This document shows, one piece after another, positions 1 to 64,000 of a stretch of DNA of 64,000 bases. The position numbers and the translations under genes are program-made. Where the stretch lies: positions 62,001 through 126,000 of the forward strand of contig NZ_JAFIQX010000002.1 of the NCBI RefSeq assembly GCF_017356035.1, read 5' to 3'. The notes under the pieces are model-generated. The model searched no databases. It was not told the origin of the DNA and saw nothing but the letters and a program-made list of their open reading frames with translations. Positions within the stretch are counted from its first letter, which is position 1, and each line of letters starts with the position of its first letter. The stretch is from Longitalea luteola (GTDB lineage: Bacteria > Bacteroidota > Bacteroidia > Chitinophagales > Chitinophagaceae).

Positions 1-184
1 ATTCAATAGGCCTAAATTATAACTCTACCAGAAAAATATGCGATTTACCACCCCATCAATACCACATCATAAATAACATAAACGATTAAAAAACAGCAAC
101 TTTACCCTATTAACACCCCATCTGCCCCCTTTTTCATATTAACCAATTACCTAACTTAGTAGTATAGCGCCTCAATTGCCTGTC

Positions 185-3136
185 ATGAGAAAATTATTGC
201 TTACAATAACCTGCCTCGGTTTTATGCATGGGTTTGCCCAAAACACCATTGCCCTCCCTGAGATCATCAATTATCAGAAACAGGTTTATAATGCCGGTAC
301 ACAGAACTGGAAGATCGCCCAGGACAAAAAAGGCATCATTTACGCCGCCAATGATGAAGGCCTGTTAAGTTTCGACGGAAGTTTCTGGAAAAAATATACG
401 CTGCCAGCCGGCACGGGGGTTCGTTCGCTGGCCATAGGAAACGACGGACGTATTTACATCGGTTCACAGGGTGAGATCGGCTATTTTGAACCAGGCAGGA
501 ATGGAAAGCTGCAATACCGCTCGTTGAACGACCTGATCCCTGAAAATGAAAAAGATTTTACCGATATCTGGGACGTGGTGCCGGTTGGAAATGAGGTTTT
601 TTTCCGTTCTTACCGTAAGATCTTTCAGTTGCAAAACGACAAGATCACCGTGTATGGAAACCCGGCCTGGAGCTTTCTGGGTTTGCACCAACATAAACTC
701 ATCAGTAAGGCCTGGCAAAAAGGACTCTTGCAGTTTCAAAACGGCACCTGGGTGCCCTTTTCCAAACCTAATTTCTTCCCCGAGAAAGCTGAGATCACTG
801 CCATTGTGCCGCTGACAGGCGACAGTTCGCTGTTGCTTACGAAACACCATGGTTCTTATATCTTGCACGGAGAAGAGATCACACCTTTTAACACGCCTGA
901 TATGCGGCTGATCAATGAAAAGAACCCATACAGTGCAGCCGTGATCGATCAAAACCAGATCGCCATCATTACCAACCTGGCCGGCTGTTTCGTTATTAAC
1001 AATAAGGGAGAACTGATACAGCGGCTTTCCAAGGTTGACGGACTTCAAAGCAACAATATCCTGAGCGTTTTTATTGACCGGAAGAAAAACATCTGGCTGG
1101 GGCTCGACAACGGTATTGATTTCGTGGCCTACAATAATGCCATCAAACATATTTATCCCGATTACCAGGAACACAGCGCCGGCAAAGCAGCCATCATTTT
1201 CAGGAACAACTTATATATAGGAACTTCCAATGGTGTTTACCAGTCGGCCCTGGCAGACCAAACCGATATCGGCCTGATCAAAAGCAAATTTGAATTGATT
1301 CCCGGGCCCAAAGGGCAGGTGTGGAACCTGTCGGAATTGAATGGCCAGCTGGTCATGGGGCATAACGATGGCTTTTTTGTGATCGAGAACAAGTCGACCC
1401 GTATGATCGACAGCAGCTCAGGCTTCTGGACGTTCATGCCACTCAGTAATGTAACGCCATCACCAGTGGTGATTGCCGGCACCTATAACGGATTGAATTT
1501 TTACAACTATGAAAAAGGCCGCTTCATCAATCCCGAAATTCATTCGCATTTTGAGTCTGCGCGCTTTGTGGCGCTTGACAATACCATTGCCTGGGCGGCG
1601 CATCCCTATAAAGGTTTATACAAAATATCGCTGAACGGCGGCGTCAATCCTACATACACTGCCTATAAAGACACCAAAGGCATAGTTTCCCATAACAATA
1701 ACCACATATTCAAGATCAAAAGCCGCGTTGTGCTGTCGAATGACAAAGGGATATTTGAATACAATGCGAAAACGGGGGACTTTGAACCTTCTGCTTTTCT
1801 GAAAAAGATCCTACCTGATGTGCCTATCAGGTACATGAAAGAAGATAACAATGGCAATATCTGGTTTGTACACGACCGCCATCTCGGCGTTTCGGACCTG
1901 AGTGGTAAACAGCCGCGCATCATTTATTTTCCGGAGTTGAATAACCGTATCATCGGGAATGGACTGGAATTTATTTATCCTTACAACAGCCATAATATTT
2001 TTATAGCAGCCGAAGAAGGCTTTTATCTCATCGATTATGATCAATACAAACAATTCAAAGAAGAGATCCCCATACAGATAAGCGATGTGCGTATTGTTAA
2101 TAAAAATGACAGTACCATCTTCGGCGGTTATTTTAATAAAGAAACCGAGCAACAGCAATTGATGAACGAAGAAGTTCCCAAAATTCAATATGCATGGAAC
2201 TCAATACATTTTGATTATGCGTCGCCCTTGTATGGCAAACAATCGAGTATTGAATATTCCTATTATCTGGAAGACTTTGATAATGGCTGGTCTGCCTGGT
2301 CAAAGAAGAATGAGAAAGATTATACTTACCTGTCACCCGGGACCTACACATTCAGGGTAAAAGCAAGAACACATGAAGGGAAGGAATCAGTAGTAGCGGC
2401 TTACCGGTTCACCATTCTGGCGCCCTGGTACCGAACTTCCTGGGCTTATGCGGTGTATACGATACTGGCTATGTTATTTATTTATGCTATTTATAAATGG
2501 CAAAAGAAAAAGTTCATTACTCAGCAACAAAGGCATGACGAAGAGCGCAAGCGTATGGCATACCTGCACCAACTGGAAATAGAAAAGCACCAGGAAGAGC
2601 AAAAGCAACTGATGTACCTGCACCAGCTGGAGCTGGAACGCAATGAAAAAGAGATCATCCGCTTACAGAATGAAAAACTGCAATCGGAAATACAGGTAAA
2701 AAACACAGAATTGGCTTCTACCACGTTTAACCTCGTGCAGAAAGGCGAAATGCTGATGAAAGTGAAAGAGGAATTCGTGCGCATGAAAAAATCGAGTGAA
2801 ATAGATAAGGATACCGATGATTATAAAAAGATCCTGCGCATGCTGGGTGATGATAAAATGAAGAAGAACTGGGAGCAATTTGCCATGCACTTCGACAAGG
2901 TGCACAGCAATTTCCTGGTCTCTTTAAAAAATACCTACCCTTACCTCACCGCCAGTGATCTGAAGCTGTGTGCTTATTTGCGACTTAACCTTACCAGTAA
3001 GGAAATTGCGCAGATCATGAACATTACCATTAAAGGCGTTGAACTGGGCCGTCACCGGCTGCGGAAAAAATTAGGCATTCAGCCCGATGTGAACCTCGTC
3101 AATTTTTTGTTGAATTTCCATTCTGAGATACATTAA
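185..3136 (+). CDS. Periplasmic propeller/Y_Y_Y sensor with LuxR-type HTH
   Basis: A one-protein signalling chain typical of Bacteroidota. An N-terminal signal peptide (MRKLLLTITCLGF) is followed by about 700 residues of repeats resembling the two-component regulator propeller (for example GLLSFDG, NIWLGLDNGID, GNIWFVHDRH). A Y_Y_Y domain follows (FDNGWSAWS, LSPGTYTFRVKAR), then one membrane segment (about residues 755-775), a long coiled coil with a near-duplicated block (two copies of YLHQLE), and a C-terminal LuxR-like helix-turn-helix (LTSKEIAQIMNITIKGVE). It probably senses a periplasmic ligand and regulates transcription directly; there is no kinase domain. I start at the ATG at 185 because the TTG at 176 would put residues ahead of a clean signal peptide. 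The ligand cannot be read from sequence. Confidence 0.88.
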   Translation: MRKLLLTITCLGFMHGFAQNTIALPEIINYQKQVYNAGTQNWKIAQDKKGIIYAANDEGLLSFDGSFWKKYTLPAGTGVRSLAIGNDGRIYIGSQGEIGYFEPGRNGKLQYRSLNDLIPENEKDFTDIWDVVPVGNEVFFRSYRKIFQLQNDKITVYGNPAWSFLGLHQHKLISKAWQKGLLQFQNGTWVPFSKPNFFPEKAEITAIVPLTGDSSLLLTKHHGSYILHGEEITPFNTPDMRLINEKNPYSAAVIDQNQIAIITNLAGCFVINNKGELIQRLSKVDGLQSNNILSVFIDRKKNIWLGLDNGIDFVAYNNAIKHIYPDYQEHSAGKAAIIFRNNLYIGTSNGVYQSALADQTDIGLIKSKFELIPGPKGQVWNLSELNGQLVMGHNDGFFVIENKSTRMIDSSSGFWTFMPLSNVTPSPVVIAGTYNGLNFYNYEKGRFINPEIHSHFESARFVALDNTIAWAAHPYKGLYKISLNGGVNPTYTAYKDTKGIVSHNNNHIFKIKSRVVLSNDKGIFEYNAKTGDFEPSAFLKKILPDVPIRYMKEDNNGNIWFVHDRHLGVSDLSGKQPRIIYFPELNNRIIGNGLEFIYPYNSHNIFIAAEEGFYLIDYDQYKQFKEEIPIQISDVRIVNKNDSTIFGGYFNKETEQQQLMNEEVPKIQYAWNSIHFDYASPLYGKQSSIEYSYYLEDFDNGWSAWSKKNEKDYTYLSPGTYTFRVKARTHEGKESVVAAYRFTILAPWYRTSWAYAVYTILAMLFIYAIYKWQKKKFITQQQRHDEERKRMAYLHQLEIEKHQEEQKQLMYLHQLELERNEKEIIRLQNEKLQSEIQVKNTELASTTFNLVQKGEMLMKVKEEFVRMKKSSEIDKDTDDYKKILRMLGDDKMKKNWEQFAMHFDKVHSNFLVSLKNTYPYLTASDLKLCAYLRLNLTSKEIAQIMNITIKGVELGRHRLRKKLGIQPDVNLVNFLLNFHSEIH

Positions 3137-3150
3137 TTAACGGTTTAAAT

Positions 3151-3177
3151 CGTGCCACGGTCTCAAGCCGTGACACG
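3151..3177. terminator. Bidirectional hairpin terminator
   Basis: The arms CGTGcCACGG and CCGTGaCACG flank a 7-nt loop and are followed by TTCTTTT. The hairpin lies between two convergent genes and can serve both. Confidence 0.65.
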
Positions 3178-3198
3178 TTCTTTTAATCTTTTGCAGGA

Positions 3199-4290
3199 TC
3201 AATTGAACTGATAGACCGCCGGGTAATCAATATATCCTGTATCACCACCCTGGTAAAAAGTATCTGCATTGGGAACGGCCAGTTCAGCATTGTGCCGGAA
3301 TCGTTCCACGAGGTCGGGGTTGGCAATGAAAGGTTTGCCAAAGGCAACCAGGTCAACCAGGTTATTTTGCAAAAGTGCTTCAGCAGAAGCTGCGGTATGA
3401 CCGCCGGCCAGTATCAATAAATTACTAAAGCGATTGCGAACATCCTGTAAAAAGGCATCAGATATGGAAGATCTTCCATTTGTTACCAGGGCCGACAAAT
3501 GTATATACAGGATATCGAGTTTTTGTAATGCATCAATGATATACGTATAGGTCGCCGCTTCTTCATCGTAGGCCGGCAGATCGTTTATATACGCAAAAGG
3601 CGACAATCGCACACCCGTACGCTCTTTGCCGATAGCTGCCACAACGCCTTCCATGATTTCAAGTAGAAAGCGGCTCCTGTTTTCTATACTTCCGCCGTAT
3701 TCATCTGTTCTCCGATTGGTGTGGGGATTAAGAAATTGTTCAGGCAAAAAGCCATGGGCGCCGTGGATCTCCACTCCATCGAAACCTGCTTCAATGGCGC
3801 TGATCGCAGCCTGGATATGCGCTTCCACCATAGCTTTAGCACCTGCTGTTGATAACGCTTCAGGAACCGGCAGCGGCACATGTACATCACCGGGGATACG
3901 AATAACACCATCGGCCTGTACGGCAGAAGGGGCCACAATCGGCGCATTCCCTTCATTATTCAGCGGGTGGCCAATGCGACCGGCATGCACTAACTGCATA
4001 AATATTTTACCGCCTTTAGCATGAACTGCGTCAGCCACTTTCTTCCAGGCTGCTTTTTGTTCTTCATTATATATACCGGGCACCTGTAAATAGCCGATAC
4101 CGTTGGGGGCCACCGCCGTATTATCGGTTATTATCAAACCGGCGCTTGCCCGTTGCGCAAAATAAAGCTGGGTAGACGGCCCGGGTACGCCATTGACAGC
4201 ACGGCGGCGGCTCATAGGCGCCATTACTACCCGGTTATTCAAGGTGAGCGTATCTGTTACTAATGGGGATAATAATTTTTTCGTTTGCAT
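3199..4290 (-). CDS. Old Yellow Enzyme family alkene reductase (NemA-like)
   Basis: FMN-dependent NAD(P)H:flavin oxidoreductase expected to reduce activated C=C bonds or nitro compounds in the cytoplasm. The 363-residue length is normal for the family. The N-terminus (LSPLVTDTLTLNNRVVMAPM) is the usual first strand of the TIM barrel. The catalytic pair is H176/H179 in IHGAHGFLPEQFLNP, followed by the N-R-D-YGGS-ENR-R signature and a late FGKPFIANPDL FMN-phosphate segment. It stands alone. A TAATTTTG box lies 19 nt before the ATG. Substrate is not predictable; xenobiotic or electrophile detoxification is the usual assignment. Confidence 0.92.
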   Translation of the reverse strand: MQTKKLLSPLVTDTLTLNNRVVMAPMSRRRAVNGVPGPSTQLYFAQRASAGLIITDNTAVAPNGIGYLQVPGIYNEEQKAAWKKVADAVHAKGGKIFMQLVHAGRIGHPLNNEGNAPIVAPSAVQADGVIRIPGDVHVPLPVPEALSTAGAKAMVEAHIQAAISAIEAGFDGVEIHGAHGFLPEQFLNPHTNRRTDEYGGSIENRSRFLLEIMEGVVAAIGKERTGVRLSPFAYINDLPAYDEEAATYTYIIDALQKLDILYIHLSALVTNGRSSISDAFLQDVRNRFSNLLILAGGHTAASAEALLQNNLVDLVAFGKPFIANPDLVERFRHNAELAVPNADTFYQGGDTGYIDYPAVYQFN

Positions 4291-4309
4291 GACTGATCGT
4301 ATTTGACAA

Positions 4310-4317
4310 CAAAATTA
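4310..4317 (-). promoter_or_regulatory. Candidate -7 box of the Old Yellow Enzyme gene
   Basis: TAATTTTG on the minus strand matches TAnnTTTG, 19 nt before the ATG at 4290. No TTG is found at the expected -33 distance, so support is partial. Confidence 0.35.
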
Positions 4318-4527
4318 TCAGTCAGCGTTACGGCGGAACAGTGACAAAAAAAGGTTTGTTCTGTACAATTAAAGGTTGATCATGGCCTTAACATTTCTTT
4401 ATCATTAGGTGGGTTGGCGCTTTCTGTGGTATCCAAGCAGACTCACAACGCCTGTACATTTTCTGACTGCCGGTGAAACGGCGTTCATGTGGCTCCCGTT
4501 GCAGCCGGCCGGATTGCGAAAATAACA

Positions 4528-5070
4528 TTATTCAAAAAGATTAATAGTAGTCTTCATTTGCCTGATGCGCTTCACCCATACGCCTGCCAGTAAAACCAGT
4601 TGAACAGCCGTTATAGCAACCACGCCAGCCAAAAACCAGCTTTTTGGCGTATTAAAGGTAATTACCGATGTAAAGAATAGCAGCAAACAAGCTGCTGATA
4701 AAATCCTCCCGCTAATTGACAATAGAGCATAGGTTTTCATTTTCGCCAGTTGATGCTGCAGCGATTGTTTTAGGTTTTCGCCGTAGATGGAACGCTTAGC
4801 CATTATATACCCAAAAATGTTATGCAGAATAACCAATAACATAGCGGTTACCAGCAACACGTTGGCATAAACCGGTTTACGGCCGCCATCAAAAAAATCA
4901 TAGTACACGAACAGGAAAGCAGTAAAGGCAATGGTTTCAATGATCAATTGTTTTCGAACGCGCTTCAATACCGGATGTTTATTTTCTTTAATCATAGCAC
5001 GTAGTTCTGCATTCGGTTTTTGACCGCCCGGCATTTGCTGCCAGGCCGAATGTAAAGCATCTCCTTCCAT
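4528..5070 (-). CDS. Membrane protein co-transcribed with ECF sigma factor
   Basis: A 180-residue protein with a soluble N-terminus (about 45 residues, containing AWQQMPGG) and four predicted membrane helices (about 45-60, 67-88, 117-140, 145-167). It starts 2 bp after the sigma factor stop codon, so the two are almost certainly translated together. Position suggests a regulator or anti-sigma factor, but I see no classical zinc anti-sigma motif. Function is inferred from context only. Confidence 0.75.
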   Translation of the reverse strand: MEGDALHSAWQQMPGGQKPNAELRAMIKENKHPVLKRVRKQLIIETIAFTAFLFVYYDFFDGGRKPVYANVLLVTAMLLVILHNIFGYIMAKRSIYGENLKQSLQHQLAKMKTYALLSISGRILSAACLLLFFTSVITFNTPKSWFLAGVVAITAVQLVLLAGVWVKRIRQMKTTINLFE

Positions 5071-5072
5071 GA

Positions 5073-5543
5073 TTATTTTTTTAAAAGTTGTTGAATTTTA
5101 GATTTTATACGGTTTAGTCGAACCCCTACGTTCGATTCACTGATGCCAACGATCTCAGCGATCTCCTGGTAACTTAGGTCTTCGAGGTACAGGGTGATCA
5201 GCGCTTTGTCGGCATCGTTCAGTTGTTTAAGTGCCCTGAAAAATTGTTCTCTATTTTCATCTGGCTGTGCCTGATTTTCCGCACTATCGGGCACGGCTGG
5301 CATGTACCGGATATCGGGTTTCTTTTTGCGATAAACTGCAATGGCGGTACTGAGGGCCACGCGATACATCCAGGAACTGAATTTTGCCTCGCCCCTGAAC
5401 TGTGGAACAGACTTCCAAAGCTTAAAAATGACCTCCTGGAACAGGTCTTCCTGGTCTTGTGGAGAATCGCGGTACAGTCTGCATATTTTATGAATAATGC
5501 CCTGGTGTTGATTTACCAATGCTAAAAATTCCGTTTCATTCAT
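5073..5543 (-). CDS. ECF RNA polymerase sigma factor
   Basis: A 156-residue sigma-70 family protein with region 2 (DLFQEVIFKLWKSVPQF, then FSSWMYRVALSTAI) and region 4 (ALITLYLEDLSYQEIAEIVG followed by SNVGVRLNRIKSKI), with no region 3. It directs core polymerase to a small regulon. It is first in a two-gene unit with the membrane protein just downstream. No obvious autoregulatory promoter can be read upstream. Confidence 0.93.
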   Translation of the reverse strand: MNETEFLALVNQHQGIIHKICRLYRDSPQDQEDLFQEVIFKLWKSVPQFRGEAKFSSWMYRVALSTAIAVYRKKKPDIRYMPAVPDSAENQAQPDENREQFFRALKQLNDADKALITLYLEDLSYQEIAEIVGISESNVGVRLNRIKSKIQQLLKK

Positions 5544-5860
5544 TGTTTGAATAGGTGCTGCGAATTATGAATTTTAATGGTTAGTTGCGTCAAGCGAAAG
5601 AAACTTACAGAAATTTAGGAAAAAATCTAACCGCTCAAAACGCAAAACCTCGAACGAATAATCAGCCAAAGCTTTTAATCCGCCGCCTTGCGTGTCATGG
5701 CTTGAATCTTATACGCTGCCCAGGGCTTACACCGCTGAACTTTCGCATATGTGACACATTAATAGATAACATTATCATGGTATTATGCAAAATCTGTTTT
5801 AAATAAATCAGCCGGCTTGCCGTTTATTGAGAATTTATTAATTTTGCTGCGTATTTCTGA
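5544..5860. other. Divergent intergenic region
   Basis: About 317 bp between the divergent sigma-factor and phosphatase genes. Apart from the phosphatase promoter at 5817-5846 I see no supported gene or structure; a 73-codon open frame inside lacks a start context or recognisable protein character. Confidence 0.5.
5817..5846 (+). promoter_or_regulatory. Bacteroidota-type promoter of the PP2C-like gene
   Basis: TTG at 5817-5819, a 19-nt spacer and TAATTTTG at 5839-5846 match the Bacteroidota TTG/TAnnTTTG consensus. The start codon at 5861 would leave a leader of only about 8-10 nt. Confidence 0.6.
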
Positions 5861-6595
5861 ATGAGGATTTATACTACGCTACAAATCGGTGAGCTTCACA
5901 CCAACCATTGCGAAGACTATTTAATCACTACAGAAATCGGCAAAAACAGGCTCCTGTGTGCTGTAATGGACGGTTGTACAATGGGAACTGATAGCTGCTT
6001 CGCTGCTATTTTAACGGGTAAATTGCTTAGAAAAATTTCCAAAGAGTATAGCTATAAAGAATTCTATTCCAAAGAATCAACCGGCTTACAGGAAACTCTG
6101 CAAAACATTAACAGGCAGTTATTCCAGGAATTGCGCAGTGCAAAGAATATACTTCAGTTAGAAAGGGATGAAGTGTTGAACACGTTGTTGATGGGCGTTA
6201 TTGATATTAGCAACCGTGCCGGTGAGTTTATTTGCATCGGCGACGGACTGGTGTGTATTGATCAACAGCTTTATGAGTATGAACAGGATAATAAACCAGA
6301 TTACCTGGGTTATCATCTACATGAAGAATTTGATAGTTGGTACGCCAAACAACAACAAAGGATCTCTGCGCAGGATATTCACGACTTTAGCCTTGCAACT
6401 GATGGTATATTTACTTTTAAAAAATTTGACAACAAAACATATGCAGGCCCAGGCAATGTTATAGAATTTCTGTTGGTAGATGTCGAAGAAAGCAATCACA
6501 GCAATATGTTGAACAGGAAACTGCTCGACATTCAAACCAACTGGGGATTAAAGCCAGGTGATGACCTGGCGATCATTAGAATACGATTTAATTAA
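5861..6595 (+). CDS. PP2C-like Ser/Thr phosphatase
   Basis: A 244-residue protein with the PP2C metal-binding pattern: NHCED (D19), VMDGCTMGTD (D37), SLATDGIF (D181) and GDDLAIIRIRF (D235). These correspond to motifs 1, 2, 8 and 11 of PPM phosphatases, so metal-dependent dephosphorylation of Ser/Thr is likely. There is no signal peptide or membrane segment. A DEDDh exonuclease gene begins 14 bp downstream and is probably co-transcribed. The gene looks more AT-rich than its neighbours, a possible sign of transfer. Family membership is moderately sure; the target protein is unknown. Confidence 0.75.
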   Translation: MRIYTTLQIGELHTNHCEDYLITTEIGKNRLLCAVMDGCTMGTDSCFAAILTGKLLRKISKEYSYKEFYSKESTGLQETLQNINRQLFQELRSAKNILQLERDEVLNTLLMGVIDISNRAGEFICIGDGLVCIDQQLYEYEQDNKPDYLGYHLHEEFDSWYAKQQQRISAQDIHDFSLATDGIFTFKKFDNKTYAGPGNVIEFLLVDVEESNHSNMLNRKLLDIQTNWGLKPGDDLAIIRIRFN

Positions 6596-6609
6596 ACAAA
6601 AAGAATTTT

Positions 6610-7128
6610 ATGGCATATATAATGGTTGATGTAGAAACGGATGGCCCTATTCCGGGCGATTATTCAATGATCTCTATTGGCGCCGTGCTGGTAGATGATC
6701 ATCTGGATAAGACCTTCTATGGAAAGTGCAAACCTATCTCAGATAAATATATACCTGAAGCATTAGCTGTTTCCGGCTTTACCAGGGAAGAAACGCTGAC
6801 ATTTGATGATGCGGCCTCAGTTATGATTTCCTTTGCCGACTGGATCAAAACAGTGGTGAAAGACAGGCCTGTGTTTATCAGCGACAATAACGGGTTCGAC
6901 TGGATGTTCGTTTGCTGGTACTTTCATCATTTTACCGGCGGCAATCCTTTCGGACATAGCTCACAGAACTTAGGCAGTATGTACAAAGGGCTGGTAAAAG
7001 ACACCTTTCAAAACTTCAAACACCTGCGCAAAACAAAGCACACCCATAACCCGGTTGACGATGCCAAAGGAAATGCCGAAGCGTTATTGACAATGAAGAA
7101 AGAGCATGGATTGAAGATCAAGTTGTGA
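6610..7128 (+). CDS. DEDDh 3'-5' exonuclease/exoribonuclease
   Basis: A 172-residue exonuclease of the RNase T/DnaQ fold. The metal ligands are D7 and E9 (VDVETDG), D97 (DNNGFDWMF) and H146/D151 (HNPVDDAKGN). The NPVDDAKGNAEAL ending resembles the small 3'-5' exoribonuclease-like families of Bacteroidota. It follows the PP2C-like gene by 14 bp and probably shares its promoter. Whether it degrades RNA or DNA cannot be told from sequence. Confidence 0.82.
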   Translation: MAYIMVDVETDGPIPGDYSMISIGAVLVDDHLDKTFYGKCKPISDKYIPEALAVSGFTREETLTFDDAASVMISFADWIKTVVKDRPVFISDNNGFDWMFVCWYFHHFTGGNPFGHSSQNLGSMYKGLVKDTFQNFKHLRKTKHTHNPVDDAKGNAEALLTMKKEHGLKIKL

Positions 7129-7141
7129 GGGGATGCTGTAA

Positions 7142-7489
7142 TTACTTCTTATACAGTTCCACCTTCCGTCCATCCGGGTCTTTGACAATGGCCATAAAAC
7201 CGTAATCAGTCTGCATGGGTTCCGACAAAAAAGATATTTCCTTCTCTTTTAACAATTGAATAGTAGTTTCGAAACCGTTAACAGCAAAGCCCAATCTCAG
7301 ATCTTTATCAGCCTCTGTTTGTCCTTTTGCCAATGGATAAATTTCCAACGTAGTGCTTCCAATTGTCGCCGAGTAATGGTAAGGAGAATTCCCATGCTTA
7401 TGATGGTCGAATGCCAAGCCAAGTAAAGTATAAAATGCTGCCAGTCGAGACATGTCAGTTGTTCGTACAACGAGGAGTCGGAGTTCCAT
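7142..7489 (-). CDS. VOC (glyoxalase/bleomycin-resistance) family protein
   Basis: A 115-residue single vicinal-oxygen-chelate module. It opens with LRLLVVRTTDMSRLAAFYTL, contains TTLEIYPL, and ends with the characteristic KDPDGRKVELYKK. Such proteins act as dimers binding a metal and a small substrate: glyoxalase, dioxygenase or antibiotic sequestration. It is convergent with the exonuclease gene with 13 bp between stops. The substrate is unknown. Confidence 0.85.
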   Translation of the reverse strand: MELRLLVVRTTDMSRLAAFYTLLGLAFDHHKHGNSPYHYSATIGSTTLEIYPLAKGQTEADKDLRLGFAVNGFETTIQLLKEKEISFLSEPMQTDYGFMAIVKDPDGRKVELYKK

Positions 7490-7699
7490 ATAGACAAATC
7501 ACGGATATTTCGATCATTTTTGCAAGTTTTGGCCAGAAAGATCGGCATCCTGTAAAGCGTATAGACAAGCGTAACAACGCTAAAACCGATACACACTTTA
7601 AGCGGCCCCTAAATATCCGGGCCGGTTTATAAAATAATCAAGCCCTCGCTTGCAATTAACGCCAAAAGCGGCTACTTTGGCCCCGCTTTTAAATCATTC

Positions 7700-8467
7700 A
7701 TGATGGCAAAAATCGGACTCGTTTTAAGTGGTGGTGGCGTCAGAGGTTTCGCTCATTTAGGTATGCTGCAGGTGCTGGAAGAATTACAAATTCAACCTGC
7801 TGCCATCTCCGGTGTAAGCGCGGGTGCCATCGTTGGCGCATTGTATGCCGCCGGCCATTCTCCCCAACAGATCCGCGATCTTCTTAAAAAAAATTCGTAC
7901 TTCGGCTGGTCGAGCTTTCTATTGAATAAAGACGGCCTATTTTCCATGAAGGTGCTGCAAAAAGTATTACAGTCCCACCTTACCGATAATAGCTTTGAAA
8001 GTCTTTCCAAAGAACTGTTCATAACCGCCACCGACTATGCCAATAATGAAGCGGTAACTTTCTCAAAAGGCAAACTTATTGAAGCTGTTATTGCTTCAGC
8101 TTCCGTTCCTGTGATCTTTGAACCGGTGCGGTTTGAGGATCGCGTATTGGTCGATGGCGGCCTGTTAAATAACTTTCCGGTTGAACCCCTCGAAAAAAAA
8201 TGCGATGTGCTCATAGGCTGTTATGTGAACAGCATCCCCAAAGGTCTCGGCAATGGCAAACGCATAGGCAAACTGAACATGATCGAAAAATGTTTTCATA
8301 TGGCCATTGCACCTGTTGTTTACAGTAAGGTTGGCAAACTTAACCTGTTTATCGAGCCCGACCTGCATGCTTTTGGTATGTTCGATGTAAATCATGCCGA
8401 TCAAATTTATGAAGCAGGCTACCAGGCTGCCATAAAGTATAAAAACAAACTATTAAGCCTGGCATAG
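7700..8467 (+). CDS. Patatin-like phospholipase
   Basis: A 255-residue patatin/RssA-type hydrolase. The oxyanion loop is SGGGVRGFAHLG (residues 10-21), the nucleophile is S40 in GVSAG, and the Ser-Asp dyad is completed by D152 in VDGGLLNNFPV. No signal peptide is seen, so it probably acts on membrane lipids or acyl esters from the cytoplasm. Two tandem ATGs (7700, 7703) are equally plausible starts. It stands alone. Confidence 0.9.
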   Translation: MMAKIGLVLSGGGVRGFAHLGMLQVLEELQIQPAAISGVSAGAIVGALYAAGHSPQQIRDLLKKNSYFGWSSFLLNKDGLFSMKVLQKVLQSHLTDNSFESLSKELFITATDYANNEAVTFSKGKLIEAVIASASVPVIFEPVRFEDRVLVDGGLLNNFPVEPLEKKCDVLIGCYVNSIPKGLGNGKRIGKLNMIEKCFHMAIAPVVYSKVGKLNLFIEPDLHAFGMFDVNHADQIYEAGYQAAIKYKNKLLSLA

Positions 8468-8813
8468 TAAATACTCTTATCATTAACTGCAACCCATTTC
8501 TTTTTTCTTAAAACGCTAACCGGCAACTGCTTATCAAGGCAGTATTCCCAGTTGACTTATGTCAATAAACTAACGGTTAAAGGGTATAATCCACGCAGTA
8601 CGCTCATTTCAGAATAACTTAGTACAACAAGAAAGTTGCATTTTTAAAAAATTGTGGTAAATTATATAAGGGTTAACTCATACCCTTTGTTTTTGCCTGT
8701 GAATAATTTATTTCACCTTTCGTTTTATTAGAAGGGCTTCTTTAATCCTCCCTGCACTAATCACTTAACCAATATAACTGAATGAAATATTAACCTTTAA
8801 ACGCTTTCCATAT
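8468..8813 (+). other. AT-rich intergenic region before the FIST gene
   Basis: About 346 bp. I see no gene, strong hairpin or exact TAnnTTTG promoter; a TACCCTTTG near 8690 is one base too long to match the consensus. Confidence 0.4.
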
Positions 8814-9953
8814 ATGCAAACAACGCTGCTGCTGTACAACGATAATAAACTTCAACCCCAAAACGACACCAGTCTGGCCGACATCGCCAGGTCACAGCTG
8901 GTTTTAGGTTTTGGGGGTAAGGAAGTAATAAATGAGCAACCTGTTTACGAAGAATTGAAATCAACTTTTCCTGAAGCGCATATCGTTTTATGTTCTACTG
9001 CCGGAGAAATAATCAATAAACGGGTAAACGATAACTCGGTATCAGTAGCAGCCATTGAACTGGAGAAAACCTCCATTCAGCCTGTTGCAGTGAACATTCG
9101 TGATTATGCAAACAGTTATGAGGCGGGCAAAGCCCTCATCAACCTGATCAACTTTAATAACCTTTCCTACATCCTGATCATTTCTGATGGAAGCCATGTA
9201 AATGGCAGCGAACTGGTTCGTGGTATAAATGAGCTGGTGAATAACCGCGTACCTGTTACCGGCGGCCTCGCCGGCGACGGTACCAATTTTCGATCCACCG
9301 TGGTTGGACTCAACGAAAAACCATCCAGTGGTAACATCGTGGCAATTCCTTTTTATGGTAAACACTTTGTAGTATCTCATGCCTCCATGGGCGGCTGGGA
9401 AATTTTTGGTCCTGAACGTACGGTAACAAAGGCAGTGGCGAACCAGTTATTCGAAATAGAAGGGCAAAAAGCACTTGACCTGTACAAAACCTATCTCGGG
9501 CCTTATGCCGATGAACTGCCGGGCTCGGCCTTGTTGTTTCCGCTCGGTATTAAGACACGGGATGACGATGCACCCGTTGTGCGAACCATACTCTCCATTG
9601 ACCAGGACAGCGGCAGCATGGTCTTTGCCGGTGATATTCCCAATGGTTCAAAAGTACGGTTCATGAAAGCAAATTTCGATAAGCTCGTTGATGCGGCTAC
9701 ACATGCAGCCGGTCAGGCCTTTCAAAAATTGCCGGCAGCGCCCCAACTGGCATTACTGATCAGTTGTGTTGGCCGCAAGATCATTTTAGGCAACCGCACT
9801 GAAGAAGAAGTGGAAGCCGTTGCCGATACGTTCGGCAACAAAACATTACTTACTGGCTTTTACTCTTATGGTGAAATTTCTCCGTTCTGTGATAATGCAA
9901 AATGTGAATTACATAATCAAACAATGACAATTACCACCTTTGACGAGTTATAA
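8814..9953 (+). CDS. FIST domain sensor protein
   Basis: A 379-residue soluble protein with FIST_N (about residues 20-205, with VTGGLAGDGTNF) followed by FIST_C (about 215-360, ending TGFYSYGEISPF). FIST modules are input domains thought to bind small ligands such as amino acids, and in some bacteria they partner nitric-oxide or cell-contact signalling kinases. Its last 14 bases overlap the start of a hybrid histidine kinase, so the FIST protein very likely feeds that kinase. There is no membrane anchor. The ligand is not predictable. Confidence 0.9.
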   Translation: MQTTLLLYNDNKLQPQNDTSLADIARSQLVLGFGGKEVINEQPVYEELKSTFPEAHIVLCSTAGEIINKRVNDNSVSVAAIELEKTSIQPVAVNIRDYANSYEAGKALINLINFNNLSYILIISDGSHVNGSELVRGINELVNNRVPVTGGLAGDGTNFRSTVVGLNEKPSSGNIVAIPFYGKHFVVSHASMGGWEIFGPERTVTKAVANQLFEIEGQKALDLYKTYLGPYADELPGSALLFPLGIKTRDDDAPVVRTILSIDQDSGSMVFAGDIPNGSKVRFMKANFDKLVDAATHAAGQAFQKLPAAPQLALLISCVGRKIILGNRTEEEVEAVADTFGNKTLLTGFYSYGEISPFCDNAKCELHNQTMTITTFDEL

Positions 9954-12900
9954 TTGCGATAAGAGCTTAAATAAACTTCTTGAACGGCAGATCAAAAAAT
10001 ATCTACCTGAAGGCTATTGCATGGATGAACACCTGAACCGGTTCATTCGCGCAGTACACGATTCGTATGAAGAATATGAACGGGACCGCAAACTGTTCAA
10101 CCATGCTTTCGCCTGCAGCGAAAAGGAATATATTCAGATCAATGATAAACTAAAACTGGAAGCCCGCCTTAAACATGCTTCCATTCAGCAGTTAAAAGAA
10201 ACTATTAATAAATTTAAAGGAACCCATTCGCACGCATATAATGAATCCGATGACCTGTCGGACATCATCAATTACCTTGAACACGAACTGCAGGAAAAAA
10301 AGAAGGCCGACGACCTGCTGCAACAATCTGAAAAACGTTTGCGCCTGGCATTATCAACCATCGACGATAATGTGTGGGAGTATCATTTCCCCACGCGTAC
10401 CATGACCTTTGCCATTAATGAAAAATCGATCCTCGACCTTGACAAAAATGTATACGAAGGAAAAGAAAACCTGGTGTGGTGGCAAACCATTCTCGAAGAT
10501 GACCGCCATATTGCAATAGAAACGTTCCGTCAATACATGAGTGGTGAAATAACCAGGCATTGCGTTGAATACCGGGTAAAACTCACCAATGGAAAAACAA
10601 AATGGATCCTGAACCGGGGCGGCGTCATAAGCAAATCCAAATCCGGTAAGCCCATTACCATCATTGGCACGCTTACGGATATTCAAAACTATAAAACTAT
10701 TCAAAGTGAGCTAACGGAAACCGCCAACCGTCTCGCCCACCTGCTCAAGAACCTGCAAACGGGCGTGCTGCTGGAAGACGAGAATGGGACCGTGGTGCTT
10801 ACCAATAAAAAATTCACCGAGTTCTTTGCTTATCCCGGTTCACCCGATACACTGGTAGGCATTGAATGCACCGAATTGTATGAAACGAGCACCAATCTCT
10901 TCAAACATCCGGTAGAGTTCTTACACCAAACCGCCCGCCACTTAAAGAACCGGGTACCGGTGAATGCCGAAGAATTGAAAATGGCCGACGGCCGCGTACT
11001 GGAAAGAAGTTACATTCCTTTATTTATTGATGATATTTACCGCGGCCATTTATGGACGTACAACGACATTACCGAAAGAAAACGATCCGAGATCCAGCTC
11101 AAAAAACAGGAAGAAAAATACCGGAGTATTATAGCGAATATGAACCTGGGCCTTATTGAGGTTGACCTGGAAGAGAATATAAGGTATGTGAACCAGAGCT
11201 TTTGCTTAATGAGCGGTTATGAAGAACATGAATTGATCGGCAAAAATGCGGCCTCACTGTTTGTGAAAGAAGAGGACAGGGGGTTGATCGGCGCAAAAAA
11301 CGAATCGCGGCAAAAGGGAATATCGGATGCCTATGAAATGAACGTGAAGACGAAAAACAGCGATGCCAACTGGTGGCTGATCTGCGGCGCACCATTATAC
11401 AACGACAACCAGCAACTCATTGGTTCCATTGGCGTGCACCTTGACATTACCCAGCAAAAAATACTGGAACGGCAGCTGATGGAAGCTAAGGATCTCGCCG
11501 AAAGATCAGTTCATGCCAAAGACCTTTTCCTGGCTAATATGAGCCATGAAATCAGAACGCCCATGAATGCCATTCTTGGCATGAGCAAACAGCTGCAAAA
11601 GACCATCCTCAATCCGCAACAGCAATCATTCCTCGAGATCATTGGCACTGCGGCCGAAAACCTGCTGGTAATTATCAATGATATTCTCGACTTTTCAAAA
11701 CTGGAGGCCGGCAAGGTTACCCTGGAAGAAATCGGTTTCAATATGCACGACCTCATAACCAATACCAGCCGCATATTGAAATTAAAAGCAGAAGAAAAGG
11801 GATTGATCTTTTCTGTATCCATTGCACCTGAAGTAGCCAAAGTATTAAAGGGCGACCCGTACAGAATAAACCAGGTCTTGATGAACCTGCTGAGTAATTC
11901 AATAAAATTCACCAAGCGGGGCAAGGTCACTTTACAATGTTTAATAAACAATAATGGACCTGATGCGCAGCAGTTGGAGATCATCATCAGCGATACCGGC
12001 AAGGGCATGGACGAAGCCTACCTGAAAAACCTCTTCAATAAATTCAGCCAGGAAGATGAAAGCATTGCCCGCAGTTATGGCGGAACCGGCCTCGGCATGA
12101 GCATCGTTAAACAACTGGTTGAACTTATGAACGGCAGCATTTCGGTAAAAAGTAAAAAAGGCGAGGGTACCGAGGTGAACATTCAATTGTCTTTCCCAAA
12201 AGGCACCGAAAGCGATCTGCCTAAAAAAGACAACAGCCATGTAGAAGCGCATATTCTGGCCGATAAAAAGATCTTGCTGGTAGAAGACAATGAAATGAAC
12301 CGCGTGGTAGCAGAAACTATTCTGAACCAGTATGGCGCCGCTATCTCAGAAGCCGTGAACGGCGTTGAAGCGGTTGATGCCATCCGCAACCACCAATATG
12401 ATATTGTATTGATGGATATCCAAATGCCAGTCATGGATGGACTGGAAGCCACCCGCACCATCAGAGAAGACCTGCAATCGAATATTCCCATCATTGCCCT
12501 TACAGCCAATGCAGTAAAAGGCGAAATGGAAAAATGCATACAGGCTGGCATGAACGATTATTTAAGCAAACCTTTTGAAGAAGAAGACCTCATCCGGCTC
12601 ATTGCCAAATGGCTAGGGCGTGAAACTCATTTTGGTCCGGCCAAAACCGCCACAGTTACCGCCAAACCGTTGTACGACCTGGACAAACTAAAGCAGATCA
12701 CCCGCGGCGATGATAAATTCATGATAAAAATGCTGCAGGTTTTCATCAATGAAACTTTAAGCGGTTTAGCGCACCTGGAAAAAGCTTTTGAAGAAAAAAA
12801 TATCAAACAGGTACAGTTCCTGTCACATCGCATGAAGTCCTCACTCAACAATCTGAACATCGTAGAAGCAGCGGGCATCGCCGAAAAAATGGAAAAAACA

Positions 12901-13011
12901 ATGTGGACTGAATCCGAATACCCGGTTCTGCAGCATCAGCTTACTGCATTTAAAAAAATTATCCATGAGGTGATCCCTATGATCAGGGCAGAATATGACG
13001 GGCTGTCGTGA
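9940..13011 (+). CDS. Hybrid sensor histidine kinase with receiver and HPt
   Basis: A 1023-residue cytoplasmic phosphorelay protein. The N-terminus has a SLNKLLERQIKKYLP motif seen at the start of related Bacteroidota kinases, then a coiled coil and three PAS-type domains (about 130-250, 260-385, 390-510). HisKA has phospho-acceptor H536 in MSHEIRTPMNAILG. HATPase_c has N box NLLSNSIKF and glycine boxes DTGKGMD and GGTGLGMSI. The receiver has D826 in LMDIQMPVMDG and the HPt has H963 in LSHRMKSS. The start is the TTG at 9940, inside the FIST stop region; the next ATG (10021) would cut away the conserved RQIKK motif. Translational coupling to the FIST gene is likely. The final response regulator is not in view. 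Confidence 0.9.
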   Translation: MTSYNCDKSLNKLLERQIKKYLPEGYCMDEHLNRFIRAVHDSYEEYERDRKLFNHAFACSEKEYIQINDKLKLEARLKHASIQQLKETINKFKGTHSHAYNESDDLSDIINYLEHELQEKKKADDLLQQSEKRLRLALSTIDDNVWEYHFPTRTMTFAINEKSILDLDKNVYEGKENLVWWQTILEDDRHIAIETFRQYMSGEITRHCVEYRVKLTNGKTKWILNRGGVISKSKSGKPITIIGTLTDIQNYKTIQSELTETANRLAHLLKNLQTGVLLEDENGTVVLTNKKFTEFFAYPGSPDTLVGIECTELYETSTNLFKHPVEFLHQTARHLKNRVPVNAEELKMADGRVLERSYIPLFIDDIYRGHLWTYNDITERKRSEIQLKKQEEKYRSIIANMNLGLIEVDLEENIRYVNQSFCLMSGYEEHELIGKNAASLFVKEEDRGLIGAKNESRQKGISDAYEMNVKTKNSDANWWLICGAPLYNDNQQLIGSIGVHLDITQQKILERQLMEAKDLAERSVHAKDLFLANMSHEIRTPMNAILGMSKQLQKTILNPQQQSFLEIIGTAAENLLVIINDILDFSKLEAGKVTLEEIGFNMHDLITNTSRILKLKAEEKGLIFSVSIAPEVAKVLKGDPYRINQVLMNLLSNSIKFTKRGKVTLQCLINNNGPDAQQLEIIISDTGKGMDEAYLKNLFNKFSQEDESIARSYGGTGLGMSIVKQLVELMNGSISVKSKKGEGTEVNIQLSFPKGTESDLPKKDNSHVEAHILADKKILLVEDNEMNRVVAETILNQYGAAISEAVNGVEAVDAIRNHQYDIVLMDIQMPVMDGLEATRTIREDLQSNIPIIALTANAVKGEMEKCIQAGMNDYLSKPFEEEDLIRLIAKWLGRETHFGPAKTATVTAKPLYDLDKLKQITRGDDKFMIKMLQVFINETLSGLAHLEKAFEEKNIKQVQFLSHRMKSSLNNLNIVEAAGIAEKMEKTMWTESEYPVLQHQLTAFKKIIHEVIPMIRAEYDGLS

Positions 13012-13040
13012 TAATACGGGTATTTTAAAAGCACAACATT

Positions 13041-13175
13041 AAGGGCAGACCGTTGGTCCGACCCGCTAACCGAAAGCCCGAACCACCCGCGACTTTGCCA
13101 CTGCCCTTTGCGCGATCATCGCGAATTGGGGAAGCCGGAAAGCAGCCAGCAAAACGCTTGTGGTAACATTACCTC
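13041..13175 (+). promoter_or_regulatory. Structured RNA resembling a compact cobalamin riboswitch
   Basis: A GC-rich non-coding block in a 422-bp gap. Motifs of the cobalamin riboswitch appear in the right order: GGTCC (13055), CCCGCGACTTT (13086), GCCACTG (13097), a perfect hairpin CGCGA-TCA-TCGCG (13111-13123), GGGAAG (13129-13134) and AGCCAG-A-A-AC (13144-13154). It is shorter than the usual class: the helix between CCCGCgACT and GCCACTG is missing and the GGTGAAAATCC box is degenerate. There is also an 8-bp pairing AAGGGCAG/CTGCCCTT (13041-13048 with 13101-13108). It lies about 260 bp before the NDH-2 gene. It may be a functional variant, a relic, or another structured RNA. Confidence 0.45.
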
Positions 13176-13433
13176 AAAAACACAGCCCTCTGGCCTGAAC
13201 TGCGACCCATGTTCCCTCCGCTGATAACTGATTGAAAAATAAGCCAGTAAAATTTTTACACGCAAGTTTTTTATGGAATTTCAATAATAGTAACGACCTT
13301 TACGGCGTCTATCATTCTCCATCCTTGCTTTTTTAATACTTGCCATAACCTGAAAAGTTAGTAAGGCGAAAGGTGCTCCATTATGCCAATGGTGGCACAA
13401 TTGTTCATTAATGTTTAATCAGAAGAACGAGTT

Positions 13434-14732
13434 ATGGAACAACCAGTTAAAAAAGTGGTCATTGTCGGAGGAGGATTTGCCGGCATTAACCTCATCAAAA
13501 AGCTTAGAAAAGACAAGCGTTTCCACATTACCCTGGTAGATAAGAACAACTACCATTTCTTTCCTCCGTTGTTATACCAGGTTGCAACCGCTTTTATTGA
13601 GCCTTCGAACATCAGCTATCCGTTTCGCAGGTTATTTCAGGAAGAAACCAATCTGCGGTTTCATATGGGTTGCCTGAAGAAAGTAAATCCCGATCAAAAC
13701 ACTATTGAAACAGACACCGGCATCGTAGCATACGATTACCTGGTGCTGTGCCTGGGAACCGAGACCAACTATTTCGGCATGGAGCGCGTAAAAGACAATT
13801 CGCTGCCCATGAAGACGATCGACGATGCCCTTAATCTGCGCAACCATTTACTGCTGAATATGGAAGAAGCAGTACGCACGAAGGATCTGAAAGAAAAAGA
13901 AAAGCATTTGAATATCGTGATCGCCGGTGGCGGCCCTACCGGTGTTGAATTAGCCGGTATGCTGGCTGAGCTGGGACGAAATATTGCCTTGAAAGAATAT
14001 CCTGAAATCAAGGACCTTCGTTCACACCTCTACCTTATCGATGCCGGCAAATCATTGCTGAGCCCCATGAGTAAAAAATCGCAGGAAGAAGCCACCAAAG
14101 TTTTAAAGAAGCTCGGGGTACATGTGATCACCAATACCGCCGTAAAAGACTATGTGGATGATGTCGTTTATCTGGCCGATGGAAGAACCATTCCTACCAA
14201 CGTGCTGATCTGGGCTTCAGGGGTAGTGGCAAGAGAAATTCGGGGTTTACCGGCTTCGTCCGTTGGCCGTGGCAGAAGGATCCTCGTAGATGAACATAAT
14301 AAAGTACAGGGCACTCAAAATATTTTTGCACTGGGTGATATTTGTTTAATGACCGCTGACAAGAACTTCCCCAATGGCCACCCTCAATTAGCCCAGGTAG
14401 CTATCCAGGGCGGTAAACAATTGGCAGAAAACCTCATCAGGCAGGCTAACGGCAAACCTATGGAACCCTTTGCTTACAATGATAAGGGCAGTATGGCCAT
14501 TATTTCAAAGTATAAAGCCGTAGTTGACCTTCCCAAATTGTTCTTTAAAGGTTTTGGTGCCTGGATGGTATGGTTGTTCATTCACATTATTCCATTAATT
14601 GGTTTCCGCAATAAAATGAAACTGGCCTTTAGCTGGTTCTGGTCGTTTATGACCAACGACCCCACGTTGCGGCTGATCATTCGACCAAGGAAAGAAGATG
14701 TACAAAAAGAGTTGACGAAGATGAAAACGTAA
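13434..14732 (+). CDS. ndh: Type II NADH dehydrogenase (NDH-2)
   Basis: A 432-residue single-subunit, non-proton-pumping NADH:quinone oxidoreductase. The FAD Rossmann motif is VVIVGGGFAGINLIKKL (about residues 8-24), with NYHFFPPLLYQVAT typical of the family. The NADH-binding Rossmann motif is IVIAGGGPTGVELAG (about 161-175), and FALGDICLM is the second FAD motif. The hydrophobic C-terminus (MVWLFIHIIPLIGF) is the membrane-association region. It is transcribed alone after the riboswitch-like RNA and ends in a strong terminator. Confidence 0.93.
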   Translation: MEQPVKKVVIVGGGFAGINLIKKLRKDKRFHITLVDKNNYHFFPPLLYQVATAFIEPSNISYPFRRLFQEETNLRFHMGCLKKVNPDQNTIETDTGIVAYDYLVLCLGTETNYFGMERVKDNSLPMKTIDDALNLRNHLLLNMEEAVRTKDLKEKEKHLNIVIAGGGPTGVELAGMLAELGRNIALKEYPEIKDLRSHLYLIDAGKSLLSPMSKKSQEEATKVLKKLGVHVITNTAVKDYVDDVVYLADGRTIPTNVLIWASGVVAREIRGLPASSVGRGRRILVDEHNKVQGTQNIFALGDICLMTADKNFPNGHPQLAQVAIQGGKQLAENLIRQANGKPMEPFAYNDKGSMAIISKYKAVVDLPKLFFKGFGAWMVWLFIHIIPLIGFRNKMKLAFSWFWSFMTNDPTLRLIIRPRKEDVQKELTKMKT

Positions 14733-14769
14733 GAGGAAAAAATACTATCAGGACAACGGGTTGATAAGA

Positions 14770-14804
14770 AGCCCCGGGAATAGCAAATGCTCAATCCCGG
14801 GGCT
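14770..14804. terminator. Bidirectional terminator between ndh and RDD gene
   Basis: Perfect 10-bp arms AGCCCCGGGA/TCCCGGGGCT around a 15-nt loop lie between convergent genes. Confidence 0.75.
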
Positions 14805-14846
14805 CATTATCTTATAACTTTTATCTTTATCAATTTTCAAGCTTAT

Positions 14847-15317
14847 TTACCAGGTTTTCTTTACAACCACGGTGTTTGTCCAGCGGTCGTGCCAGGGCAT
14901 ATAGCCAAAGGCGCTGAATGGTTCAAATGGAACGAACCTGCACAAAGAACGCATCAAAGCATGTTTAAAAGTAAAAGGGGTGCCATCCTGCGTGATAGCG
15001 GTTGTATTCGTCAAAATTTTACCTAACGTTCTTCCATTGGTAGCGGCTTCAAAAATGGTGTAATATGCCAATGTGACCAGCAGGGAAGATAAGAGCCTTG
15101 TCCAAACTATCGACAGGTTTCCCTGCGCTAATGCATCGTCACTATAATTGCCATTGCCGGTTAATCCAAGTACATAATCAAGTCCGTTAAAAATTACGCC
15201 AATCGCGATCTGATCAATCAGGTAATTCACAAATCGTATTCCGGGTGAAACCGGATCAACATAATTTACTTCGTTCTGTATATCCTGTAACAGGTCTGCC
15301 TGATCTTGTTGTTCCAT
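14847..15317 (-). CDS. RDD family membrane protein
   Basis: A 156-residue inner-membrane protein with the RDD pattern: GIRFVNYLIDQIAIGVIF at the first helix, a second helix around WTRLLSSLLVTLAYYTIFEA, and GRTLGKILTNT before the C-terminus (HALMRSLCRFVPFEPFSAF). I start at ATG 15317 (MEQQDQ); a start at 15362 would add 15 non-conserved residues. A TATTTTTG box (15338-15345, minus strand) lies 20 nt before this ATG. RDD proteins are poorly understood; roles in transport have been suggested. Confidence 0.85.
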   Translation of the reverse strand: MEQQDQADLLQDIQNEVNYVDPVSPGIRFVNYLIDQIAIGVIFNGLDYVLGLTGNGNYSDDALAQGNLSIVWTRLLSSLLVTLAYYTIFEAATNGRTLGKILTNTTAITQDGTPFTFKHALMRSLCRFVPFEPFSAFGYMPWHDRWTNTVVVKKTW

Positions 15318-15337
15318 AGTAATTGGGGTTGAGGGTG

Positions 15338-15345
15338 CAAAAATA
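15338..15345 (-). promoter_or_regulatory. Candidate -7 box of the RDD gene
   Basis: TATTTTTG on the minus strand matches TAnnTTTG, 20 nt before the ATG at 15317; no TTG at the expected -33 distance. Confidence 0.35.
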
Positions 15346-15415
15346 GTGCGAAAGAACGGCATAGCAGACGTCCTGTTGCCGCACTAGGTAAAATTAACTA
15401 GTCATTTTAAAAAGG

Positions 15416-15443
15416 AAAGCCCTGGCAACACCGCCAGGGCTTT
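15416..15443 (-). terminator. Terminator of the S46 peptidase gene
   Basis: Perfect 11-bp hairpin AAAGCCCTGGC/GCCAGGGCTTT with a 6-nt loop, 19 bp after the S46 stop codon on the minus strand. Confidence 0.8.
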
Positions 15444-15462
15444 CAAATTAATAGGTTGTAGA

Positions 15463-17628
15463 TTATTGCTTTACGAGTTTCAACTCGTTGATGAGGTTGG
15501 TAGCCCCGCCCAGCTTATCGATGCACCACAACACATAACGAACATCGACACAAATAGTGCGGTTGTAAACCGGGTCAAATGCGATCTTATGGCTCAATGC
15601 CTCATAATTGCCATCAAATGCCAGTCCGATCAGATTACCGCTGCCATCAATAACCGGTGAGCCGGAGTTACCGCCGGTAATATCATTGGTAGTTATAAAA
15701 CCAATTACCAGGTCATTTCGTTGTTTGTCGATGTACTGGCCATAATCTTTTTTCCTCGCCAGTTCAATCAGTTTCTCCGGCAGGTCGAATTCATAATCGC
15801 CGGGTTTGTATTTTTCCATGATACCTTTCATGGTAGTTACATAGTCATACTTCACAGCATCGCGCGGCGCGTAGCTTTTTACATTGCCGAAACTTACCCG
15901 CATGGTGAAGGTAGCATCGGGATACATCTTTTTTGCTTTTACGGTATCCATCTGCATAATGCCTTTCAGGTACAACCGGCCAAACTCATTATTCTTTAAT
16001 GTGAATTGCTGGTAGTTCTGCAAATATTTACCCTGCCAGTTCTTCAAAAAGGCGCTGGCAACGGCGTAAGCAGGATCGGCCTGTAATACAGTAGCATCCG
16101 GATTCGCACTGAATGCTTCCCATTTAGCATTATCCAGGATCATGGTGTTGGCGAAAATACTGGCTGCATATTTTTTATACGTTGCTTCGTCATTCAGATC
16201 GCCATAATTCGCTTTCACGCCATCATAAAAACCGATCGGATGCTGTGATTTATCAATGTCTTTGTAATACATCATCAATACGGCAGCAACGATATTCTGG
16301 TCAGATGGCTTGTTCTCGTTTTTCAACAGCTCGGCTCTTGCTTCCCTGGCGGCATCGATGGCTTTCTTAATATCTGCGCTACTTCCTTTTTTCACAATGG
16401 CGTTCTCAACCTGTTGTAAAGAACCAGCGATTGCTAACAGCGGGGATCCAAAAATACCTTCATTGATATACACGCGGTGTTTCGAATACGGACGCCATTG
16501 ATCGTATGCAGCAGCCCAGTCTTTAAAGATATTTGCAAACTCGGGTTTATTATTAGCCCAGGTCTGGAATTTTTCCTCCGCTGCTTTCTTCTGATCATAT
16601 ACATTGTATTTGATCAACTGCTTGCTTTCGCCATCGAAGAACTTCCAGTAGTTGGCAATGGAAGCATAATCAGCAGCCAGTTTCAGTTTCGTAGCAGGAT
16701 CATCCTTCATTTGCTCAAACATATATTTCAACCGCATATCGCGCAGCTTCACCAACGTTGGATTATCGATATCTATTTTTTGTTTGATACCAAATGAAGT
16801 TTCATAACGGTTGGTGCTGCCAGGATATCCGTAGATCATGGCATAATCACCGTCTTTAATGCCTTTTATAGAAACAGGCAGAAAATGTTTAGGTTTTAAC
16901 GGAACGTTCTCGGGAGAATAGCCAGCTGGTTTTCCGTCCTTGCTCATATATACGCGGAATACGGAAAAATCGCCGGTGTGGCGGGGCCATTCCCAGTTAT
17001 CAGTATCGCCACCGTATTTACCAATGCTTTCAGGTGGAACACCTGCAAGGCGGATATCAGCGTAACGTTTGTAAACAAATACCAGGTATTGATTGCCTTT
17101 GAACAATGAGCTTACCCGGCCAATGGTACTGGTTGATTCATCGGAGAACCGCTTGTTGATGGCCGTTGTAACCGAAGTGATCTTGGTTACGCGCTCCAGG
17201 CCGCTCAATCCCTTTGCAGAATCCAGCACTTCAGCGGTTACATCTTCTATTTTTGTAAGAAACTCGGCATACAGGCCGGGAGAGGGAATTTCTTCCTGTT
17301 TGCTTTTTGCCCAGAAACCATTTTTGAGATAGTTGTTGGTTACCGAACTGGCAGAAGCCACCGCATCATAACCGCAGTGGTGGTTGGTAAAAATAAGGCC
17401 TTCGTTACTTACAATTTCGCCGGTACAAAATCCGCCGAAAATGATAATAGCATCTTTAATGGAAGCCTTGTTCATGTGGTACAACTGGTCTTTGGTAAGC
17501 TTCAGACCGCGCTTCACCATGTCGTTATATACCTGTTGACCAAGCAATAGCGGCAGCCACATGCCTTCATCGGCAAAGCTGCGCACCATAGTAACGGCTA
17601 ACACAACCGTTAAATAAATTTTCTTCAT
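15463..17628 (-). CDS. S46 family dipeptidyl peptidase (DPP7/DPP11-like)
   Basis: A 721-residue exported serine peptidase that releases dipeptides from oligopeptide N-termini in the periplasm, feeding amino-acid use. The signal peptide (MKKIYLTVVLAVTMVRSFA) precedes DEGMWLPLLL, the normal mature N-terminus. The catalytic His lies in FTNHHCGYDAV (residues 80-90) and the nucleophile in TGGNSGSPVIDG near residue 655, in a chymotrypsin-like fold split by a helical domain. Length matches the family. Whether it prefers hydrophobic (DPP7) or acidic (DPP11) residues depends on a Gly/Arg switch near the Ser that I cannot place with certainty. Confidence 0.93.
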   Translation of the reverse strand: MKKIYLTVVLAVTMVRSFADEGMWLPLLLGQQVYNDMVKRGLKLTKDQLYHMNKASIKDAIIIFGGFCTGEIVSNEGLIFTNHHCGYDAVASASSVTNNYLKNGFWAKSKQEEIPSPGLYAEFLTKIEDVTAEVLDSAKGLSGLERVTKITSVTTAINKRFSDESTSTIGRVSSLFKGNQYLVFVYKRYADIRLAGVPPESIGKYGGDTDNWEWPRHTGDFSVFRVYMSKDGKPAGYSPENVPLKPKHFLPVSIKGIKDGDYAMIYGYPGSTNRYETSFGIKQKIDIDNPTLVKLRDMRLKYMFEQMKDDPATKLKLAADYASIANYWKFFDGESKQLIKYNVYDQKKAAEEKFQTWANNKPEFANIFKDWAAAYDQWRPYSKHRVYINEGIFGSPLLAIAGSLQQVENAIVKKGSSADIKKAIDAAREARAELLKNENKPSDQNIVAAVLMMYYKDIDKSQHPIGFYDGVKANYGDLNDEATYKKYAASIFANTMILDNAKWEAFSANPDATVLQADPAYAVASAFLKNWQGKYLQNYQQFTLKNNEFGRLYLKGIMQMDTVKAKKMYPDATFTMRVSFGNVKSYAPRDAVKYDYVTTMKGIMEKYKPGDYEFDLPEKLIELARKKDYGQYIDKQRNDLVIGFITTNDITGGNSGSPVIDGSGNLIGLAFDGNYEALSHKIAFDPVYNRTICVDVRYVLWCIDKLGGATNLINELKLVKQ

Positions 17629-17650
17629 ATAATGATAGCTTTTGTGGCGG

Positions 17651-17658
17651 CAAACCTA
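17651..17658 (-). promoter_or_regulatory. -7 box of the S46 peptidase gene
   Basis: TAGGTTTG on the minus strand fits TAnnTTTG, 22 nt before the ATG at 17628. The nearest upstream TTG is 23 nt away, at the edge of the usual range. Confidence 0.45.
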
Positions 17659-17717
17659 TTGAAAATTTTTATTAATTGGCTCAAGGGGGCAAGCCGTCCA
17701 TCGAACATATAACCATT

Positions 17718-19991
17718 TTACCGCTTCAGTTCCTGTAATATCTTTACCATGTATACCCGTACATCTGCAGAATACAGCCTTTTGTCCATACTATCTAACG
17801 TTCGGCCCGAAATGACCCAGTTCATGGAGTATTTCAATGGCTCCTGGGGCCGGTACAAATTAATAGGTTTATAATGTAAGTTGTTGCCGTACATTTCACG
17901 CAGATAATTTTTCAGCCGGCTATCATTGATGCTTGTTTGCACCCCATAAGCACCCATCAGGGTTTTCAGTGGCGCAGCCAGGTCATTCACAAATGGATTG
18001 ACCTTTTTTAATAATACATCTCCTTCAGGCCCATTGCTGATGTGCATTACATAGAAAGACAGCTTCTGGCAATTGCTGCGCAGAATCGTATCATTATTTG
18101 ATCTGCAAATGCTATCCCGCAATGAATTCAGTTTGATGATCATCTCATGCACGACACCCGCGCCGGAGTTATCTACGTAGCCTCCATCCACAAAATAGAA
18201 CGGAAATTCCGTGGGACCATTCTTTAAAAATTTGTAAGCGTCTATGCGGCCGGCCGGACTAACATACGGGAAGCTGGCCCCCAACACAACAGCAGTGCTT
18301 AATTTCATATCCTTGTTCTCTTTCAGCCGCGCCAGGATGTCTATCCGGTTATTGAAAGTAAGCGGGTCAATGGCGATGGTACTGATCACCGATGGTTGCC
18401 CATCCTGCATGCGGGTAGTATTCACACAAAGAATGGGCAGTTTGGTATCCACGCGATCTTTATAGATCGCCAGTTCTGAAAGTGGCATTTGCAGCTGACG
18501 TTTCAACAATACACTGTCCTTCGGCGCCCATTCCAATGCTTCTGTCAAAGCTTTTGCCCTGTCGCCCCGTGTATCCATCGGAAGCATCGCCACGAAAAAA
18601 TCATGGCCTAACATACGGCTGAGTGTGTACGTAAGAAAATCGCTGCGCAGGTATTCTTTTCCAGCCCGATAAAATGACTGGTTGCCGGGAAGGTTATTAT
18701 CTGGCCGAGCTGCGGCATTTTTTAACAGGGTATAAAAAGCTGCATTGCCTACGCTACCTCCCGAAGCGCCCGACAGGCAGAACAGGTGTTTTGAAAAATC
18801 GCGTTGCGAAGTATCTTCCAGCTTTCCCAATACAGAAGCTACCCAGTAACCCGACCGGGAGGCGCCACCATCAGACAAAACAAAATAAACAGGAAATTCT
18901 TTCGATTTCCTGATCAGCGTATCCCTGTCCTTTACCCATTGAATGAAATAATCCCGCACACTGGCCTTATTGGCAAAACTTTCTCTTACGGCCGGCTTCT
19001 TTTCAATCAATGTCACTTCATGGCGTTCCGTCCACTGGCCAAAAAGAAAAGCGAGGATCACAAAAATCAGGTGAATATTAATTCCAATACGGATAGAAAT
19101 AAACGCAAGAATGAACCCGAAGCCCATGAATACCGAAAAGGCCAGCAACACAAATGGAAAAGAACCCAAACTCACTGCAAATCCTACATTAAGCGTGCAG
19201 GCCACATAAACGGCCAGCGCTACCAGGCTGATCATCAAAAAAATAACATGAAAGCGTATTTCTTCACGCGGTATACCCAGTTTATCTGCCAGCTTTTGCA
19301 CTTTGGAACTTGTCTGGCTGGTATTCTTTCCGTCCTTTTTATACTGTTTCAAAATTTCCCGCCTGGTAACCACCAGGACCAAAAAGCAGGCTTGCAATAC
19401 CAGCAGCATCAGGATCACCATCCATGAATAACGTTCAATATTGAATGTGATGAGGGTTGACCCCGTAATAATGAGAAGCAGCGTTATTAAAAATAACCGG
19501 TTAAGCCGGATCACTTTGAACCGGCGCTCAAAAAACCGGTTCATCCAGAAATAATAGGGAATGGAAGCAGCGAGCAATACAAAATGTATCTTACTATCGT
19601 CTTCAATAGCGCTCCCAAACAACGGCGTTTGTACAAAGGCGAGAATTATTATAGTAAAAATGGTAAAGCCTATAAAACGGGGCATATGTTTATAATAGCC
19701 TTCCTGCAAATAATTCTGGGCCGTATGACCGCAAGTTCTTTTTGCATTGGCCACCGTACGGGCGGCATACCAGCTTACCAGTACCAGGTAACTGAGCAGG
19801 GACTGGAATAACAGGAAAAAACCCCGGTGTTCGGTTGCTAACACCATCAGGTCTTTGCCCTGTGCCAGGTTCCAGAAACAAACCAATGTAAGCACAAGGA
19901 AAAGTATACCCGGGAAGAATACCCACAGCGCCCGGAACAGGTTTCGCAGCAGGGTGGTCAGGCGCTTCAAGCTACCGGTTATGGCCGACAT
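17718..19991 (-). CDS. Membrane-anchored patatin-like lipase
   Basis: A 757-residue protein with roughly nine or ten membrane helices in its first 330 residues and a C-terminal patatin domain. The oxyanion region is VLSDGGASRSGYW, the nucleophile serine lies in SGASGGSVGN (about residue 408), and the catalytic Asp in VDGGYVDNSGAG (about residue 602). It probably hydrolyses acyl esters at the membrane. The fusion of a large membrane domain to patatin is uncommon outside Bacteroidota; the function of the N-terminal part is unknown. It stands alone. Confidence 0.85.
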   Translation of the reverse strand: MSAITGSLKRLTTLLRNLFRALWVFFPGILFLVLTLVCFWNLAQGKDLMVLATEHRGFFLLFQSLLSYLVLVSWYAARTVANAKRTCGHTAQNYLQEGYYKHMPRFIGFTIFTIIILAFVQTPLFGSAIEDDSKIHFVLLAASIPYYFWMNRFFERRFKVIRLNRLFLITLLLIITGSTLITFNIERYSWMVILMLLVLQACFLVLVVTRREILKQYKKDGKNTSQTSSKVQKLADKLGIPREEIRFHVIFLMISLVALAVYVACTLNVGFAVSLGSFPFVLLAFSVFMGFGFILAFISIRIGINIHLIFVILAFLFGQWTERHEVTLIEKKPAVRESFANKASVRDYFIQWVKDRDTLIRKSKEFPVYFVLSDGGASRSGYWVASVLGKLEDTSQRDFSKHLFCLSGASGGSVGNAAFYTLLKNAAARPDNNLPGNQSFYRAGKEYLRSDFLTYTLSRMLGHDFFVAMLPMDTRGDRAKALTEALEWAPKDSVLLKRQLQMPLSELAIYKDRVDTKLPILCVNTTRMQDGQPSVISTIAIDPLTFNNRIDILARLKENKDMKLSTAVVLGASFPYVSPAGRIDAYKFLKNGPTEFPFYFVDGGYVDNSGAGVVHEMIIKLNSLRDSICRSNNDTILRSNCQKLSFYVMHISNGPEGDVLLKKVNPFVNDLAAPLKTLMGAYGVQTSINDSRLKNYLREMYGNNLHYKPINLYRPQEPLKYSMNWVISGRTLDSMDKRLYSADVRVYMVKILQELKR

Positions 19992-20059
19992 AGATAACAG
20001 TTTTAGGGAATCCTAAGATAGTTATAATGCCGCCAAAAATGGCAATTTCTGATTTTGAG

Positions 20060-20081
20060 ACCTGCCTGCCGGCAGGCAGGT
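20060..20081. repeat. Perfect 22-bp GC-rich palindrome
   Basis: ACCTGCCTGCC followed at once by its exact reverse complement. It interrupts a short degenerate repeat of GATTTTGAG units on both sides, between the patatin and obgE genes. Related palindromes occur at 24895 and 50993. Confidence 0.8.
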
Positions 20082-20144
20082 TTAGAGATTTTGAGATTTG
20101 TTCAGGTTTGAGCTTTCCGACGAATCGCGAAATCCTATAATTTC

Positions 20145-21158
20145 TTAATTACTTGATACTTCGGTACCATCATTCAACGCATGCCACAACATATCCTTCA
20201 ATTCGTTGAGGCCCTGCTGTGTAACCGAAGAAATAAAGATATGAGGAATGTTAGCCGGCAGTTCCTTTTCAATGGCTGCTTTCAATTCTTCATCGAGCAT
20301 CTCACTTTTACTAATGGCTATGAGGAATTGTTTATGCAGCAGCTCGGGATTGTATTGTTCCAGCTCGTTTACCAGGATGGTGAACTCTTTTTTATGATCG
20401 TTGCTATCGGCTGGTATTACAAACAACAAAACAGAATTGCGTTCAATGTGGCGCAGGAAGCGGTGGCCAAGGCCACGGCCTTCGGCGGCCCCTTCAATGA
20501 TCCCGGGCAGATCGGCTACGCAAAAGCTTTTGCCATCGCGGTAGGCTACGATGCCTAATTGTGGGGTGATGGTTGTAAATGCGTAATCGGCGATCTTTGG
20601 TTTGGCAGCGGTGATCACCGAGAGCAGGGTTGATTTGCCGGCGTTGGGAAAACCTACAAGGCCTACATCGGCCAGTACTTTCAATTCTAATACTTTCCAG
20701 CCTTCTTCGCCCGGCTCGCCGGGTTGGGCATGCTCCGGCGCCTGGTTGGTAGGGGTAGCAAAACGGGCATTGCCTAATCCGCCACGACCGCCTTTCATCC
20801 ATACGATCTCCTGGCCGTGTTCCAGGATCTCGGCTTCCTGTTCTTCGGTTTCTTCGTCACGGGCAACTGTGCCCAGCGGCACTTCAATGATGATGTCCTT
20901 GCCATCGCGGCCGGTCATATTGTTCTTATTGCCGCCCTGACCATTCTCGGCCAGCACGTTCTTATAGTAGCGAAGGTGTAAGAGCGTCCACAGGTTTTTA
21001 TTACCACGCAGGATAATATGGCCTCCCCGGCCGCCGTCGCCGCCGTCGGGACCAGCCTGGGGATTGAATTTGGTACGTAAGAAATGCTTGCTGCCTGCGC
21101 CTCCGTGGCCGCTGCGGCAGAATATTCTGATCTGATCTACAAAGTTTGACTTTTCCAC
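20145..21158 (-). CDS. obgE: Ribosome-assembly GTPase ObgE/CgtA
   Basis: A 337-residue Obg GTPase acting in late 50S assembly and stress control. The glycine-rich Obg domain (residues 1-160; [23 protein letters not shown]) precedes the G domain with G1 GFPNAGKST (169-177), G3 [14 protein letters not shown] (from 217) and a C-terminal G4/G5 region (AISKSEM). There is no long C-terminal tail. The codon at 21158 is GTG; no upstream ATG fits the conserved NFVDQIRI start, so GTG initiation is likely. A TATCTTTG box lies 17 nt upstream. Confidence 0.95.
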
Positions 21159-21175
21159 TAATTTCTAATTGACCG

Positions 21176-21183
21176 CAAAGATA
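21176..21183 (-). promoter_or_regulatory. -7 box of obgE
   Basis: TATCTTTG on the minus strand, exact TAnnTTTG match, 17 nt before the GTG start; no clear -33 TTG. Confidence 0.45.
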
Positions 21184-21248
21184 AGGGTTGGCGAGTTAAG
21201 GGGTTCAGGGCGGTCGAAAACAGTTGGCTAGTTAACGAGTTAACTTTA

Positions 21249-21848
21249 CTAACGCCCCCCTTTTACCTCATTCCAAGTTTTATAAAGCGAATCCTGACCT
21301 GGTCTGTTCACAGGCACTTCACGCAAAGGCTCACAGGCCGCCCATGCCTCGTCCATTTCCGCTGGCAATGCCTGGTACAGCCGGGTGCCATCGGTTTTCC
21401 ATTGTATCATTTCATCGGTTACTTCCTTAATGATCTTTGCCGGATTGCCTACGAGCAAACTACGGGGCGGGATCTTTTCATCGGCTTTAATAAAACTGAG
21501 CGCTCCTACAATACATTCATCACCCAGCTCTACATTATCCATGATCACACTATTCATGCCCACCAAACAATTGCTCCCTATGGTGGCGCCATGGATCACC
21601 GCACCATGACCAATATGCGCACCTGCTTTCAATAAAACCGTAACGCCGGGGAACATATGCACCGTGCAATTTTCCTGCACATTACAACCATCTTCTATAA
21701 CAATAGCACCCCAATCGCCTCGAATGGCAGCACCTGGTCCCACATATACGTTTTTTCCAATAATTACATTACCGGTTACTGCCGCCTGCGGATGAATAAA
21801 AGAAGAAGGATGAACCACCGGTATAAAGCCCTTGAATGAGTAGATCAT
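21249..21848 (-). CDS. paaY: PaaY-like hexapeptide (gamma carbonic anhydrase fold) protein
   Basis: A 199-residue left-handed beta-helix protein with repeated hexapeptides (AVTGNVIIGKNVYVGPGAAI). Three histidines typical of the gamma-class metal site are present: H64 (TVHMFPG) and H81/H86 (GHGAVIHG). PaaY hydrolyses stalled acyl-CoA intermediates of phenylacetate breakdown, and the paa genes lie 1.2 kb away, which supports the name. A more general gamma carbonic anhydrase-like role cannot be excluded. An aldo/keto reductase gene on the other strand separates it from the main paa operon. Confidence 0.75.
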   Translation of the reverse strand: MIYSFKGFIPVVHPSSFIHPQAAVTGNVIIGKNVYVGPGAAIRGDWGAIVIEDGCNVQENCTVHMFPGVTVLLKAGAHIGHGAVIHGATIGSNCLVGMNSVIMDNVELGDECIVGALSFIKADEKIPPRSLLVGNPAKIIKEVTDEMIQWKTDGTRLYQALPAEMDEAWAACEPLREVPVNRPGQDSLYKTWNEVKGGR

Positions 21849-21864
21849 GCCTGACTTTTTTTTT

Positions 21865-21872
21865 CAAAGATA
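21865..21872 (-). promoter_or_regulatory. -7 box of the paaY-like gene
   Basis: TATCTTTG on the minus strand, exact TAnnTTTG match, 16 nt before the ATG at 21848; the nearest TTG is about 24 nt further upstream. Confidence 0.45.
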
Positions 21873-21964
21873 GTCTGCCTGCCAGTAATTACCCTGCAAA
21901 TCCATTGTTTGAATTTTGCAATTAATCGTTTGATTAAGACAATCGGCGGGGACCTCGATTGAAT

Positions 21965-21972
21965 TAAATTTG
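21965..21972 (+). promoter_or_regulatory. Candidate -7 box of the aldo/keto reductase gene
   Basis: TAAATTTG fits TAnnTTTG, 18 nt before the ATG at 21991; no -33 TTG at the expected distance. Confidence 0.35.
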
Positions 21973-21990
21973 TTTCCTAAACACAATTTT

Positions 21991-23001
21991 ATGAAATACA
22001 GGAATCTGGGAAATACCGGTGTGCAGCTATCGGCTATTGGGCTGGGCTGTATGGGAATGAGTTTTGCTTATGGACCTCGTAATGATGAAGAATCTATTGC
22101 AACGCTGAACAGGGCCCTGGAACTGGGCATTAATTTCTGGGACACGGCCGATATGTATGGTTTTGGCCACAATGAAGAACTGATCTCAAAAGTGTTAGCA
22201 CCCAACAGAAGTAAGGTGTTTATCGCCACTAAATTTGGTTTCAGGCAAAGAGAAGGCGCCACTTCTAATTTTGCAGGCACGCCTTCCACTTATTTCGACG
22301 GTTCACCGGCTTATATGAAAACGGCCGTTGAAAAAAGTTTACAGCGGTTGAAGATCGACACCATCGATCTGTATTATGCGCACCGCATTGATCCCAATGT
22401 GCCTGTAGAAGAAATGGTAGGTGCCATGGCCGAACTGGTGAAAGAGGGTAAGGTTCGTTTCCTTGGGTTGTCTGAAGCGTCTGCGAATACGATCCGCAAA
22501 GCACATGCGGTTCACCCGATAACGGCCCTGCAAAGCGAATATTCCTTATTGACGCGGGATGTAGAAAAAGACATTCTGAACACCTGCCGTGAACTGGGTA
22601 TTACGTTTGTTCCTTACAGTCCTTTGGCAAGAGGATTGGTTACAGCTACGGTTCCTGATAAAGACAGTTTACCCAGTGATGATTATCGCAGAACCTTACC
22701 CCGCTTTGAATCGGAACACTGGCAGAACAACCAGCAACTCGTAAGCGAATTTGCTGAGCTGGCTAACCAAAAAGGCTGTACTGCTGCGCAACTGGCATTG
22801 GCGTGGGTGCTGGCGCAGGGCGATGATATCATTCCCATCCCCGGTACAAAAAAGAGAAAATACCTGGAAGAAAACGCCGCTGCAGCGGATATTACATTAA
22901 CTAAAGGAGAACTGCAGCAGATAGAAGCAGTTGCTGCCAGGTATCCCAATGTAGGCAATCGCTATAGCGAGGGCGCTTTGAAACTGATCGATCATCAATA
23001 A
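21991..23001 (+). CDS. Aldo/keto reductase
   Basis: A 336-residue NADPH-dependent oxidoreductase of the AKR superfamily. The catalytic tetrad can be placed as D51 and Y56 ([12 protein letters not shown]), K81 (IATKFG) and H131 (LYYAHRID). The C-terminal cofactor motif [15 protein letters not shown] is present. It resembles the plant auxin-induced/YakC-type group. I start at ATG 21991, because a TTG at 21970 would add residues ahead of the conserved [10 protein letters not shown]. It lies between paaY and the paa operon, but a role in that pathway is not established. Confidence 0.9.
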
Positions 23002-23008
23002 CCAAAGA

Positions 23009-23048
23009 GTGCCACATATCAATTTGCCAAGGCAGGGTAATGTGGCAC
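23009..23048. terminator. Bidirectional hairpin between AKR and paaI
   Basis: Perfect 9-bp arms GTGCCACAT/ATGTGGCAC with a 22-nt loop, between convergent genes. Confidence 0.6.
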
Positions 23049-23061
23049 ACTTTCTCCTGCC

Positions 23062-23490
23062 TCACACATTCCATTCGGTTTCTTTCCTGAACACCGTGCC
23101 TTTAAAAAGCGCCGCCAGTTCGCCACTCTCTTTTTCAATTCGCACGTCATAAATAGCGATCTTATTGGTGCGGCTTTTTTCTTCTGCGGTAGCAGTAATT
23201 ATATCGCCCGCTTTAAGCGGTTTAATATGTGATATGGATGTTTCAACCGAAACAGACTGCCGGCCATGGCTGTTCGATGCAAAGGCCAGGGCGCTGTCGG
23301 CCAGCGAATAACTGATGCCGCCATGTGCAATTTCAAAACCATTGCACATTTCCCGGCGTACGGTCATCCTTAACTTGCAGTAACCTTCTTTTTCTTCCAT
23401 CCTTTCAATGCCCAGCCATTGACTGAAATAGTCTTTGTACATCATGGCATCTATGATGGCAGTGGCCCTTGTTTTACTGTCGTCCGACAT
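23062..23490 (-). CDS. paaI: PaaI hotdog-fold acyl-CoA thioesterase
   Basis: A 142-residue hotdog thioesterase with the PaaI signature FEIAHGGISYSLADSALAFA, including the catalytic Asp/Ser region, and a C-terminal DVRIEKESGELAALFKGT. It hydrolyses hydroxyphenylacetyl-CoA-type dead-end products and recycles CoA during phenylacetate degradation. It is the last gene of the paa unit, 20 bp after paaG. I choose ATG 23490; a TTG at 23499 is a weaker alternative. Confidence 0.87.
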   Translation of the reverse strand: MSDDSKTRATAIIDAMMYKDYFSQWLGIERMEEKEGYCKLRMTVRREMCNGFEIAHGGISYSLADSALAFASNSHGRQSVSVETSISHIKPLKAGDIITATAEEKSRTNKIAIYDVRIEKESGELAALFKGTVFRKETEWNV

Positions 23491-23510
23491 AACCAGCAAT
23501 TTAAGCTCTT

Positions 23511-24287
23511 TTATTCTCCTTTGAACTGAGGCGTCCGTTTTTCGAGGAATGCCTGGATCCCTTCCCTGAAATCGTGGGTACTGGCTGCCTTTTGCTGATA
23601 CTCGTCTTCGAGCATTAATTGCTGCTCAAGGCTGTTGGTCATCGATTGACTAAGCACATGTTTAGTATAGGCCAATCCTTTTGTTGGCATTGTAGCCAGG
23701 GTAGCAGCCAGCTTTTTACTTTCTACTGCAAAGTCCTCATCGGGAATGACTTTATAGATCATACCCCATAATTCCGCCTGGGTGGCAGAGATCTTATCGC
23801 CCAACATCATGATGGCCGTTGCTTTTTGCCAGCCGATCAGCCGCGGCAGCGTGTATGTACCGCCGCTATCGGGAACCAATCCCAGCTTTGAAAATGCCTG
23901 GATGAAGGAGGCTGACTGTGCTGCAACCACAATGTCACAGGCCAGTGCAATGTTAGCACCGGCGCCGGCAGCCACCCCGTTCACCGCTGCAATAACCGGC
24001 TTGGGCATTTTGCGAATGCGGGTAACAATGGGATTGTAATACTCCCGTAATATCCGCTGCATACCGGCTCCCCGGGGGTCAACTACTTCGGCCAGATCCT
24101 GGCCGGCACAAAATCCCTTACCTGCACCCGTCAGGTATACACAGCGCACGGTGCGGGAAGCAGCGCATTCATCGAGCTTTTGCTGCAACAGTAAAGCCAT
24201 TTCGCCATTAAATGAATTCAGTTTGTCGGGGCGGTTCAACGTAATGGTAGCAATTCCTTCTTCAATTGTAAAAAGAATAGAGGACAT
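23511..24287 (-). CDS. paaG: PaaG-type enoyl-CoA hydratase/isomerase
   Basis: A 258-residue crotonase-fold enzyme with the CoA-binding loop TGAGKGFCAGQDLAEV and the second oxyanion segment AAVNGVAAGAGANIALACDI, followed by KLGLVPDSGGTYTLPRL. It matches ring-1,2-epoxyphenylacetyl-CoA isomerase (oxepin-CoA forming) in length and context. PaaG acts just after the PaaABC(D)E epoxidase, and the epoxidase genes lie immediately upstream in the same unit. Confidence 0.88.
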   Translation of the reverse strand: MSSILFTIEEGIATITLNRPDKLNSFNGEMALLLQQKLDECAASRTVRCVYLTGAGKGFCAGQDLAEVVDPRGAGMQRILREYYNPIVTRIRKMPKPVIAAVNGVAAGAGANIALACDIVVAAQSASFIQAFSKLGLVPDSGGTYTLPRLIGWQKATAIMMLGDKISATQAELWGMIYKVIPDEDFAVESKKLAATLATMPTKGLAYTKHVLSQSMTNSLEQQLMLEDEYQQKAASTHDFREGIQAFLEKRTPQFKGE

Positions 24288-24333
24288 ATAATTCGATTAG
24301 TTTAAGCAGAATAATGTTATGACTGCAGTGTTA

Positions 24334-24867
24334 CTAATAACATTTAAAATAGTCGAACGGTTCCTGGCAGTCGTTACACTGGAACAGCGCTTTACAGGCA
24401 GTTGATCCAAATTCGCTTACCCGGCGGGTATTGTAAGAATTACAATGTGGGCATTGCACCGCTTCATGCTCAGCAAATAGCTGCATATCACAAACCTGTT
24501 GTTTGGGATTGGGCGGCGCAATACCATACGCCCTCAGTTTTTGTTTACCAGCTTCGGTCATCCAGTCGGTTGTCCAGGCCGGTGATAAAATGGTAGTGAC
24601 CTGCACATTCTTAAAACCATGCTGCAGCAATACCATGCGAATATTCATGCGTATAACGTCCATGGCCGGGCAACCTGAATACGTTGGGGTGATCACCACT
24701 TCAATGGCTTCGTCGCCATTTGCCTTGGTTATTTTTACGTCTCTTACTATTCCAAGGTCTATCACTGTCAATACAGGCACTTCGGGATCGCACACTTCTT
24801 CGAGTATAGACCATATTTTCTGCACTGATATGTTTTCTGTTGTATCCATTCCTGGAAAGTTCATCAT
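24334..24867 (-). CDS. paaD: Phenylacetyl-CoA epoxidase assembly protein PaaD
   Basis: A 177-residue MIP18/SufT-like protein. The N-terminal domain has CDPEVPVLTVIDLGIVRDV and TPTYSGCPAMDVI; the C-terminal zinc-ribbon-like Cys set is CPHCNSYN, ACKALFQCNDCQ, FKCY. PaaD is needed to mature the Fe-S centre of the epoxidase reductase (PaaE). It sits between paaC and paaG. Two tandem ATGs (24867, 24864) are possible starts. Confidence 0.9.
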   Translation of the reverse strand: MMNFPGMDTTENISVQKIWSILEEVCDPEVPVLTVIDLGIVRDVKITKANGDEAIEVVITPTYSGCPAMDVIRMNIRMVLLQHGFKNVQVTTILSPAWTTDWMTEAGKQKLRAYGIAPPNPKQQVCDMQLFAEHEAVQCPHCNSYNTRRVSEFGSTACKALFQCNDCQEPFDYFKCY

Positions 24868-24894
24868 TCAACCACTTACGTTTGCGAATTGCTT

Positions 24895-24916
24895 ACCTGC
24901 GTGCCGGCAGACAGGT
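24895..24916. repeat. Imperfect GC-rich palindrome in paaC-paaD gap
   Basis: ACCTGCGTGCC/GGCAGACAGGT, a 22-bp palindrome with two mismatches, of the same family as the perfect one at 20060. Confidence 0.65.
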
Positions 24917-24937
24917 TGGTCTATTGCCTGTAGGCTT

Positions 24938-25777
24938 CTACCATTCACAACCGGGATAAACCCGTTGCATATATTGCATTTCTGCCAGCATGTAGCCCAG
25001 GTGCTCTGAATGCACGCCATCCTTGCCGCCTTGTTGCATCCAGGTATTTTCGGTACCTGTAAGGGCATCACCTATTGTTGCTTCTTCAAAAACTTCATTT
25101 ACCCGTTGTAACCAACCGGCTTTTAGAGCGCTTACATCAACGCCAACACCGGCTTTAGCCGCTTCCAATTCATAACCGGCCGGAATAAATAGTTCGCCGG
25201 TGTACATCCATAGTTCATCCAGCGCAGTCAACAGGCGGTCATGACTTTCTTGTGTACCATCGCCCAACCGTATCACCCATTCGCTGCTCCAGCGTACATG
25301 ATAGGTCACTTCCTTCAATGACTTTTCTGCAATAGCAGCCAGTGCAGCGTCTGTTGATTGCTGTAATTGTTTATACAGAAATAACTGATAGGTGCTGAAA
25401 AAAAATTGCCGTAAAATGGTTTGCGCCCAATCCCCATTAGGTTGTTCAACCAGCAGGCAGTTCCTGAATTCTCTTACGTCACGCAGGTAAGCGAGGGTGT
25501 CTTCGGAAGCCCCCCTCTCAATCGCGCCCGGCGGGAGAGAAGCTTCCTCCTGACCTCCTCCGGCGGCTGACGGAGAGGGAATGGTTTTATTCATCAACAT
25601 GGCGGCGTACTGATACAAACTTCTGGCCTGCCCAATGAGGTCGAGTGAAATATTGGTTATGGCTATGTCCTGCTCCAACACAGGGCCATGCCCGCACCAT
25701 TCACTATTGCGTTGCGCAAGTATGAGGGCATTATCTGCGAGGTGTAGCGTATAATTTAAAATCGTGTCCTTTGTCAT
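24938..25777 (-). CDS. paaC: Phenylacetyl-CoA epoxidase structural subunit PaaC
   Basis: A 279-residue subunit that scaffolds the diiron subunit PaaA. Family-typical segments include HLADNALILAQRNSEWCGHGP, LDLIGQARSLYQYAAM, LAYLRDVREFRNCLL, VTYHVRWSSEWVIRLGDGT and HSEHLGYMLAEMQ. Between QYAAM and DTLAYLRD there are about 27 extra residues (roughly 63-90, rich in G, E, P, S). The DNA of this insert (25513-25579) is bounded by inverted repeats CCCTCTC/GAGAGGG, suggesting an in-frame insertion. It lies 6 bp after paaB. Confidence 0.92.
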   Translation of the reverse strand: MTKDTILNYTLHLADNALILAQRNSEWCGHGPVLEQDIAITNISLDLIGQARSLYQYAAMLMNKTIPSPSAAGGGQEEASLPPGAIERGASEDTLAYLRDVREFRNCLLVEQPNGDWAQTILRQFFFSTYQLFLYKQLQQSTDAALAAIAEKSLKEVTYHVRWSSEWVIRLGDGTQESHDRLLTALDELWMYTGELFIPAGYELEAAKAGVGVDVSALKAGWLQRVNEVFEEATIGDALTGTENTWMQQGGKDGVHSEHLGYMLAEMQYMQRVYPGCEW

Positions 25778-25783
25778 TGCTGA

Positions 25784-26194
25784 TTACATATGCGTTAATT
25801 CATCGGGCAGGTCATAAAACGTAGGATGGCGGTATACTTTATCATTGGCCGGTTCATACAGCGAAGCGGCTTCATCTGGATTGGAAGCATGGATGTATTT
25901 GCTTTCGACTACCCAAATGCTTATGCCTTCCATCCTGCGGGTATAAACGTCCCGCGCATTTTCAATAGCCATTTGTGCATCGGCGGCATGCAAACTGCCA
26001 ACATGTTTGTGGTCGATGCCCTGTTTACTGCGGATGAACACTTCCCACAACGGCCAGTCCGCCCCGGATGAACCATCCGTGACTCCGCCTGTGGTGGAGG
26101 CCTGCTGCCGGCCTTTTCCGTTGGTTTTATCAGTTCCACCGCCTTTATCTTCCGGTATATCGCCGTAATAATATTTCGTCACTCGTATGGTCAT
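25784..26194 (-). CDS. paaB: Phenylacetyl-CoA epoxidase subunit PaaB (extended N-terminus)
   Basis: A 136-residue protein whose C-terminal 90 residues are classic PaaB: WPLWEVFIRSKQGIDHKHVG, SLHAADAQMAIENARDVYTR and IWVVESKYIHASNPDEA. The usual protein begins only a few residues before WPLWEV; here about 46 residues precede it, mostly G, T, S and K. No internal ATG or GTG is available, so the extension appears real. Its DNA carries a short GC-rich palindrome (CTCCGCC..GGTGGAG at 26083-26099). It lies between paaA and paaC. Confidence 0.9.
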   Translation of the reverse strand: MTIRVTKYYYGDIPEDKGGGTDKTNGKGRQQASTTGGVTDGSSGADWPLWEVFIRSKQGIDHKHVGSLHAADAQMAIENARDVYTRRMEGISIWVVESKYIHASNPDEAASLYEPANDKVYRHPTFYDLPDELTHM

Positions 26195-26237
26195 TACAAT
26201 CGTTTTAAATGTTTACCGTTTGTCAGCTTTTAATAGG

Positions 26238-27185
26238 TCACGCAATTTGCTTTTCCAGCCGGGCATTTCTCTTCTCTGCATGCGCCCTTGCTGCATCCCG
26301 CACCCAGGCGCCATCATTCCAGGCTTTACGCCGGGCATCGAGGCGTTGCTTATTACATGGGCCATTCCCTTTCACCACATTCCAGAATTCCGTCCAGTTA
26401 ATTTCACCAAAATCATAATGATTGGTCTGTTCATTCCACTTCAAATGAGGATCGGGTAGTGTCATGTTCAATACTTTCACCTGCTCAGCGATCATATCAA
26501 CAAACTTCTGCCGAAGTTCATCATTGCTCATGCGTTTTATTTTCCATTGGGTGCTTTGTTCACTGTGGGTCGATTCACTGTCGTGCGGACCAAACATCAT
26601 AAGGGAAGGCCACCACCAGCGGTTGATGGCATCCTGGCACATAGCGCGTTGTTCGGGTGTACCTGTTGAAAGCGCCATTAAAATATCAAACCCCTGCCGT
26701 TGGTGAAAACTCTCTTCCTTGCAAATACGCACCATGGCCCTTGCATAAGGTCCGTATGAAGTGCGGCATAACATCACCTGGTTCAGGATGGCTGCCCCAT
26801 CCACCAGCCAGCCAATGGCGCCAATATCACCCCAGGTAAGCGTTGGATAATTGAATATTGAAGAGTATTTGGCTTTTCCGCTATGCAGGTCGTTGATGGT
26901 TTGTTCGCGTGTAGTGCCCAGCGTTTCTGCAGCAGAATACAGGTACAGGCCATGGCCTGCTTCATCCTGCACTTTGGCGAGGAGAATAGCCTTCCGCTTC
27001 AGACTGGGCGCCCGGCTGATCCAGTTACCTTCCGGCAACATGCCCACAATCTCGCTATGCGCATGCTGGGAGATCTGCCTGATCAATGTTTTTCTATACG
27101 CTTCTGGCATCCAATCTTTTGGCTCGATCCTGATCTCCTGCTCAATTTTAGATAAAAAGATTTTTTCCAGTTCCTGCACCGACAT
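26238..27185 (-). CDS. paaA: Phenylacetyl-CoA epoxidase catalytic subunit PaaA
   Basis: Diiron oxygenase subunit that epoxidises phenylacetyl-CoA. It shows the family block [20 protein letters not shown], then [16 protein letters not shown], and the carboxylate/His iron ligands in [13 protein letters not shown] and [12 protein letters not shown]. It is the first gene of the paa unit. ATG 27185 ([10 protein letters not shown]) aligns best with relatives; ATGs at 27221 and 27230 are in frame and would add 12 or 15 residues, in which case an operator-like palindrome lies just before the start. The reductase gene paaE is not adjacent. Confidence 0.93.
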
Positions 27186-27235
27186 GGCAAATTCGTTTTT
27201 AGTAGTTCCAAAGATAAGCATATTTGTCATTAATG

Positions 27236-27249
27236 CTAACAATCGTTAG
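27236..27249. promoter_or_regulatory. Palindromic operator-like site ahead of paaA
   Basis: CTAAC-AATC-GTTAG, perfect 5-bp arms, lies just downstream of TATACTATAATTTG on the minus strand, about where transcription would begin. Position suits a repressor, such as a TetR-type PaaR, released by phenylacetyl-CoA. The regulator is not encoded next to it. Confidence 0.45.
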
Positions 27250-27709
27250 TGATCAAATTATAGTATACACCGGAAATCACTTCATCATAAGCAAAATTCA
27301 GTAGGCTGTTCCTGCACCGGCTGGTGAAAGCCGCCCAACGGCCCTTTTTTGACGGGCTTCCCCGCGTGAAAAACAGGTAATTGAAGTTAAGAAATCATTA
27401 ACTACAGCTGCTTGCCGGGCTGGAAAAACGGGGTTGGGCATCATGTGTTCACTTCCATGAAACCCGCGCCAGGAGCGGGTTTTAACATTTCATACACGGT
27501 TTAAACATCCTATAAATGCGGTAGAGTTGATTTTTGCAGGGCCTCAACGCGTCTTATGTTTGCATTACGAAACGCAACAAACACAACACCACAGCGTGTT
27601 GAACTAACAAAAAGTTGCTCTCTCTTCGAAAAGACGTACGATTTGCCTGCCGCGATTGTCCAAATGGATAGCTAATAAGAATTAATAAAAAATTTATAAA
27701 ATACACATT
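27243..27709. other. Divergent intergenic region, paaA to small secreted protein
   Basis: 467 bp. It holds the paa operator-like site at one end and a promoter at 27534-27562 for the + strand gene, which implies a leader of about 140 nt that is AT-rich near the start codon. I see no reading frame worth calling. Confidence 0.5.
27534..27562 (+). promoter_or_regulatory. Promoter of the small secreted protein gene
   Basis: TTG (27534-27536), 18-nt spacer, TATGTTTG (27555-27562): a full match to the Bacteroidota consensus. Confidence 0.6.
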
Positions 27710-28117
27710 ATGAAAAAGGCAATGAGGAATTACGGAATTATCGCCATCGTATTAGTCGCTTTTACTTTCGCATTCTCTAACACAACTCTGGCTAACGAAG
27801 AAGGTCCAAATAAACATGTAACTCAATTAAAGTTCATCGGCAATAAAGAAAATCAACCTGTATTTGAACTGAACCTGAGCTCTGCTGTAGAGGATGAGTA
27901 CACCATTACATTCCGCGATGAGTACGGTAACCTGCTGTACAGTGAGAAATTTAAAGGCGCTAACCTGAACAAAAAGTTCATGTTAAAAGCAGAAGATTTT
28001 GGTGATGCGGCTTTGAATGTAGTAGTGAAATCCAAAAAGAACAATACTACTGAAGTATACTCCATCAACAGAAGCCATAGCTATGTTGAAGAAACTGTAG
28101 TGAACAAAGTGAAATAA
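27710..28117 (+). CDS. Small secreted protein of unknown function
   Basis: A 135-residue protein with a signal peptide (IIAIVLVAFTFAFS, cleavage near NTTLA) and a mature domain that reads as one beta-rich module (TQLKFIGNKENQPVFELNL, EYTITFRDEYGNLLYSEKF, LNVVVKSKKNN). The single-module layout and long leader resemble an abundant, post-transcriptionally controlled periplasmic protein. I do not recognise a characterised family. It has its own promoter and terminator. Confidence 0.8.
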   Translation: MKKAMRNYGIIAIVLVAFTFAFSNTTLANEEGPNKHVTQLKFIGNKENQPVFELNLSSAVEDEYTITFRDEYGNLLYSEKFKGANLNKKFMLKAEDFGDAALNVVVKSKKNNTTEVYSINRSHSYVEETVVNKVK

Positions 28118-28162
28118 CAACTTCGTCCAGTCATTCAACAATTAAATAGAGATTTATGAAGG

Positions 28163-28190
28163 CGCCCCGAACTTTCGGGGCGTTTTCTTT
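28163..28190 (+). terminator. Rho-independent terminator
   Basis: CGCCCCG/CGGGGCG stem followed by TTTTCTTT, 46 bp after the stop of the small secreted protein. Confidence 0.85.
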
Positions 28191-28300
28191 TATTATTAAG
28201 TATCGTAATGCTTCAAATTATTTTAATATAACGGTCATTTTCACACTACACGGCAAAATCCATTAATTTTTGCTACCTTTCTCTGCACAAAACCTTTTCC

Positions 28301-29707
28301 ATGAGAAAATTTTTATTGCTAGCCGTTAGCATCCTGTTTTTGCAGATTATCCACGCCCAACATTCCATCCTGCTAAAGAACGTAAATATTGTAGATGTTG
28401 AAAAAGGCAAACTCATTAAAAATGCCAATGTTTTGATCAGGGATTCTGTTATTGCTGCTATTTCTACAAAACCATCTAACCTAAAGGCAGACACTGTTAT
28501 CGAAGGAAAGAACCGTTATTTGATACCTGGTTTGTGGGACATGCATGTTCATATCTGGACGGATGCATTCTTTCCTCTGTTGCTGGCGAATGGCGTAACA
28601 GGGGTTCGTGATATGCTCAATTATATTCAATTAATTCAGTCATGGCGAAAAAAGATAGCCAGTAACGAAATTGCCGGGCCGCAGATCATTGCCTCCGGTC
28701 CCATTCTGGATGGCCCCAAACCGATGTGGCCGGGTTCAGTAGCGGTGAAAGATGCTGCAGATGGCAAACGGGCAGTAGACTCCTTAAAGAACAGCTTACA
28801 TACCGACTTTATAAAAGTATATTCGTTGCTGCCCAGGGATGCTTATTTTGCCATTGCTGAAGAAGCCAAAACACAACATATTCCTTTTGCAGGTCATGTG
28901 CCTGCACAAATAACAGTTGTAGAAGCAGCCCGTGCAGGCCAGAAAAGCCAGGAACACCTGTATGGGTTCCTGGAGGCAGCCTCAGACAGCGCCGATTATT
29001 ATATGCAGGTAGTACAGGATAAAATACCTGATACGAACCTGAAAAACCAGGTTAACGCAAAACAATTCCTGCAGCGGACATTTAATGCCGAAAAATTAAA
29101 AAGCGTATTACAGGAAATAAAAAAATTTGATACTTACGTGTGCCCAACGCTGGTGGTCCTTCACAGTATGGCACATGTCCATGATACTACCCGGTGGAGG
29201 GATCCACGGATACAGTTCCTGCCAAAAGGCGTCAGCAACTATTGGGACCCTGCTAAAGATCCCCGGTCAAAAACACGTACCAGGGAATCAGCTCCTGTTT
29301 ATGAACGGGAATTTGTTATGAACCTGCAAATCGTGAAATCGATCTTTGATGCAGGCATTCCGATCCTGGCAGGAACCGATTTTCCCAATCCCTATTGTTT
29401 CCCGGGCTTTGGACTGCATGATGAACTGAAATGGCTTGTAAAGGCCGGCCTTACGCCCGCTCAGGCCCTGCAAACAGCTACCATCAATCCTGCCCGTTAT
29501 CTTGATCTGCAAAACCAGTATGGAACCGTTTCTGCCGGCAAGATCGCCGACCTGATCTTACTTGATGAAAATCCATTATCCGATATCAGTAACACGCAAA
29601 AAATTCAATCGGTATTTGTCCATGGAAAGATCCTGAACAGATCAGTGCTCAACAATATGCTGGAGACAGCTAAAAAGAAAGCGGGTCATGAGGTTCACCG
29701 GCATTGA
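28301..29707 (+). CDS. Secreted amidohydrolase
   Basis: A 468-residue metal-dependent hydrolase of the amidohydrolase superfamily with a signal peptide (MRKFLLLAVSILFLQIIHAQ). Metal and catalytic motifs: IPGLWDMHVHIW (HxH), GHVPAQ and QEHLYGF (later His ligands), and AGTDFPNP (Asp). The C-terminus returns to the small beta domain (GKIADLILLDENPL). It resembles imidazolonepropionase-like or prolidase-like secreted enzymes of Bacteroidota. Substrate unknown. Confidence 0.88.
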   Translation: MRKFLLLAVSILFLQIIHAQHSILLKNVNIVDVEKGKLIKNANVLIRDSVIAAISTKPSNLKADTVIEGKNRYLIPGLWDMHVHIWTDAFFPLLLANGVTGVRDMLNYIQLIQSWRKKIASNEIAGPQIIASGPILDGPKPMWPGSVAVKDAADGKRAVDSLKNSLHTDFIKVYSLLPRDAYFAIAEEAKTQHIPFAGHVPAQITVVEAARAGQKSQEHLYGFLEAASDSADYYMQVVQDKIPDTNLKNQVNAKQFLQRTFNAEKLKSVLQEIKKFDTYVCPTLVVLHSMAHVHDTTRWRDPRIQFLPKGVSNYWDPAKDPRSKTRTRESAPVYEREFVMNLQIVKSIFDAGIPILAGTDFPNPYCFPGFGLHDELKWLVKAGLTPAQALQTATINPARYLDLQNQYGTVSAGKIADLILLDENPLSDISNTQKIQSVFVHGKILNRSVLNNMLETAKKKAGHEVHRH

Positions 29708-29734
29708 ACCGGATGGTGAAACATCTGATACATA

Positions 29735-31021
29735 TTAATGATTGTGGCTGCCGGCTGCAGCTGCGCCCTTTTTAAAAATGTATTCGCTATTCAGCAAATA
29801 AGCGCCACTGATCACTACCACATCGCCGTTCTGGATCCCAGACCTTACTTCAATGCGATCGCCGCTTTCCAAACCGGTCTGTATCATTTTCCGCTTGTAG
29901 GTATTCTTATCGGTTTGTACCCATACCATGGCCATTTGTCCGTCGCGCAACACCGCGTCAATAGGCAGCGTCATAGCGTTACCGGCACTGCTCTTTAATA
30001 TTACATACGCCGGCATACCTGGTTTCAATTGATTATTGGTATTGGGTATCGATACCCGTAATAGATTGATACGTGTATCGGCACTTATTTCCGGATTGGC
30101 AAAACTCACCTTGCCTTTTATTTCTTTCCCGGGCATATCGGGCAGTTGTACCGTGGCTACACCTTTATAATCAACGGAGGCCAGCTGCGATGCGTATACC
30201 TGGGCTTCTGCCCACAGGGTTGATAGATCAGCCAGTTTCACCACTACGCCTCCCTCCATTACATATTGTCCTTCCTGCACAGGTATTTCCGTAATATAAC
30301 CTGTAGCGGTACTGTAAAATGCGGTCAGGGGCGAAAATTGTTTGGCCTTTCCCAGTGCATCGATCTGTGATTCGCTCATGCCCCACAACAGGAGCTTGTT
30401 TTTGGCGCTTTGCAGCAGCTGCTTAAAGTCGATGATGGAATTGCCCAGGGTCTGTTGCCGTTCCATCGCTGCCAGGTATTCCTGTTTGGCCGTATTCAAT
30501 TCCTCGCTGTACAGATCGAAGAGGTGATCGCCTTTTTTTACAAAGTCGCCGGTGTTCTTAAAATACAACCTGTCTATGCGGCCGGTTATACGGGCGCTCA
30601 CTGTATTCACTTTCATTTCGTCGAAGTTGAGGGTAGCGGTCAATACGACCTTATCGCCCATGAGCGTTCGGCCAAGCGTATCGGTTTGAATATTGCCTAG
30701 CTGGATCTGTTCATCGCTGAGCATAATTTCATCGCGTGCTTCATCCGAGCGGTTAACGGGTATCAGGTCCATGTGACAAATAGGACAGGTGCCCGGCTTG
30801 TCCTGCATGATCTGGGGATGCATCGAGCAGGTATAGTAAGTGTCGCTTTTTGCGGTGGCCGTCGTTTTTTTGTTTTTGCAGCCGCTCAGGAATAATACAA
30901 GCCCCATACATGCATAAAGAACGACGCGTACAAGCGTGTGATGCAGCCAACCGGCGGGTAAGCTCCAATAAAACTGAACAGCATTCCTGCCGGGGCCATA
31001 AGAAAAAATATTCTGTAGCAT
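29735..31021 (-). CDS. cusB: RND efflux adaptor with heavy-metal-binding domain (CusB-like, 1)
   Basis: A 428-residue periplasmic adaptor. A lipobox (VLFLSGC) is followed by an HMBD zinc/copper finger (CSMHPQI..CPICHMDLI) and the usual adaptor core (VSARITGRIDRLYFKNTGDF, then barrel-sandwich and membrane-proximal domains), ending in a His-rich GSHNH tail likely to bind metal. It is the last gene of the efflux cluster, 9 bp after the second adaptor. The ATG at 31021 gives an unusually long 47-residue pre-lipobox region; M39 (30907) would give a short leader. Confidence 0.88.
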   Translation of the reverse strand: MLQNIFSYGPGRNAVQFYWSLPAGWLHHTLVRVVLYACMGLVLFLSGCKNKKTTATAKSDTYYTCSMHPQIMQDKPGTCPICHMDLIPVNRSDEARDEIMLSDEQIQLGNIQTDTLGRTLMGDKVVLTATLNFDEMKVNTVSARITGRIDRLYFKNTGDFVKKGDHLFDLYSEELNTAKQEYLAAMERQQTLGNSIIDFKQLLQSAKNKLLLWGMSESQIDALGKAKQFSPLTAFYSTATGYITEIPVQEGQYVMEGGVVVKLADLSTLWAEAQVYASQLASVDYKGVATVQLPDMPGKEIKGKVSFANPEISADTRINLLRVSIPNTNNQLKPGMPAYVILKSSAGNAMTLPIDAVLRDGQMAMVWVQTDKNTYKRKMIQTGLESGDRIEVRSGIQNGDVVVISGAYLLNSEYIFKKGAAAAGSHNH

Positions 31022-31030
31022 ATTAATTGG

Positions 31031-32332
31031 CTATTGTTTCACTTTAATAAAACTTTCGCTATCTACCAGGTATTGGGCATTGGCCGCCACTTCATCTTCT
31101 TCTGACAAACCATTCAATACCTGTATCAAATGATTATTTACAATGCCGGCTTCTATTTTATGCGCAATAAAAGCATCTTCTTTTTTTACAAACACCACTT
31201 TATCGAGCCCGAGTGTAAGCACCGCCTCTTCCGGTAGCCAGCGGGCGCTGCGGGCGCCGGCAAATATTGTGGCCTTCACCTGGCTGCCGATGGGAATACC
31301 ATTATTTGGATTATCGAAGTATACCCGCGCGGTAGCAGTTTTGCTATTGGGCCGGTAAAATGGTTCAATAAAACCAATGGAAGCCCGGAAGTCCTTATCC
31401 GGCACGGTTTCCGGTGTAATGCGCACTTTATCGCCCACTTTAACCATGGCGGCCTGACCTGAAAAAATATTCAACACGGCCCAGGCTTTTGAGGGATTAT
31501 AAATCACAAACAGGTTTTGTCCTTTCGTTACATACATGCCTTCTTTTAATGGCAGCTCTTCGGTGATCAGCGAAACATCTTTCATCCCGGTTTGCGTTTG
31601 CTGCTGCATAGCTTCCGGCGAACTGCTTTCGTGAATATGACCGCTGTAACCACTATAGATAGCCACTGTGAAAACAGGGTTGCCGCTTTTTATAACCTGA
31701 TCCAGTTGCTGGTTACTCATGCCCAGCAAAACCAGTTTTTGACGGGCAGCCGCAATCAGCGTTTTATTCTCAGCATCGTGCTGCAGCAGGAATATCAGGT
31801 TTTGTTGTGCCGTTAACAGTTCAGGACTGTATATATCCATGATCTTTTGCCCTTTGCTCACTTTTTGATACCGGTACTTCACATACAGCTTCTCAATACG
31901 GCCCGAAACATTGGAAGATACGGTGCCCACCTGCCGCGTATCATAAGTAATAAAGCCGTAAGCCGGGATCTCAATTGGCTCATCGCGCAACTGAATATGT
32001 ACGGTAGGTATTGACGAAAGCACATACTGGTTACTGGGACGCAGCAGATCATTTAACGTAATATCGGTGACCTTTTCACCCGATGCTGATTTTTTCACAA
32101 GGTCCATTCCGCAAACCGGACAACTGCCTGGTTTGTCATTGATGATCTGCGGGTGCATGGGGCAGGTATAGGTTTCCTTTGCAGCCACCTCCGTTTTTGG
32201 CTGTTTCGTTTTTGATTCCTGGCAGGCTGTTAATGCAATAAACAAAAAGCAATAGGCAAAAAGCAATAAACTGGCCCTGTTAATTGACCATTGACTACTG
32301 ACCATTGACCGTTTACGATGATGACTACTCAT
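31031..32332 (-). CDS. RND efflux adaptor with heavy-metal-binding domain (CusB-like, 2)
   Basis: A 433-residue adaptor lipoprotein: lipobox IALTAC, HMBD (CPMHPQI..CPVCGMDLV), and an adaptor core (VSSNVSGRIEKLYVKYRY). The window thus has two HMBD adaptors for one pump; the copies are clearly diverged. The coding sequence for the first 35 residues is made of two 7-bp tandem arrays (GGTCAAT-type and TTTATTG/CTTTTTG-type, 32240-32305), so the hydrophobic signal segment LLLFAYCFLFIAL is repeat-derived. An internal ATG at residue 10 is an alternative start. It lies 7 bp after the TolC gene. Confidence 0.88.
   Translation of the reverse strand: MSSHHRKRSMVSSQWSINRASLLLFAYCFLFIALTACQESKTKQPKTEVAAKETYTCPMHPQIINDKPGSCPVCGMDLVKKSASGEKVTDITLNDLLRPSNQYVLSSIPTVHIQLRDEPIEIPAYGFITYDTRQVGTVSSNVSGRIEKLYVKYRYQKVSKGQKIMDIYSPELLTAQQNLIFLLQHDAENKTLIAAARQKLVLLGMSNQQLDQVIKSGNPVFTVAIYSGYSGHIHESSSPEAMQQQTQTGMKDVSLITEELPLKEGMYVTKGQNLFVIYNPSKAWAVLNIFSGQAAMVKVGDKVRITPETVPDKDFRASIGFIEPFYRPNSKTATARVYFDNPNNGIPIGSQVKATIFAGARSARWLPEEAVLTLGLDKVVFVKKEDAFIAHKIEAGIVNNHLIQVLNGLSEEDEVAANAQYLVDSESFIKVKQ
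32240..32305 (-). repeat. Two 7-bp tandem arrays inside an adaptor signal peptide
   Basis: Reading the minus strand: GGTCAAT, GGTCAGT, AGTCAAT, GGTCAAT, then after a short gap TTTATTG, CTTTTTG, CCTATTG, CTTTTTG, TTTATTG. Both families recur elsewhere (60991 and 60833). Confidence 0.7.
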
Positions 32333-32339
32333 TTTAAAA

Positions 32340-33611
32340 TTATTTTATCTCCAGGATCCGTTCAAGCTCTACCTGTAACAGCAATGCCGTTTTTAACTGA
32401 TCCAGGTATTCAATTTGCGTCATATTTAAAGCTTCCCAGGCATCGAACAGTTCAAACAATTCCTCTGTGTTTTGCTCATATCCCAACTGCATGGTTTGAA
32501 AATTCTTCCGCAACGACGGTATGATCTGCGTTTCATACAATCGCATCTGTTTCTTTTTTGTTTCGAGCTCTGCGCGGGCCGAACCTGCCATACCGGTAGC
32601 TTCATTCAGGATCATTTGTTGCTGGCTTTTAAGCGATTCGTTTTGCCACACGAGGCTTTCAGCTTTCGCCTTATTCATTTTCGACGACCATTTTGCGAGC
32701 GGAAATTTAACCATGCCCATGATCGAGAATTGTGCCGGTTGTGCAGCCAGTCCGATCATGTGATCATATTTGATCCCGAATTCAGGTTTTAATTTAGCCA
32801 GCTCGGCTGTACGTTGCAGGTTATTCACTTCCATGTTGCGCTGCAAAGCCTGTATGTCACTGCGCCTGCTGGCCAGGTAGGCCGAATCCATGACTGAAGC
32901 AGCAAACTCTTTCAGGTCATAGACGGTGTCAATAGCAAAATCCGTATCGGCCTTCCGGTACATGAGGCTGTTAAGCATGATCCGCTTTTGGCGCACCTCA
33001 CTTTCAACCATTAGCTTCATGTTGTCGATATTGGCCAGGGCAGCTTTGGCTTTATAATAGGCGCTGATCTTGCCCAGGCCATTCTTATATCTTATTTCAG
33101 CGCTTTTGATCATAAAATCCAGGAGGTGACTGCCTTCATTGAGCACTTCCTGTTTTTTCAGCAGGATCACCCATTCATAATAGCTTTTTTTAGCTGTGTA
33201 CAGCAATTCATTCAATGCCACTTTTCTTTTTTCTGTTTCCACGTTAGACATGGATCGCATCCAGGCAGCTTCAGCGTTCTGCTTTTTGCGATTGGGAAAC
33301 ATCTGCTGCGCAGAAACCATAAAGAAGCCCATCCCTTCACTGTGCATCATTGGATTGGCCTTTATCTCCTTCGTATCATAAGGCGTCATAAACAAGCCCG
33401 CGCCTGCTTCCGGCGGCATCCAGCTGTAGGCGCCTTTCGCAGCTTCAGTATATGCGCGGGCTTCGGCTTCATACATTTTCAACCCGGGGTTTTTATTCTC
33501 CACCGTTGTTAAAATGTCCTGGAGTGACATGGTTGTTTGTGCATGTAAGCTTATGGCCATGCCGGCTAACACCGCGGTTATGATAAATCTGTTGAACATA
33601 CTTTTTTTCAT
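32340..33611 (-). CDS. TolC family outer-membrane efflux protein (CusC-like)
   Basis: A 423-residue TolC-type channel with signal peptide (FIITAVLAGMAISLHAQ), two long helical hairpin regions (about 30-210 and 225-415) and family-style segments such as MSLQDILTTVENKNPGLKM and IKYDHMIGLAAQPAQFSIMG. It forms the outer-membrane exit duct of the metal RND pump, between the pump and adaptor genes with gaps of 9 and 7 bp. The heptad pattern of Q, E and K fits the alpha-barrel. Confidence 0.87.
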   Translation of the reverse strand: MKKSMFNRFIITAVLAGMAISLHAQTTMSLQDILTTVENKNPGLKMYEAEARAYTEAAKGAYSWMPPEAGAGLFMTPYDTKEIKANPMMHSEGMGFFMVSAQQMFPNRKKQNAEAAWMRSMSNVETEKRKVALNELLYTAKKSYYEWVILLKKQEVLNEGSHLLDFMIKSAEIRYKNGLGKISAYYKAKAALANIDNMKLMVESEVRQKRIMLNSLMYRKADTDFAIDTVYDLKEFAASVMDSAYLASRRSDIQALQRNMEVNNLQRTAELAKLKPEFGIKYDHMIGLAAQPAQFSIMGMVKFPLAKWSSKMNKAKAESLVWQNESLKSQQQMILNEATGMAGSARAELETKKKQMRLYETQIIPSLRKNFQTMQLGYEQNTEELFELFDAWEALNMTQIEYLDQLKTALLLQVELERILEIK

Positions 33612-33620
33612 ACTATTGCT

Positions 33621-35558
33621 TTAATGCTTGGCCTCCAAAACGTCAATCTTACCATGCTTGCGCAGTTCATATTCTTTGGCCATTAAAAAGATCAATGGAG
33701 TTACTAATAATATATGCGTGGCAGAAGTAAGTACGCCGCCTACCATCGGCAATACGATCGGCTTCATCACATCACTGCCTACACCATGGCTCCACAGAAT
33801 GGGCACGAGCGCAAAAAGCGACACACAAACGGTCATTATCTTTGGCCGCAGCCTTTTTGCAGCACCGGCAATTACATATTCACGCAATTCGTCCCTGGTG
33901 ATGGTTTCCCGTGAATTGCCTTTACGTGCAACCAGCTGCTGCATGGCATCGTTCAAATAGATCACCATGACTATACCTGTTTCTACGGCAAGGCCAAACA
34001 GGGCAATGAAACCAACGGCTACAGCTACCGATAAATTCACATCCCAGGCCCAGATCATGTAGGCGCCGCCGATCAATGCAAACGGGATAGTGATCAGGCT
34101 CAAAAATGCTTCGCGCGCTGAATTGAATGCGAAATACATGGAGATAAAAATCACCAGCAATACGACAGGTAATATCAGCTTAAGCGTTCGTTCACTGCGG
34201 ATCAGGTTCTCATACTGACCGCTCCATTCCAGGTAATACCCTTTTGGCAATTTGTCGATCATGGCCTCCAGCCTTTCCCGGGCTTCATTCACCGTGCTGC
34301 CCAGGTCTCTTTCTCTTACATTGAATAATACAGTTCCGCGCAGCATGGCATTTTCTGAATTGATCATCGGCGGCCCTTCTGCAATTGTAACATCGGCTAC
34401 GGCTTCCAAAGGAACAGGTCCATAATTCATTGTTTGCACCTGTAGTCGTTTCAGCGCTGTAAGGTTGTTACGGAAATCCTGGCCGAAGCGGGCATTTACC
34501 GAAAAACGCTGGCGGCCCTCCACGGTAGTAGTCAACTTCATACCGCCCAATGCAATTTCAATCACGCGGTTCACATCATCCACACTCAAGCCGTAGCGGC
34601 TGATCTCATCGCGCTTTATGTGTATGTCAATGTATTTACCACCGGTTATTGGTTCCACATACAGGTCCTTAACCCCACTGATACCTTCCAGTTCCTTTTT
34701 TATGGTTTGGGAAAATGCATAAATGGTATCCAGATTTTGTCCATACACTTTAACGCCTACATCGGTACGAATACCGGTGCTCAGCATATTGATGCGGTTG
34801 ATGATGGGCTGTGTCCAGCCATTGGTAACACCGGGTATCTGCAGTTTATTGTTCAGTTCGTTGATGATGTCGTTCTTGCTTATACCGGGGCGCCACTCTG
34901 CCTGTGGTTTCAGCAAGATGATGGTCTCTATCATACTAATTGGCGAGTTATCGGTGGCTGTATTTGCCCGGCCTGCTTTTCCCAGCACATTCTTTACTTC
35001 GGGAACCGTTTTAATGATCTTATCCTGCACCTGTAAAATGCGCTTTACCTCGCTGTTCGATACATCGGGCAATGTAACGGGCATAAACAGCAAAGAACCT
35101 TCATCGAGCGGCGGCATAAATTCGCGCCCCAGGCTCATCAGGAGCGGAATACTGATGGCCAGCGCAATAATATTCACTGCAATGGTCGTTTTACGCCATT
35201 TGATGCAGGCGCGTATCACCGGTTCATATACCCGCTCCAGCAACCGGTTCACCGGGTTAGCCGTTTCCGGCCTGAAACGCCCTTTCATAAAGAAAGAGAT
35301 CAATACGGGGGCCAGCGTCACCACCAGTAGCGCATCAACCACCATGATAAAGGTTTTGGTAAAAGCCAGGGGGTGAAACAGTTTTCCTTCCTGGCCAGTA
35401 AGCAGGAATACCGGCAGGAAAGAGGTGATAATGATAATGGTTGAAAAGAATACGCCGCGCGACACCTGCTTGCAGGCTTTTTCAATGATCTGCATCCGCA
35501 CCAGTTCCGGAATACGGTAGTTATTTTTTCCGCGTAGTTTATTGAATAGTTTCGTCAT
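33621..35558 (-). CDS. cusA: CusA-type heavy-metal RND pump, C-terminal part
   Basis: About 645 residues: transmembrane helices 5-12 and the second porter half of a heavy-metal RND transporter. Evidence includes VSRGVFFSTIIIITSFLPVF, LTGQEGKLFHPLAFTKTF, LGREFMPPLDEGSLLFMP and the C-terminal helix bundle. It has its own ATG (35558), 4 nt after the TGA of the N-terminal part, in the +1 frame. The reading frame stays open upstream to 35621, and removal of one base in the AAAA run near 35568 would join the two parts. It may be a genuine split pump, a recoded gene, or a sequence error. Confidence 0.85.
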   Translation of the reverse strand: MTKLFNKLRGKNNYRIPELVRMQIIEKACKQVSRGVFFSTIIIITSFLPVFLLTGQEGKLFHPLAFTKTFIMVVDALLVVTLAPVLISFFMKGRFRPETANPVNRLLERVYEPVIRACIKWRKTTIAVNIIALAISIPLLMSLGREFMPPLDEGSLLFMPVTLPDVSNSEVKRILQVQDKIIKTVPEVKNVLGKAGRANTATDNSPISMIETIILLKPQAEWRPGISKNDIINELNNKLQIPGVTNGWTQPIINRINMLSTGIRTDVGVKVYGQNLDTIYAFSQTIKKELEGISGVKDLYVEPITGGKYIDIHIKRDEISRYGLSVDDVNRVIEIALGGMKLTTTVEGRQRFSVNARFGQDFRNNLTALKRLQVQTMNYGPVPLEAVADVTIAEGPPMINSENAMLRGTVLFNVRERDLGSTVNEARERLEAMIDKLPKGYYLEWSGQYENLIRSERTLKLILPVVLLVIFISMYFAFNSAREAFLSLITIPFALIGGAYMIWAWDVNLSVAVAVGFIALFGLAVETGIVMVIYLNDAMQQLVARKGNSRETITRDELREYVIAGAAKRLRPKIMTVCVSLFALVPILWSHGVGSDVMKPIVLPMVGGVLTSATHILLVTPLIFLMAKEYELRKHGKIDVLEAKH

Positions 35559-35562
35559 TGGA

Positions 35563-36843
35563 TCATGATTTTGTGCTTTGCTGCTGCTGGTAATCGGCCA
35601 GGTGGCGATACGCGTTCTCACTCATAATAATGCCGTTGTCTACAATCACGCCGATGGCCAGTGCAATTCCGGTCAATGACATAATATTCGATGACAGTCC
35701 TACGGCATTCAATAAAATAAAGCTGACTGCAATAGTGATAGGTATTTGTATGATGATACTTAAAGCGCTGCGCCAGTGGAACAGGAAAATGATGACGATC
35801 ACACATACCACGATCATTTCTTCGACCAGCTTATTTTTTACATTTCCAATAGCAGCCTGGATGAGCTCACTGCGATCGTACCCGGTTTTAAAGGTTACGC
35901 CATGGGGCAGTCCCTTTTCCACTTCCTTCATCTTTTCTTTAACAGCCGTGATCACTTTATCAGCATTTTCGCCATAGCGCATTACGACAATTCCGCCTAC
36001 TACCTCGCCCTGGCCATTCTCATCAAAAATGCCAAGCCGCAGATCGCCGCCCATCTGTACCGTGCCAATATCCTTTACCCGAACAGGAATGCCGTTGTAA
36101 TTGCCTACTGCAATACTTTCCAGGTCTTCCTTGGTCTTTACATAGCCCAGTCCGCGAATGATATAGGCCATATCGCTCATTTCAAACTTTCGGCCTCCCA
36201 CATCATTATTGGCAGCCTTAACGTTATTCATCACATCCATGAGCGACACATTGTAAAACTGCAGCTTAACCGGATCGAGCACCAGTTGGTATTGCTTTTC
36301 AAATCCACCAAAAGATGATACTTCTGCCACGCCCGGAACTGTTTGCAGGGCCAGCTTAATGTACCAGTCCTGCAACGCCCGTTGTTCGCCCAGGTCCATT
36401 TGTTTTGCATCGAGCGTATACCAGAACACATGTCCCACGCCGGTTCCATCTGGACCGAGCGTTGGGGTAATGCCTTCAGGCAGCAGGCGCTGCGCATAAT
36501 TAAGGCGCTCCAGTACCCGGGTGCGGGCCCAGTAGATATCGGTATTATCTTCGAAGATCACATACACGAAGCTCATTCCGAACATGGATGTTGCCCGTAC
36601 ATTCTTCACCTTTGGTATACCTTGCAGGTTGCTCACCAGGGGATACGTGACCTGGTCTTCAATGATCTGCGGACCGCGGCCCATCCATTCTGTAAAAACG
36701 ATCACCTGGTTCTCCGACAGATCAGGAATGGCGTCGATCGGGTTTTTCTGCACATTGATAAAGCCCCAGACCAGCAATGCCGCAGCCATTGCCAGAACAA
36801 CATACCGGTTCCTCAGCGACCAGGTTATTAATGATGATATCAT
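35563..36843 (-). CDS. cusA: CusA-type heavy-metal RND pump, N-terminal part
   Basis: 426 residues covering helix 1 (SLRNRYVVLAMAAALLVWGF), the first porter domain (DLSENQVIVFTEWMGRGPQI, IYWARTRVLERLNY, GVGHVFWYTLD) and helices 2-4 ending ALAIGVIVDNGIIMSENAYR. It stops after the variable stretch HLADYQQQQSTKS in the cytoplasmic loop between helices 4 and 5. Together with the downstream part the length (about 1070) equals an intact HME-RND pump exporting Cu(I)/Ag(I). It starts 16 bp after the DUF3347 gene. Confidence 0.87.
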   Translation of the reverse strand: MISSLITWSLRNRYVVLAMAAALLVWGFINVQKNPIDAIPDLSENQVIVFTEWMGRGPQIIEDQVTYPLVSNLQGIPKVKNVRATSMFGMSFVYVIFEDNTDIYWARTRVLERLNYAQRLLPEGITPTLGPDGTGVGHVFWYTLDAKQMDLGEQRALQDWYIKLALQTVPGVAEVSSFGGFEKQYQLVLDPVKLQFYNVSLMDVMNNVKAANNDVGGRKFEMSDMAYIIRGLGYVKTKEDLESIAVGNYNGIPVRVKDIGTVQMGGDLRLGIFDENGQGEVVGGIVVMRYGENADKVITAVKEKMKEVEKGLPHGVTFKTGYDRSELIQAAIGNVKNKLVEEMIVVCVIVIIFLFHWRSALSIIIQIPITIAVSFILLNAVGLSSNIMSLTGIALAIGVIVDNGIIMSENAYRHLADYQQQQSTKS

Positions 36844-36859
36844 AGTTATTTATTGATGC

Positions 36860-37483
36860 CTACTGAATCTCTTCTTCTACACTACCGCACTTCATCATTT
36901 TCTCGCCGAAGTAGGGGTTCCTGATCTCTTTGGTTTCGCTTAACCACATGGCGCCCTTGTTATCCTTGGCCATAGGGCAATGGTCGTGATACAGGGTTTT
37001 ACCGCCACCAAAAGCTTTTACGAGGGCGTACATATTGTCGCTCATCGTAGCAAAGCGCTCGCGCTGGTGTTCGAGATCGTTCGTGCTTTTTGAAATGTGC
37101 GCTGCCTGTTCTTTTAAACCGGCTTCATACTGATCGTACACTTTTTTCTGGTCGGCGGTCAGTAACGACTTATCAAAACCCTTCACGGTTTCCAGCATAG
37201 CCTTAGCGGCCGCACCGGCTTCCGATGCTTTTTCGTCGGTCAGCGCATTCTTTATCTGCAGGTAATGATCAGTGATTGTTTTCATTTGTGCTGCTGCTCC
37301 CGCGTCTACATTCGTAAAGGAAGCCTTCACTACTTTTATTTCAGCATTTTCGTCTGTAGTGGCATGGCCAGCAGAGGCATTTTCTTCTTGCTGCGTATTG
37401 GTTTGTTCTGTAGATGTGTTATCGCCGCAGGAATAAGCAATAACTGATAAGGTTGCCAGCAACCCAAAAAATAGCTGTTTCAT
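36860..37483 (-). CDS. DUF3347 lipoprotein of the copper efflux cluster
   Basis: A 207-residue lipoprotein (lipobox SVIAYSC). A polar linker is followed by a helical DUF3347 domain with YLQIKNAL, and a C-terminal block with possible metal ligands: YHDHCPMAKDNKGAMWLSE, then NPYFGEKMMKCGSVEEEI. DUF3347 domains are found beside or fused to CusB in Bacteroidota, and a role as a periplasmic copper chaperone is inferred from the His/Cys/Met residues. It lies immediately upstream of the pump. Confidence 0.88.
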   Translation of the reverse strand: MKQLFFGLLATLSVIAYSCGDNTSTEQTNTQQEENASAGHATTDENAEIKVVKASFTNVDAGAAAQMKTITDHYLQIKNALTDEKASEAGAAAKAMLETVKGFDKSLLTADQKKVYDQYEAGLKEQAAHISKSTNDLEHQRERFATMSDNMYALVKAFGGGKTLYHDHCPMAKDNKGAMWLSETKEIRNPYFGEKMMKCGSVEEEIQ

Positions 37484-37665
37484 ACTGATTAGTTTTTGTT
37501 ATGATAAATTATTTATAAAGCGGCGCACTGAAAAAGCAGGCCGGGATCGACTCAGCACTTTTTCTAAATGCATTATTTGTATATCGCGAATGGAGACGTA
37601 GTCCGGCATTTATGCAGGTAATGCCAACTGCCCAACAGGTTGTCAGGCTTTAAGAAAGAAACAGA

Positions 37666-38058
37666 TCAAATACGGAAAATGCAATAACGGATCCTAAGGG
37701 GCACCCCGCTTCGTGGTGGTGCGTTGGATACCGGCTGCTCTTCGCTGATGGAAGCTATGGCCGGCATTGCAAAAGAGGGATATGTGGTAATAAGAGGTAT
37801 TTCTACCGGCGCTCCGGGCTGGTAGCGGTTCTCCTGCTTTTGGTCTTTTTCTACCTGCAGCACATGGTATTTATCTTCGCAGCAGCCATTCTTTTTGCTG
37901 TTCACCTTTTCCATGCCGCATTTGCTGCAGGTATCTGTATGTTTCAATGAAAGCCCCCAGTTCACCAGCCGCCCCATGCAATAATGCAGATTTACCGTTG
38001 CACCTACCGAGGTGCCCAGGTAAAAAAGGGCGAATATTAATACCAGGAACTTTTTCAT
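37666..38058 (-). CDS. HYC_CC_PP family small metal-associated protein
   Basis: A 130-residue secreted protein: signal peptide (MKKFLVLIFALFYLGTS), then VNLHYCMGRLVNWG, CSKCGMEK, KNGCCEDKYHVLQVEKDQ and a proline-rich end. The HYC, CxxC and CC elements define this Bacteroidota family found with copper efflux genes. I start at ATG 38058, since upstream codons encode no conserved sequence and the signal peptide begins here. It is probably the first gene of the efflux region, 182 bp before DUF3347. Confidence 0.8.
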   Translation of the reverse strand: MKKFLVLIFALFYLGTSVGATVNLHYCMGRLVNWGLSLKHTDTCSKCGMEKVNSKKNGCCEDKYHVLQVEKDQKQENRYQPGAPVEIPLITTYPSFAMPAIASISEEQPVSNAPPRSGVPLRIRYCIFRI

Positions 38059-38697
38059 AACCGTGTAAAAGTATAGCGTTTTTTCGGAACAGAATTTATA
38101 AAATTCGGGGACTGGTTTATATATTACCAAGGTAATTAAGACATGTGGGGACTGGTTGCCTTGAACAGTCACCGGGCTCTCTTGATAAAATATAGATAAT
38201 CAACCAGTTGCAACATGACCGGCAAGCGGCCGTTTCCTTAATACTTATGGTCATCCGGATGGCTTAGAGATGCCGCCGGCGTCGAACTTTATACATTTTA
38301 CCTCCTCCTTTCATTTCACCTGTTTTTGCAAAGATGTCAGCGCAAGGTGCGGGTAAAACAGCCCGCCAATAAATTTGAAAGCATACATCGCAGTTATATT
38401 TTATCTGTTGCGCTCAGGTACAGGCCTCAGGTGTTGTGAACCCATCGGTAATAGATACCTGCAGTAGCTCAAACATCATCCTGTATGCAATTGCCTGTCC
38501 CACTAAACATCGTTACGGCTCGCCTTCCGTTACTGACTTAGGCAATAAGAGCAATTTTGTTTATATGGAGCGGTACCATAGATTAGCGTTTCATTAACCT
38601 TTTTTCGAAGTACAACGTTTTCATCGGCAACCATTGTATTCGTTGTGTCGTAAAAGAGAGAAAAGAAACCAAATGATTATCCAATAAAACCTCCTGT
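38059..38697. other. Long divergent intergenic region
   Basis: 639 bp between the HYC_CC_PP gene and the cytochrome-like lipoprotein. The 38107-38157 stretch holds a direct repeat and palindrome (separate entry). The remainder (38170-38697) has no frame, hairpin or promoter I can support. Confidence 0.45.
38107..38157. promoter_or_regulatory. Direct repeat around a palindrome upstream of copper genes
   Basis: GGGGACTGGTT occurs at 38107-38117 and 38147-38157, exactly 40 bp apart, with the inverted repeat ATTACC-AA-GGTAAT midway between. It lies 50-100 bp before the HYC_CC_PP start codon. The layout suggests a binding site for a metal-responsive regulator. Confidence 0.45.
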
Positions 38698-39054
38698 ATG
38701 AAGAAAACAATCAGCTGGACAGCCTGTTTCGTAGTATTCATTGCACTTGCCAATTCGTGTACAAAAGACAGTAAAAATGAAGAGCCCTCCACTGTTGATT
38801 GCAGTACTATTACCACCACATTTTCAGGTCAGGTACGCCCTTTGATCGCTTCCAGTTGTGCGAAACCCGATTGCCATGCTGCCGGAAGTTCGAATGGTCC
38901 GGGCGCGCTTACCGATTACAACCAGATCTTTAATGCACGCGCGCGTATTCGCACCTCTGTTGCCAATGGCTCAATGCCACAAGATGCAACTCTTTCACCA
39001 ACGCAAAAAGCCATCATTACCTGTTGGATCGATGCAGGCGCTCCTAACAATTAG
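38698..39054 (+). CDS. Cytochrome c-like lipoprotein with CX4CH motif
   Basis: A 118-residue lipoprotein (lipobox cysteine C21 in ALANSC). The folded part has RPLIASSCAKPDCHAAGS with C54-x4-C59-H60, MP at M93 as a possible axial ligand, and ends KAIITCWIDAGAPNN, like small class I c-type domains of Bacteroidota. The spacing between the cysteines is four rather than two, so covalent heme attachment is not certain. C35 and C109 could instead form disulphides. It stands alone. Confidence 0.75.
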   Translation: MKKTISWTACFVVFIALANSCTKDSKNEEPSTVDCSTITTTFSGQVRPLIASSCAKPDCHAAGSSNGPGALTDYNQIFNARARIRTSVANGSMPQDATLSPTQKAIITCWIDAGAPNN

Positions 39055-39465
39055 TTGGGCGTTTGCTGGCGATAAGCTTACAAAAAATGTGCAGGTAAAG
39101 CGCAATGTTGGCAAAAAAACATCGTCAAATTGAGTATAAAGAAATTATTGTAACGAGTTTTTCATGGGTGTTACTTTTAAAGTGCAAAGCCTTGTTTCTA
39201 CAGGGCTTTTTACATTTACATCTATTGTGAAAGTATTAACTTTCTGCTGCCCTTAAACTTTCATCCATTACTACCTTCCAACAGCATCGCTGAGGTTAGC
39301 TGGCTGATTCTCAGCCGCTGCCGTTTTTTTAACATTTTCTGTTAACAGTTTGTCAACTTCTTTGCTATAAACAGATCGATATAGAGCAATACTTCTACTT
39401 TTTAAGGGAATAACCAAAAACAACACTATCGATGGCCTCTTTCTACCCGATCAAACATTCTTTAC
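39055..39465 (+). other. Intergenic region with terminator
   Basis: 411 bp between two + strand genes. It holds the hairpin at 39186-39211; otherwise I see no gene or exact promoter box. Confidence 0.4.
39186..39211 (+). terminator. Rho-independent terminator
   Basis: AAAGCCtTG/CAgGGCTTT stem followed by T5, 132 bp after the cytochrome-like gene. Confidence 0.65.
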
Positions 39466-40221
39466 ATGAAAGTGACATCCGGAAAGGCCATTGCTATTTT
39501 CCTTGTTTTATGCAGTTGTTCCAACACCCTGCACGCACAGGTAAATTTGCCTAAACATGAATTGGGGCTCAGCGTGGGCACGTTCGTTTACCAGGGCGAT
39601 CTAACGCCCGAAGCAGCGGGAGCATTTAAGTCGCCCGGTTTTGCATTCAACGTTTTTTATAACCGAATACTCACCCGGTCGTTCTCATTCAGGGCCAACC
39701 TGGCGCACGGCAGGCTAAGGGCAGACGATGCCAATTATGACGATCCCGCATGGCGGCGTGAACGCAGTCTGCGATTCACCGCCCGCAATACTGAAATTGC
39801 CGCACTCATGGTGTGGAACATTTTCGGCAATAACTATGGCGATAGAAAAACCGTTTCCCCTTATCTGTTTGGTGGTGTGGGGTTGAGCTCGCTACGCATC
39901 AACCGCGATTGGAGCCGCGTTAATTACGATTATTTTGCCGCCGACTCAACCTTTTTGAACGGACTGGCAGCTGATACCCTGCATGTGGTGCCTGGTACCA
40001 TTCCTGTTATTCCTGTAGGCCTGGGCATACGATATCCCATTTCTAAAAAACTGTCGGTGATGGCCGAAGCTTCTTACCGCATAACCTTCAGTGATTATAT
40101 CGACGGATTCAGCAAGTCTTCCAATCCCGACAAAAACGACGCTTACTCGAATTATTCCATTGGCATCATTTATACGTTCGGCAGAAACAATTCGCTGGAC
40201 TGCCCGCCAATGCGGTATTAG
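39466..40221 (+). CDS. Outer-membrane beta-barrel protein (DUF6089-like)
   Basis: A 251-residue protein with a signal peptide (AIAIFLVLCSCSNTLHAQ) and alternating amphipathic strands: LPKHELGLSVGTFVYQGDLT, SPGFAFNVFYNRIL, SVMAEASYRITFSDYIDGF and NYSIGIIYTFGRN, a typical C-terminal barrel strand region. The body (ISPYLFGGVGL-type strand, here VSPYLFGGVGLSSLRI) resembles DUF6089 barrels of Bacteroidota. Function unknown; probably a small porin-like or structural barrel. Confidence 0.83.
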   Translation: MKVTSGKAIAIFLVLCSCSNTLHAQVNLPKHELGLSVGTFVYQGDLTPEAAGAFKSPGFAFNVFYNRILTRSFSFRANLAHGRLRADDANYDDPAWRRERSLRFTARNTEIAALMVWNIFGNNYGDRKTVSPYLFGGVGLSSLRINRDWSRVNYDYFAADSTFLNGLAADTLHVVPGTIPVIPVGLGIRYPISKKLSVMAEASYRITFSDYIDGFSKSSNPDKNDAYSNYSIGIIYTFGRNNSLDCPPMRY

Positions 40222-40242
40222 TCTGATAATAGTCAAGAACCA

Positions 40243-40272
40243 AAAAGGGCTGACGCAACCGTCAACCCTTTT
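40243..40272. terminator. Bidirectional terminator
   Basis: AAAAGGGcTGACG/CGTCAaCCCTTTT hairpin with a 4-nt loop, between convergent genes and followed by T-rich sequence on both strands. Confidence 0.75.
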
Positions 40273-40296
40273 ATTATTATGCAATTCCTTAAATTA

Positions 40297-41103
40297 TTAT
40301 CCTATTGTATCCTGTACGGCTGTATCCTGTAATACAGGTTGATTGATCATTTTTGAATTAGTAATATAATTCTTATCCGGACTGTACATGAACAGACAGG
40401 TGCCGTCTTTTATGGTATTGATAATGGCCTTATGTAATGATGGAGGTACGGCAGGGCAGCCCAGGCTGCGTCCTATAAAACCTTTCACTTTTATGACTTT
40501 TTCATTCACATAGTTTGCAGCGTGCATAACAATACTTCTGTTGAAGGCATTGTCATTTATACCTGCTTCCTGGCCTTCCAGCCGTAGTGAGTAACCATGT
40601 TCTCCCGAATAAGTATTCCCGGTTACATAAAAACCCAGACTGCTTTTAAAACTGTTCAGTTCATTGGAAAATTCAGTGGCCATTTCCTTGCCCGAATTCC
40701 TGCCATGTGAAACAAATGTGTTGAACAACAATTTGCCGGTAGTAATATCAATCACGAACAATCTCTTTTTTGATGAAGGCAAACTGAAATCCACAATGGA
40801 AAGGATATTACTGTTTTTTACGGCGCCAGACGAAACCAGGTCCATATAACCCTGTAAACCATAGTCAAATGCCTCCTGCGACAGGCCCAGGCTGTCTAAA
40901 TTCATTTGTTGGTACAGTAAGCTGTACCGGCTCACCACCATTTTGTTGGCATCAACACTAGCTGAATCGTTCACAGGAATAGCTGTATCGGCTTCTTTGG
41001 TATGCAGGAAATCCCGCGCTGGTGCGGCAAATATGAAACCTATTACGATCAGTAGTAATAGCGGGAAGATAATTTTGAACTTGGGATAGTTGGATTTAGG
41101 CAT
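40297..41103 (-). CDS. Murein L,D-transpeptidase catalytic domain protein (paralogue 1)
   Basis: A 268-residue protein with one N-terminal membrane anchor (IIFPLLLLIVIGFIFAA) and a YkuD_2-type domain. The domain carries KKRLFVIDITTGKLL, SHGRNSG, SSLGFYVTGNTY, H194 in IVMHAANYV and catalytic C216 in GRSLGCPAV. It is expected to act on peptidoglycan stem peptides or lipoproteins in the periplasm. A close paralogue lies at 55307-56089. It stands alone, ahead of the Mla operon. Confidence 0.85.
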   Translation of the reverse strand: MPKSNYPKFKIIFPLLLLIVIGFIFAAPARDFLHTKEADTAIPVNDSASVDANKMVVSRYSLLYQQMNLDSLGLSQEAFDYGLQGYMDLVSSGAVKNSNILSIVDFSLPSSKKRLFVIDITTGKLLFNTFVSHGRNSGKEMATEFSNELNSFKSSLGFYVTGNTYSGEHGYSLRLEGQEAGINDNAFNRSIVMHAANYVNEKVIKVKGFIGRSLGCPAVPPSLHKAIINTIKDGTCLFMYSPDKNYITNSKMINQPVLQDTAVQDTIG

Positions 41104-41244
41104 TAATTCCTCTTTGGTATTGATTAATAATTTTCGTTACCCCTATATAACACCAGTAAGCGCAAGCGGTTTGCCAAATAAGGTCATTAAGCAAACTTTA
41201 ACACTTACATGGATCGGTGTTGCAAGCCTTGATCAGCGTGCGTT

Positions 41245-42255
41245 TCACGGAATTGTCATCGTTTCTTTTTCTGCAGCTTTCCGGGCTTTTTCCTCCTGCC
41301 GGGCCTTCTTTCTGAAATAACCGCGGAATAAGAAATTATGCTGTAATGCCTCCAGGTCTTCATCCAGTTTACGGCTGCCCGAATTCAGGTTTTCGATGAT
41401 GCTTTTCATATTTTCAGCAGTTTTCTGGTCATTCAACAACAAGCCCAGGGTATTTTCGCTGCTATGCAGGTTATCACTTACTGTTTTTAAATTGGCGGTA
41501 AATGCATTGGCGGCATTGGCTGCATCATTGATCTGCTTCACCGCAGCCTGTAAATTGCTCATGATCATGGTGTCATGCACCAGGCCATTAGCCAGGCTTC
41601 CCGGTTTCTGTAATTGCGCCGTGTATTCGGCTATACGGCTGCTCAACAGCTGGCTGTTGCGGGCAGCCAGCTGCAGGTTGCTGGCTGTGCTGGCCAGGCT
41701 TTTATACAACGATTCATCTGTTAACAAAGCGCCGGCAGTGCCTTCTCCGTTAACCAACCGGTTGCTGACGGTCTTAAAGTTGGTGGTGATGGCTACCAGA
41801 TTCTCATTGTTCTTCTGCAAGGTGGCCATCATATCTTCAGTGCTCAGCGATTTTTCCACCTGCAGATGTTCGCCGCCTTCAATAGCACCAGCCTGTGGCG
41901 TTCCGCCATAAATGACAACGAGTTTATTACCAATAAAACCTTCAGCGCTCACTTTGGCTTTGGCATCTTTACGGATGAACTCCTGTGCTTTCCTTTCAAT
42001 GTGCATCGTCACTTTTATCAGCGAATTACCGTTGAACTCTATTGATTTTACAATACCTACTTTAACGCCCGAAAACCAGACATTGTCGCCTTTCTGCAAG
42101 CCATTCACATTATCAAAAACAGCCTGCACATTAATGGAAGGGGCAAATGCCTTTTGCTGTCCGCCCAACGTAAAAATGCCTACCAGTAAAATAAGCAGGC
42201 CGATAGTTACAAAAAGGCCAACGATCACTGCTCGTTTGTTTTTTTCTGTGCTCAT
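41245..42255 (-). CDS. mlaD: MlaD/MCE family lipid-transport protein
   Basis: A 336-residue protein with one N-terminal helix (AVIVGLFVTIGLLILLVGIF), a single MCE domain (VQAVFDNVNGLQKGDNVWFS, GVKVGIVKSIEF) and a long helical C-terminus with repeated N, L and S. It binds phospholipid in the periplasm and delivers it to or from the MlaE-MlaF transporter. It is the third gene of the Mla unit, 25 bp after mlaF. Confidence 0.9.
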   Translation of the reverse strand: MSTEKNKRAVIVGLFVTIGLLILLVGIFTLGGQQKAFAPSINVQAVFDNVNGLQKGDNVWFSGVKVGIVKSIEFNGNSLIKVTMHIERKAQEFIRKDAKAKVSAEGFIGNKLVVIYGGTPQAGAIEGGEHLQVEKSLSTEDMMATLQKNNENLVAITTNFKTVSNRLVNGEGTAGALLTDESLYKSLASTASNLQLAARNSQLLSSRIAEYTAQLQKPGSLANGLVHDTMIMSNLQAAVKQINDAANAANAFTANLKTVSDNLHSSENTLGLLLNDQKTAENMKSIIENLNSGSRKLDEDLEALQHNFLFRGYFRKKARQEEKARKAAEKETMTIP

Positions 42256-42280
42256 CAGACAGGATTTTTAGTAGTATGGT

Positions 42281-43057
42281 TCATGTAATAAAATTATAGT
42301 CGTAAAAACTTTTTATCCGCTCATCGTCATTGGCGAACACCTCCTCAAATGAACCCTGTTTTACAAAGCGGCCATCCAGCAGCACTGCTATCCGGTCGCC
42401 GGTTGATTTTGCGCAGGTGAGATCATGCGTAATAATGATGGAACTGGTATTGAACCGTTCCTGCACTTCATTAATGAGGTCGTTTATTTCCATGCTGGTA
42501 ATGGGGTCAAGTCCGGCAGTAGGTTCATCATACAACATGATGGTCGGTTGCATGATCAGGGTTCGCGCAATACCTATACGCTTTCGCTGCCCACCCGAAA
42601 GTTCACCCGGCCACTGGTTAATGGTTTGCGACAAACCAACCGCATCAAGCGCTTTTTCCACCGCAGTTTCAACCTGTTGCGCACTCAGGTGTTTTGAATT
42701 GCGTAACAATGGAAATTCCAGGTTTTCGCGTACGGTCATACTATCGTATAACGCACTGCTTTGAAATGAAAACCCGATGTGCAACCGAAGCTGCTCCAAT
42801 TCCTTATAGCTGATGCGTTCCACATCGTTGCCTAATACGTTTACCGAACCCTTATCGGGCTTTAACAGGCCGGCTATGATCTTTATGAGCACCGATTTGC
42901 CCGTTCCCGACCGCCCGAGCACCACTACATTTTCTCCCTGGAAGAGATCAAGATCGATGCCGCGCAACACATGGTTTGCTCCAAACGATTTGTGCAGATC
43001 GCGAATGGAAATGACCCGTTTTGTTTTGTCAATGGTATGTTCTCTAGTTTTTGTCAT
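42281..43057 (-). CDS. mlaF: ABC transporter ATPase MlaF
   Basis: A 258-residue ATP-binding subunit with Walker A GRSGTGKSVLIK, Q loop FSFQSSALYDSMTV, signature LSGGQRKRIGIART, Walker B IMLYDEPTAGLDP and switch His (IITHDL). The FQSSALYDSMTVRENLEF segment is typical of Mla/Ttg2 ATPases. It powers retrograde phospholipid transport with MlaE. Its ATG overlaps the mlaE stop codon by one base (TAATG). Confidence 0.93.
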   Translation of the reverse strand: MTKTREHTIDKTKRVISIRDLHKSFGANHVLRGIDLDLFQGENVVVLGRSGTGKSVLIKIIAGLLKPDKGSVNVLGNDVERISYKELEQLRLHIGFSFQSSALYDSMTVRENLEFPLLRNSKHLSAQQVETAVEKALDAVGLSQTINQWPGELSGGQRKRIGIARTLIMQPTIMLYDEPTAGLDPITSMEINDLINEVQERFNTSSIIITHDLTCAKSTGDRIAVLLDGRFVKQGSFEEVFANDDERIKSFYDYNFIT

Positions 43058-43869
43058 TACACCCTGAACCAGTTTACAACCTGTACAATAATTATTTCTT
43101 CAATAAAGATGAGGAACATGGCCAGCACCACCGAGGTATTGGCAGCCCGGCCCACGCCTTGTGTTCCCTGGGTGGTATTATAGCCCTGGTAACAACTCAC
43201 AATGCCTATCGTAAAACCAAACACAATAGATTTTAAGACCGATGAAAACAGATCGAGGAAATTAATGCTCTGAAATCCGTTCTCTATAAAAGAAATGAAA
43301 CTGGTTTGCTCATTCGCATGCACATTTACAAATGCTCCCAGCAACGCCACTACCGCCATATACAACATCAATAAAGGCACCATACAGGTGGTGGCTATAA
43401 CGCGGGTAACTACAAGGAATTTAAAAGGATTGGTGGCCGACACTTCCATCGCATCGATCTGTTCGGTCACTTTCATTGAACCCAGTTCAGCGCCGATATT
43501 CGATCCTACTTTTCCGGCAGTGATAAGGCCGGTTACCAGCGGCGCCAACGCCCTGATAATGGCAATAGCTACCAGCGATGGTAACCATGATGTGGCGCCG
43601 AACTCAGATAACGACGGCCGGCTTTGTTTGGTAAATACAATACCCGTGATAAAGCCGGTCAATGTTATCAGTGACAGGGATTTTACACCTACCATGTAAC
43701 ATTGCCGGATGATCTCTTTGAACTCGTAAGGGGGAGCAAACAGGTTGCGGTAAAAGCGTGCGATAAACTGCCCGAAAGCATACACATCAGAAAAGAATGC
43801 ATCCAGCTTCCGGGAAACCACATATCTGCGGGGCTGTCTCTGTTTCAATTTCATGGATACATCATCCAT
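43057..43869 (-). CDS. mlaE: ABC transporter permease MlaE
   Basis: A 270-residue membrane permease of the MlaE family with about five or six helices. It shows GVKSLSLITLTGFITGIVFT, VGSNIGAELGSMKVTEQIDA and the conserved MEVSATNPFKFLVVTRVIAT segment. It forms the membrane core of the outer-membrane lipid asymmetry system, first gene of mlaE-mlaF-mlaD. Confidence 0.93.
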   Translation of the reverse strand: MDDVSMKLKQRQPRRYVVSRKLDAFFSDVYAFGQFIARFYRNLFAPPYEFKEIIRQCYMVGVKSLSLITLTGFITGIVFTKQSRPSLSEFGATSWLPSLVAIAIIRALAPLVTGLITAGKVGSNIGAELGSMKVTEQIDAMEVSATNPFKFLVVTRVIATTCMVPLLMLYMAVVALLGAFVNVHANEQTSFISFIENGFQSINFLDLFSSVLKSIVFGFTIGIVSCYQGYNTTQGTQGVGRAANTSVVLAMFLIFIEEIIIVQVVNWFRV

Positions 43870-43937
43870 CGAAATTTAAAACCAGCTTCGCTTGGGAAAC
43901 TATTTCCCCAATATGCTTATAAGATGATAGGAAGCAA

Positions 43938-45113
43938 TTATTTATGGGCAATAGGATCGGCTGTTCCGTCAGGGTCATTTTTAGCATACCCTGAGGTTGT
44001 TATTGCCTTCCCTTTCAGTAACAACAGACCTGCTACGTGCGGAGCCGCCATGGAAGTGCCGGTTAAAAGGGCATATTTTCCATTGAGATAGGTAGAGGGA
44101 ATACGTACCCCGGGCGCCGCATAATCCACGACATCATTTCCGTAATTGGAAAAAGAAGCATAGTTATCAAGGCTGTCTACCGCGGTTACGGTGTAAATAT
44201 TCGGCGCATTTACCCTGCCAGGTGAAAAATCAATAGCCGGTTTGCTGTCATTACCGGAAGCGATGGCAAAGTAGATCCCTTTTGAAGCAGTGTTCTTAAC
44301 CTGCTGATCCAGTATGGCAGACACTTCATCTTCGCCGAGGCTCATATTTACCACATCGCCGGCTTTAGCATTTTCATTTATATAACCCAGGGCCTGAATA
44401 ATAGATCCCAGGGTGCCTTTACCATCTTTATCAAACACTCGTAAGGCTACCAGGCTGGCGCCAGAGGCCACACCCAGCGTACCAATCGAATTATTTTTGG
44501 CGCCAATGATGCCGGCCACATGGGTTCCATGTCCGTTTTCATCAGCTGCAGATGTTACACCACTGATAAACGACTTACTGCGCGTAGCGTCTGCATTCAG
44601 ATCGGGGTGGGTAAAGTCGATGCCCGAATCAATGATCCAGGCCGTTTTACCGGTTCCATCGCCATAACCAACGCGGTTTACATTCCAGGTAATCAACCTG
44701 GGTTCAACCACTTCAAAGCAGGAGCCATAGGCAATAATGCGATCCTGCTCAACCATACTTACCGTGGGGTCCTGTTTCAACCGTTGTACCTCTTCTGTGG
44801 TCAGGCGGGCAATGAATCCGCCTACAGAGCCGGTGAAAGTTCTTTGCAAAGCGGTGCTACTGATCCCCTTACCTTTCAAAAATGAACCGGTAAAAGTAGA
44901 TGCCCGAGCAGCGGTAGTCAGGCCGGCAGTGGCTGTGGTCCTATACGCTACAATGTATTGGTCGGCAATAAGCCTTCCATTATCGGTGCTTTGTTGCACC
45001 ACACAATTATTTATCGTTGATGATGGATCGTCTGCAGTAACGTCAACATTTTTACGGCAGGCGGCAAATAACACTAAGCCGGTGATCGCTGAACTGATGA
45101 TTTTTCTTCGCAT
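43938..45113 (-). CDS. Subtilisin-like (S8) lipoprotein peptidase
   Basis: A 391-residue lipoprotein (lipobox VLFAAC) with an I9-type propeptide (about 50-125: ADQYIVAYRTT...VSMVEQDRI). The S8 triad is D162 (WIIDSGIDFTHPDL), H195 (NGHGTHVAGIIGA) and S354 (TGTSMAAPHVAG), with N288 (ASGND) as oxyanion residue. It is expected on the cell surface or in the periplasm and is activated by propeptide removal. The gene stands alone. Confidence 0.93.
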   Translation of the reverse strand: MRRKIISSAITGLVLFAACRKNVDVTADDPSSTINNCVVQQSTDNGRLIADQYIVAYRTTATAGLTTAARASTFTGSFLKGKGISSTALQRTFTGSVGGFIARLTTEEVQRLKQDPTVSMVEQDRIIAYGSCFEVVEPRLITWNVNRVGYGDGTGKTAWIIDSGIDFTHPDLNADATRSKSFISGVTSAADENGHGTHVAGIIGAKNNSIGTLGVASGASLVALRVFDKDGKGTLGSIIQALGYINENAKAGDVVNMSLGEDEVSAILDQQVKNTASKGIYFAIASGNDSKPAIDFSPGRVNAPNIYTVTAVDSLDNYASFSNYGNDVVDYAAPGVRIPSTYLNGKYALLTGTSMAAPHVAGLLLLKGKAITTSGYAKNDPDGTADPIAHK

Positions 45114-45323
45114 TTAATGGGCCTCCAAACTACATTAACGAATTTCAATAATATTTGGCTGGGTACAACCGGTTGCTTTAACAACCTTTTATAAATTTTT
45201 CAAATCGGTTTCTAACGGCAAATAGCGAACCAATTACATTTAAAAAACCCGATTCAGTGGGGGTTGCAGCAGAAAAAGGGTGTTAAAAAGCCGTAACTAA
45301 GGGTTTGCAACTATCGCGGCTCA

Positions 45324-46559
45324 TTAATTTTCTATAGCGTGGTCAATAGGAATGGGTTCACCTTTCCAGGCCTTTTTGGCAGTCCAGTCAGCATCGTCAT
45401 TTAGCCAGAAGGGGTCTGTTGACGGCAGGCCGAGCACAAGAAATACCTGCGAACACAAATACAGGCTGCCGGTTGAAATATATCCTTCGCCTACCCCCGG
45501 CTGATGACCAACCAGCCCTATTTGTAACCAGCCGTTTTTATCGAATGTGCCGGGCGCCTCCATTTGCTTTTTCACCACTTCATACAAAGCACATCGCACT
45601 TGCTGCGGCAGTATGTCCTTTGGCAGTTGGCGCATAAGCGCCACCTTGGCTAAATGCTGAAAAGCACCGAAACGGTAAGCCAGCGAACGGCCGATAGGCG
45701 GGTAGGTTCCTTCAGGAGAGATAAAACGTTCCTGCACCGCGGCGTACCGGCGGGCACGTTCTAATTCCAGCTCATAGATCTTCTGCTCCTTTTGACCACT
45801 GTTTATCAACGTTTGCAACACTTCGAGGAACATGGGTTGAATGACGAAGCTGTTATAATAATCCCAATGAAAATGAGCGCCATCGCCATAGGCGCCATCG
45901 CCTTTGTACCATTGTAAATGTTGCTGTATCGCATACTCGATGCGCATCTTATCACAGCTTCCTTCAAATTGTAACAGGGCAGCTTCTACCATAGCACTGA
46001 AAAAAAGCCAGTTGCTGTGCCCCGGCGTGATCACCCGTGTCGATCTGAGGGCTTCCAGTACATTTTTTCTTGTTTTGACATCGAGCTTGCCCCATAACTG
46101 GTTGGGTGCGCGCAACAACGCCTGCGACAAAAACGCCGCATCTACCAGAGCCTGCCCGCCTTTATTAAAATTCATGTAATCGGGCGCTGATGGATCAGTG
46201 GCGTTGCGAATGCCTATTACCGAAAGGTCGATATATTTTTTACGGAGTTTTCCTTCTGCAGTGCTGTCTGGGCCCAGCTCCAACCAGGGCGCCATACCTG
46301 CAAGCAAACGGCCGAAAGCCTCGAGATAGGTATAATTCTTCCGGTCATTGGTCTTTGCTTCAACCGGCATTTTCTGTTTCAATTCATTTTTGCTGAGCGC
46401 GGTTAAGACCGGATCGGCGATTCGTACCAGGGCGTTTACAAAGTAGTTACGGTGTACTTTACCGTTTGAGGAAACCTGATCCGTTTGTGCATGCAGACAA
46501 AATGGCAATAACAATAACCCAATATACAGGTGGTTCGGAACTTTTTTCAAATGGTTCAT
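45324..46559 (-). CDS. Secreted DUF2264 protein
   Basis: A 411-residue protein with a signal peptide (LYIGLLLLPFCLHAQ) and a DUF2264 alpha/alpha-barrel-like domain (YTYLEAFGRLLAGMAPWLEL, GPDSTAEGKL, HSNWLFFSAMVEAALLQF, YGDGAHFHWDYYNSFVIQPM). DUF2264 proteins are thought to be carbohydrate-active by fold and context, possibly lyase- or glucuronyl hydrolase-like. I start at ATG 46559; the start at 46643 would precede the signal peptide by 28 residues. No carbohydrate locus surrounds it here. Confidence 0.88.
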   Translation of the reverse strand: MNHLKKVPNHLYIGLLLLPFCLHAQTDQVSSNGKVHRNYFVNALVRIADPVLTALSKNELKQKMPVEAKTNDRKNYTYLEAFGRLLAGMAPWLELGPDSTAEGKLRKKYIDLSVIGIRNATDPSAPDYMNFNKGGQALVDAAFLSQALLRAPNQLWGKLDVKTRKNVLEALRSTRVITPGHSNWLFFSAMVEAALLQFEGSCDKMRIEYAIQQHLQWYKGDGAYGDGAHFHWDYYNSFVIQPMFLEVLQTLINSGQKEQKIYELELERARRYAAVQERFISPEGTYPPIGRSLAYRFGAFQHLAKVALMRQLPKDILPQQVRCALYEVVKKQMEAPGTFDKNGWLQIGLVGHQPGVGEGYISTGSLYLCSQVFLVLGLPSTDPFWLNDDADWTAKKAWKGEPIPIDHAIEN

Positions 46560-46831
46560 GATGGTTGTTTTAACCCGCGGCAGTTTGGCAATCGTTGCCC
46601 GGCACAAATATCGCAAACGGGAAGATACATGTTTCAGGAACAATTCTTTTTTAATCCGTAGATTTCCTGTTGCAATTACTAATTCAACAGAAATATTTCA
46701 TGTAACTGTTTGTAAGCGCACCATCAAGCGCATGTATTGTAGAAATCAGTATACTTTAGTTCAAATTAAAATTTTTTCACAAGGGAAAATACCCGTGAAA
46801 ATTGGTATTTTTATTATTATTTTTCAACCTC

Positions 46832-47242
46832 ATGGACAAACCTACAACCCTCTTTATTATTGATGATGATGAAGACGATCAGCTATTTATCAACGAAGCC
46901 ATGAAGGATCTGAATATTCCGTTTACATGTTTTTATGCCAACAATGGTGAAGCGGCGTTGAAACAATTAAAAGATGAAACCATTCCCCTGCCCGATTTTA
47001 TTTTCCTCGATCTGAATATGCCTAAATTAAATGGCAAGGATTGTCTTGTTGAAATAAAAAAACTGCCCAGGTATTCAGCCGTTCCGCTGATCATTTACAC
47101 TACCAGTTCCAGCCACAAAGACAGGCAGGAAATCATGAAACTGGGAGCACATTATTTTCTTACCAAACCAACACGCATCAGTGAATTGTGCAATTGCCTG
47201 ATCAATGTATTTTCCATGGACTGGAAAAAGGTAGCAGGCTAA
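46832..47242 (+). CDS. Single-domain response regulator (CheY-like)
   Basis: A 136-residue receiver domain without output domain. Acid pocket D11-D13 (FIIDDDEDDQLF), phospho-acceptor D60 (IFLDLNMPKLNG), T90/T91 (YTTSS) and K112 (FLTKPT) are all in place. I start at ATG 46832 (MDKPTTLF), because upstream codons are not conserved. No kinase lies next to it; it may serve a phosphorelay, chemotaxis-like or gliding pathway. Confidence 0.93.
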   Translation: MDKPTTLFIIDDDEDDQLFINEAMKDLNIPFTCFYANNGEAALKQLKDETIPLPDFIFLDLNMPKLNGKDCLVEIKKLPRYSAVPLIIYTTSSSHKDRQEIMKLGAHYFLTKPTRISELCNCLINVFSMDWKKVAG

Positions 47243-47250
47243 GGTGCAAC

Positions 47251-49857
47251 TCATCGTATCAGTACCAGGGTGCCGCGTTGTACATACGGAGCACCGGTAT
47301 AATCAACGGCTTTTACCATCCATACATAGGCACCCGAAGGTTGCAATTTGCCGGCAATTGTTCCATCCCAGCCATGCTCATTGGTGGTTGTTCTGAACAC
47401 CAGCTGTCCCCAGCGGTTAAAGATCTGGAAGAAATCTATGCGTGCCATACCTACTGCGATCGGCCGCAACAGATCATTCTTTCCATCTCTGTTAGGCGTA
47501 AATGCATTGGGTACAAAAACCGTTGGCATCGTCTGGAACACTTTTACTTTCACAAAAGCAGAATCTACACAACCCGCCTCATTATACACCAGCACTTTGT
47601 ACTGTATGCCGGTTGAAGGCGTGTTGTATGTTGCGGAGGGGCCGGCAATTTGTGGGCTCGATAGATTGGTGGCGGGCATCCATTGGTACCTGGTGCCACC
47701 TGTCGCCTGCAATTGCAGGAGTTGTCCAACAACCACCGCCGTGTCTTTTCCTGCAAAAGCGTTTATATCGGGCAACACATTTACCATTACCGTATCGTAC
47801 CCCGGTTTGGGACAACCCTTATTATCATACGCTGATAAAATATAAGCGGTAGAACTATCCGGCCTGGCCACCGGATCGAGTATATTCAAATTACTCAATG
47901 TTGATGCCGGCAGCCAGGCAAATGAATTGGCTTCTGTGCTGGCCTTCAACCGGGCCGGGGTCGCAAAACAGATGGTTGTATCAGCACCGGCATCCGCCTG
48001 GGGGTAAGGCACAGTTGTTACCAGTACCTGTCCCCTGCTGGTGCAACTGCCAATGCTGGCCGTTACCAGGTAGTTTGTAGTGAAGGAGGTGACCACGTCT
48101 GGGTTTTGCATTGTTGCATTCATCGCCTGGTTAACGGGCGTCCAGTTATATTTTAAACCATCCGACTGCACATGCAGGCGTATAGTATCGTTCTGGCAGA
48201 TGGTTGTATCGTCCATCACCTGCAGGGTAACATGATCAACCACCCGCACTTTCACCGAATCGTGATTGAGGCAACCATTATCATCGAGCTGAACCGTATA
48301 GGTAGTAGTTGTGCCTGGTGCAACTGTTGGGGTGGCGGTATTTCCGTTTACCATGGCATTTCCAGGTTTCCAGCTGAAGTGACCATTGCCGTTGGCCTGC
48401 AGTTGAACCGCATCCGGCGTACAAATCAGTGTGTCGCGAAACGCCAGTGACAGCGGCGGCTTGTCAAGAATATTTATGTTTTTAAAGGTGGTATCGCGGC
48501 AGCCTTTGGTATTGGTGGCTATCAGCCGCACGCTTTTAGAACCCATGGACTGATAGGTGTATGTAGGAGAAGGCAGCTGGGAGTTATCGTTGCCCGTACC
48601 ATCGCCAAACTGCCAATCCCAGCTATCAACCACGCCATAAGCCGATACGGATGCATCCAGGAACTGCGTAGGCTTTTTAAAGCAAATGCCATTTATCGTA
48701 AAATCCGGTTTAAATCCGGGGTATACGTAAGCCACCGACACCATTGAATCGGAGCATTGCTGGTTACGGTTGATCACAAGTTTCACCGTGTAGGTTCCGG
48801 TGTCGGGAAAGGTAAAACTGGTTACAGCATTGCCCGAGCTGAAGACCGGCGTGCCACTGTTATCGATCAGCTCCCAGGTAGTGGAAGTAATGAGCGGACT
48901 GGTGCTCATATTTGTCAGTGAAATTGTTTTTGAATCATCGCACAACATATACTCGGGCGGCATACTGGCCGATGCAATAGTACAGGCAGTTATTCGAATT
49001 TGCAGGTCTTTGCGCTGCGTGGCAATAACGATCCCGTTCCTGATCTCTTCCACCTGCACCGTAACCACATAAATACCGTCGCCGGGCGCAATGCCTGTAA
49101 TTAAACCGGTAGTTGTATTGATCTTTACATTACTGCCCAATGGTGCATCTGACCCATAGGATGATCCATAAGGCACCGATGCATAAGGCGGCGGTGTAGG
49201 CGGAAAATTTGTGCCGCCGCCGCCAGAGCCGCCTATAAAAGCATTAGCGAATGAATACCGCAACTGGTCGCCATCTTTATCTTCTGCTGCAAAACTGTAG
49301 GAAAAAGCGTTATTGGCGCAGATGACCACCATATCATCACTGTTGAACCGGGCACTGTGGTTCTGCGCTCCTGATGAAATTGCACCGGTGCCCGGAATTT
49401 CGCCGGTATAGGTAGCGCCGATATTTCCGTAACCGGGCCTTAGGTTATTGATGCCCTGCACCCTGTAAACCACCTGAATGGCTATGATATAGCCTTCTTG
49501 CGACGGTGGCAGCGTGAGGGTAAAATTGTAGATGCCTATATTGTAACAAACGCGTGGCGGGTTGGTGATGCACGGACCCGGATTGCTTAATAACAACTCA
49601 TCCTGTCGCGCCATGGGCACAGAAATATCAATGATGTGCTTTCCGGTACTGCGGTTAAAAACACCAAAAAAGGCCGGGTTGGGCAGCCGCCGGTTACTAT
49701 AGCAATCCATGAATAATTTAGCGGTAACCTGGTAAACATACTGACCATTATTGATGCCGGTAAAAACATAACTCATTTCACCGCCGGTGATATGATCGCC
49801 ACGGGCGGTAAAGATCAGCAACAGCAAAAGCAACCAGCCAATAACAATCTTCTTCAT
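47251..49857 (-). CDS. Large T9SS-exported PKD/gliding-motility C-terminal protein
   Basis: An 868-residue exported protein. Signal peptide (IVIGWLLLLLLIFTARG) precedes DHITGGEMSYVFTG, the common N-terminus of these Bacteroidota surface proteins; then several PKD/Ig-like modules with conserved Cys (for example WDWQFGDGTGND, TPTYTYQSMGSKSV), and a C-terminal type B sorting domain (FVPNAFTPNRDGKNDLLRPI, FFQIFNRWGQLVF, WDGTIAGKLQPSGAYVWMVK). The C-terminal domain directs secretion through the type IX system. Adhesin or gliding role is inferred. Confidence 0.92.
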   Translation of the reverse strand: MKKIVIGWLLLLLLIFTARGDHITGGEMSYVFTGINNGQYVYQVTAKLFMDCYSNRRLPNPAFFGVFNRSTGKHIIDISVPMARQDELLLSNPGPCITNPPRVCYNIGIYNFTLTLPPSQEGYIIAIQVVYRVQGINNLRPGYGNIGATYTGEIPGTGAISSGAQNHSARFNSDDMVVICANNAFSYSFAAEDKDGDQLRYSFANAFIGGSGGGGTNFPPTPPPYASVPYGSSYGSDAPLGSNVKINTTTGLITGIAPGDGIYVVTVQVEEIRNGIVIATQRKDLQIRITACTIASASMPPEYMLCDDSKTISLTNMSTSPLITSTTWELIDNSGTPVFSSGNAVTSFTFPDTGTYTVKLVINRNQQCSDSMVSVAYVYPGFKPDFTINGICFKKPTQFLDASVSAYGVVDSWDWQFGDGTGNDNSQLPSPTYTYQSMGSKSVRLIATNTKGCRDTTFKNINILDKPPLSLAFRDTLICTPDAVQLQANGNGHFSWKPGNAMVNGNTATPTVAPGTTTTYTVQLDDNGCLNHDSVKVRVVDHVTLQVMDDTTICQNDTIRLHVQSDGLKYNWTPVNQAMNATMQNPDVVTSFTTNYLVTASIGSCTSRGQVLVTTVPYPQADAGADTTICFATPARLKASTEANSFAWLPASTLSNLNILDPVARPDSSTAYILSAYDNKGCPKPGYDTVMVNVLPDINAFAGKDTAVVVGQLLQLQATGGTRYQWMPATNLSSPQIAGPSATYNTPSTGIQYKVLVYNEAGCVDSAFVKVKVFQTMPTVFVPNAFTPNRDGKNDLLRPIAVGMARIDFFQIFNRWGQLVFRTTTNEHGWDGTIAGKLQPSGAYVWMVKAVDYTGAPYVQRGTLVLIR

Positions 49858-50147
49858 GCTTTTGGCAAAAAGTAGTTAGAATATATTGCAGTAAAGGGTA
49901 GTTGATCGCAGATGGGTAGTAATGGAATAAGTCTGAAAACCCCGAATCATCGCCTTATTCAATTTACGATTTTTTAAGAAGAATATCTGAAGGAAAATGC
50001 GATGAAATTCAAAATGCATTTAGGGGAGAAAATTAACCAAAAACGCCCTTCTTCGTCCGTTGCTTTCACCACCGCTCAGCGCTATCACCCCAAACAAAAA
50101 TGACTGTAATAAATTATTAGTTTACAATCAGTTGACAATTAAAAATT

Positions 50148-50483
50148 ATGTATAGTTCCAATACGGTCATACAGAAACCCACTCTGGAAAGATTATTGTG
50201 CAACTTTGTATTGGGACAAAACGTGCTGAACATGGAAACAGATTTCTCAACTACTATTTTATGTACAGACGGCCAGAAACGGGAGTTCCATTTTGCCCGT
50301 ATTAACTCCGTAGCCATTTACTTTCACATTTCCGTTATTGATAACAGCGGCCGGCTGATCACGGCAACGCTTGCCCGTGATGCAAACGGTCATTGGAAAT
50401 TACACGAACCGGAACTACCCGGCTGGTTTATCACCGCAGAACCCGAACTGGGCAACGAGGTTGAACATAAGGCAGGCCGATAA
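50148..50483 (+). CDS. Hypothetical protein, 111 residues
   Basis: A small soluble protein without signal peptide or membrane segment (VIQKPTLERLLCNFVLGQNV, REFHFARINSVAIYFHISVI, LITATLARDANGHWKLHEPE). It has a plausible mixed alpha/beta pattern but no family I recognise. It is followed by a hairpin terminator belonging to the opposite-strand small gene. Confidence 0.6.
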   Translation: MYSSNTVIQKPTLERLLCNFVLGQNVLNMETDFSTTILCTDGQKREFHFARINSVAIYFHISVIDNSGRLITATLARDANGHWKLHEPELPGWFITAEPELGNEVEHKAGR

Positions 50484-50513
50484 AAAAAAGGAACCGGTTA
50501 AACAACCAGTTCC
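50482..50513 (-). terminator. Terminator of the 58-residue membrane protein gene
   Basis: GGAACTGGTT/AACCGGTTCC stem read on the minus strand, followed by T8 (complement of the A run at 50482-50489). Confidence 0.75.
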
Positions 50514-50550
50514 GGGAACCCTTATGTTATGACTGAAAGAAGCTTATAAT

Positions 50551-50727
50551 TTATTTCAATACCACTTTCTTACTGGCCAGTACATACACCCATAATGCAG
50601 CGGATAAATAACTGGTCAATACTAACAGTGCTGAAAAAGCATAATGCCCATGTTTGAATAAAGAAACGCTAACTAAACTGGCAATAACTATCAGTACAAT
50701 GATAGTGAGGGTAAAGAACGTTTTCAT
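50551..50727 (-). CDS. Small two-helix membrane protein, 58 residues
   Basis: An open frame from ATG 50727 to TAA 50551 (MKTFFTLTIIVLIVIASLVS at the N-terminus, ending VYVLASKKVVLK). Two membrane helices separated by FKHGHY. The frame is intact, begins with ATG, ends at a strong terminator and fills the gap between neighbours, so it is probably real. Function unknown; the layout is like small membrane regulators or holin-size proteins. Confidence 0.65.
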   Translation of the reverse strand: MKTFFTLTIIVLIVIASLVSVSLFKHGHYAFSALLVLTSYLSAALWVYVLASKKVVLK

Positions 50728-50912
50728 ATAAAATGTTTTTGAGGTTATTACTTGTTTTTTCTTGTTTAAAGCGGATGGCTTTATGTAGTAATAGAAGGTG
50801 CAAAAGCGGGGAAGTTTATTAATGAAATGCTAAGAAGAAAGGTGTATCTACAGAGCTTAAGCGGAAGAAGAAGGGTATTAGTAATTCGTTAACAGATCAC
50901 CTTTAAACGCTC

Positions 50913-50961
50913 AAGGCAGAAGGCTCAAGGCTGAAGGCAAAAGGCTAAAGGCTGAAGGCAG
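50913..50961 (+). repeat. 7-bp tandem array, GGCnnAA family
   Basis: Seven units in strict 7-bp register: AAGGCAG, AAGGCTC, AAGGCTG, AAGGCAA, AAGGCTA, AAGGCTG, AAGGCAG. The same unit family is found in reverse at 61266-61404. Confidence 0.8.
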
Positions 50962-50992
50962 GGCCGAAACGCAATTCGCGTGCAAATAAAAA

Positions 50993-51012
50993 AACCTGCC
51001 GGCCGGCAGGTT
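50993..51012. repeat. Perfect 20-bp palindrome
   Basis: AACCTGCCGG followed by its exact reverse complement; same ACCTGCC..GGCAGGT core as 20060 and 24895, and with A-rich upstream sequence it could also act as a minus-strand terminator for the thioesterase transcript. Confidence 0.7.
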
Positions 51013-51063
51013 GATGTAATACTCTCGCAGGCGACCTTATTAACAAAATTATTAACTGTATTT

Positions 51064-51168
51064 GCGTTAGGCGCTGCCCGTTGCGCGTTAAGCGTTAGGC
51101 GTTGCGCGTTAGGCGTTGCGCGTTAGGCGTTGCGCGTTAGGCGTTGCGCGTTAGGCGTTCATCGTTAA
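51064..51168 (-). repeat. 7-bp tandem array, GCGTTRS family, running into a gene
   Basis: About fifteen units alternating GCGTTAG and GCGTTGC with few variants (GCGCTGC, CCGTTGC, GCGTTAA, GCGTTCA, TCGTTAA). The last units encode the final codons (M-N-A-stop) of the thioesterase gene that ends at 51151. Confidence 0.85.
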
Positions 51169-51621
51169 GCCTTTTATTCTTTCGGTTAAACCTGCTGGTA
51201 TATCAATATCGGTTACCTTGATGGTTGCCGCAAAATCCATAAAAGCAGCAGGGTGCTCTTTTCTCCGGCCGGTTTTAACATCTATACTGGTGAAGTTCGT
51301 CCACATAATGGCCTTCAGGGTGGTTTGCTTTTCGTCGAACATTAACATTTCTACCAGCACATGCGATTCGCCGAGCTCAATGAGGCGCGATTCAATACAA
51401 ACGATCTCATTATAAAATGCAGGTCGCAGGTATTGTATATCGTGGCGGCGCACTACCCAGGCAATACCCTGTTTATGATATTCAGCTAATGTGATCTGGT
51501 ATGCCTGCTTCAAATGATCTTCCCGGGCATTCAGCATGTAGTCAATATACCGGGCATTATTCAAATGCCCCATAGGATCACAGTCATTAAACCGTATGGT
51601 ATAAAATGTTTTTGGTTGCAT
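51151..51621 (-). CDS. Hotdog acyl-CoA thioesterase (4HBT-like)
   Basis: A 156-residue thioesterase of the YbgC/FadM-like group: FYTIRFNDCDPMGHLNNARY contains the D-P-M-G-H catalytic motif, with WVVRRHDIQYLRPAFYNEIV and IELGESHVLVEM typical of the fold. It hydrolyses acyl-CoA in the cytoplasm. It lies 25 bp after the TetR gene and is probably co-transcribed with it. Its C-terminus (after ERIKGLT) is encoded within a 7-bp tandem array. Confidence 0.85.
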   Translation of the reverse strand: MQPKTFYTIRFNDCDPMGHLNNARYIDYMLNAREDHLKQAYQITLAEYHKQGIAWVVRRHDIQYLRPAFYNEIVCIESRLIELGESHVLVEMLMFDEKQTTLKAIMWTNFTSIDVKTGRRKEHPAAFMDFAATIKVTDIDIPAGLTERIKGLTMNA

Positions 51622-51646
51622 AGTATTTTATTATTGAGCGTAATTA

Positions 51647-52246
51647 TTAGGATTGGTCCATGTATTCAGTTTCCACCCGGGTCTTCAAATTATCCAGTAA
51701 CCTGTTCAATACCGTTACATCATCGAGCACTTTGGCCATCATGATGCCGCCTTCTATTTGCGCAAAAATGAGCTCTGCCTCTTTCTTTACATTCAGGTCG
51801 CTCCTGAACGATCCTTCCTGGATGCCTTTTTTAATGATATGTTGCAGCGATCCCAGCATTTCCTGTAATGCCTGGCGTGCTTTTTTCTTTAAGAACGGAT
51901 ATGCATCATCGGCATCTACAGCTGTATTCATGAGCGGACATCCGCCATCGATAGGTGCCGACACCGTATAATTTTTATAATACTGAAAAACGGTGAGCAG
52001 TTTTTCCACACCGGTCTTTTTGGCCCGCACCTTCTGACCGATATCTTCTTTGAGCTGGTTATAAGAGTATTCAAATGCCAGGGCCGCTATTTCATCCTTG
52101 CTTTCAAAATTACCATACAGGCCGCCCTTTGCCAGGCCGGTTGCTTTCATTATATCACTCATGGAAGTACCGGCATATCCCTTCTTATTGAAAAGGGGCG
52201 CCGCTTTCGCAATTATGAACTCTTTGGTTTTGTCTGCTTTTGTCAC
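51647..52246 (-). CDS. TetR family transcriptional regulator
   Basis: A 199-residue TetR repressor with an N-terminal helix-turn-helix (KEFIIAKAAPLFNKKGYAGT, then SMSDIMKATGLAKGGLYGNF) and a helical ligand domain ending LLDNLKTRVETEYMDQS. I start at GTG 52246: the longer frame back to 52357 crosses a complete promoter and operator and encodes no conserved residues. The predicted transcription start falls at or next to this GTG, so the mRNA may be leaderless. It probably controls itself, the thioesterase and possibly the divergent MATE gene. Confidence 0.88.
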   Translation of the reverse strand: MTKADKTKEFIIAKAAPLFNKKGYAGTSMSDIMKATGLAKGGLYGNFESKDEIAALAFEYSYNQLKEDIGQKVRAKKTGVEKLLTVFQYYKNYTVSAPIDGGCPLMNTAVDADDAYPFLKKKARQALQEMLGSLQHIIKKGIQEGSFRSDLNVKKEAELIFAQIEGGIMMAKVLDDVTVLNRLLDNLKTRVETEYMDQS

Positions 52247-52250
52247 GCTG

Positions 52251-52282
52251 CAAAAATAAACCGATCGGTCTAATTTACAAAA
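52251..52282 (-). promoter_or_regulatory. Promoter of the TetR-thioesterase unit
   Basis: On the minus strand TTTTG (52282-52278), a 19-nt spacer and TATTTTTG (52258-52251) match the Bacteroidota consensus fully. The start codon is 5 nt further on. Confidence 0.65.
52257..52272. promoter_or_regulatory. TetR operator inside the tetR promoter
   Basis: TAAACCGATCGGTCTA, containing the perfect palindrome ACCGATCGGT, is of the classic TetR-family operator type (compare TAGACCGnCCGGTCTA-like sites). It fills the promoter spacer, so bound repressor would block the polymerase. Confidence 0.7.
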
Positions 52283-52367
52283 GAATAATGCATTGCCTTT
52301 TTCGGCCGTGGAAAATCCCTTTTCGTCGTTCAGAATCAATGGCTCATTCTTTTGCAAACAAAAAAAA

Positions 52368-52398
52368 TTTTGGGTGTTGCGGGCATTGTCTACCTTTG
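52368..52398 (+). promoter_or_regulatory. Promoter of the MATE exporter gene
   Basis: TTTTG (52368-52372), 18-nt spacer, TACCTTTG (52391-52398). Leader of about 150 nt to the ATG at 52552. Confidence 0.6.
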
Positions 52399-52551
52399 CT
52401 GCTCTTCAATTATCAGCATATGAAACTTTAAGTTCACGTTCGCTGCAGCATCAGGCATGTTTCACGAACACCTAACTCCCCAATAACATTTTTGTTAGCG
52501 CTTGCTGCGCACCCAATATTATTATTGTCTTATCAGTTAAACAGGATCTGT

Positions 52552-53976
52552 ATGTCGGACCAAACCACTAACGTTGGTACCATGCGTATCAAAACATTTT
52601 TTTCCTTATTCAAACAGGCATTGTCGGGCAAGGAGCAAGACTATACCCAGGGCAGCATTCGCCGTGCTGTGTTCTTACTGGCCGTACCCATGATACTTGA
52701 AATGTGCATGGAGTCGGTTTTTGCGGTAGTAGACATTTTTTTTGTAGGCCGTCTTGGTAAGAATGAGGCCGTATCAACAGTGGTGCTAACCGAATCGGTG
52801 CTAACCATTGTATACTCGCTCGCAATTGGGTTAAGTATGGCTGCAACGGCCATGGTAGCCCGCCGTATTGGCGAAAAGAATCCTGAAGCTGCTTCAAAAG
52901 CCGGGATACAATCATTGTTAGTAGCTCTCTTTGTTACTGCTATTGTCAGCATAGTAGGCGTCATATTTGCGCCGGAGATCCTGAAGCTTATGGGCGCTTC
53001 GCCCGAAACGGTTCGCATAGGCACCAATTATACCCGCATCATTTATGGCGGCAGCGTGGTTATCATGCTGCTGTTCCTGATCAACGGTATTTTCAGAGGA
53101 GCCGGTGACGCGTCAATAGCTATGCGCTCTTTATGGATCGCCAATATTTGTAATATTATCCTGTGCCCGGTATTAATTTACGGAGCAGGTCCTGTTCCGG
53201 CCTTTGGTATTACAGGCGCCGCTATGGCTACCACCATTGGCCGCGGCATTGGCGTACTGTACCAGATCTACCATTTATTCAGTGGCAAACGGATCATCAA
53301 GATCAGGTTGAAGGACTTTATGCCCGACTGGCCAATCATAAGGTCCATTTCCAATATTGCCTGGACGGGCACTGCGCAGTTCCTGATCGCATCTGCCAGC
53401 TGGATGGTACTGGCCCGTATTATGACGGAATTTGGTGATCCCGCTGTGGCAGGTTATGGTGTGGCCATCAGGCTGATCATGTTCTTCCTGTTACCAGCAT
53501 GGGGTATGAGCAATGCTGCTGCCACGCTGGTTGGCCAAAACCTGGGCGCCCAGCAACCGGAAAGGGCTGAACAGTCAGTATGGAGCACAGCCAGGTATAA
53601 CACCATCTTCATGATCTTTGTAACCCTGGTATTCCTGCTGTTTGCGCAACCTATCGTGGCATTCATGAACAAGGATGTTACCGTTGAGGCTTATGCCGTC
53701 AGGGCCTTACGGATTGTAAGCCTGGGTTATATTTTTTATGGCATAGGGATGGTTGTTACCAATGCGTTTAACGGCGCCGGCGACACCAAAACTCCTACGC
53801 TCATCAATATCTTTGGCTTCTGGTTATTCCAGGTGCCGCTGGCCTTATTGCTGGCTTTGTTCTTCAAGCTTGGTCCCGATGGCGTGTTCATTGCCATTGT
53901 ACTGGCCGAAACAGGGATCTCCATTGCCGGTATCATCATTTTCAAAAAAGGAAAATGGAAGAAGATCAAAGTATAA
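52552..53976 (+). CDS. MATE family multidrug exporter
   Basis: A 474-residue membrane protein with 12 predicted helices in two halves, cation-coupled export of drugs or metabolites. Family segments: FLLAVPMILEMCMESVFAVV, DIFFVGRLGKNEAVSTVVL, GAGDASIAMRSLWIANI and the second-half repeat GAGDTKTPTLINIFGFWLF. I start at ATG 52552 (MSDQTT), which has an AGGA 7 nt upstream; a TTG at 52492 is unlikely. It is divergent from the TetR gene, whose operator lies 280 bp away. Confidence 0.9.
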   Translation: MSDQTTNVGTMRIKTFFSLFKQALSGKEQDYTQGSIRRAVFLLAVPMILEMCMESVFAVVDIFFVGRLGKNEAVSTVVLTESVLTIVYSLAIGLSMAATAMVARRIGEKNPEAASKAGIQSLLVALFVTAIVSIVGVIFAPEILKLMGASPETVRIGTNYTRIIYGGSVVIMLLFLINGIFRGAGDASIAMRSLWIANICNIILCPVLIYGAGPVPAFGITGAAMATTIGRGIGVLYQIYHLFSGKRIIKIRLKDFMPDWPIIRSISNIAWTGTAQFLIASASWMVLARIMTEFGDPAVAGYGVAIRLIMFFLLPAWGMSNAAATLVGQNLGAQQPERAEQSVWSTARYNTIFMIFVTLVFLLFAQPIVAFMNKDVTVEAYAVRALRIVSLGYIFYGIGMVVTNAFNGAGDTKTPTLINIFGFWLFQVPLALLLALFFKLGPDGVFIAIVLAETGISIAGIIIFKKGKWKKIKV

Positions 53977-53992
53977 AAGAAACTGTTTACAG

Positions 53993-54012
53993 AGGCTCCC
54001 TGCGGAGCCTTT
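53993..54012 (+). terminator. Terminator of the MATE gene
   Basis: AGGCTCC-CTGC-GGAGCCT hairpin followed by TT, 16 bp after the stop. Confidence 0.65.
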
Positions 54013-54070
54013 GTTGTTTACACGGAATACCTTTTGCTATTATCAGTTAATTCACTAAGTTACAATCAGC

Positions 54071-55108
54071 ATGAAGCAGCAATTACCTAACAATGCCATC
54101 AGGCAGGTACTTATATTGGCTACCATCATTACGCTTGGTATTGTACTGTTCAATCAATTGAGAAGTTTTATTCCGGCATTTTTGGGGGCTTATACTTTGT
54201 ATGTGTTGCTTCGCAAATGGATGTTCATTCTGCAAGGCCGGTATAAATGGAAAAAAAGCCTTTGCGCGGCCCTGCTCATGCTGCTGTCATTTCTCATCAT
54301 CCTGTTGCCGATCTTCCTGGTGGTGAATATGCTTACCTCGAAGATCGCCTTTGCCATGGAGCATTCCCAGGAGGTGCTTGCCAGCCTGCAGGCGTTTGTT
54401 GAAAAACTGGAAGCCCAGTACAAGGTGCAGATACTTACGACTACCAACCTGGAGAAGATAACCGCGTGGGGCGGCAATACGGTTCCCAAGATCCTCGGCG
54501 CTACCTTCAATACCCTTACCGGCATTATCATCATGTATTTCATTTTATATTTTATGCTGGTAGACGGTCGCAAGATGGAATCGAACTTCTACGACTGGGT
54601 TCCTTTGAAAGATGAAAATACCCTGATGTTGCGAAAAGACCTTAACAGCATGGTATATTCGAATGCGATCGGAATTCCGCTCATTGCCATTATACAAGGG
54701 ATCTTCGGCCTTATTGGCTACCTGATCCTTGGGGTAGAGGAACCGTGGTTCTGGTTTGTGATCACCTGTATCACCAGTATGTTGCCCGTGGTGGGCGCTG
54801 CTTTGGCCTATGTGCCGGTGGCCCTGTTGTTCTTTGCCGCCGGTAGCAATGGTAAAGGTCTTATTATGCTTTTATACGGTTTTGGCGTAATCGGTTCGGT
54901 CGATAACCTGTTCCGTTTCTGGGTGCTGAAGCGGATCGGCGATGTACATCCCCTCATTACCGGCTTTGGCGTTATTATTGGGGTAGGCCTGTTTGGGTTT
55001 ATTGGTCTCATATTCGGCCCCATCCTGATATCACTTTTCCTCGTGCTCCTCAAGATCTACGCTTCGGAGTTTAACATCGAAAAAAGGAGCGAAGGCAATA
55101 GCAAATAA
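54071..55108 (+). CDS. AI-2E family transporter (TqsA/PerM type)
   Basis: A 345-residue membrane protein with about eight helices and the family pattern: N-terminal helices (IRQVLILATIITLGIVLF), a soluble segment (KLEAQYKVQILTTTN), and a C-terminal cluster with GIFGLIGYLILGVEEPWFWF and SVDNLFRFWVLKRIGDVHPL. Members export small molecules such as autoinducer-2 or act as ion/solute exporters. Substrate not predictable. It stands alone. Confidence 0.87.
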   Translation: MKQQLPNNAIRQVLILATIITLGIVLFNQLRSFIPAFLGAYTLYVLLRKWMFILQGRYKWKKSLCAALLMLLSFLIILLPIFLVVNMLTSKIAFAMEHSQEVLASLQAFVEKLEAQYKVQILTTTNLEKITAWGGNTVPKILGATFNTLTGIIIMYFILYFMLVDGRKMESNFYDWVPLKDENTLMLRKDLNSMVYSNAIGIPLIAIIQGIFGLIGYLILGVEEPWFWFVITCITSMLPVVGAALAYVPVALLFFAAGSNGKGLIMLLYGFGVIGSVDNLFRFWVLKRIGDVHPLITGFGVIIGVGLFGFIGLIFGPILISLFLVLLKIYASEFNIEKRSEGNSK

Positions 55109-55306
55109 CTGTGTTACAAATACTTCTATCAGTAAGTAATTTCACGTACCGGCAAATACGCCGATATATATACTACATTGAAAATTTCGGAAAACACGGC
55201 TTTTCAGCCTTAAAATGCGAAAATATTTTTCGCAATGCTTCGTTCTATGGCGGTATTGTTTTTAATCAATTAGTTGCAAACCGCTTTTATATACGTTTTA
55301 ATTCCT

Positions 55307-56089
55307 ATGAAACGGTCACATAAGTCAATGTCGTTTGGAGTGTTGTTGTGTTTTTTGGCAGTGTCGCCGGTGGTATCATCCGGCACCGGCAGTGATGAGA
55401 AAACACCAGTTGTAGTAAGCGCACCTCGTGCCGCCGTTCCGGTTAACACAAGCACCGCAGTAGTTACAAGATCGGCCGCAGAAATGCTGGCGGCAGAAGC
55501 CAGGGATCTGTACGGTTCAATGAACCTGAAAAAATTCGGCCTGTCGATAAAAGCTTTTGAGTATGCGCTGAAAGGTTATAAAAACCTGGTGGAGCGCGGA
55601 AAAGTAGTGAAGGACCAGGTGCTTTCCATCTGCGATTTCAGTCAGTCGTCGCGCAGAAAAAGGTTTTATGTGATTGATATGGCCAAAAAGAAAGTGCTTA
55701 TCAATACCTGGGTAGCGCATGGCCGCAACTCTGGTGGTGAATATGCCCGTTCCTTCTCAAACAGCCCCGAATCGCATAAGAGCAGTCTCGGTTTTTATGT
55801 TACCGGTAATACTTATTACGGCAGTCATGGACTGGCATTAAAAATTGAGGGACTGGAAAAGAACATCAATGATAAAGCCGACGAGCGGAATATTGTTATT
55901 CACGGTTCAAACTATGTTGGCGCCAGCTTTTTAAGCCGCAGCCCCTTCAACGGCCGCAGCTATGGATGTCCGGCGCTGCCACAGCAGGAAACCGGAAAAA
56001 TCATTCAAAAGATCAAGGACGGCACCTGCCTGTTTATTTACCATCCCACTAAAAGTTATATCCAGAAGTCAAAAGTGCTGAATGGCTAG
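55307..56089 (+). CDS. Murein L,D-transpeptidase catalytic domain protein (paralogue 2)
   Basis: A 260-residue secreted protein: signal peptide (SFGVLLCFLAVSPVVSSG), a spacer rich in V, A, P and T, then a YkuD_2 domain with KRFYVIDMAKKKVL, AHGRNSGGE, SSLGFYVTGNTY, H199 (IVIHGSNYV) and catalytic C221 (GRSYGCPAL). It is a clear paralogue of the protein at 40297-41103, sharing the SLGFYVTGNTY block and the GR-S-x-GCPA site. Start at ATG 55307 gives a clean signal peptide. Confidence 0.85.
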   Translation: MKRSHKSMSFGVLLCFLAVSPVVSSGTGSDEKTPVVVSAPRAAVPVNTSTAVVTRSAAEMLAAEARDLYGSMNLKKFGLSIKAFEYALKGYKNLVERGKVVKDQVLSICDFSQSSRRKRFYVIDMAKKKVLINTWVAHGRNSGGEYARSFSNSPESHKSSLGFYVTGNTYYGSHGLALKIEGLEKNINDKADERNIVIHGSNYVGASFLSRSPFNGRSYGCPALPQQETGKIIQKIKDGTCLFIYHPTKSYIQKSKVLNG

Positions 56090-56171
56090 ACCTCGCTTCA
56101 TCTGGTTTGAAGCCCGCTTAAGGGAATCCTATTCGGGCCGGTCCCCATCCAGGATGGTACCCTTTTAAAAA

Positions 56172-56831
56172 CTACTGCAACCACATCGCCAGCAGCTGGC
56201 AAAGGGCGCCGGCAAAAAGGCCCAGGTAAATTTCGCGTTGGCTATGATCAGAAACGATCAGGCGGCTGGTACAAACCACACCGGCTATTAATATGGCGAA
56301 GGAAAAATAAACGCCGGTTACATCCTGGTTGTTAAATGCCTGTAACAGGAAGAACACCGCCAGCCCACCCACACCAATGGCATGCATGCTTACCTTGGTA
56401 ACAATATTCAGGAACCAGGCAGCACAAACAGCCAGAAAAGATCCCAATAAGAAATCGAGGAAAGGTTGCGGATTATCCTTCTGACTGTGGAATACATACC
56501 AGGCCCAGAAGTAAAAGATCATCGCGGCGGCATAGGGAATGATCCTTTCTTTTTGCGTACGCAGTTGCATGGATTGCACCAACTTCAGCCGCCACATCAG
56601 GAACACCGCAAAACCCGGGATCACCGCCGTGTTGAAGAACACGGAAATGAGCCTGAAAATTTTGTATTTATGATTTATACCGGCAAATGCATACGGATCG
56701 ATGAACAACAAGAATGCGGTTACATATGCCGGTAAAAACAACGGATGAAAAATACAGGAAAAGAAATGAGCCAATGCCCTGATGAGCGCTGGTTGTTTAG
56801 GAGGCAGGGCAGTAAGCGGTGTTGTTGACAT
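56172..56831 (-). CDS. PAP2-like integral membrane protein
   Basis: A 219-residue protein with six or seven hydrophobic segments. The end (CTSRLIVSDHSQREIYLGLF) resembles the SR..-SDHS-H region of PAP2-type phosphatases, and KVSMHAIGVGGLAVFF echoes the middle motif, but the first catalytic K..R..P motif is not clear. It may be an inactive or divergent relative. ATG 56831 follows the upstream rpoN stop by 14 bp; co-transcription is likely. Confidence 0.7.
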   Translation of the reverse strand: MSTTPLTALPPKQPALIRALAHFFSCIFHPLFLPAYVTAFLLFIDPYAFAGINHKYKIFRLISVFFNTAVIPGFAVFLMWRLKLVQSMQLRTQKERIIPYAAAMIFYFWAWYVFHSQKDNPQPFLDFLLGSFLAVCAAWFLNIVTKVSMHAIGVGGLAVFFLLQAFNNQDVTGVYFSFAILIAGVVCTSRLIVSDHSQREIYLGLFAGALCQLLAMWLQ

Positions 56832-56845
56832 AATCAAAATTGCTA

Positions 56846-58336
56846 TTACAGTTCTTTCCGTAACCTGGCTACCGGAATATTCAATTGTTCGCGGTATTTG
56901 GCTACGGTTCGGCGTGCAATATTATAACCTTTTTCCTGCAATAGCTCGGTGAGCTTTTCGTCGCTCAGGGGTTTCTTCTTGCTTTCGCCTTCAATGAGAT
57001 CGCTGAGTATTTTCTTTACTTCCCGCGTAGATACTTCTTCGCCGCTGTCGGTACTGAGCGATTCGCTAAAGAAGAATTTCAGCCGGTAAGTACCAAACTC
57101 GGTTTGAACAAATTTGCTGTTGGCTACCCGGCTCACCGTGGAGATATCGAGACCTGTGCGTTCGGCAATATCTTTCAGGATCATGGGCTTCAGCGTGGTT
57201 TCATCGCCGGTAAGGAAAAAGTCGCGCTGGTAGCTCATAATGGTTTCCATTACACTGCTCAGCGTATGCTGCCGCTGTTTAATGGCATCGATGAACCACT
57301 TGGCTGCGTCGATCTTCTGTTTAATGAACAGGATCGCTTCTTTTTGGCGCTTATCTTTTTTGCTGCCTTTATCGTACTCGCGCAGCATATCGCGATAGCC
57401 TTCGCTGATGCGCAGGTCGGGCGCGTTCTTCGAATTAAGGGTAAGTTCCAGCTTGCCGCCGTTGTTATAAACAAAGAAGTCGGGCACCACATAACTTTCA
57501 GCCTTGTTGATATCGGCATGATTACCGCCGGGTTTAGGGGTAAGCCGAATGATCTGGCTGATCACTTCTTTCAACGCATCGTCGTCGAGGTTAAGGCCGC
57601 GTTGAATTTTATCGTAGTGCTTTTTTGTAAACTCATCAAAGTAATCGGTGAGTACATCAATTGCTTTATCTACATTCTTGCCTTCCCGCTGCTGGCGGTA
57701 CAATTGCAATAACAGGCATTCCTGCAGGTCGCGGGCGCATACCCCCGGCGGATCAAACTGTTGAACCAGCCTGATCACCTTCTCTACTTCCTGTTCATTG
57801 GTTTCAATATTCTGCCTGAATGCAAGGTCGTCAACAATAGCGGCAGTTTCCCGGCGCAGGTAGCCATCATCGTCAATGCTGCCAACTATCTGCTCTGCTA
57901 TCCTGCGTTCATTATCACTCATCTTTAACATGCCCAGCTGGCCGAGCAGGTGTTCATGGAAAGATGTTTCTATTTTATAAGGAACTATTTTTTTGTCATC
58001 CATTTCGGGATAATTATCATCCCGCAATTTGTAATCAGCAATTTCGCCATCTTCATCTCCTACGTATTCGCTAATGTCGATATTGTCATATTCATCTTCG
58101 CTGCCGTCTACATCAAAATCCTCTTCATCACTGCTATCGAATTCATCTTTTGTTTCATTATCGTATTGCTCGTCATGGTTCTCCTCCGACAATTCCAAAG
58201 CCGGATTCTCTTCAAGTTCCTCTTTGATCCGTTCTTCCAAATTAGCCGTAGGCACCTGCAACAGTTTCATCAGCTGAATCTGTTGTGGAGAAAGTTTTTG
58301 AAGTAGCTTTTGCTGTAAACTTTGACTCAATGCCAT
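56846..58336 (-). CDS. rpoN: RNA polymerase sigma-54 factor RpoN
   Basis: A 496-residue sigma-54. Region I is Q/L-rich (SQSLQQKLLQKLSPQQIQLM), region II is long and strongly acidic (SDEEDFDVDGSEDEYDN), then the core-binding domain and the C-terminal DNA-binding domain with the RpoN box ARRTVAKYRE near the end. It needs AAA+ activators, none of which is in this window. I start at ATG 58336; a TTG at 58345 is less likely. Confidence 0.96.
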   Translation of the reverse strand: MALSQSLQQKLLQKLSPQQIQLMKLLQVPTANLEERIKEELEENPALELSEENHDEQYDNETKDEFDSSDEEDFDVDGSEDEYDNIDISEYVGDEDGEIADYKLRDDNYPEMDDKKIVPYKIETSFHEHLLGQLGMLKMSDNERRIAEQIVGSIDDDGYLRRETAAIVDDLAFRQNIETNEQEVEKVIRLVQQFDPPGVCARDLQECLLLQLYRQQREGKNVDKAIDVLTDYFDEFTKKHYDKIQRGLNLDDDALKEVISQIIRLTPKPGGNHADINKAESYVVPDFFVYNNGGKLELTLNSKNAPDLRISEGYRDMLREYDKGSKKDKRQKEAILFIKQKIDAAKWFIDAIKQRQHTLSSVMETIMSYQRDFFLTGDETTLKPMILKDIAERTGLDISTVSRVANSKFVQTEFGTYRLKFFFSESLSTDSGEEVSTREVKKILSDLIEGESKKKPLSDEKLTELLQEKGYNIARRTVAKYREQLNIPVARLRKEL

Positions 58337-58365
58337 GTGCGTCAATATTTTAATCAGTTAGTCGC

Positions 58366-58394
58366 CAAAATTAATTTCAAAAAATCCGCGGCAA
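58366..58394 (-). promoter_or_regulatory. Promoter of rpoN
   Basis: On the minus strand TTG (58394-58392), an 18-nt spacer and TAATTTTG (58373-58366). Leader of about 25 nt. Confidence 0.6.
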
Positions 58395-58440
58395 CCACAA
58401 AAATCAGGCCGTAAATTTACAGACAAATGTAATCAACGTT

Positions 58441-58818
58441 GTGCAACGATTTTATAAAATTATTGTCTTTGCGGCTTTTTGTTTTGAATCAGAGGCAGTT
58501 TTAGCTCAAAACCAGGTAAATATAACATCTGGTAAGGCGTCGTTTACACCGGAAAAAGTGGCCGCGGTTTCTATGTATGAACTTCCTGAAAAGTTATTAA
58601 CAGTTGGTTTTCATATACTAAAGGAAACGTCAATGGCCGGTCCGCCTGTAATTCCGGTGCGGCCGGCTGTTGCCACTATAGGTAACAATTTATATACGAT
58701 TCAGTTTGGCTTTTTTTGTAAAAAGGAGCTGCAGTTTGAAAAAACCACCCGGATTCCGCTTCGATTCAGGTTGGGATCACTTGACTATGTAAACAGGCTG
58801 GAAGGAAAACATCCTTAG
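58441..58818 (+). CDS. Small secreted hypothetical protein
   Basis: A 125-residue protein from a GTG start, with a signal peptide ([20 protein letters not shown]) and a mature part that includes [20 protein letters not shown] and [20 protein letters not shown]. No family recognised. Its stop codon overlaps the first unit of a 7-bp tandem array (AGTTCAC and so on). Confidence 0.65.
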
Positions 58819-58865
58819 TTCACAGTACAAAGTTTACAGTTCAAAGTTTACAGTTAGTCAGTTGA
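58817..58865 (+). repeat. 7-bp tandem array, AGTTYAM family
   Basis: Units in 7-bp register beginning at the stop codon: AGTTCAC, AGTACAA, AGTTTAC, AGTTCAA, AGTTTAC, AGTTAGT, CAGTTGA. The same family occurs reversed at 61120-61208. Confidence 0.7.
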
Positions 58866-58939
58866 TCGTTATGAATCGTGAAGAGGCTTATGATTGTTTA
58901 CAGTAATAAGCGAATTTGCGCCGCCGGAAATTCCTGGCC

Positions 58940-58960
58940 GTCTGCCGTCTGCCGTCTGCC
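58940..58960. repeat. Short 7-bp array GTCTGCC
   Basis: Three perfect copies of GTCTGCC, immediately past the 3' end of the lipoprotein gene that ends at 58984 (minus strand). Confidence 0.65.
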
Positions 58961-58983
58961 GTTGCTGACGATTGCCGATTCGG

Positions 58984-59514
58984 TTACTTTCTCACGATCT
59001 TATTAATAGCAGTTACATCGTTTTGGAAATTGCTCAATGTTTGGAGGGCTTCCGAGGGAGTGCTTTCTTTAAAATATTTCTGCAGCCATAGTTTAGAGCT
59101 ATCGGGCTCGCGCATAGCCCGGTACTGATCTTTTAATGCATACGATTCTGCAAATACAGCGCCCGCTTCGTACATCCTGCGCAGGGTTAAATATAATGTA
59201 TCGCCGGTTGTGCTGTTAATGATGAGGCTATCGACCATTTCTTTTTTGTTGCCCGCCATCTCGGCTTTGGTTAAAGCCATTTGCGTTTGCATGATCCAGG
59301 AGGTGGCATCGAGGAAAATGATCGACAGGTCATTGTTTAAGTAGTGGGTCTTCCTGAGGCTGTCGACGCGGTCCTGCGCTTTTCTGGCAGAATCACTCAC
59401 GTTACCGGCTACCGCATCACTTTGTGTATCCTGGCTTTTACAACTGGCGAATAGCAGGATGGGGCCGAGGGATATGAACAGTCCTGTTTTTATAGCGATA
59501 ACGGTTCTTTTCAT
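58984..59514 (-). CDS. Lipoprotein of unknown function
   Basis: A 176-residue lipoprotein (MKRTVIAIKTGLFISLG, lipobox LLFASC) with a long helical body (QDRVDSLRKTHYLNNDLSII, AVFAESYALKDQYRAM, SNFQNDVTAINKIVRK). It has no recognisable domain; a helical adaptor or structural role is possible. Start at ATG 59514; the upstream in-frame start adds only 4 residues. Confidence 0.7.
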   Translation of the reverse strand: MKRTVIAIKTGLFISLGPILLFASCKSQDTQSDAVAGNVSDSARKAQDRVDSLRKTHYLNNDLSIIFLDATSWIMQTQMALTKAEMAGNKKEMVDSLIINSTTGDTLYLTLRRMYEAGAVFAESYALKDQYRAMREPDSSKLWLQKYFKESTPSEALQTLSNFQNDVTAINKIVRK

Positions 59515-59537
59515 CGTTAAATACACTGTATTAAAAT

Positions 59538-59582
59538 GCGTTTAGAAGATGATCTTCTATTGAGAGACCGTCTTCTAAACGC
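59538..59582 (-). terminator. Hairpin after the aminotransferase gene
   Basis: Perfect 12-bp arms GCGTTTAGAAGA/TCTTCTAAACGC, 21-nt loop, and inside it a competing palindrome AGAAGAT-G-ATCTTCT (59544-59558). On the minus strand it is followed by ATTTTAAT. It is either a terminator or a switchable hairpin before the lipoprotein gene. Confidence 0.6.
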
Positions 59583-59604
59583 AGGCCTGTTCCTAAAATT
59601 ATTA

Positions 59605-60822
59605 TCAGGCTGATATCTTTTGTGCAGCCAGTACTTTTTTAACCACGCTTACGATCTTTTCGCCTTTCTCTTTCATTTGCTGTTCTGTAGGCACAAGGGA
59701 GATCTGGGTGGTGATGCCGCGGCTCATGACAGCATCACTGGCAGAAAAGTCTTTATTGGCTTGTTGCAAAATGGCTGCTTTATAGTCGGGATGTAAGGCA
59801 TTGAGGGTAATGCTTTTCTTCAGGTGATCCCATTTGCGGATGTAATGCCAGTTATGATCGAACCAGTAAAAATTACCGCCCCAGCTGTTCTGGGCCTTTA
59901 ATTCTGCCACTACAGCCTGGGTAAGCTCAGCGGTAGGCAGGAACCAGCTTAAGAAAGTGCAGCTGTCGCCGGCTTCATCCAGCACACGGCGGAAACTGAT
60001 TTCGGGCACCTGCGCGAGGATGGCTTTTAATTGTGCATGGCCGGCGCGTTGTTTGGCCAGAAATTCATCCAGGCGGTTGAACTGTGCCAGCCCCACTGCC
60101 GCATGCAGTTCAGAAATGCGGAAATTATAACCCAGGAATGGGTGCAGATCGGCCCCGCGGTCAACACCTTTGTGGTCGTGGCCATGATCACTGTAACCGT
60201 CGCTGTTGATGTACACATCTTCTCGGTTGGTGACAATAGCACCGCCTTCACCGCAGGTAACTGTTTTTACAAAGTCGAAGGAATAAGTGCCGGCATCGCC
60301 GATGGTTCCGAGGTATTTTCCTTTATAGGTGGCGCCAAAGCTCTGGCAGGCGTCTTCAAGTAATAACAGATTATGTTCTTTGCAGATCTGTTGCAGTGCA
60401 TCCATGTCGGCCGAGGCGCCGCACATATGCACAGGCATTATACATTTTGTTTTGGGGGTAATGGCTTTGCGAACCGCATCGGGGTTCAGGGTGAGTGTAT
60501 CGTCAACATCCACGAGCACGGGAACGGCGCCTACACTGATGAGGGCCTCAAAGCTGGCCACAAACGTAAAGGTGGGCATGATCACTTCATCGCCATAGCC
60601 TATGCCCAGTGCGCTCAGCGCGGTGGTAAGGGCAGTGGTACCGCTGGAAACCAGGTGGGTAAACTGGCAACCAAATTTTTTGCTGATGGCAGCTTCCAGT
60701 TCTTTCGCTTTCCAGATCCCTTTACGGGCTCCATCGAAACCAAATCGCATCAGGATACCGGTTTCCATTACATCATTTACATGTTTGCGTTCATCTGCGC
60801 CAAAAAGTTCAAAGCCAGGCAT
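59605..60822 (-). CDS. DegT/DnrJ/EryC1/StrS aminotransferase
   Basis: A 405-residue PLP enzyme of the sugar aminotransferase family. PLP residues: LVSSGTTALTTAL (phosphate loop), D157 (LLEDACQSFG) and the Schiff-base K186 (TYSFDFVKTVTCGEGG). Such enzymes transfer an amino group to keto-sugars for polysaccharide or glycan biosynthesis. It stands alone, without sugar-nucleotide genes nearby, so the substrate is open. Its leader (about 100 nt) contains a 7-bp array (60833-60860). Confidence 0.92.
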   Translation of the reverse strand: MPGFELFGADERKHVNDVMETGILMRFGFDGARKGIWKAKELEAAISKKFGCQFTHLVSSGTTALTTALSALGIGYGDEVIMPTFTFVASFEALISVGAVPVLVDVDDTLTLNPDAVRKAITPKTKCIMPVHMCGASADMDALQQICKEHNLLLLEDACQSFGATYKGKYLGTIGDAGTYSFDFVKTVTCGEGGAIVTNREDVYINSDGYSDHGHDHKGVDRGADLHPFLGYNFRISELHAAVGLAQFNRLDEFLAKQRAGHAQLKAILAQVPEISFRRVLDEAGDSCTFLSWFLPTAELTQAVVAELKAQNSWGGNFYWFDHNWHYIRKWDHLKKSITLNALHPDYKAAILQQANKDFSASDAVMSRGITTQISLVPTEQQMKEKGEKIVSVVKKVLAAQKISA

Positions 60823-60832
60823 ATTGAATTTG

Positions 60833-60860
60833 TTTATGGTTTATTGTTTCTTGTTTTTCG
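60833..60860 (+). repeat. 7-bp tandem array in aminotransferase leader
   Basis: TTTATGG, TTTATTG, TTTCTTG, TTTTTCG in 7-bp register; same family as the TTTATTG/CTTTTTG units at 32240-32275. Confidence 0.6.
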
Positions 60861-60926
60861 TTACCCCTGAGCAGCGTTGATCTAAACCGCTCTCAATTAA
60901 CGTTAAATGTCTAAATTATTGGACAG

Positions 60927-60934
60927 CAAAGGTA
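60927..60934 (-). promoter_or_regulatory. Candidate -7 box of the aminotransferase gene
   Basis: TACCTTTG on the minus strand, exact TAnnTTTG match, about 105 nt before the ATG; the -33 element is not clear. Confidence 0.4.
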
Positions 60935-60990
60935 GAGATTTCAGCCAAAAGTGGGGGGCCGGTTTGTATAAAACGAGGGGACCAATAGGC

Positions 60991-61039
60991 AATGGTCAAT
61001 GGTGAATGGTGAATGGTCAATGGTGAATGGTCAATGGTG
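60991..61039 (+). repeat. 7-bp tandem array, GGTSAAT family
   Basis: Seven units AATGGTC or AATGGTG in perfect 7-bp register. Same family as the GGTCAAT units inside the adaptor gene at 32283-32305. Confidence 0.85.
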
Positions 61040-61119
61040 AGCGGCTCGCGGCAAGTGAGCAGTATAAGCACCTGGGTACAACTCACATAACCCACGACCT
61101 GAATAACTTAAGAACTAAT

Positions 61120-61208
61120 AACCCAGGAACCAGGAACATGAACTATGAACTGTATACTTTGAACTGTAAACTAGGAACTTTGAACTTTAAACTTTGAACC
61201 TTAAACTA
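61120..61208. repeat. 7-bp tandem array, reverse AGTTYAM family
   Basis: About twelve units such as GAACTGT, AAACTAG, GAACTTT, AAACTTT, GAACCTT, mostly in 7-bp register with one 6-bp slip; reverse complement of the array at 58817. Confidence 0.75.
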
Positions 61209-61212
61209 AAAA

Positions 61213-61234
61213 AGGCTCCCTATGCAGGAAGCCT
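61213..61234 (-). terminator. Terminator of the GHL10 gene
   Basis: AGGCTtCC/GGgAGCCT hairpin followed by T6 on the minus strand. Confidence 0.7.
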
Positions 61235-61265
61235 CTTTTCTTTATCTTTAATCCTTTTGAATTTT

Positions 61266-61404
61266 CTTGTGCCTTGTGCCTTGTGCCTTGTGCCTTGTGC
61301 CTTGTGCCTTGTGCCTTGTGCCTTGTGCCTTGTGCCTTGTGCCTTGTGCCTTGTGCGTTGTGCCTTGTGCCTTTCGCTTTGGGCCTTGAGCCTTTCGCCT
61401 TAAG
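61266..61404 (-). repeat. Longest 7-bp tandem array, GGCnnAA family
   Basis: About twenty units: a run of near-identical CTTGTGC (one CTTGTGC to GTTGTGC-type variant), then CTTTCGC, TTTGGGC, CTTGAGC, CTTTCGC, CTTAAGC, all in 7-bp register, ending within a few bases of the GHL10 stop codon. On the minus strand these read GGCACAA, GGCGAAA, GGCTCAA, GGCTTAA, the family seen at 50913. Confidence 0.9.
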
Positions 61405-61405
61405 C

Positions 61406-62977
61406 CTAATTATTAGCCATGGTATTCGGTTCTTTACCCAGCGTCCAGCCCAGCCTGTCGACCTTTACGGCTTCCAGTTTTATAGGCCAGTTCGGATAGG
61501 GTTTACTTTCGTTATTCTCTTCATCCAGGCAGGTTACATAGAACCGTACAAACTTGCGATCGTTGCGCAGCGGGGCAAAAAACACACAGCTATCGCTCGA
61601 ATCAAAACGGCTGCCGATCAGTTGGGCATTATAAAAATTGTTGTTATTGAATTCCTCGTTATAGCAGGCATATAAGCGGTAGCATTTGATCTTTTTATTT
61701 GTAGCACCTGTTTTAATTACTTCTATCCGCAGGGCGGTATCTACCGGCTTTATAGAAACTACTTCGGGGCTTTCGGGCAGCAGGGAATCGATCCAGGGCA
61801 TGGGCGGTATCATCGCCGGCTCCTTATAATAATTATAGCGCAGGCTGTCGTTCCAGCCAAGGGGGTTCTTTACAAATGACTGGGTGCTGAAGTAAATAGC
61901 GCCCTGGATCTCAGGGTATTTACGCATAGCCTGGATCTGCCGGGGCAGCTGGGTCTTATCGCGCCAGGCTGCATTGGTTCCGGCTTTAAAAATGCCAAGG
62001 CCAATGTAGCAATGTTTGCCGTAGCTATGTTTTGCCCACCAGTCGAGCAACACTTCATAGGCTGCCCGCGGATGGCCAAATTCAAAATAGATCTGGGGAG
62101 CTACATAGTCTATCCAGCCGCTTTTCAACCAAAGCAGGATATCGGCATACAGCTCGTTGTAATTGGTCATCGATTTGGTATCACTGCCTTCAGGATCCTG
62201 GCTGCGGTTTTTCCAGATGGCGAAGGGCGAAATACCGAAACGGCAGTACCGGTTTTCTTCTTTTATCGCAGTGCTCAGCTTTAAAATGATGGAGTCGGTA
62301 TTGCTACGCCGCCAGTCGGCCAGGCTTAAGCCATTGCCATATTTTTCGTAGGACTCTTTATCAGGGAACTCTTTGCCTGAGATGGGGTATGGGTAGAAGT
62401 AATCGTCGAAATGAACAGCATCTATATCGTAGCGGTTTACGATATCGCGGATCACATTCACCACATAGTTTTGCGCCTCTTTATTGCCCGGGTCGAAATA
62501 GCGGGTGCCGCCATAACTCAAAAACCATTCGGGATGCGTGCGGGTGATGTGGTTTGCGCTAATAGAAGATTTTCCGATCGCAAACTCGGCCCGGTAGGGG
62601 TTGCACCAGGCGTGGAATTCCATGCCCCGTTTATGTGCTTCTTCTACCATGAAGGCCAGCGGGTCATAGTAAGGCGTTGGCGCCTTACCCTGCTTACCGG
62701 TAAGCCACTGGCTCCAGGGCTCGTATTGCGACGGATAAAATGCATCGGCGCATGGGCGCACCTGTACGATAACGGCATTCAGGCCATTACGTTTATGCAT
62801 TTCAAGCAGATTTATGTATTCTGCTTTTTGACTTTCCGTATTAAAATTTCCACGTGAAGGCCAGTCGATATTATCTACTGTAGCAATCCACGCCGCCCTA
62901 AATTCATATTTAGGTTGCGCTACTACATTAAACACTAAAAAACAGGCCACTACCATCAGGCATGTAGTTCTTTTCAT
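61406..62977 (-). CDS. Glycosyl hydrolase-like GHL10 protein
   Basis: A 523-residue exported protein with a signal peptide (CLMVVACFLVFNVVAQ) and a GHL10 (DUF187-type) TIM-barrel: EFRAAWIATVDNIDWPS at the first strand, VHFDDYFYPYP and RFGISPFAIWKN at later active-site strands, and YVAPQIYFEFGHP. A C-terminal beta domain follows (about 400-515). Members are thought to hydrolyse glycosidic bonds, but few are characterised. The gene ends in the long 7-bp array. Confidence 0.88.
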   Translation of the reverse strand: MKRTTCLMVVACFLVFNVVAQPKYEFRAAWIATVDNIDWPSRGNFNTESQKAEYINLLEMHKRNGLNAVIVQVRPCADAFYPSQYEPWSQWLTGKQGKAPTPYYDPLAFMVEEAHKRGMEFHAWCNPYRAEFAIGKSSISANHITRTHPEWFLSYGGTRYFDPGNKEAQNYVVNVIRDIVNRYDIDAVHFDDYFYPYPISGKEFPDKESYEKYGNGLSLADWRRSNTDSIILKLSTAIKEENRYCRFGISPFAIWKNRSQDPEGSDTKSMTNYNELYADILLWLKSGWIDYVAPQIYFEFGHPRAAYEVLLDWWAKHSYGKHCYIGLGIFKAGTNAAWRDKTQLPRQIQAMRKYPEIQGAIYFSTQSFVKNPLGWNDSLRYNYYKEPAMIPPMPWIDSLLPESPEVVSIKPVDTALRIEVIKTGATNKKIKCYRLYACYNEEFNNNNFYNAQLIGSRFDSSDSCVFFAPLRNDRKFVRFYVTCLDEENNESKPYPNWPIKLEAVKVDRLGWTLGKEPNTMANN

Positions 62978-63017
62978 ATTCGGATTAAAGATTAACGGAT
63001 GTGTTTACAAAGTACGG

Positions 63018-63470
63018 TTATTCTGCGCTTCTTATTTTATCTAGTAGATCATTTAACATTTTAGCTTCTTCTTCAGTAAGGTTTCCAAGCATCGCATCCA
63101 TCTGCTCGTTATAGCTATCCAGCTTGTCAAGCAATTGCAGGCCCAGATCGGTTATGGTTACGTCAACCAACCGGCGATCGGTCTTGCAAATTACTTTTTG
63201 TACCAGTTCCTTTTTTACCAGCCTGTCAACAATCCGGCTGGTATCACTCATTTTATCCAACATCCGTTGACGGATCTGCAGGGTTGACAAAGGTTTTCCG
63301 GCGCCCCGCAAAATGCGGAGGATATTATATTGTTGGGAAGTTATATCTCCCTTATCAAAAAACTGTTTGGTCTTTTCTGTTATCCAGTTATATGTAAAAA
63401 TCAGATTGACCACTGTTTTATGATACTCATTCCGGAATTTAGTCTGTTGTATATCTTTTTCAATACTCAT
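63018..63470 (-). CDS. MarR family transcriptional regulator
   Basis: A 150-residue winged-helix regulator: ITSQQYNILRILRGAGKPLS, SDTSRIVDRLVKKELVQKVI (recognition helix) and the wing CKTDRRLVDVTITDLGLQLL. MarR proteins usually repress genes until a phenolic or other ligand binds. It is 40 bp before the GHL10 gene, on the same strand; a functional link is not established. Confidence 0.92.
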   Translation of the reverse strand: MSIEKDIQQTKFRNEYHKTVVNLIFTYNWITEKTKQFFDKGDITSQQYNILRILRGAGKPLSTLQIRQRMLDKMSDTSRIVDRLVKKELVQKVICKTDRRLVDVTITDLGLQLLDKLDSYNEQMDAMLGNLTEEEAKMLNDLLDKIRSAE

Positions 63471-63528
63471 GGCATTACAATTACACAGGAGTTAATGGTA
63501 AATAATCAAAACACATACCTGATTATAC

Positions 63529-63999
63529 TTACTGGCGGCTCAGCCGCGTCAGCATAAATATGCTGAAAATATGATGGGCTTCGTGCAGTAGAAAAAACTC
63601 TGTCCATTCCGTTACAGTTAATAAACCATATACCGGATGACGCCCGGTTCTATTAACTGCTGCACCGGTTAATGTCATAAGATGTTTGATAATACTCGTT
63701 CGCTGACCCGAAAGATCCGCCAGCAACTCAGCTACAGATCTTCTACAGCATGCTTTAAATGCCGGGTCATCATCGGCTTTATACCGATCGAACACTGGTT
63801 CATTTTCCGCTTGAATCTTTTGCATTCTTTGCAGAAAAACCGGCTGGTACGAAACCAGATGCGCCAATTGTTCAAATGCGCTCCATTTATCTTTATGTAT
63901 ACGTTGCTTTAATTCGTCTTCTGAAAAGCCATTCAATAATTCCAGAATGCTTTCATGCTGATGTTGCAACCGGCTACAAACAGATGCAGACAAAGACAT
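63529..63999 (-). CDS. DinB family protein
   Basis: A 156-residue four-helix protein: LQHQHESILELLNGFSEDEL, KWSAFEQLAHLVSYQPVFLQ (first His), and the C-terminal LLHEAHHIFSIF (later His), the usual DinB/YfiT metal site pattern. The first His of that motif in many members is replaced here by the helix AFEQLAHLV. The ATG at 63999 lies one base from the window edge; a longer N-terminus cannot be ruled out. DinB members are metal-dependent thiol transferases or hydrolases of unknown target. Confidence 0.83.
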   Translation of the reverse strand: MSLSASVCSRLQHQHESILELLNGFSEDELKQRIHKDKWSAFEQLAHLVSYQPVFLQRMQKIQAENEPVFDRYKADDDPAFKACCRRSVAELLADLSGQRTSIIKHLMTLTGAAVNRTGRHPVYGLLTVTEWTEFFLLHEAHHIFSIFMLTRLSRQ

Positions 64000-64000
64000 G

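Follow-up and report, generated by a model that had tools for sequence, protein, structure and literature searches.

Tandem arrays of 7- and 8-bp units in Longitalea luteola keep their step at orthologous loci while their unit sequence is often swapped

Heptanucleotide STRR repeats are known from filamentous cyanobacteria, and REP/BIME elements, palindromes of 20 to 40 bp, are extragenic and often form inverted pairs near gene ends. STRR repeats are also mentioned in PMC4692102 and PMC2670836, the former giving three heptamers in one Calothrix genome. Rehm 2015 (PMC4692102) described GGGAATC and GGGGAYT heptamers of Xanthomonas and Nostoc, which are degenerate (GGGANTN), mostly intergenic and closer to whichever gene the repeat strand points away from, regardless of that gene's direction. 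MacGregor 2015 (PMC4679880) described intergenic TAACTGA heptamers at period 7 in Beggiatoaceae, cyanobacteria and five Bacteroidetes. Ahead of start codons they run mostly forward, and one Flexibacter case lies in reverse after a stop codon. Geobacter metallireducens carries heptanucleotide elements with four copies of GGGACCG or five of MTYCTGA, for which a regulatory role was proposed (PMC2700814). Longer repeats were reported as normally or weakly over-represented in a study whose extract names neither Niastella nor Chitinophaga (PMC4060949). The preliminary description of the present DNA knew of no account for the group. TAACTGA heptamers are published for five Bacteroidetes; we found no published description of heptad arrays in Chitinophagaceae within the largely open-access literature searched.

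We analyzed a 64-kb window of the L. luteola genome (contig NZ_JAFIQX010000002.1, positions 62,001 to 126,000). TRF called arrays of period 7 (or 14, 21) at all loci listed in the preliminary description, with spans of 32235-32271, 32283-32310, 50904-50961, 51064-51159, 58817-58855, 58937-58962, 60830-60856, 60990-61040, 61123-61212 and 61266-61394. A lag-7 scan scored 7 segments at its cut, whereas 100 Markov shuffles yielded 0 each. Rfam gave no match within the window at gathering cut-offs. Two minus-strand arrays lie close together: that at 32232-32271 is GCAATAAACAAAAA-like on the plus strand and overlaps the N-terminal end of a HlyD-type ORF (31031-32332, minus), and that at 32283-32310 consists of four ATTGACC units, the GGTSAAT family in reverse. 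The orthologous spacer of the latter in the closest relative, G007, also holds an ATTGACC array. Further along, two opposed arrays, AAGGCnn at 50906-50960 (plus) and AACGCnn at 51064-51173 (minus; GCGTTnn on the plus strand), lie on either side of a terminator-like inverted repeat (50993-51012), which is rich in GC and has its T-run on the minus strand. The second overlaps the 3' end of a thioesterase-like ORF; the orthologous spacer of the first has no array at the cut in G007 and five other congeners.

The AGTTyAm array at 58817-58855 (plus) starts inside the stop codon of ORF 58441-58818, which has no Pfam match and is present in the ORF list but missed by the gene caller. It is followed by 3.7 copies of GCCGTCT at 58937-58962 (minus). 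A GTTTnTn array at 60830-60862 (plus) lies 9 bp off the start codon of a DegT/DnrJ aminotransferase gene (59605-60822, minus), and its counterpart is present in G006 and G003 and degenerate in G007. The remaining arrays are AATGGTs with mixed C and G units at 60983-61040 (plus), AGTTyAm at 61123-61212 (minus; GAACTTn on the plus strand) and AAGGCnn at 61266-61407 (minus; GCCTTGT on the plus strand). The last enters the stop codon of a GHL10 gene (61406-62977, minus), and the orthologous slot in G007 holds GCCTATT units instead. An A-run, an inverted repeat (GGCTCC..GGAAGCC) and a T-run at 61209-61240 look terminator-like by eye; a similar A-run and inverted repeat, varying in sequence, was seen by eye in 8/8 congeners examined.

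Beyond the window, a sample of 1.246 Mb out of the 7.30-Mb genome contained 143 period-7 (p7) and 90 period-8 (p8) arrays, besides 10 of period 14 and 3 of period 21. Periods 6 and 9 contributed one array each, every remaining period within 2-30 at most 5, and a single Markov shuffle of the sample none. The claim of period-locked arrays throughout the genome, with several families recurring in both orientations, was confirmed. Seven is the commonest period, but p8 reaches 63% of p7, and 6 and 9 hardly occur; the arrays are thus locked to 7 and 8 rather than, as first proposed, to 7 alone. Higher-order repeats of 14 and 21 bp also occur inside arrays. Arrays did not vanish from a congener assembled as one contig (G005, 9.03 Mb), which has 7 p7 and 7 p8 arrays in 200 kb, so an assembly artefact is unlikely. 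We found 0 arrays at p7 or p8 in 100 kb of E. coli K-12. In 194 kb of Fischerella there were 48 p7 arrays, 9 at p9 and 5 at p10, and the p7 arrays showed a similar tendency to the inward bias described below, which bears out the suggested resemblance to the heptanucleotide repeats of cyanobacteria. Across Chitinophagaceae, the octamer family has a patchy distribution (16/117 genomes, L. luteola counted).

Almost all arrays are intergenic, with only 6 of the 246 in the L. luteola sample genic; in the first 864 kb, 4/104 p7 arrays (plus one at the end of a stretch) and 0/55 p8 arrays are genic. For 362 intergenic arrays of L. luteola and G007, the nearest gene edge was a stop-codon end at ≤12 bp in 117 cases and a start-codon end at ≤12 bp in 27. 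Within the window, about 3/9 arrays are at stop codons (51079 and 61266 by gene calls, 58817 by the ORF list), and that at 60832 adjoins a start codon. The statement that most arrays start on or right behind a stop codon thus goes too far.

We call an array inward (IN) when the strand typical of its family points away from the nearer gene, and OUT in the opposite case. When an orientation model trained on stop-codon ends was applied at start-codon ends within 60 bp, the strand read away from the gene in 57/61 and 18/19 cases, compared with 64% and 59% for array-free spacers (5' edges, 57/61 versus 426/662; Fisher, 5.8e-7). The family-specific strand hence tends to read away from the nearer gene at both stop-codon and start-codon ends. 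With the model split by genome and one array kept per spacer side, transfer from L. luteola to G007 gave only 13/18 (P = 0.096). In the window, the model placed 7/9 arrays IN and 2 OUT, namely 58817, which adjoins the ORF missed by the gene caller, and 60832. A cross-phylum test of GGTSAAT (85 arrays, 69 evaluable, 29 genic) gave, at ≤20 bp, 9 IN/4 OUT at 5' ends and 18 IN/1 OUT at 3' ends, the latter possibly too high, since the TGA in GGTGAAT brings ORFs to an end; beyond 20 bp, it gave 5 IN/3 OUT. Composition alone was rejected as an explanation of orientation for p7: at ≤20 bp from 3' ends, the inward strand had G>C in 46/69 and keto >0.5 in 35/69 p7 arrays, against 59/61 and 58/61 for p8. 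For p7, therefore, family identity predicts orientation better than composition.

An early orientation test over all flanking genes and a purine-strand test showed no consistent bias; both pooled near and far edges, the core is nearly palindromic for TAATTAGC, and distance-resolved tests were substituted. The IN strand had no replication-strand bias on either side of the C22 skew minimum (33+/31- and 12+/11-), and unit homogeneity showed no gradient along the strand (P = 0.97 for p7, 0.38 for p8). As regards growth direction, proximal and distal identity were 0.76 and 0.80 (P = 0.18, 28 orthologous array pairs). Over 30 array slots, identity dropped from 0.70 close to the gene to 0.54 further out, possibly through alignment decay; at array-free edges, it was constant at 3' ends (0.63-0.69) and dropped from 0.75 to 0.67 at 5' ends.

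The fixed core with variable positions noted at the outset is real but moderate, since sorted column entropies over 68 p7 arrays spanned 0.07 to 1.33 bits, whereas deviations spread evenly would span 0.16 to 1.25 bits. Several arrays change family in register (e.g., L010 13280-13333, L016 7923-7989, L019 9879-9961). Local duplications with common spacers were also observed among arrays. Family usage differs between genomes: AAGGC/AACGC families account for 39/169 p7 arrays in L. luteola (1.246 Mb) versus 1/63 in G007 (0.54 Mb), and GATTTnnn arrays number 36 versus 3 in the same samples. The closest genome compared is 78-88% identical in syntenic blocks. Among 317 orthologous spacers of L. luteola and G007, 38 had arrays in both genomes, 35 in L. 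luteola only, 18 in G007 only and 226 in neither. Where both genomes had arrays at orthologous slots (30), the period was equal in 28, and 5/16 p7 slots clearly retained the unit family (similarity >95th percentile of non-orthologous pairs). The step is thus inherited at orthologous slots while the unit sequence is often swapped. Between species, arrays vary in length, family and presence. A check of what arrays replace matched 33/82 inner flanks, of which only 11, too small a number, were usable; the median was 40 bp in the array-less genome and 43 bp with the array.

We propose, giving it an even chance, that these polar intergenic heptad/octad arrays of the STRR/long-SSR kind arise by whole-unit slippage or recombination with a favoured step of 7-8 bp and by in-register exchange. 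Whole units (7, 14, 21 or 8, 16 bp) would be gained and lost via slipped-strand synthesis or unequal recombination, as the higher-order repeats suggest. The replication or repair machinery may favour the 7-8 bp step; polymerase contact is an idea of Mrazek 2007, as cited in other papers. Through exchange in register, other arrays of the genome would overwrite the unit sequence of an array, leading to genome dialects, to changes of family without loss of register and to slots that keep their period but often not their family. Recurring families could instead converge. The similarity of array variants to background substitutions, described below, and the flat unit homogeneity along the strand also count against this model. 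Arrays are retained almost exclusively in non-coding DNA, and those near genes mostly share one orientation relative to the border; selection on border function, or a directional array-forming process, may lie behind persistence and orientation. The exchange model itself makes no prediction of polarity.

One orientation rule at both gene ends, across many families and above the array-free baseline, would be expected if the arrays were selected gene-border signals at the DNA or RNA level (e.g., for termination or degradation machinery), a polar signal fixing the orientation. Where a -7-like TANNTTTG separates the array from the start, 18 arrays are IN and 4 OUT (the stricter -33/-7 pattern, only 2 arrays, 1 IN and 1 OUT), and the same geometry is published for Xanthomonas and Nostoc (PMC4692102). 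However, the gene-leaving strand is RNA-sense at the 3' end and antisense at the 5' end, so a single RNA reading does not fit. Moreover, p7 unit sequence is mostly lost at orthologous slots, and 53/91 array-bearing orthologous spacers have an array in one genome only. We regard this explanation as possible but doubtful.

Neutral slippage alone, with each locus born independently, appears unlikely. Purifying selection by itself could confine arrays to non-coding DNA, and p7 arrays have a variant spectrum (ts:tv 293:443) resembling that of 4-fold sites (4059:5541), which means that ordinary mutation could be the source of their variants. For the same reason, we discarded a templated origin argued from transversion-rich variation, as background 4-fold sites are equally transversion-rich. 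Polarity, recurrent families and genome dialects nevertheless speak against neutral slippage alone. The early remark that simple slippage explains the variation between units poorly is partly right: independent slippage is insufficient, since the same families turn up at many loci and their usage varies from genome to genome. We consider it quite improbable that the arrays are end-healing scars, in which 3' ends left by breaks in spacers were extended outward from each gene by 7-8-nt units, in telomere-repeat geometry, and rejoined; this would produce arrays reading away from the gene at both edges, a short and constant step, units that are degenerate, and inverted pairs within one spacer.

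Very improbable, in our view, is that the 7/8-bp step serves to carry a stop triplet through three frames and close translation past the gene. Several TRATnTGm arrays open with the stop codon itself, and p8 arrays at -30 to 12 bp of a stop codon (n = 54) had three-frame stops on 45 sense and 16 antisense strands, but p7 arrays show no such excess (15/64 sense, 24/64 antisense), the same polarity is seen before start codons, and periods 10 and 11 would do equally, yet are absent or rare. Stop-codon function was rejected as a general cause, its support being limited to p8 arrays that adjoin stop codons. G-quadruplex elements, as put forward for the Xanthomonas and Nostoc heptamers, whose position and polarity match (PMC4692102), are scarcely credible here, as the consensus units of the main families (AAGGCnn, AACGCnn, AATGGTs, AGTTyAm, GGTTrCC, TRATnTGm) contain no run of three G by eye. 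A few AATGGGC and GGGATTT arrays could form G-quadruplexes.

Whether or not whole-unit change with in-register exchange is the origin, period inheritance, sequence replacement and gene-border polarity together are constraints for any account of bacterial heptad repeats, and argue against G-quadruplexes, stop codons or slippage alone as a general cause. Polarity is common to unlike units in Bacteroidota, more weakly in a cyanobacterium, and in Xanthomonas according to published data. The puzzle of "why seven?" becomes testable in culturable bacteria.

Like REP/BIME elements, the arrays are extragenic and often form inverted pairs near gene ends, but they are direct repeats of 7-8 bp, not palindromes. 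Phase-variable contingency repeats sit in a coding frame or promoter spacer and switch expression; of the arrays here, few are genic. With the Geobacter elements, they share dispersed families of short heptad arrays; unlike the L. luteola arrays, those elements have a fixed copy number. The orientations of TAACTGA fit the polarity rule of the L. luteola arrays, but TAACTGA is one sequence, related heptamers being rarely repeated (PMC4679880). A TAACTGA unit at period 7 was not found in the L. luteola sample, the nearest family being the octamer TAACTGAA, the reverse of AGTTATTC. In the Rehm heptamers, too, the repeat strand leads out from the nearer gene, whichever end of the gene that is; one G-rich family was studied per genome there, in contrast to the many families without G-runs and the octamer class found here. 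With STRR repeats, the arrays have in common tandem direct repeats of 7 bp, a mostly intergenic location and more than one heptamer per genome, and differ in their Bacteroidota host and in a strong second class at period 8 with little else. Altogether, the arrays belong to the known heptameric STRR/long-SSR kind, and what sets them apart is a tendency to point away from a nearby gene at either of its ends, together with an inherited step whose sequence is often swapped.

We sampled 1.246 Mb, in stretches, of the 7.30-Mb source genome (43 contigs) and scanned it for tandem arrays by match-at-lag at periods of 2 to 30 bp. The arrays named in the preliminary description were all present in the window, which spans G000:C22:62001-126000 of this genome. 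The proposed lock to 7 bp held in that period 7 was the commonest (143 arrays), with periods 6 and 9, like the other non-empty periods 3, 4, 11, 12, 13, 15, 17, 20, 25, 26, 27, and 29, represented by 1 to 5 arrays each. However, the lock was not exclusive, as period 8 was also frequent (90 arrays); periods 14 and 21 gave 10 and 3. The same scan found no array in one first-order Markov shuffle of the sample, and shuffling the first 864 kb three times produced a single array in total. Simple scaling extrapolates to ∼1,400 arrays in the whole genome. Period-7 (p7) and period-8 (p8) arrays numbered 7 and 7 in 200 kb of G005, a one-contig congener, 23 and 5 in 200 kb of Terrimonas, and 48 and 9 in 194 kb of Fischerella, which also had 9 arrays of period 9 and 5 of period 10. 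Scans of 40 kb yielded one p7 array apiece in the congeners G004 and G009 and none in G001, and 100 kb of E. coli K-12 contained no p7 or p8 array.

The p7 families include AAGGCnn, AACGCnn, AATGGTs, AGTTyAm, GTTTnTn, GGTTrCC, GGTTnCA, and AATCGnn, and those of p8 include TRATnTGm, GATTTnnn (AAATCyCr reversed), AGTTATTC, and AGTTrACC. Unit columns differ in variability, and some arrays switch family without losing register. Among 117 genomes from the host's family, 16 (the source included) carried three copies of the octamer TRATKTGM, a search in which the reversed control pattern had no match. Three copies of GGTSAAT occurred in 11 of 29 genomes (the source and 28 relatives), with none in G004 or G005. 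Across many phyla, 83 GGTSAAT arrays read at 80 loci were pure (58) or mixed C/G (25). Short GGTCAAT arrays in Prevotella and other Bacteroidales (loci L095, L100, L103 to L105, L113, L115, and L123) were classed as genic on a simple ORF criterion, which may reflect either coding sequence or an artefact of gene calling. Clustered arrays of a separate family, TTTGGTTCTTGTGA / TTTGGTTCTTGTAAT, which has a 14- to 15-bp step, lie in stretches L038 (∼8450-8800) and L010 (∼3210-3420). Spacers of G005 hold looser arrays with a TCAAC core and a step of 8 to 9, one spacer having period 9. To judge from regular match spacing, sets of five and six heptads form higher-order repeats (35 and 42 bp) that extend over hundreds of bases at G001:C13:317843-318461 and G006:C156:114516-114902. 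In stretch L029 (∼8600-9085; G000:C22:254600-255085 of the source genome), GTTTATG and AACCACA-like arrays alternate in opposite orientation in a locally duplicated block, mostly with 45- to 48-bp spacers.

Genes were called with our own caller, which recovered 45 of 48 annotated stops and no extra gene in an E. coli stretch. Of 104 p7 arrays in the first 864 kb, 4 were genic and one more lay at a stretch end; none of the 55 p8 arrays was genic. The caller missed an ORF at 58441-58818 of the window (125 amino acids, without Pfam match), within whose stop codon the array at 58817 starts. Of 362 intergenic arrays in sequence from the source genome and G007, its closest relative among the genomes compared, 117 had a 3' gene end as their nearest edge within 12 bp, and 27 had a 5' end.

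Orientation was scored with a 5-mer model trained on arrays lying no more than 20 bp from a 3' gene end, calling "inward" the family-specific strand that reads from the nearer gene into the spacer. Leave-one-out scoring at 3' ends gave 62/69 (p7) and 60/61 (p8). At 5' ends, the model assigned this same geometry to 28/31 p7 and 10/10 p8 arrays within 20 bp, and to 29/30 and 8/9 at 21 to 60 bp. At 3' ends, 13/17 p7 and 11/14 p8 arrays at 21 to 60 bp were inward. Beyond 60 bp, p8 arrays kept the bias at 5' ends (13/13), but it was weak or absent in p7 arrays (5', 30/45; 3', 16/40) and in p8 arrays at 3' ends (11/23). In 79/232 p7 and 59/130 p8 arrays, the inward strand had its 5' end within 12 bp of the gene behind; its 3' end came that close to the gene ahead in 5 p7 and 3 p8 arrays. 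The former comprise 62 p7 and 52 p8 arrays at 3' ends, a count that is partly circular because arrays of this kind had served to train the model, and 17 p7 and 7 p8 arrays at 5' ends. Array-free spacers scored inward at 426/662 (p7 model) and 389/662 (p8 model) 5' edges and at 256/446 and 223/446 3' edges. Against this baseline, arrays lying no more than 60 bp from a 5' edge were more often inward (p7, 57/61, Fisher 5.8e-7; p8, 18/19, Fisher 0.0013); leader composition therefore accounts for part of the polarity, not all. Counting one array per spacer side gave 36/43 (p7) and 16/17 (p8) from the source genome to itself, 33/43 and 16/17 from G007 to the source, and 13/18 (P = 0.096) and 1/1 from the source to G007. 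A -7-like motif lay between array and start codon in 18 inward and 4 outward cases; the stricter -33/-7 pattern was found with only two arrays, one of each orientation. Array orientation showed no relation to replication strand.

G007 is 78 to 88% identical to the source genome in syntenic blocks, and the array dialects of the two differ. Of 317 orthologous spacers, 38 held arrays in both genomes, 35 in the source only, and 18 in G007 only. In 30 slots, both genomes carried an array no more than 40 bp from the same edge; periods were p7/p7 in 16, p8/p8 in 12, and mixed in 2, an agreement reached by none of 10,000 permutations. Mean unit similarity at orthologous versus nonorthologous positions was 0.63 versus 0.47 for p7 (5/16 above the 95th percentile) and 0.80 versus 0.70 for p8 (2/12). 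The period is thus inherited, the sequence to a far lesser degree. By eye, the DegT/GHL10 spacer carries a terminator-like hairpin in 8 of 8 congeners, and the arrays beside it vary: GCCTTGT in the source, GCCTATT in G007, others or none elsewhere.

We prefer slippage plus exchange, a model to which we give about an even chance. Whole units would be gained and lost, in line with the higher-order repeats, and arrays would exchange sequence, in line with the dialects and in-register chimaeras. Neither process explains the polarity. The main rival is that the arrays are a selected border signal. Growth from one array end was looked for and found no support, and a role of stop codons was supported only for octamers adjoining them.

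In other taxa, arrays within 60 bp of genes were scored with the model retrained on source and congener arrays at both edge types. Inward counts at 3' and 5' ends were 11/11 and 5/5 (p7) and 1/2 and 1/2 (p8) in Terrimonas, and 12/18 and 14/16 (p7) and 3/3 and 2/2 (p8) in Fischerella; G005 gave 3/5 and 1/1 (p7) and 3/4 and 3/3 (p8). For period 7 itself, a 2007 proposal, as cited in PMC4692102 and PMC4679880, invokes polymerase contact. The same geometry as here, whatever the gene direction, is reported for GGGAATC and GGGGAYT repeats in PMC4692102.
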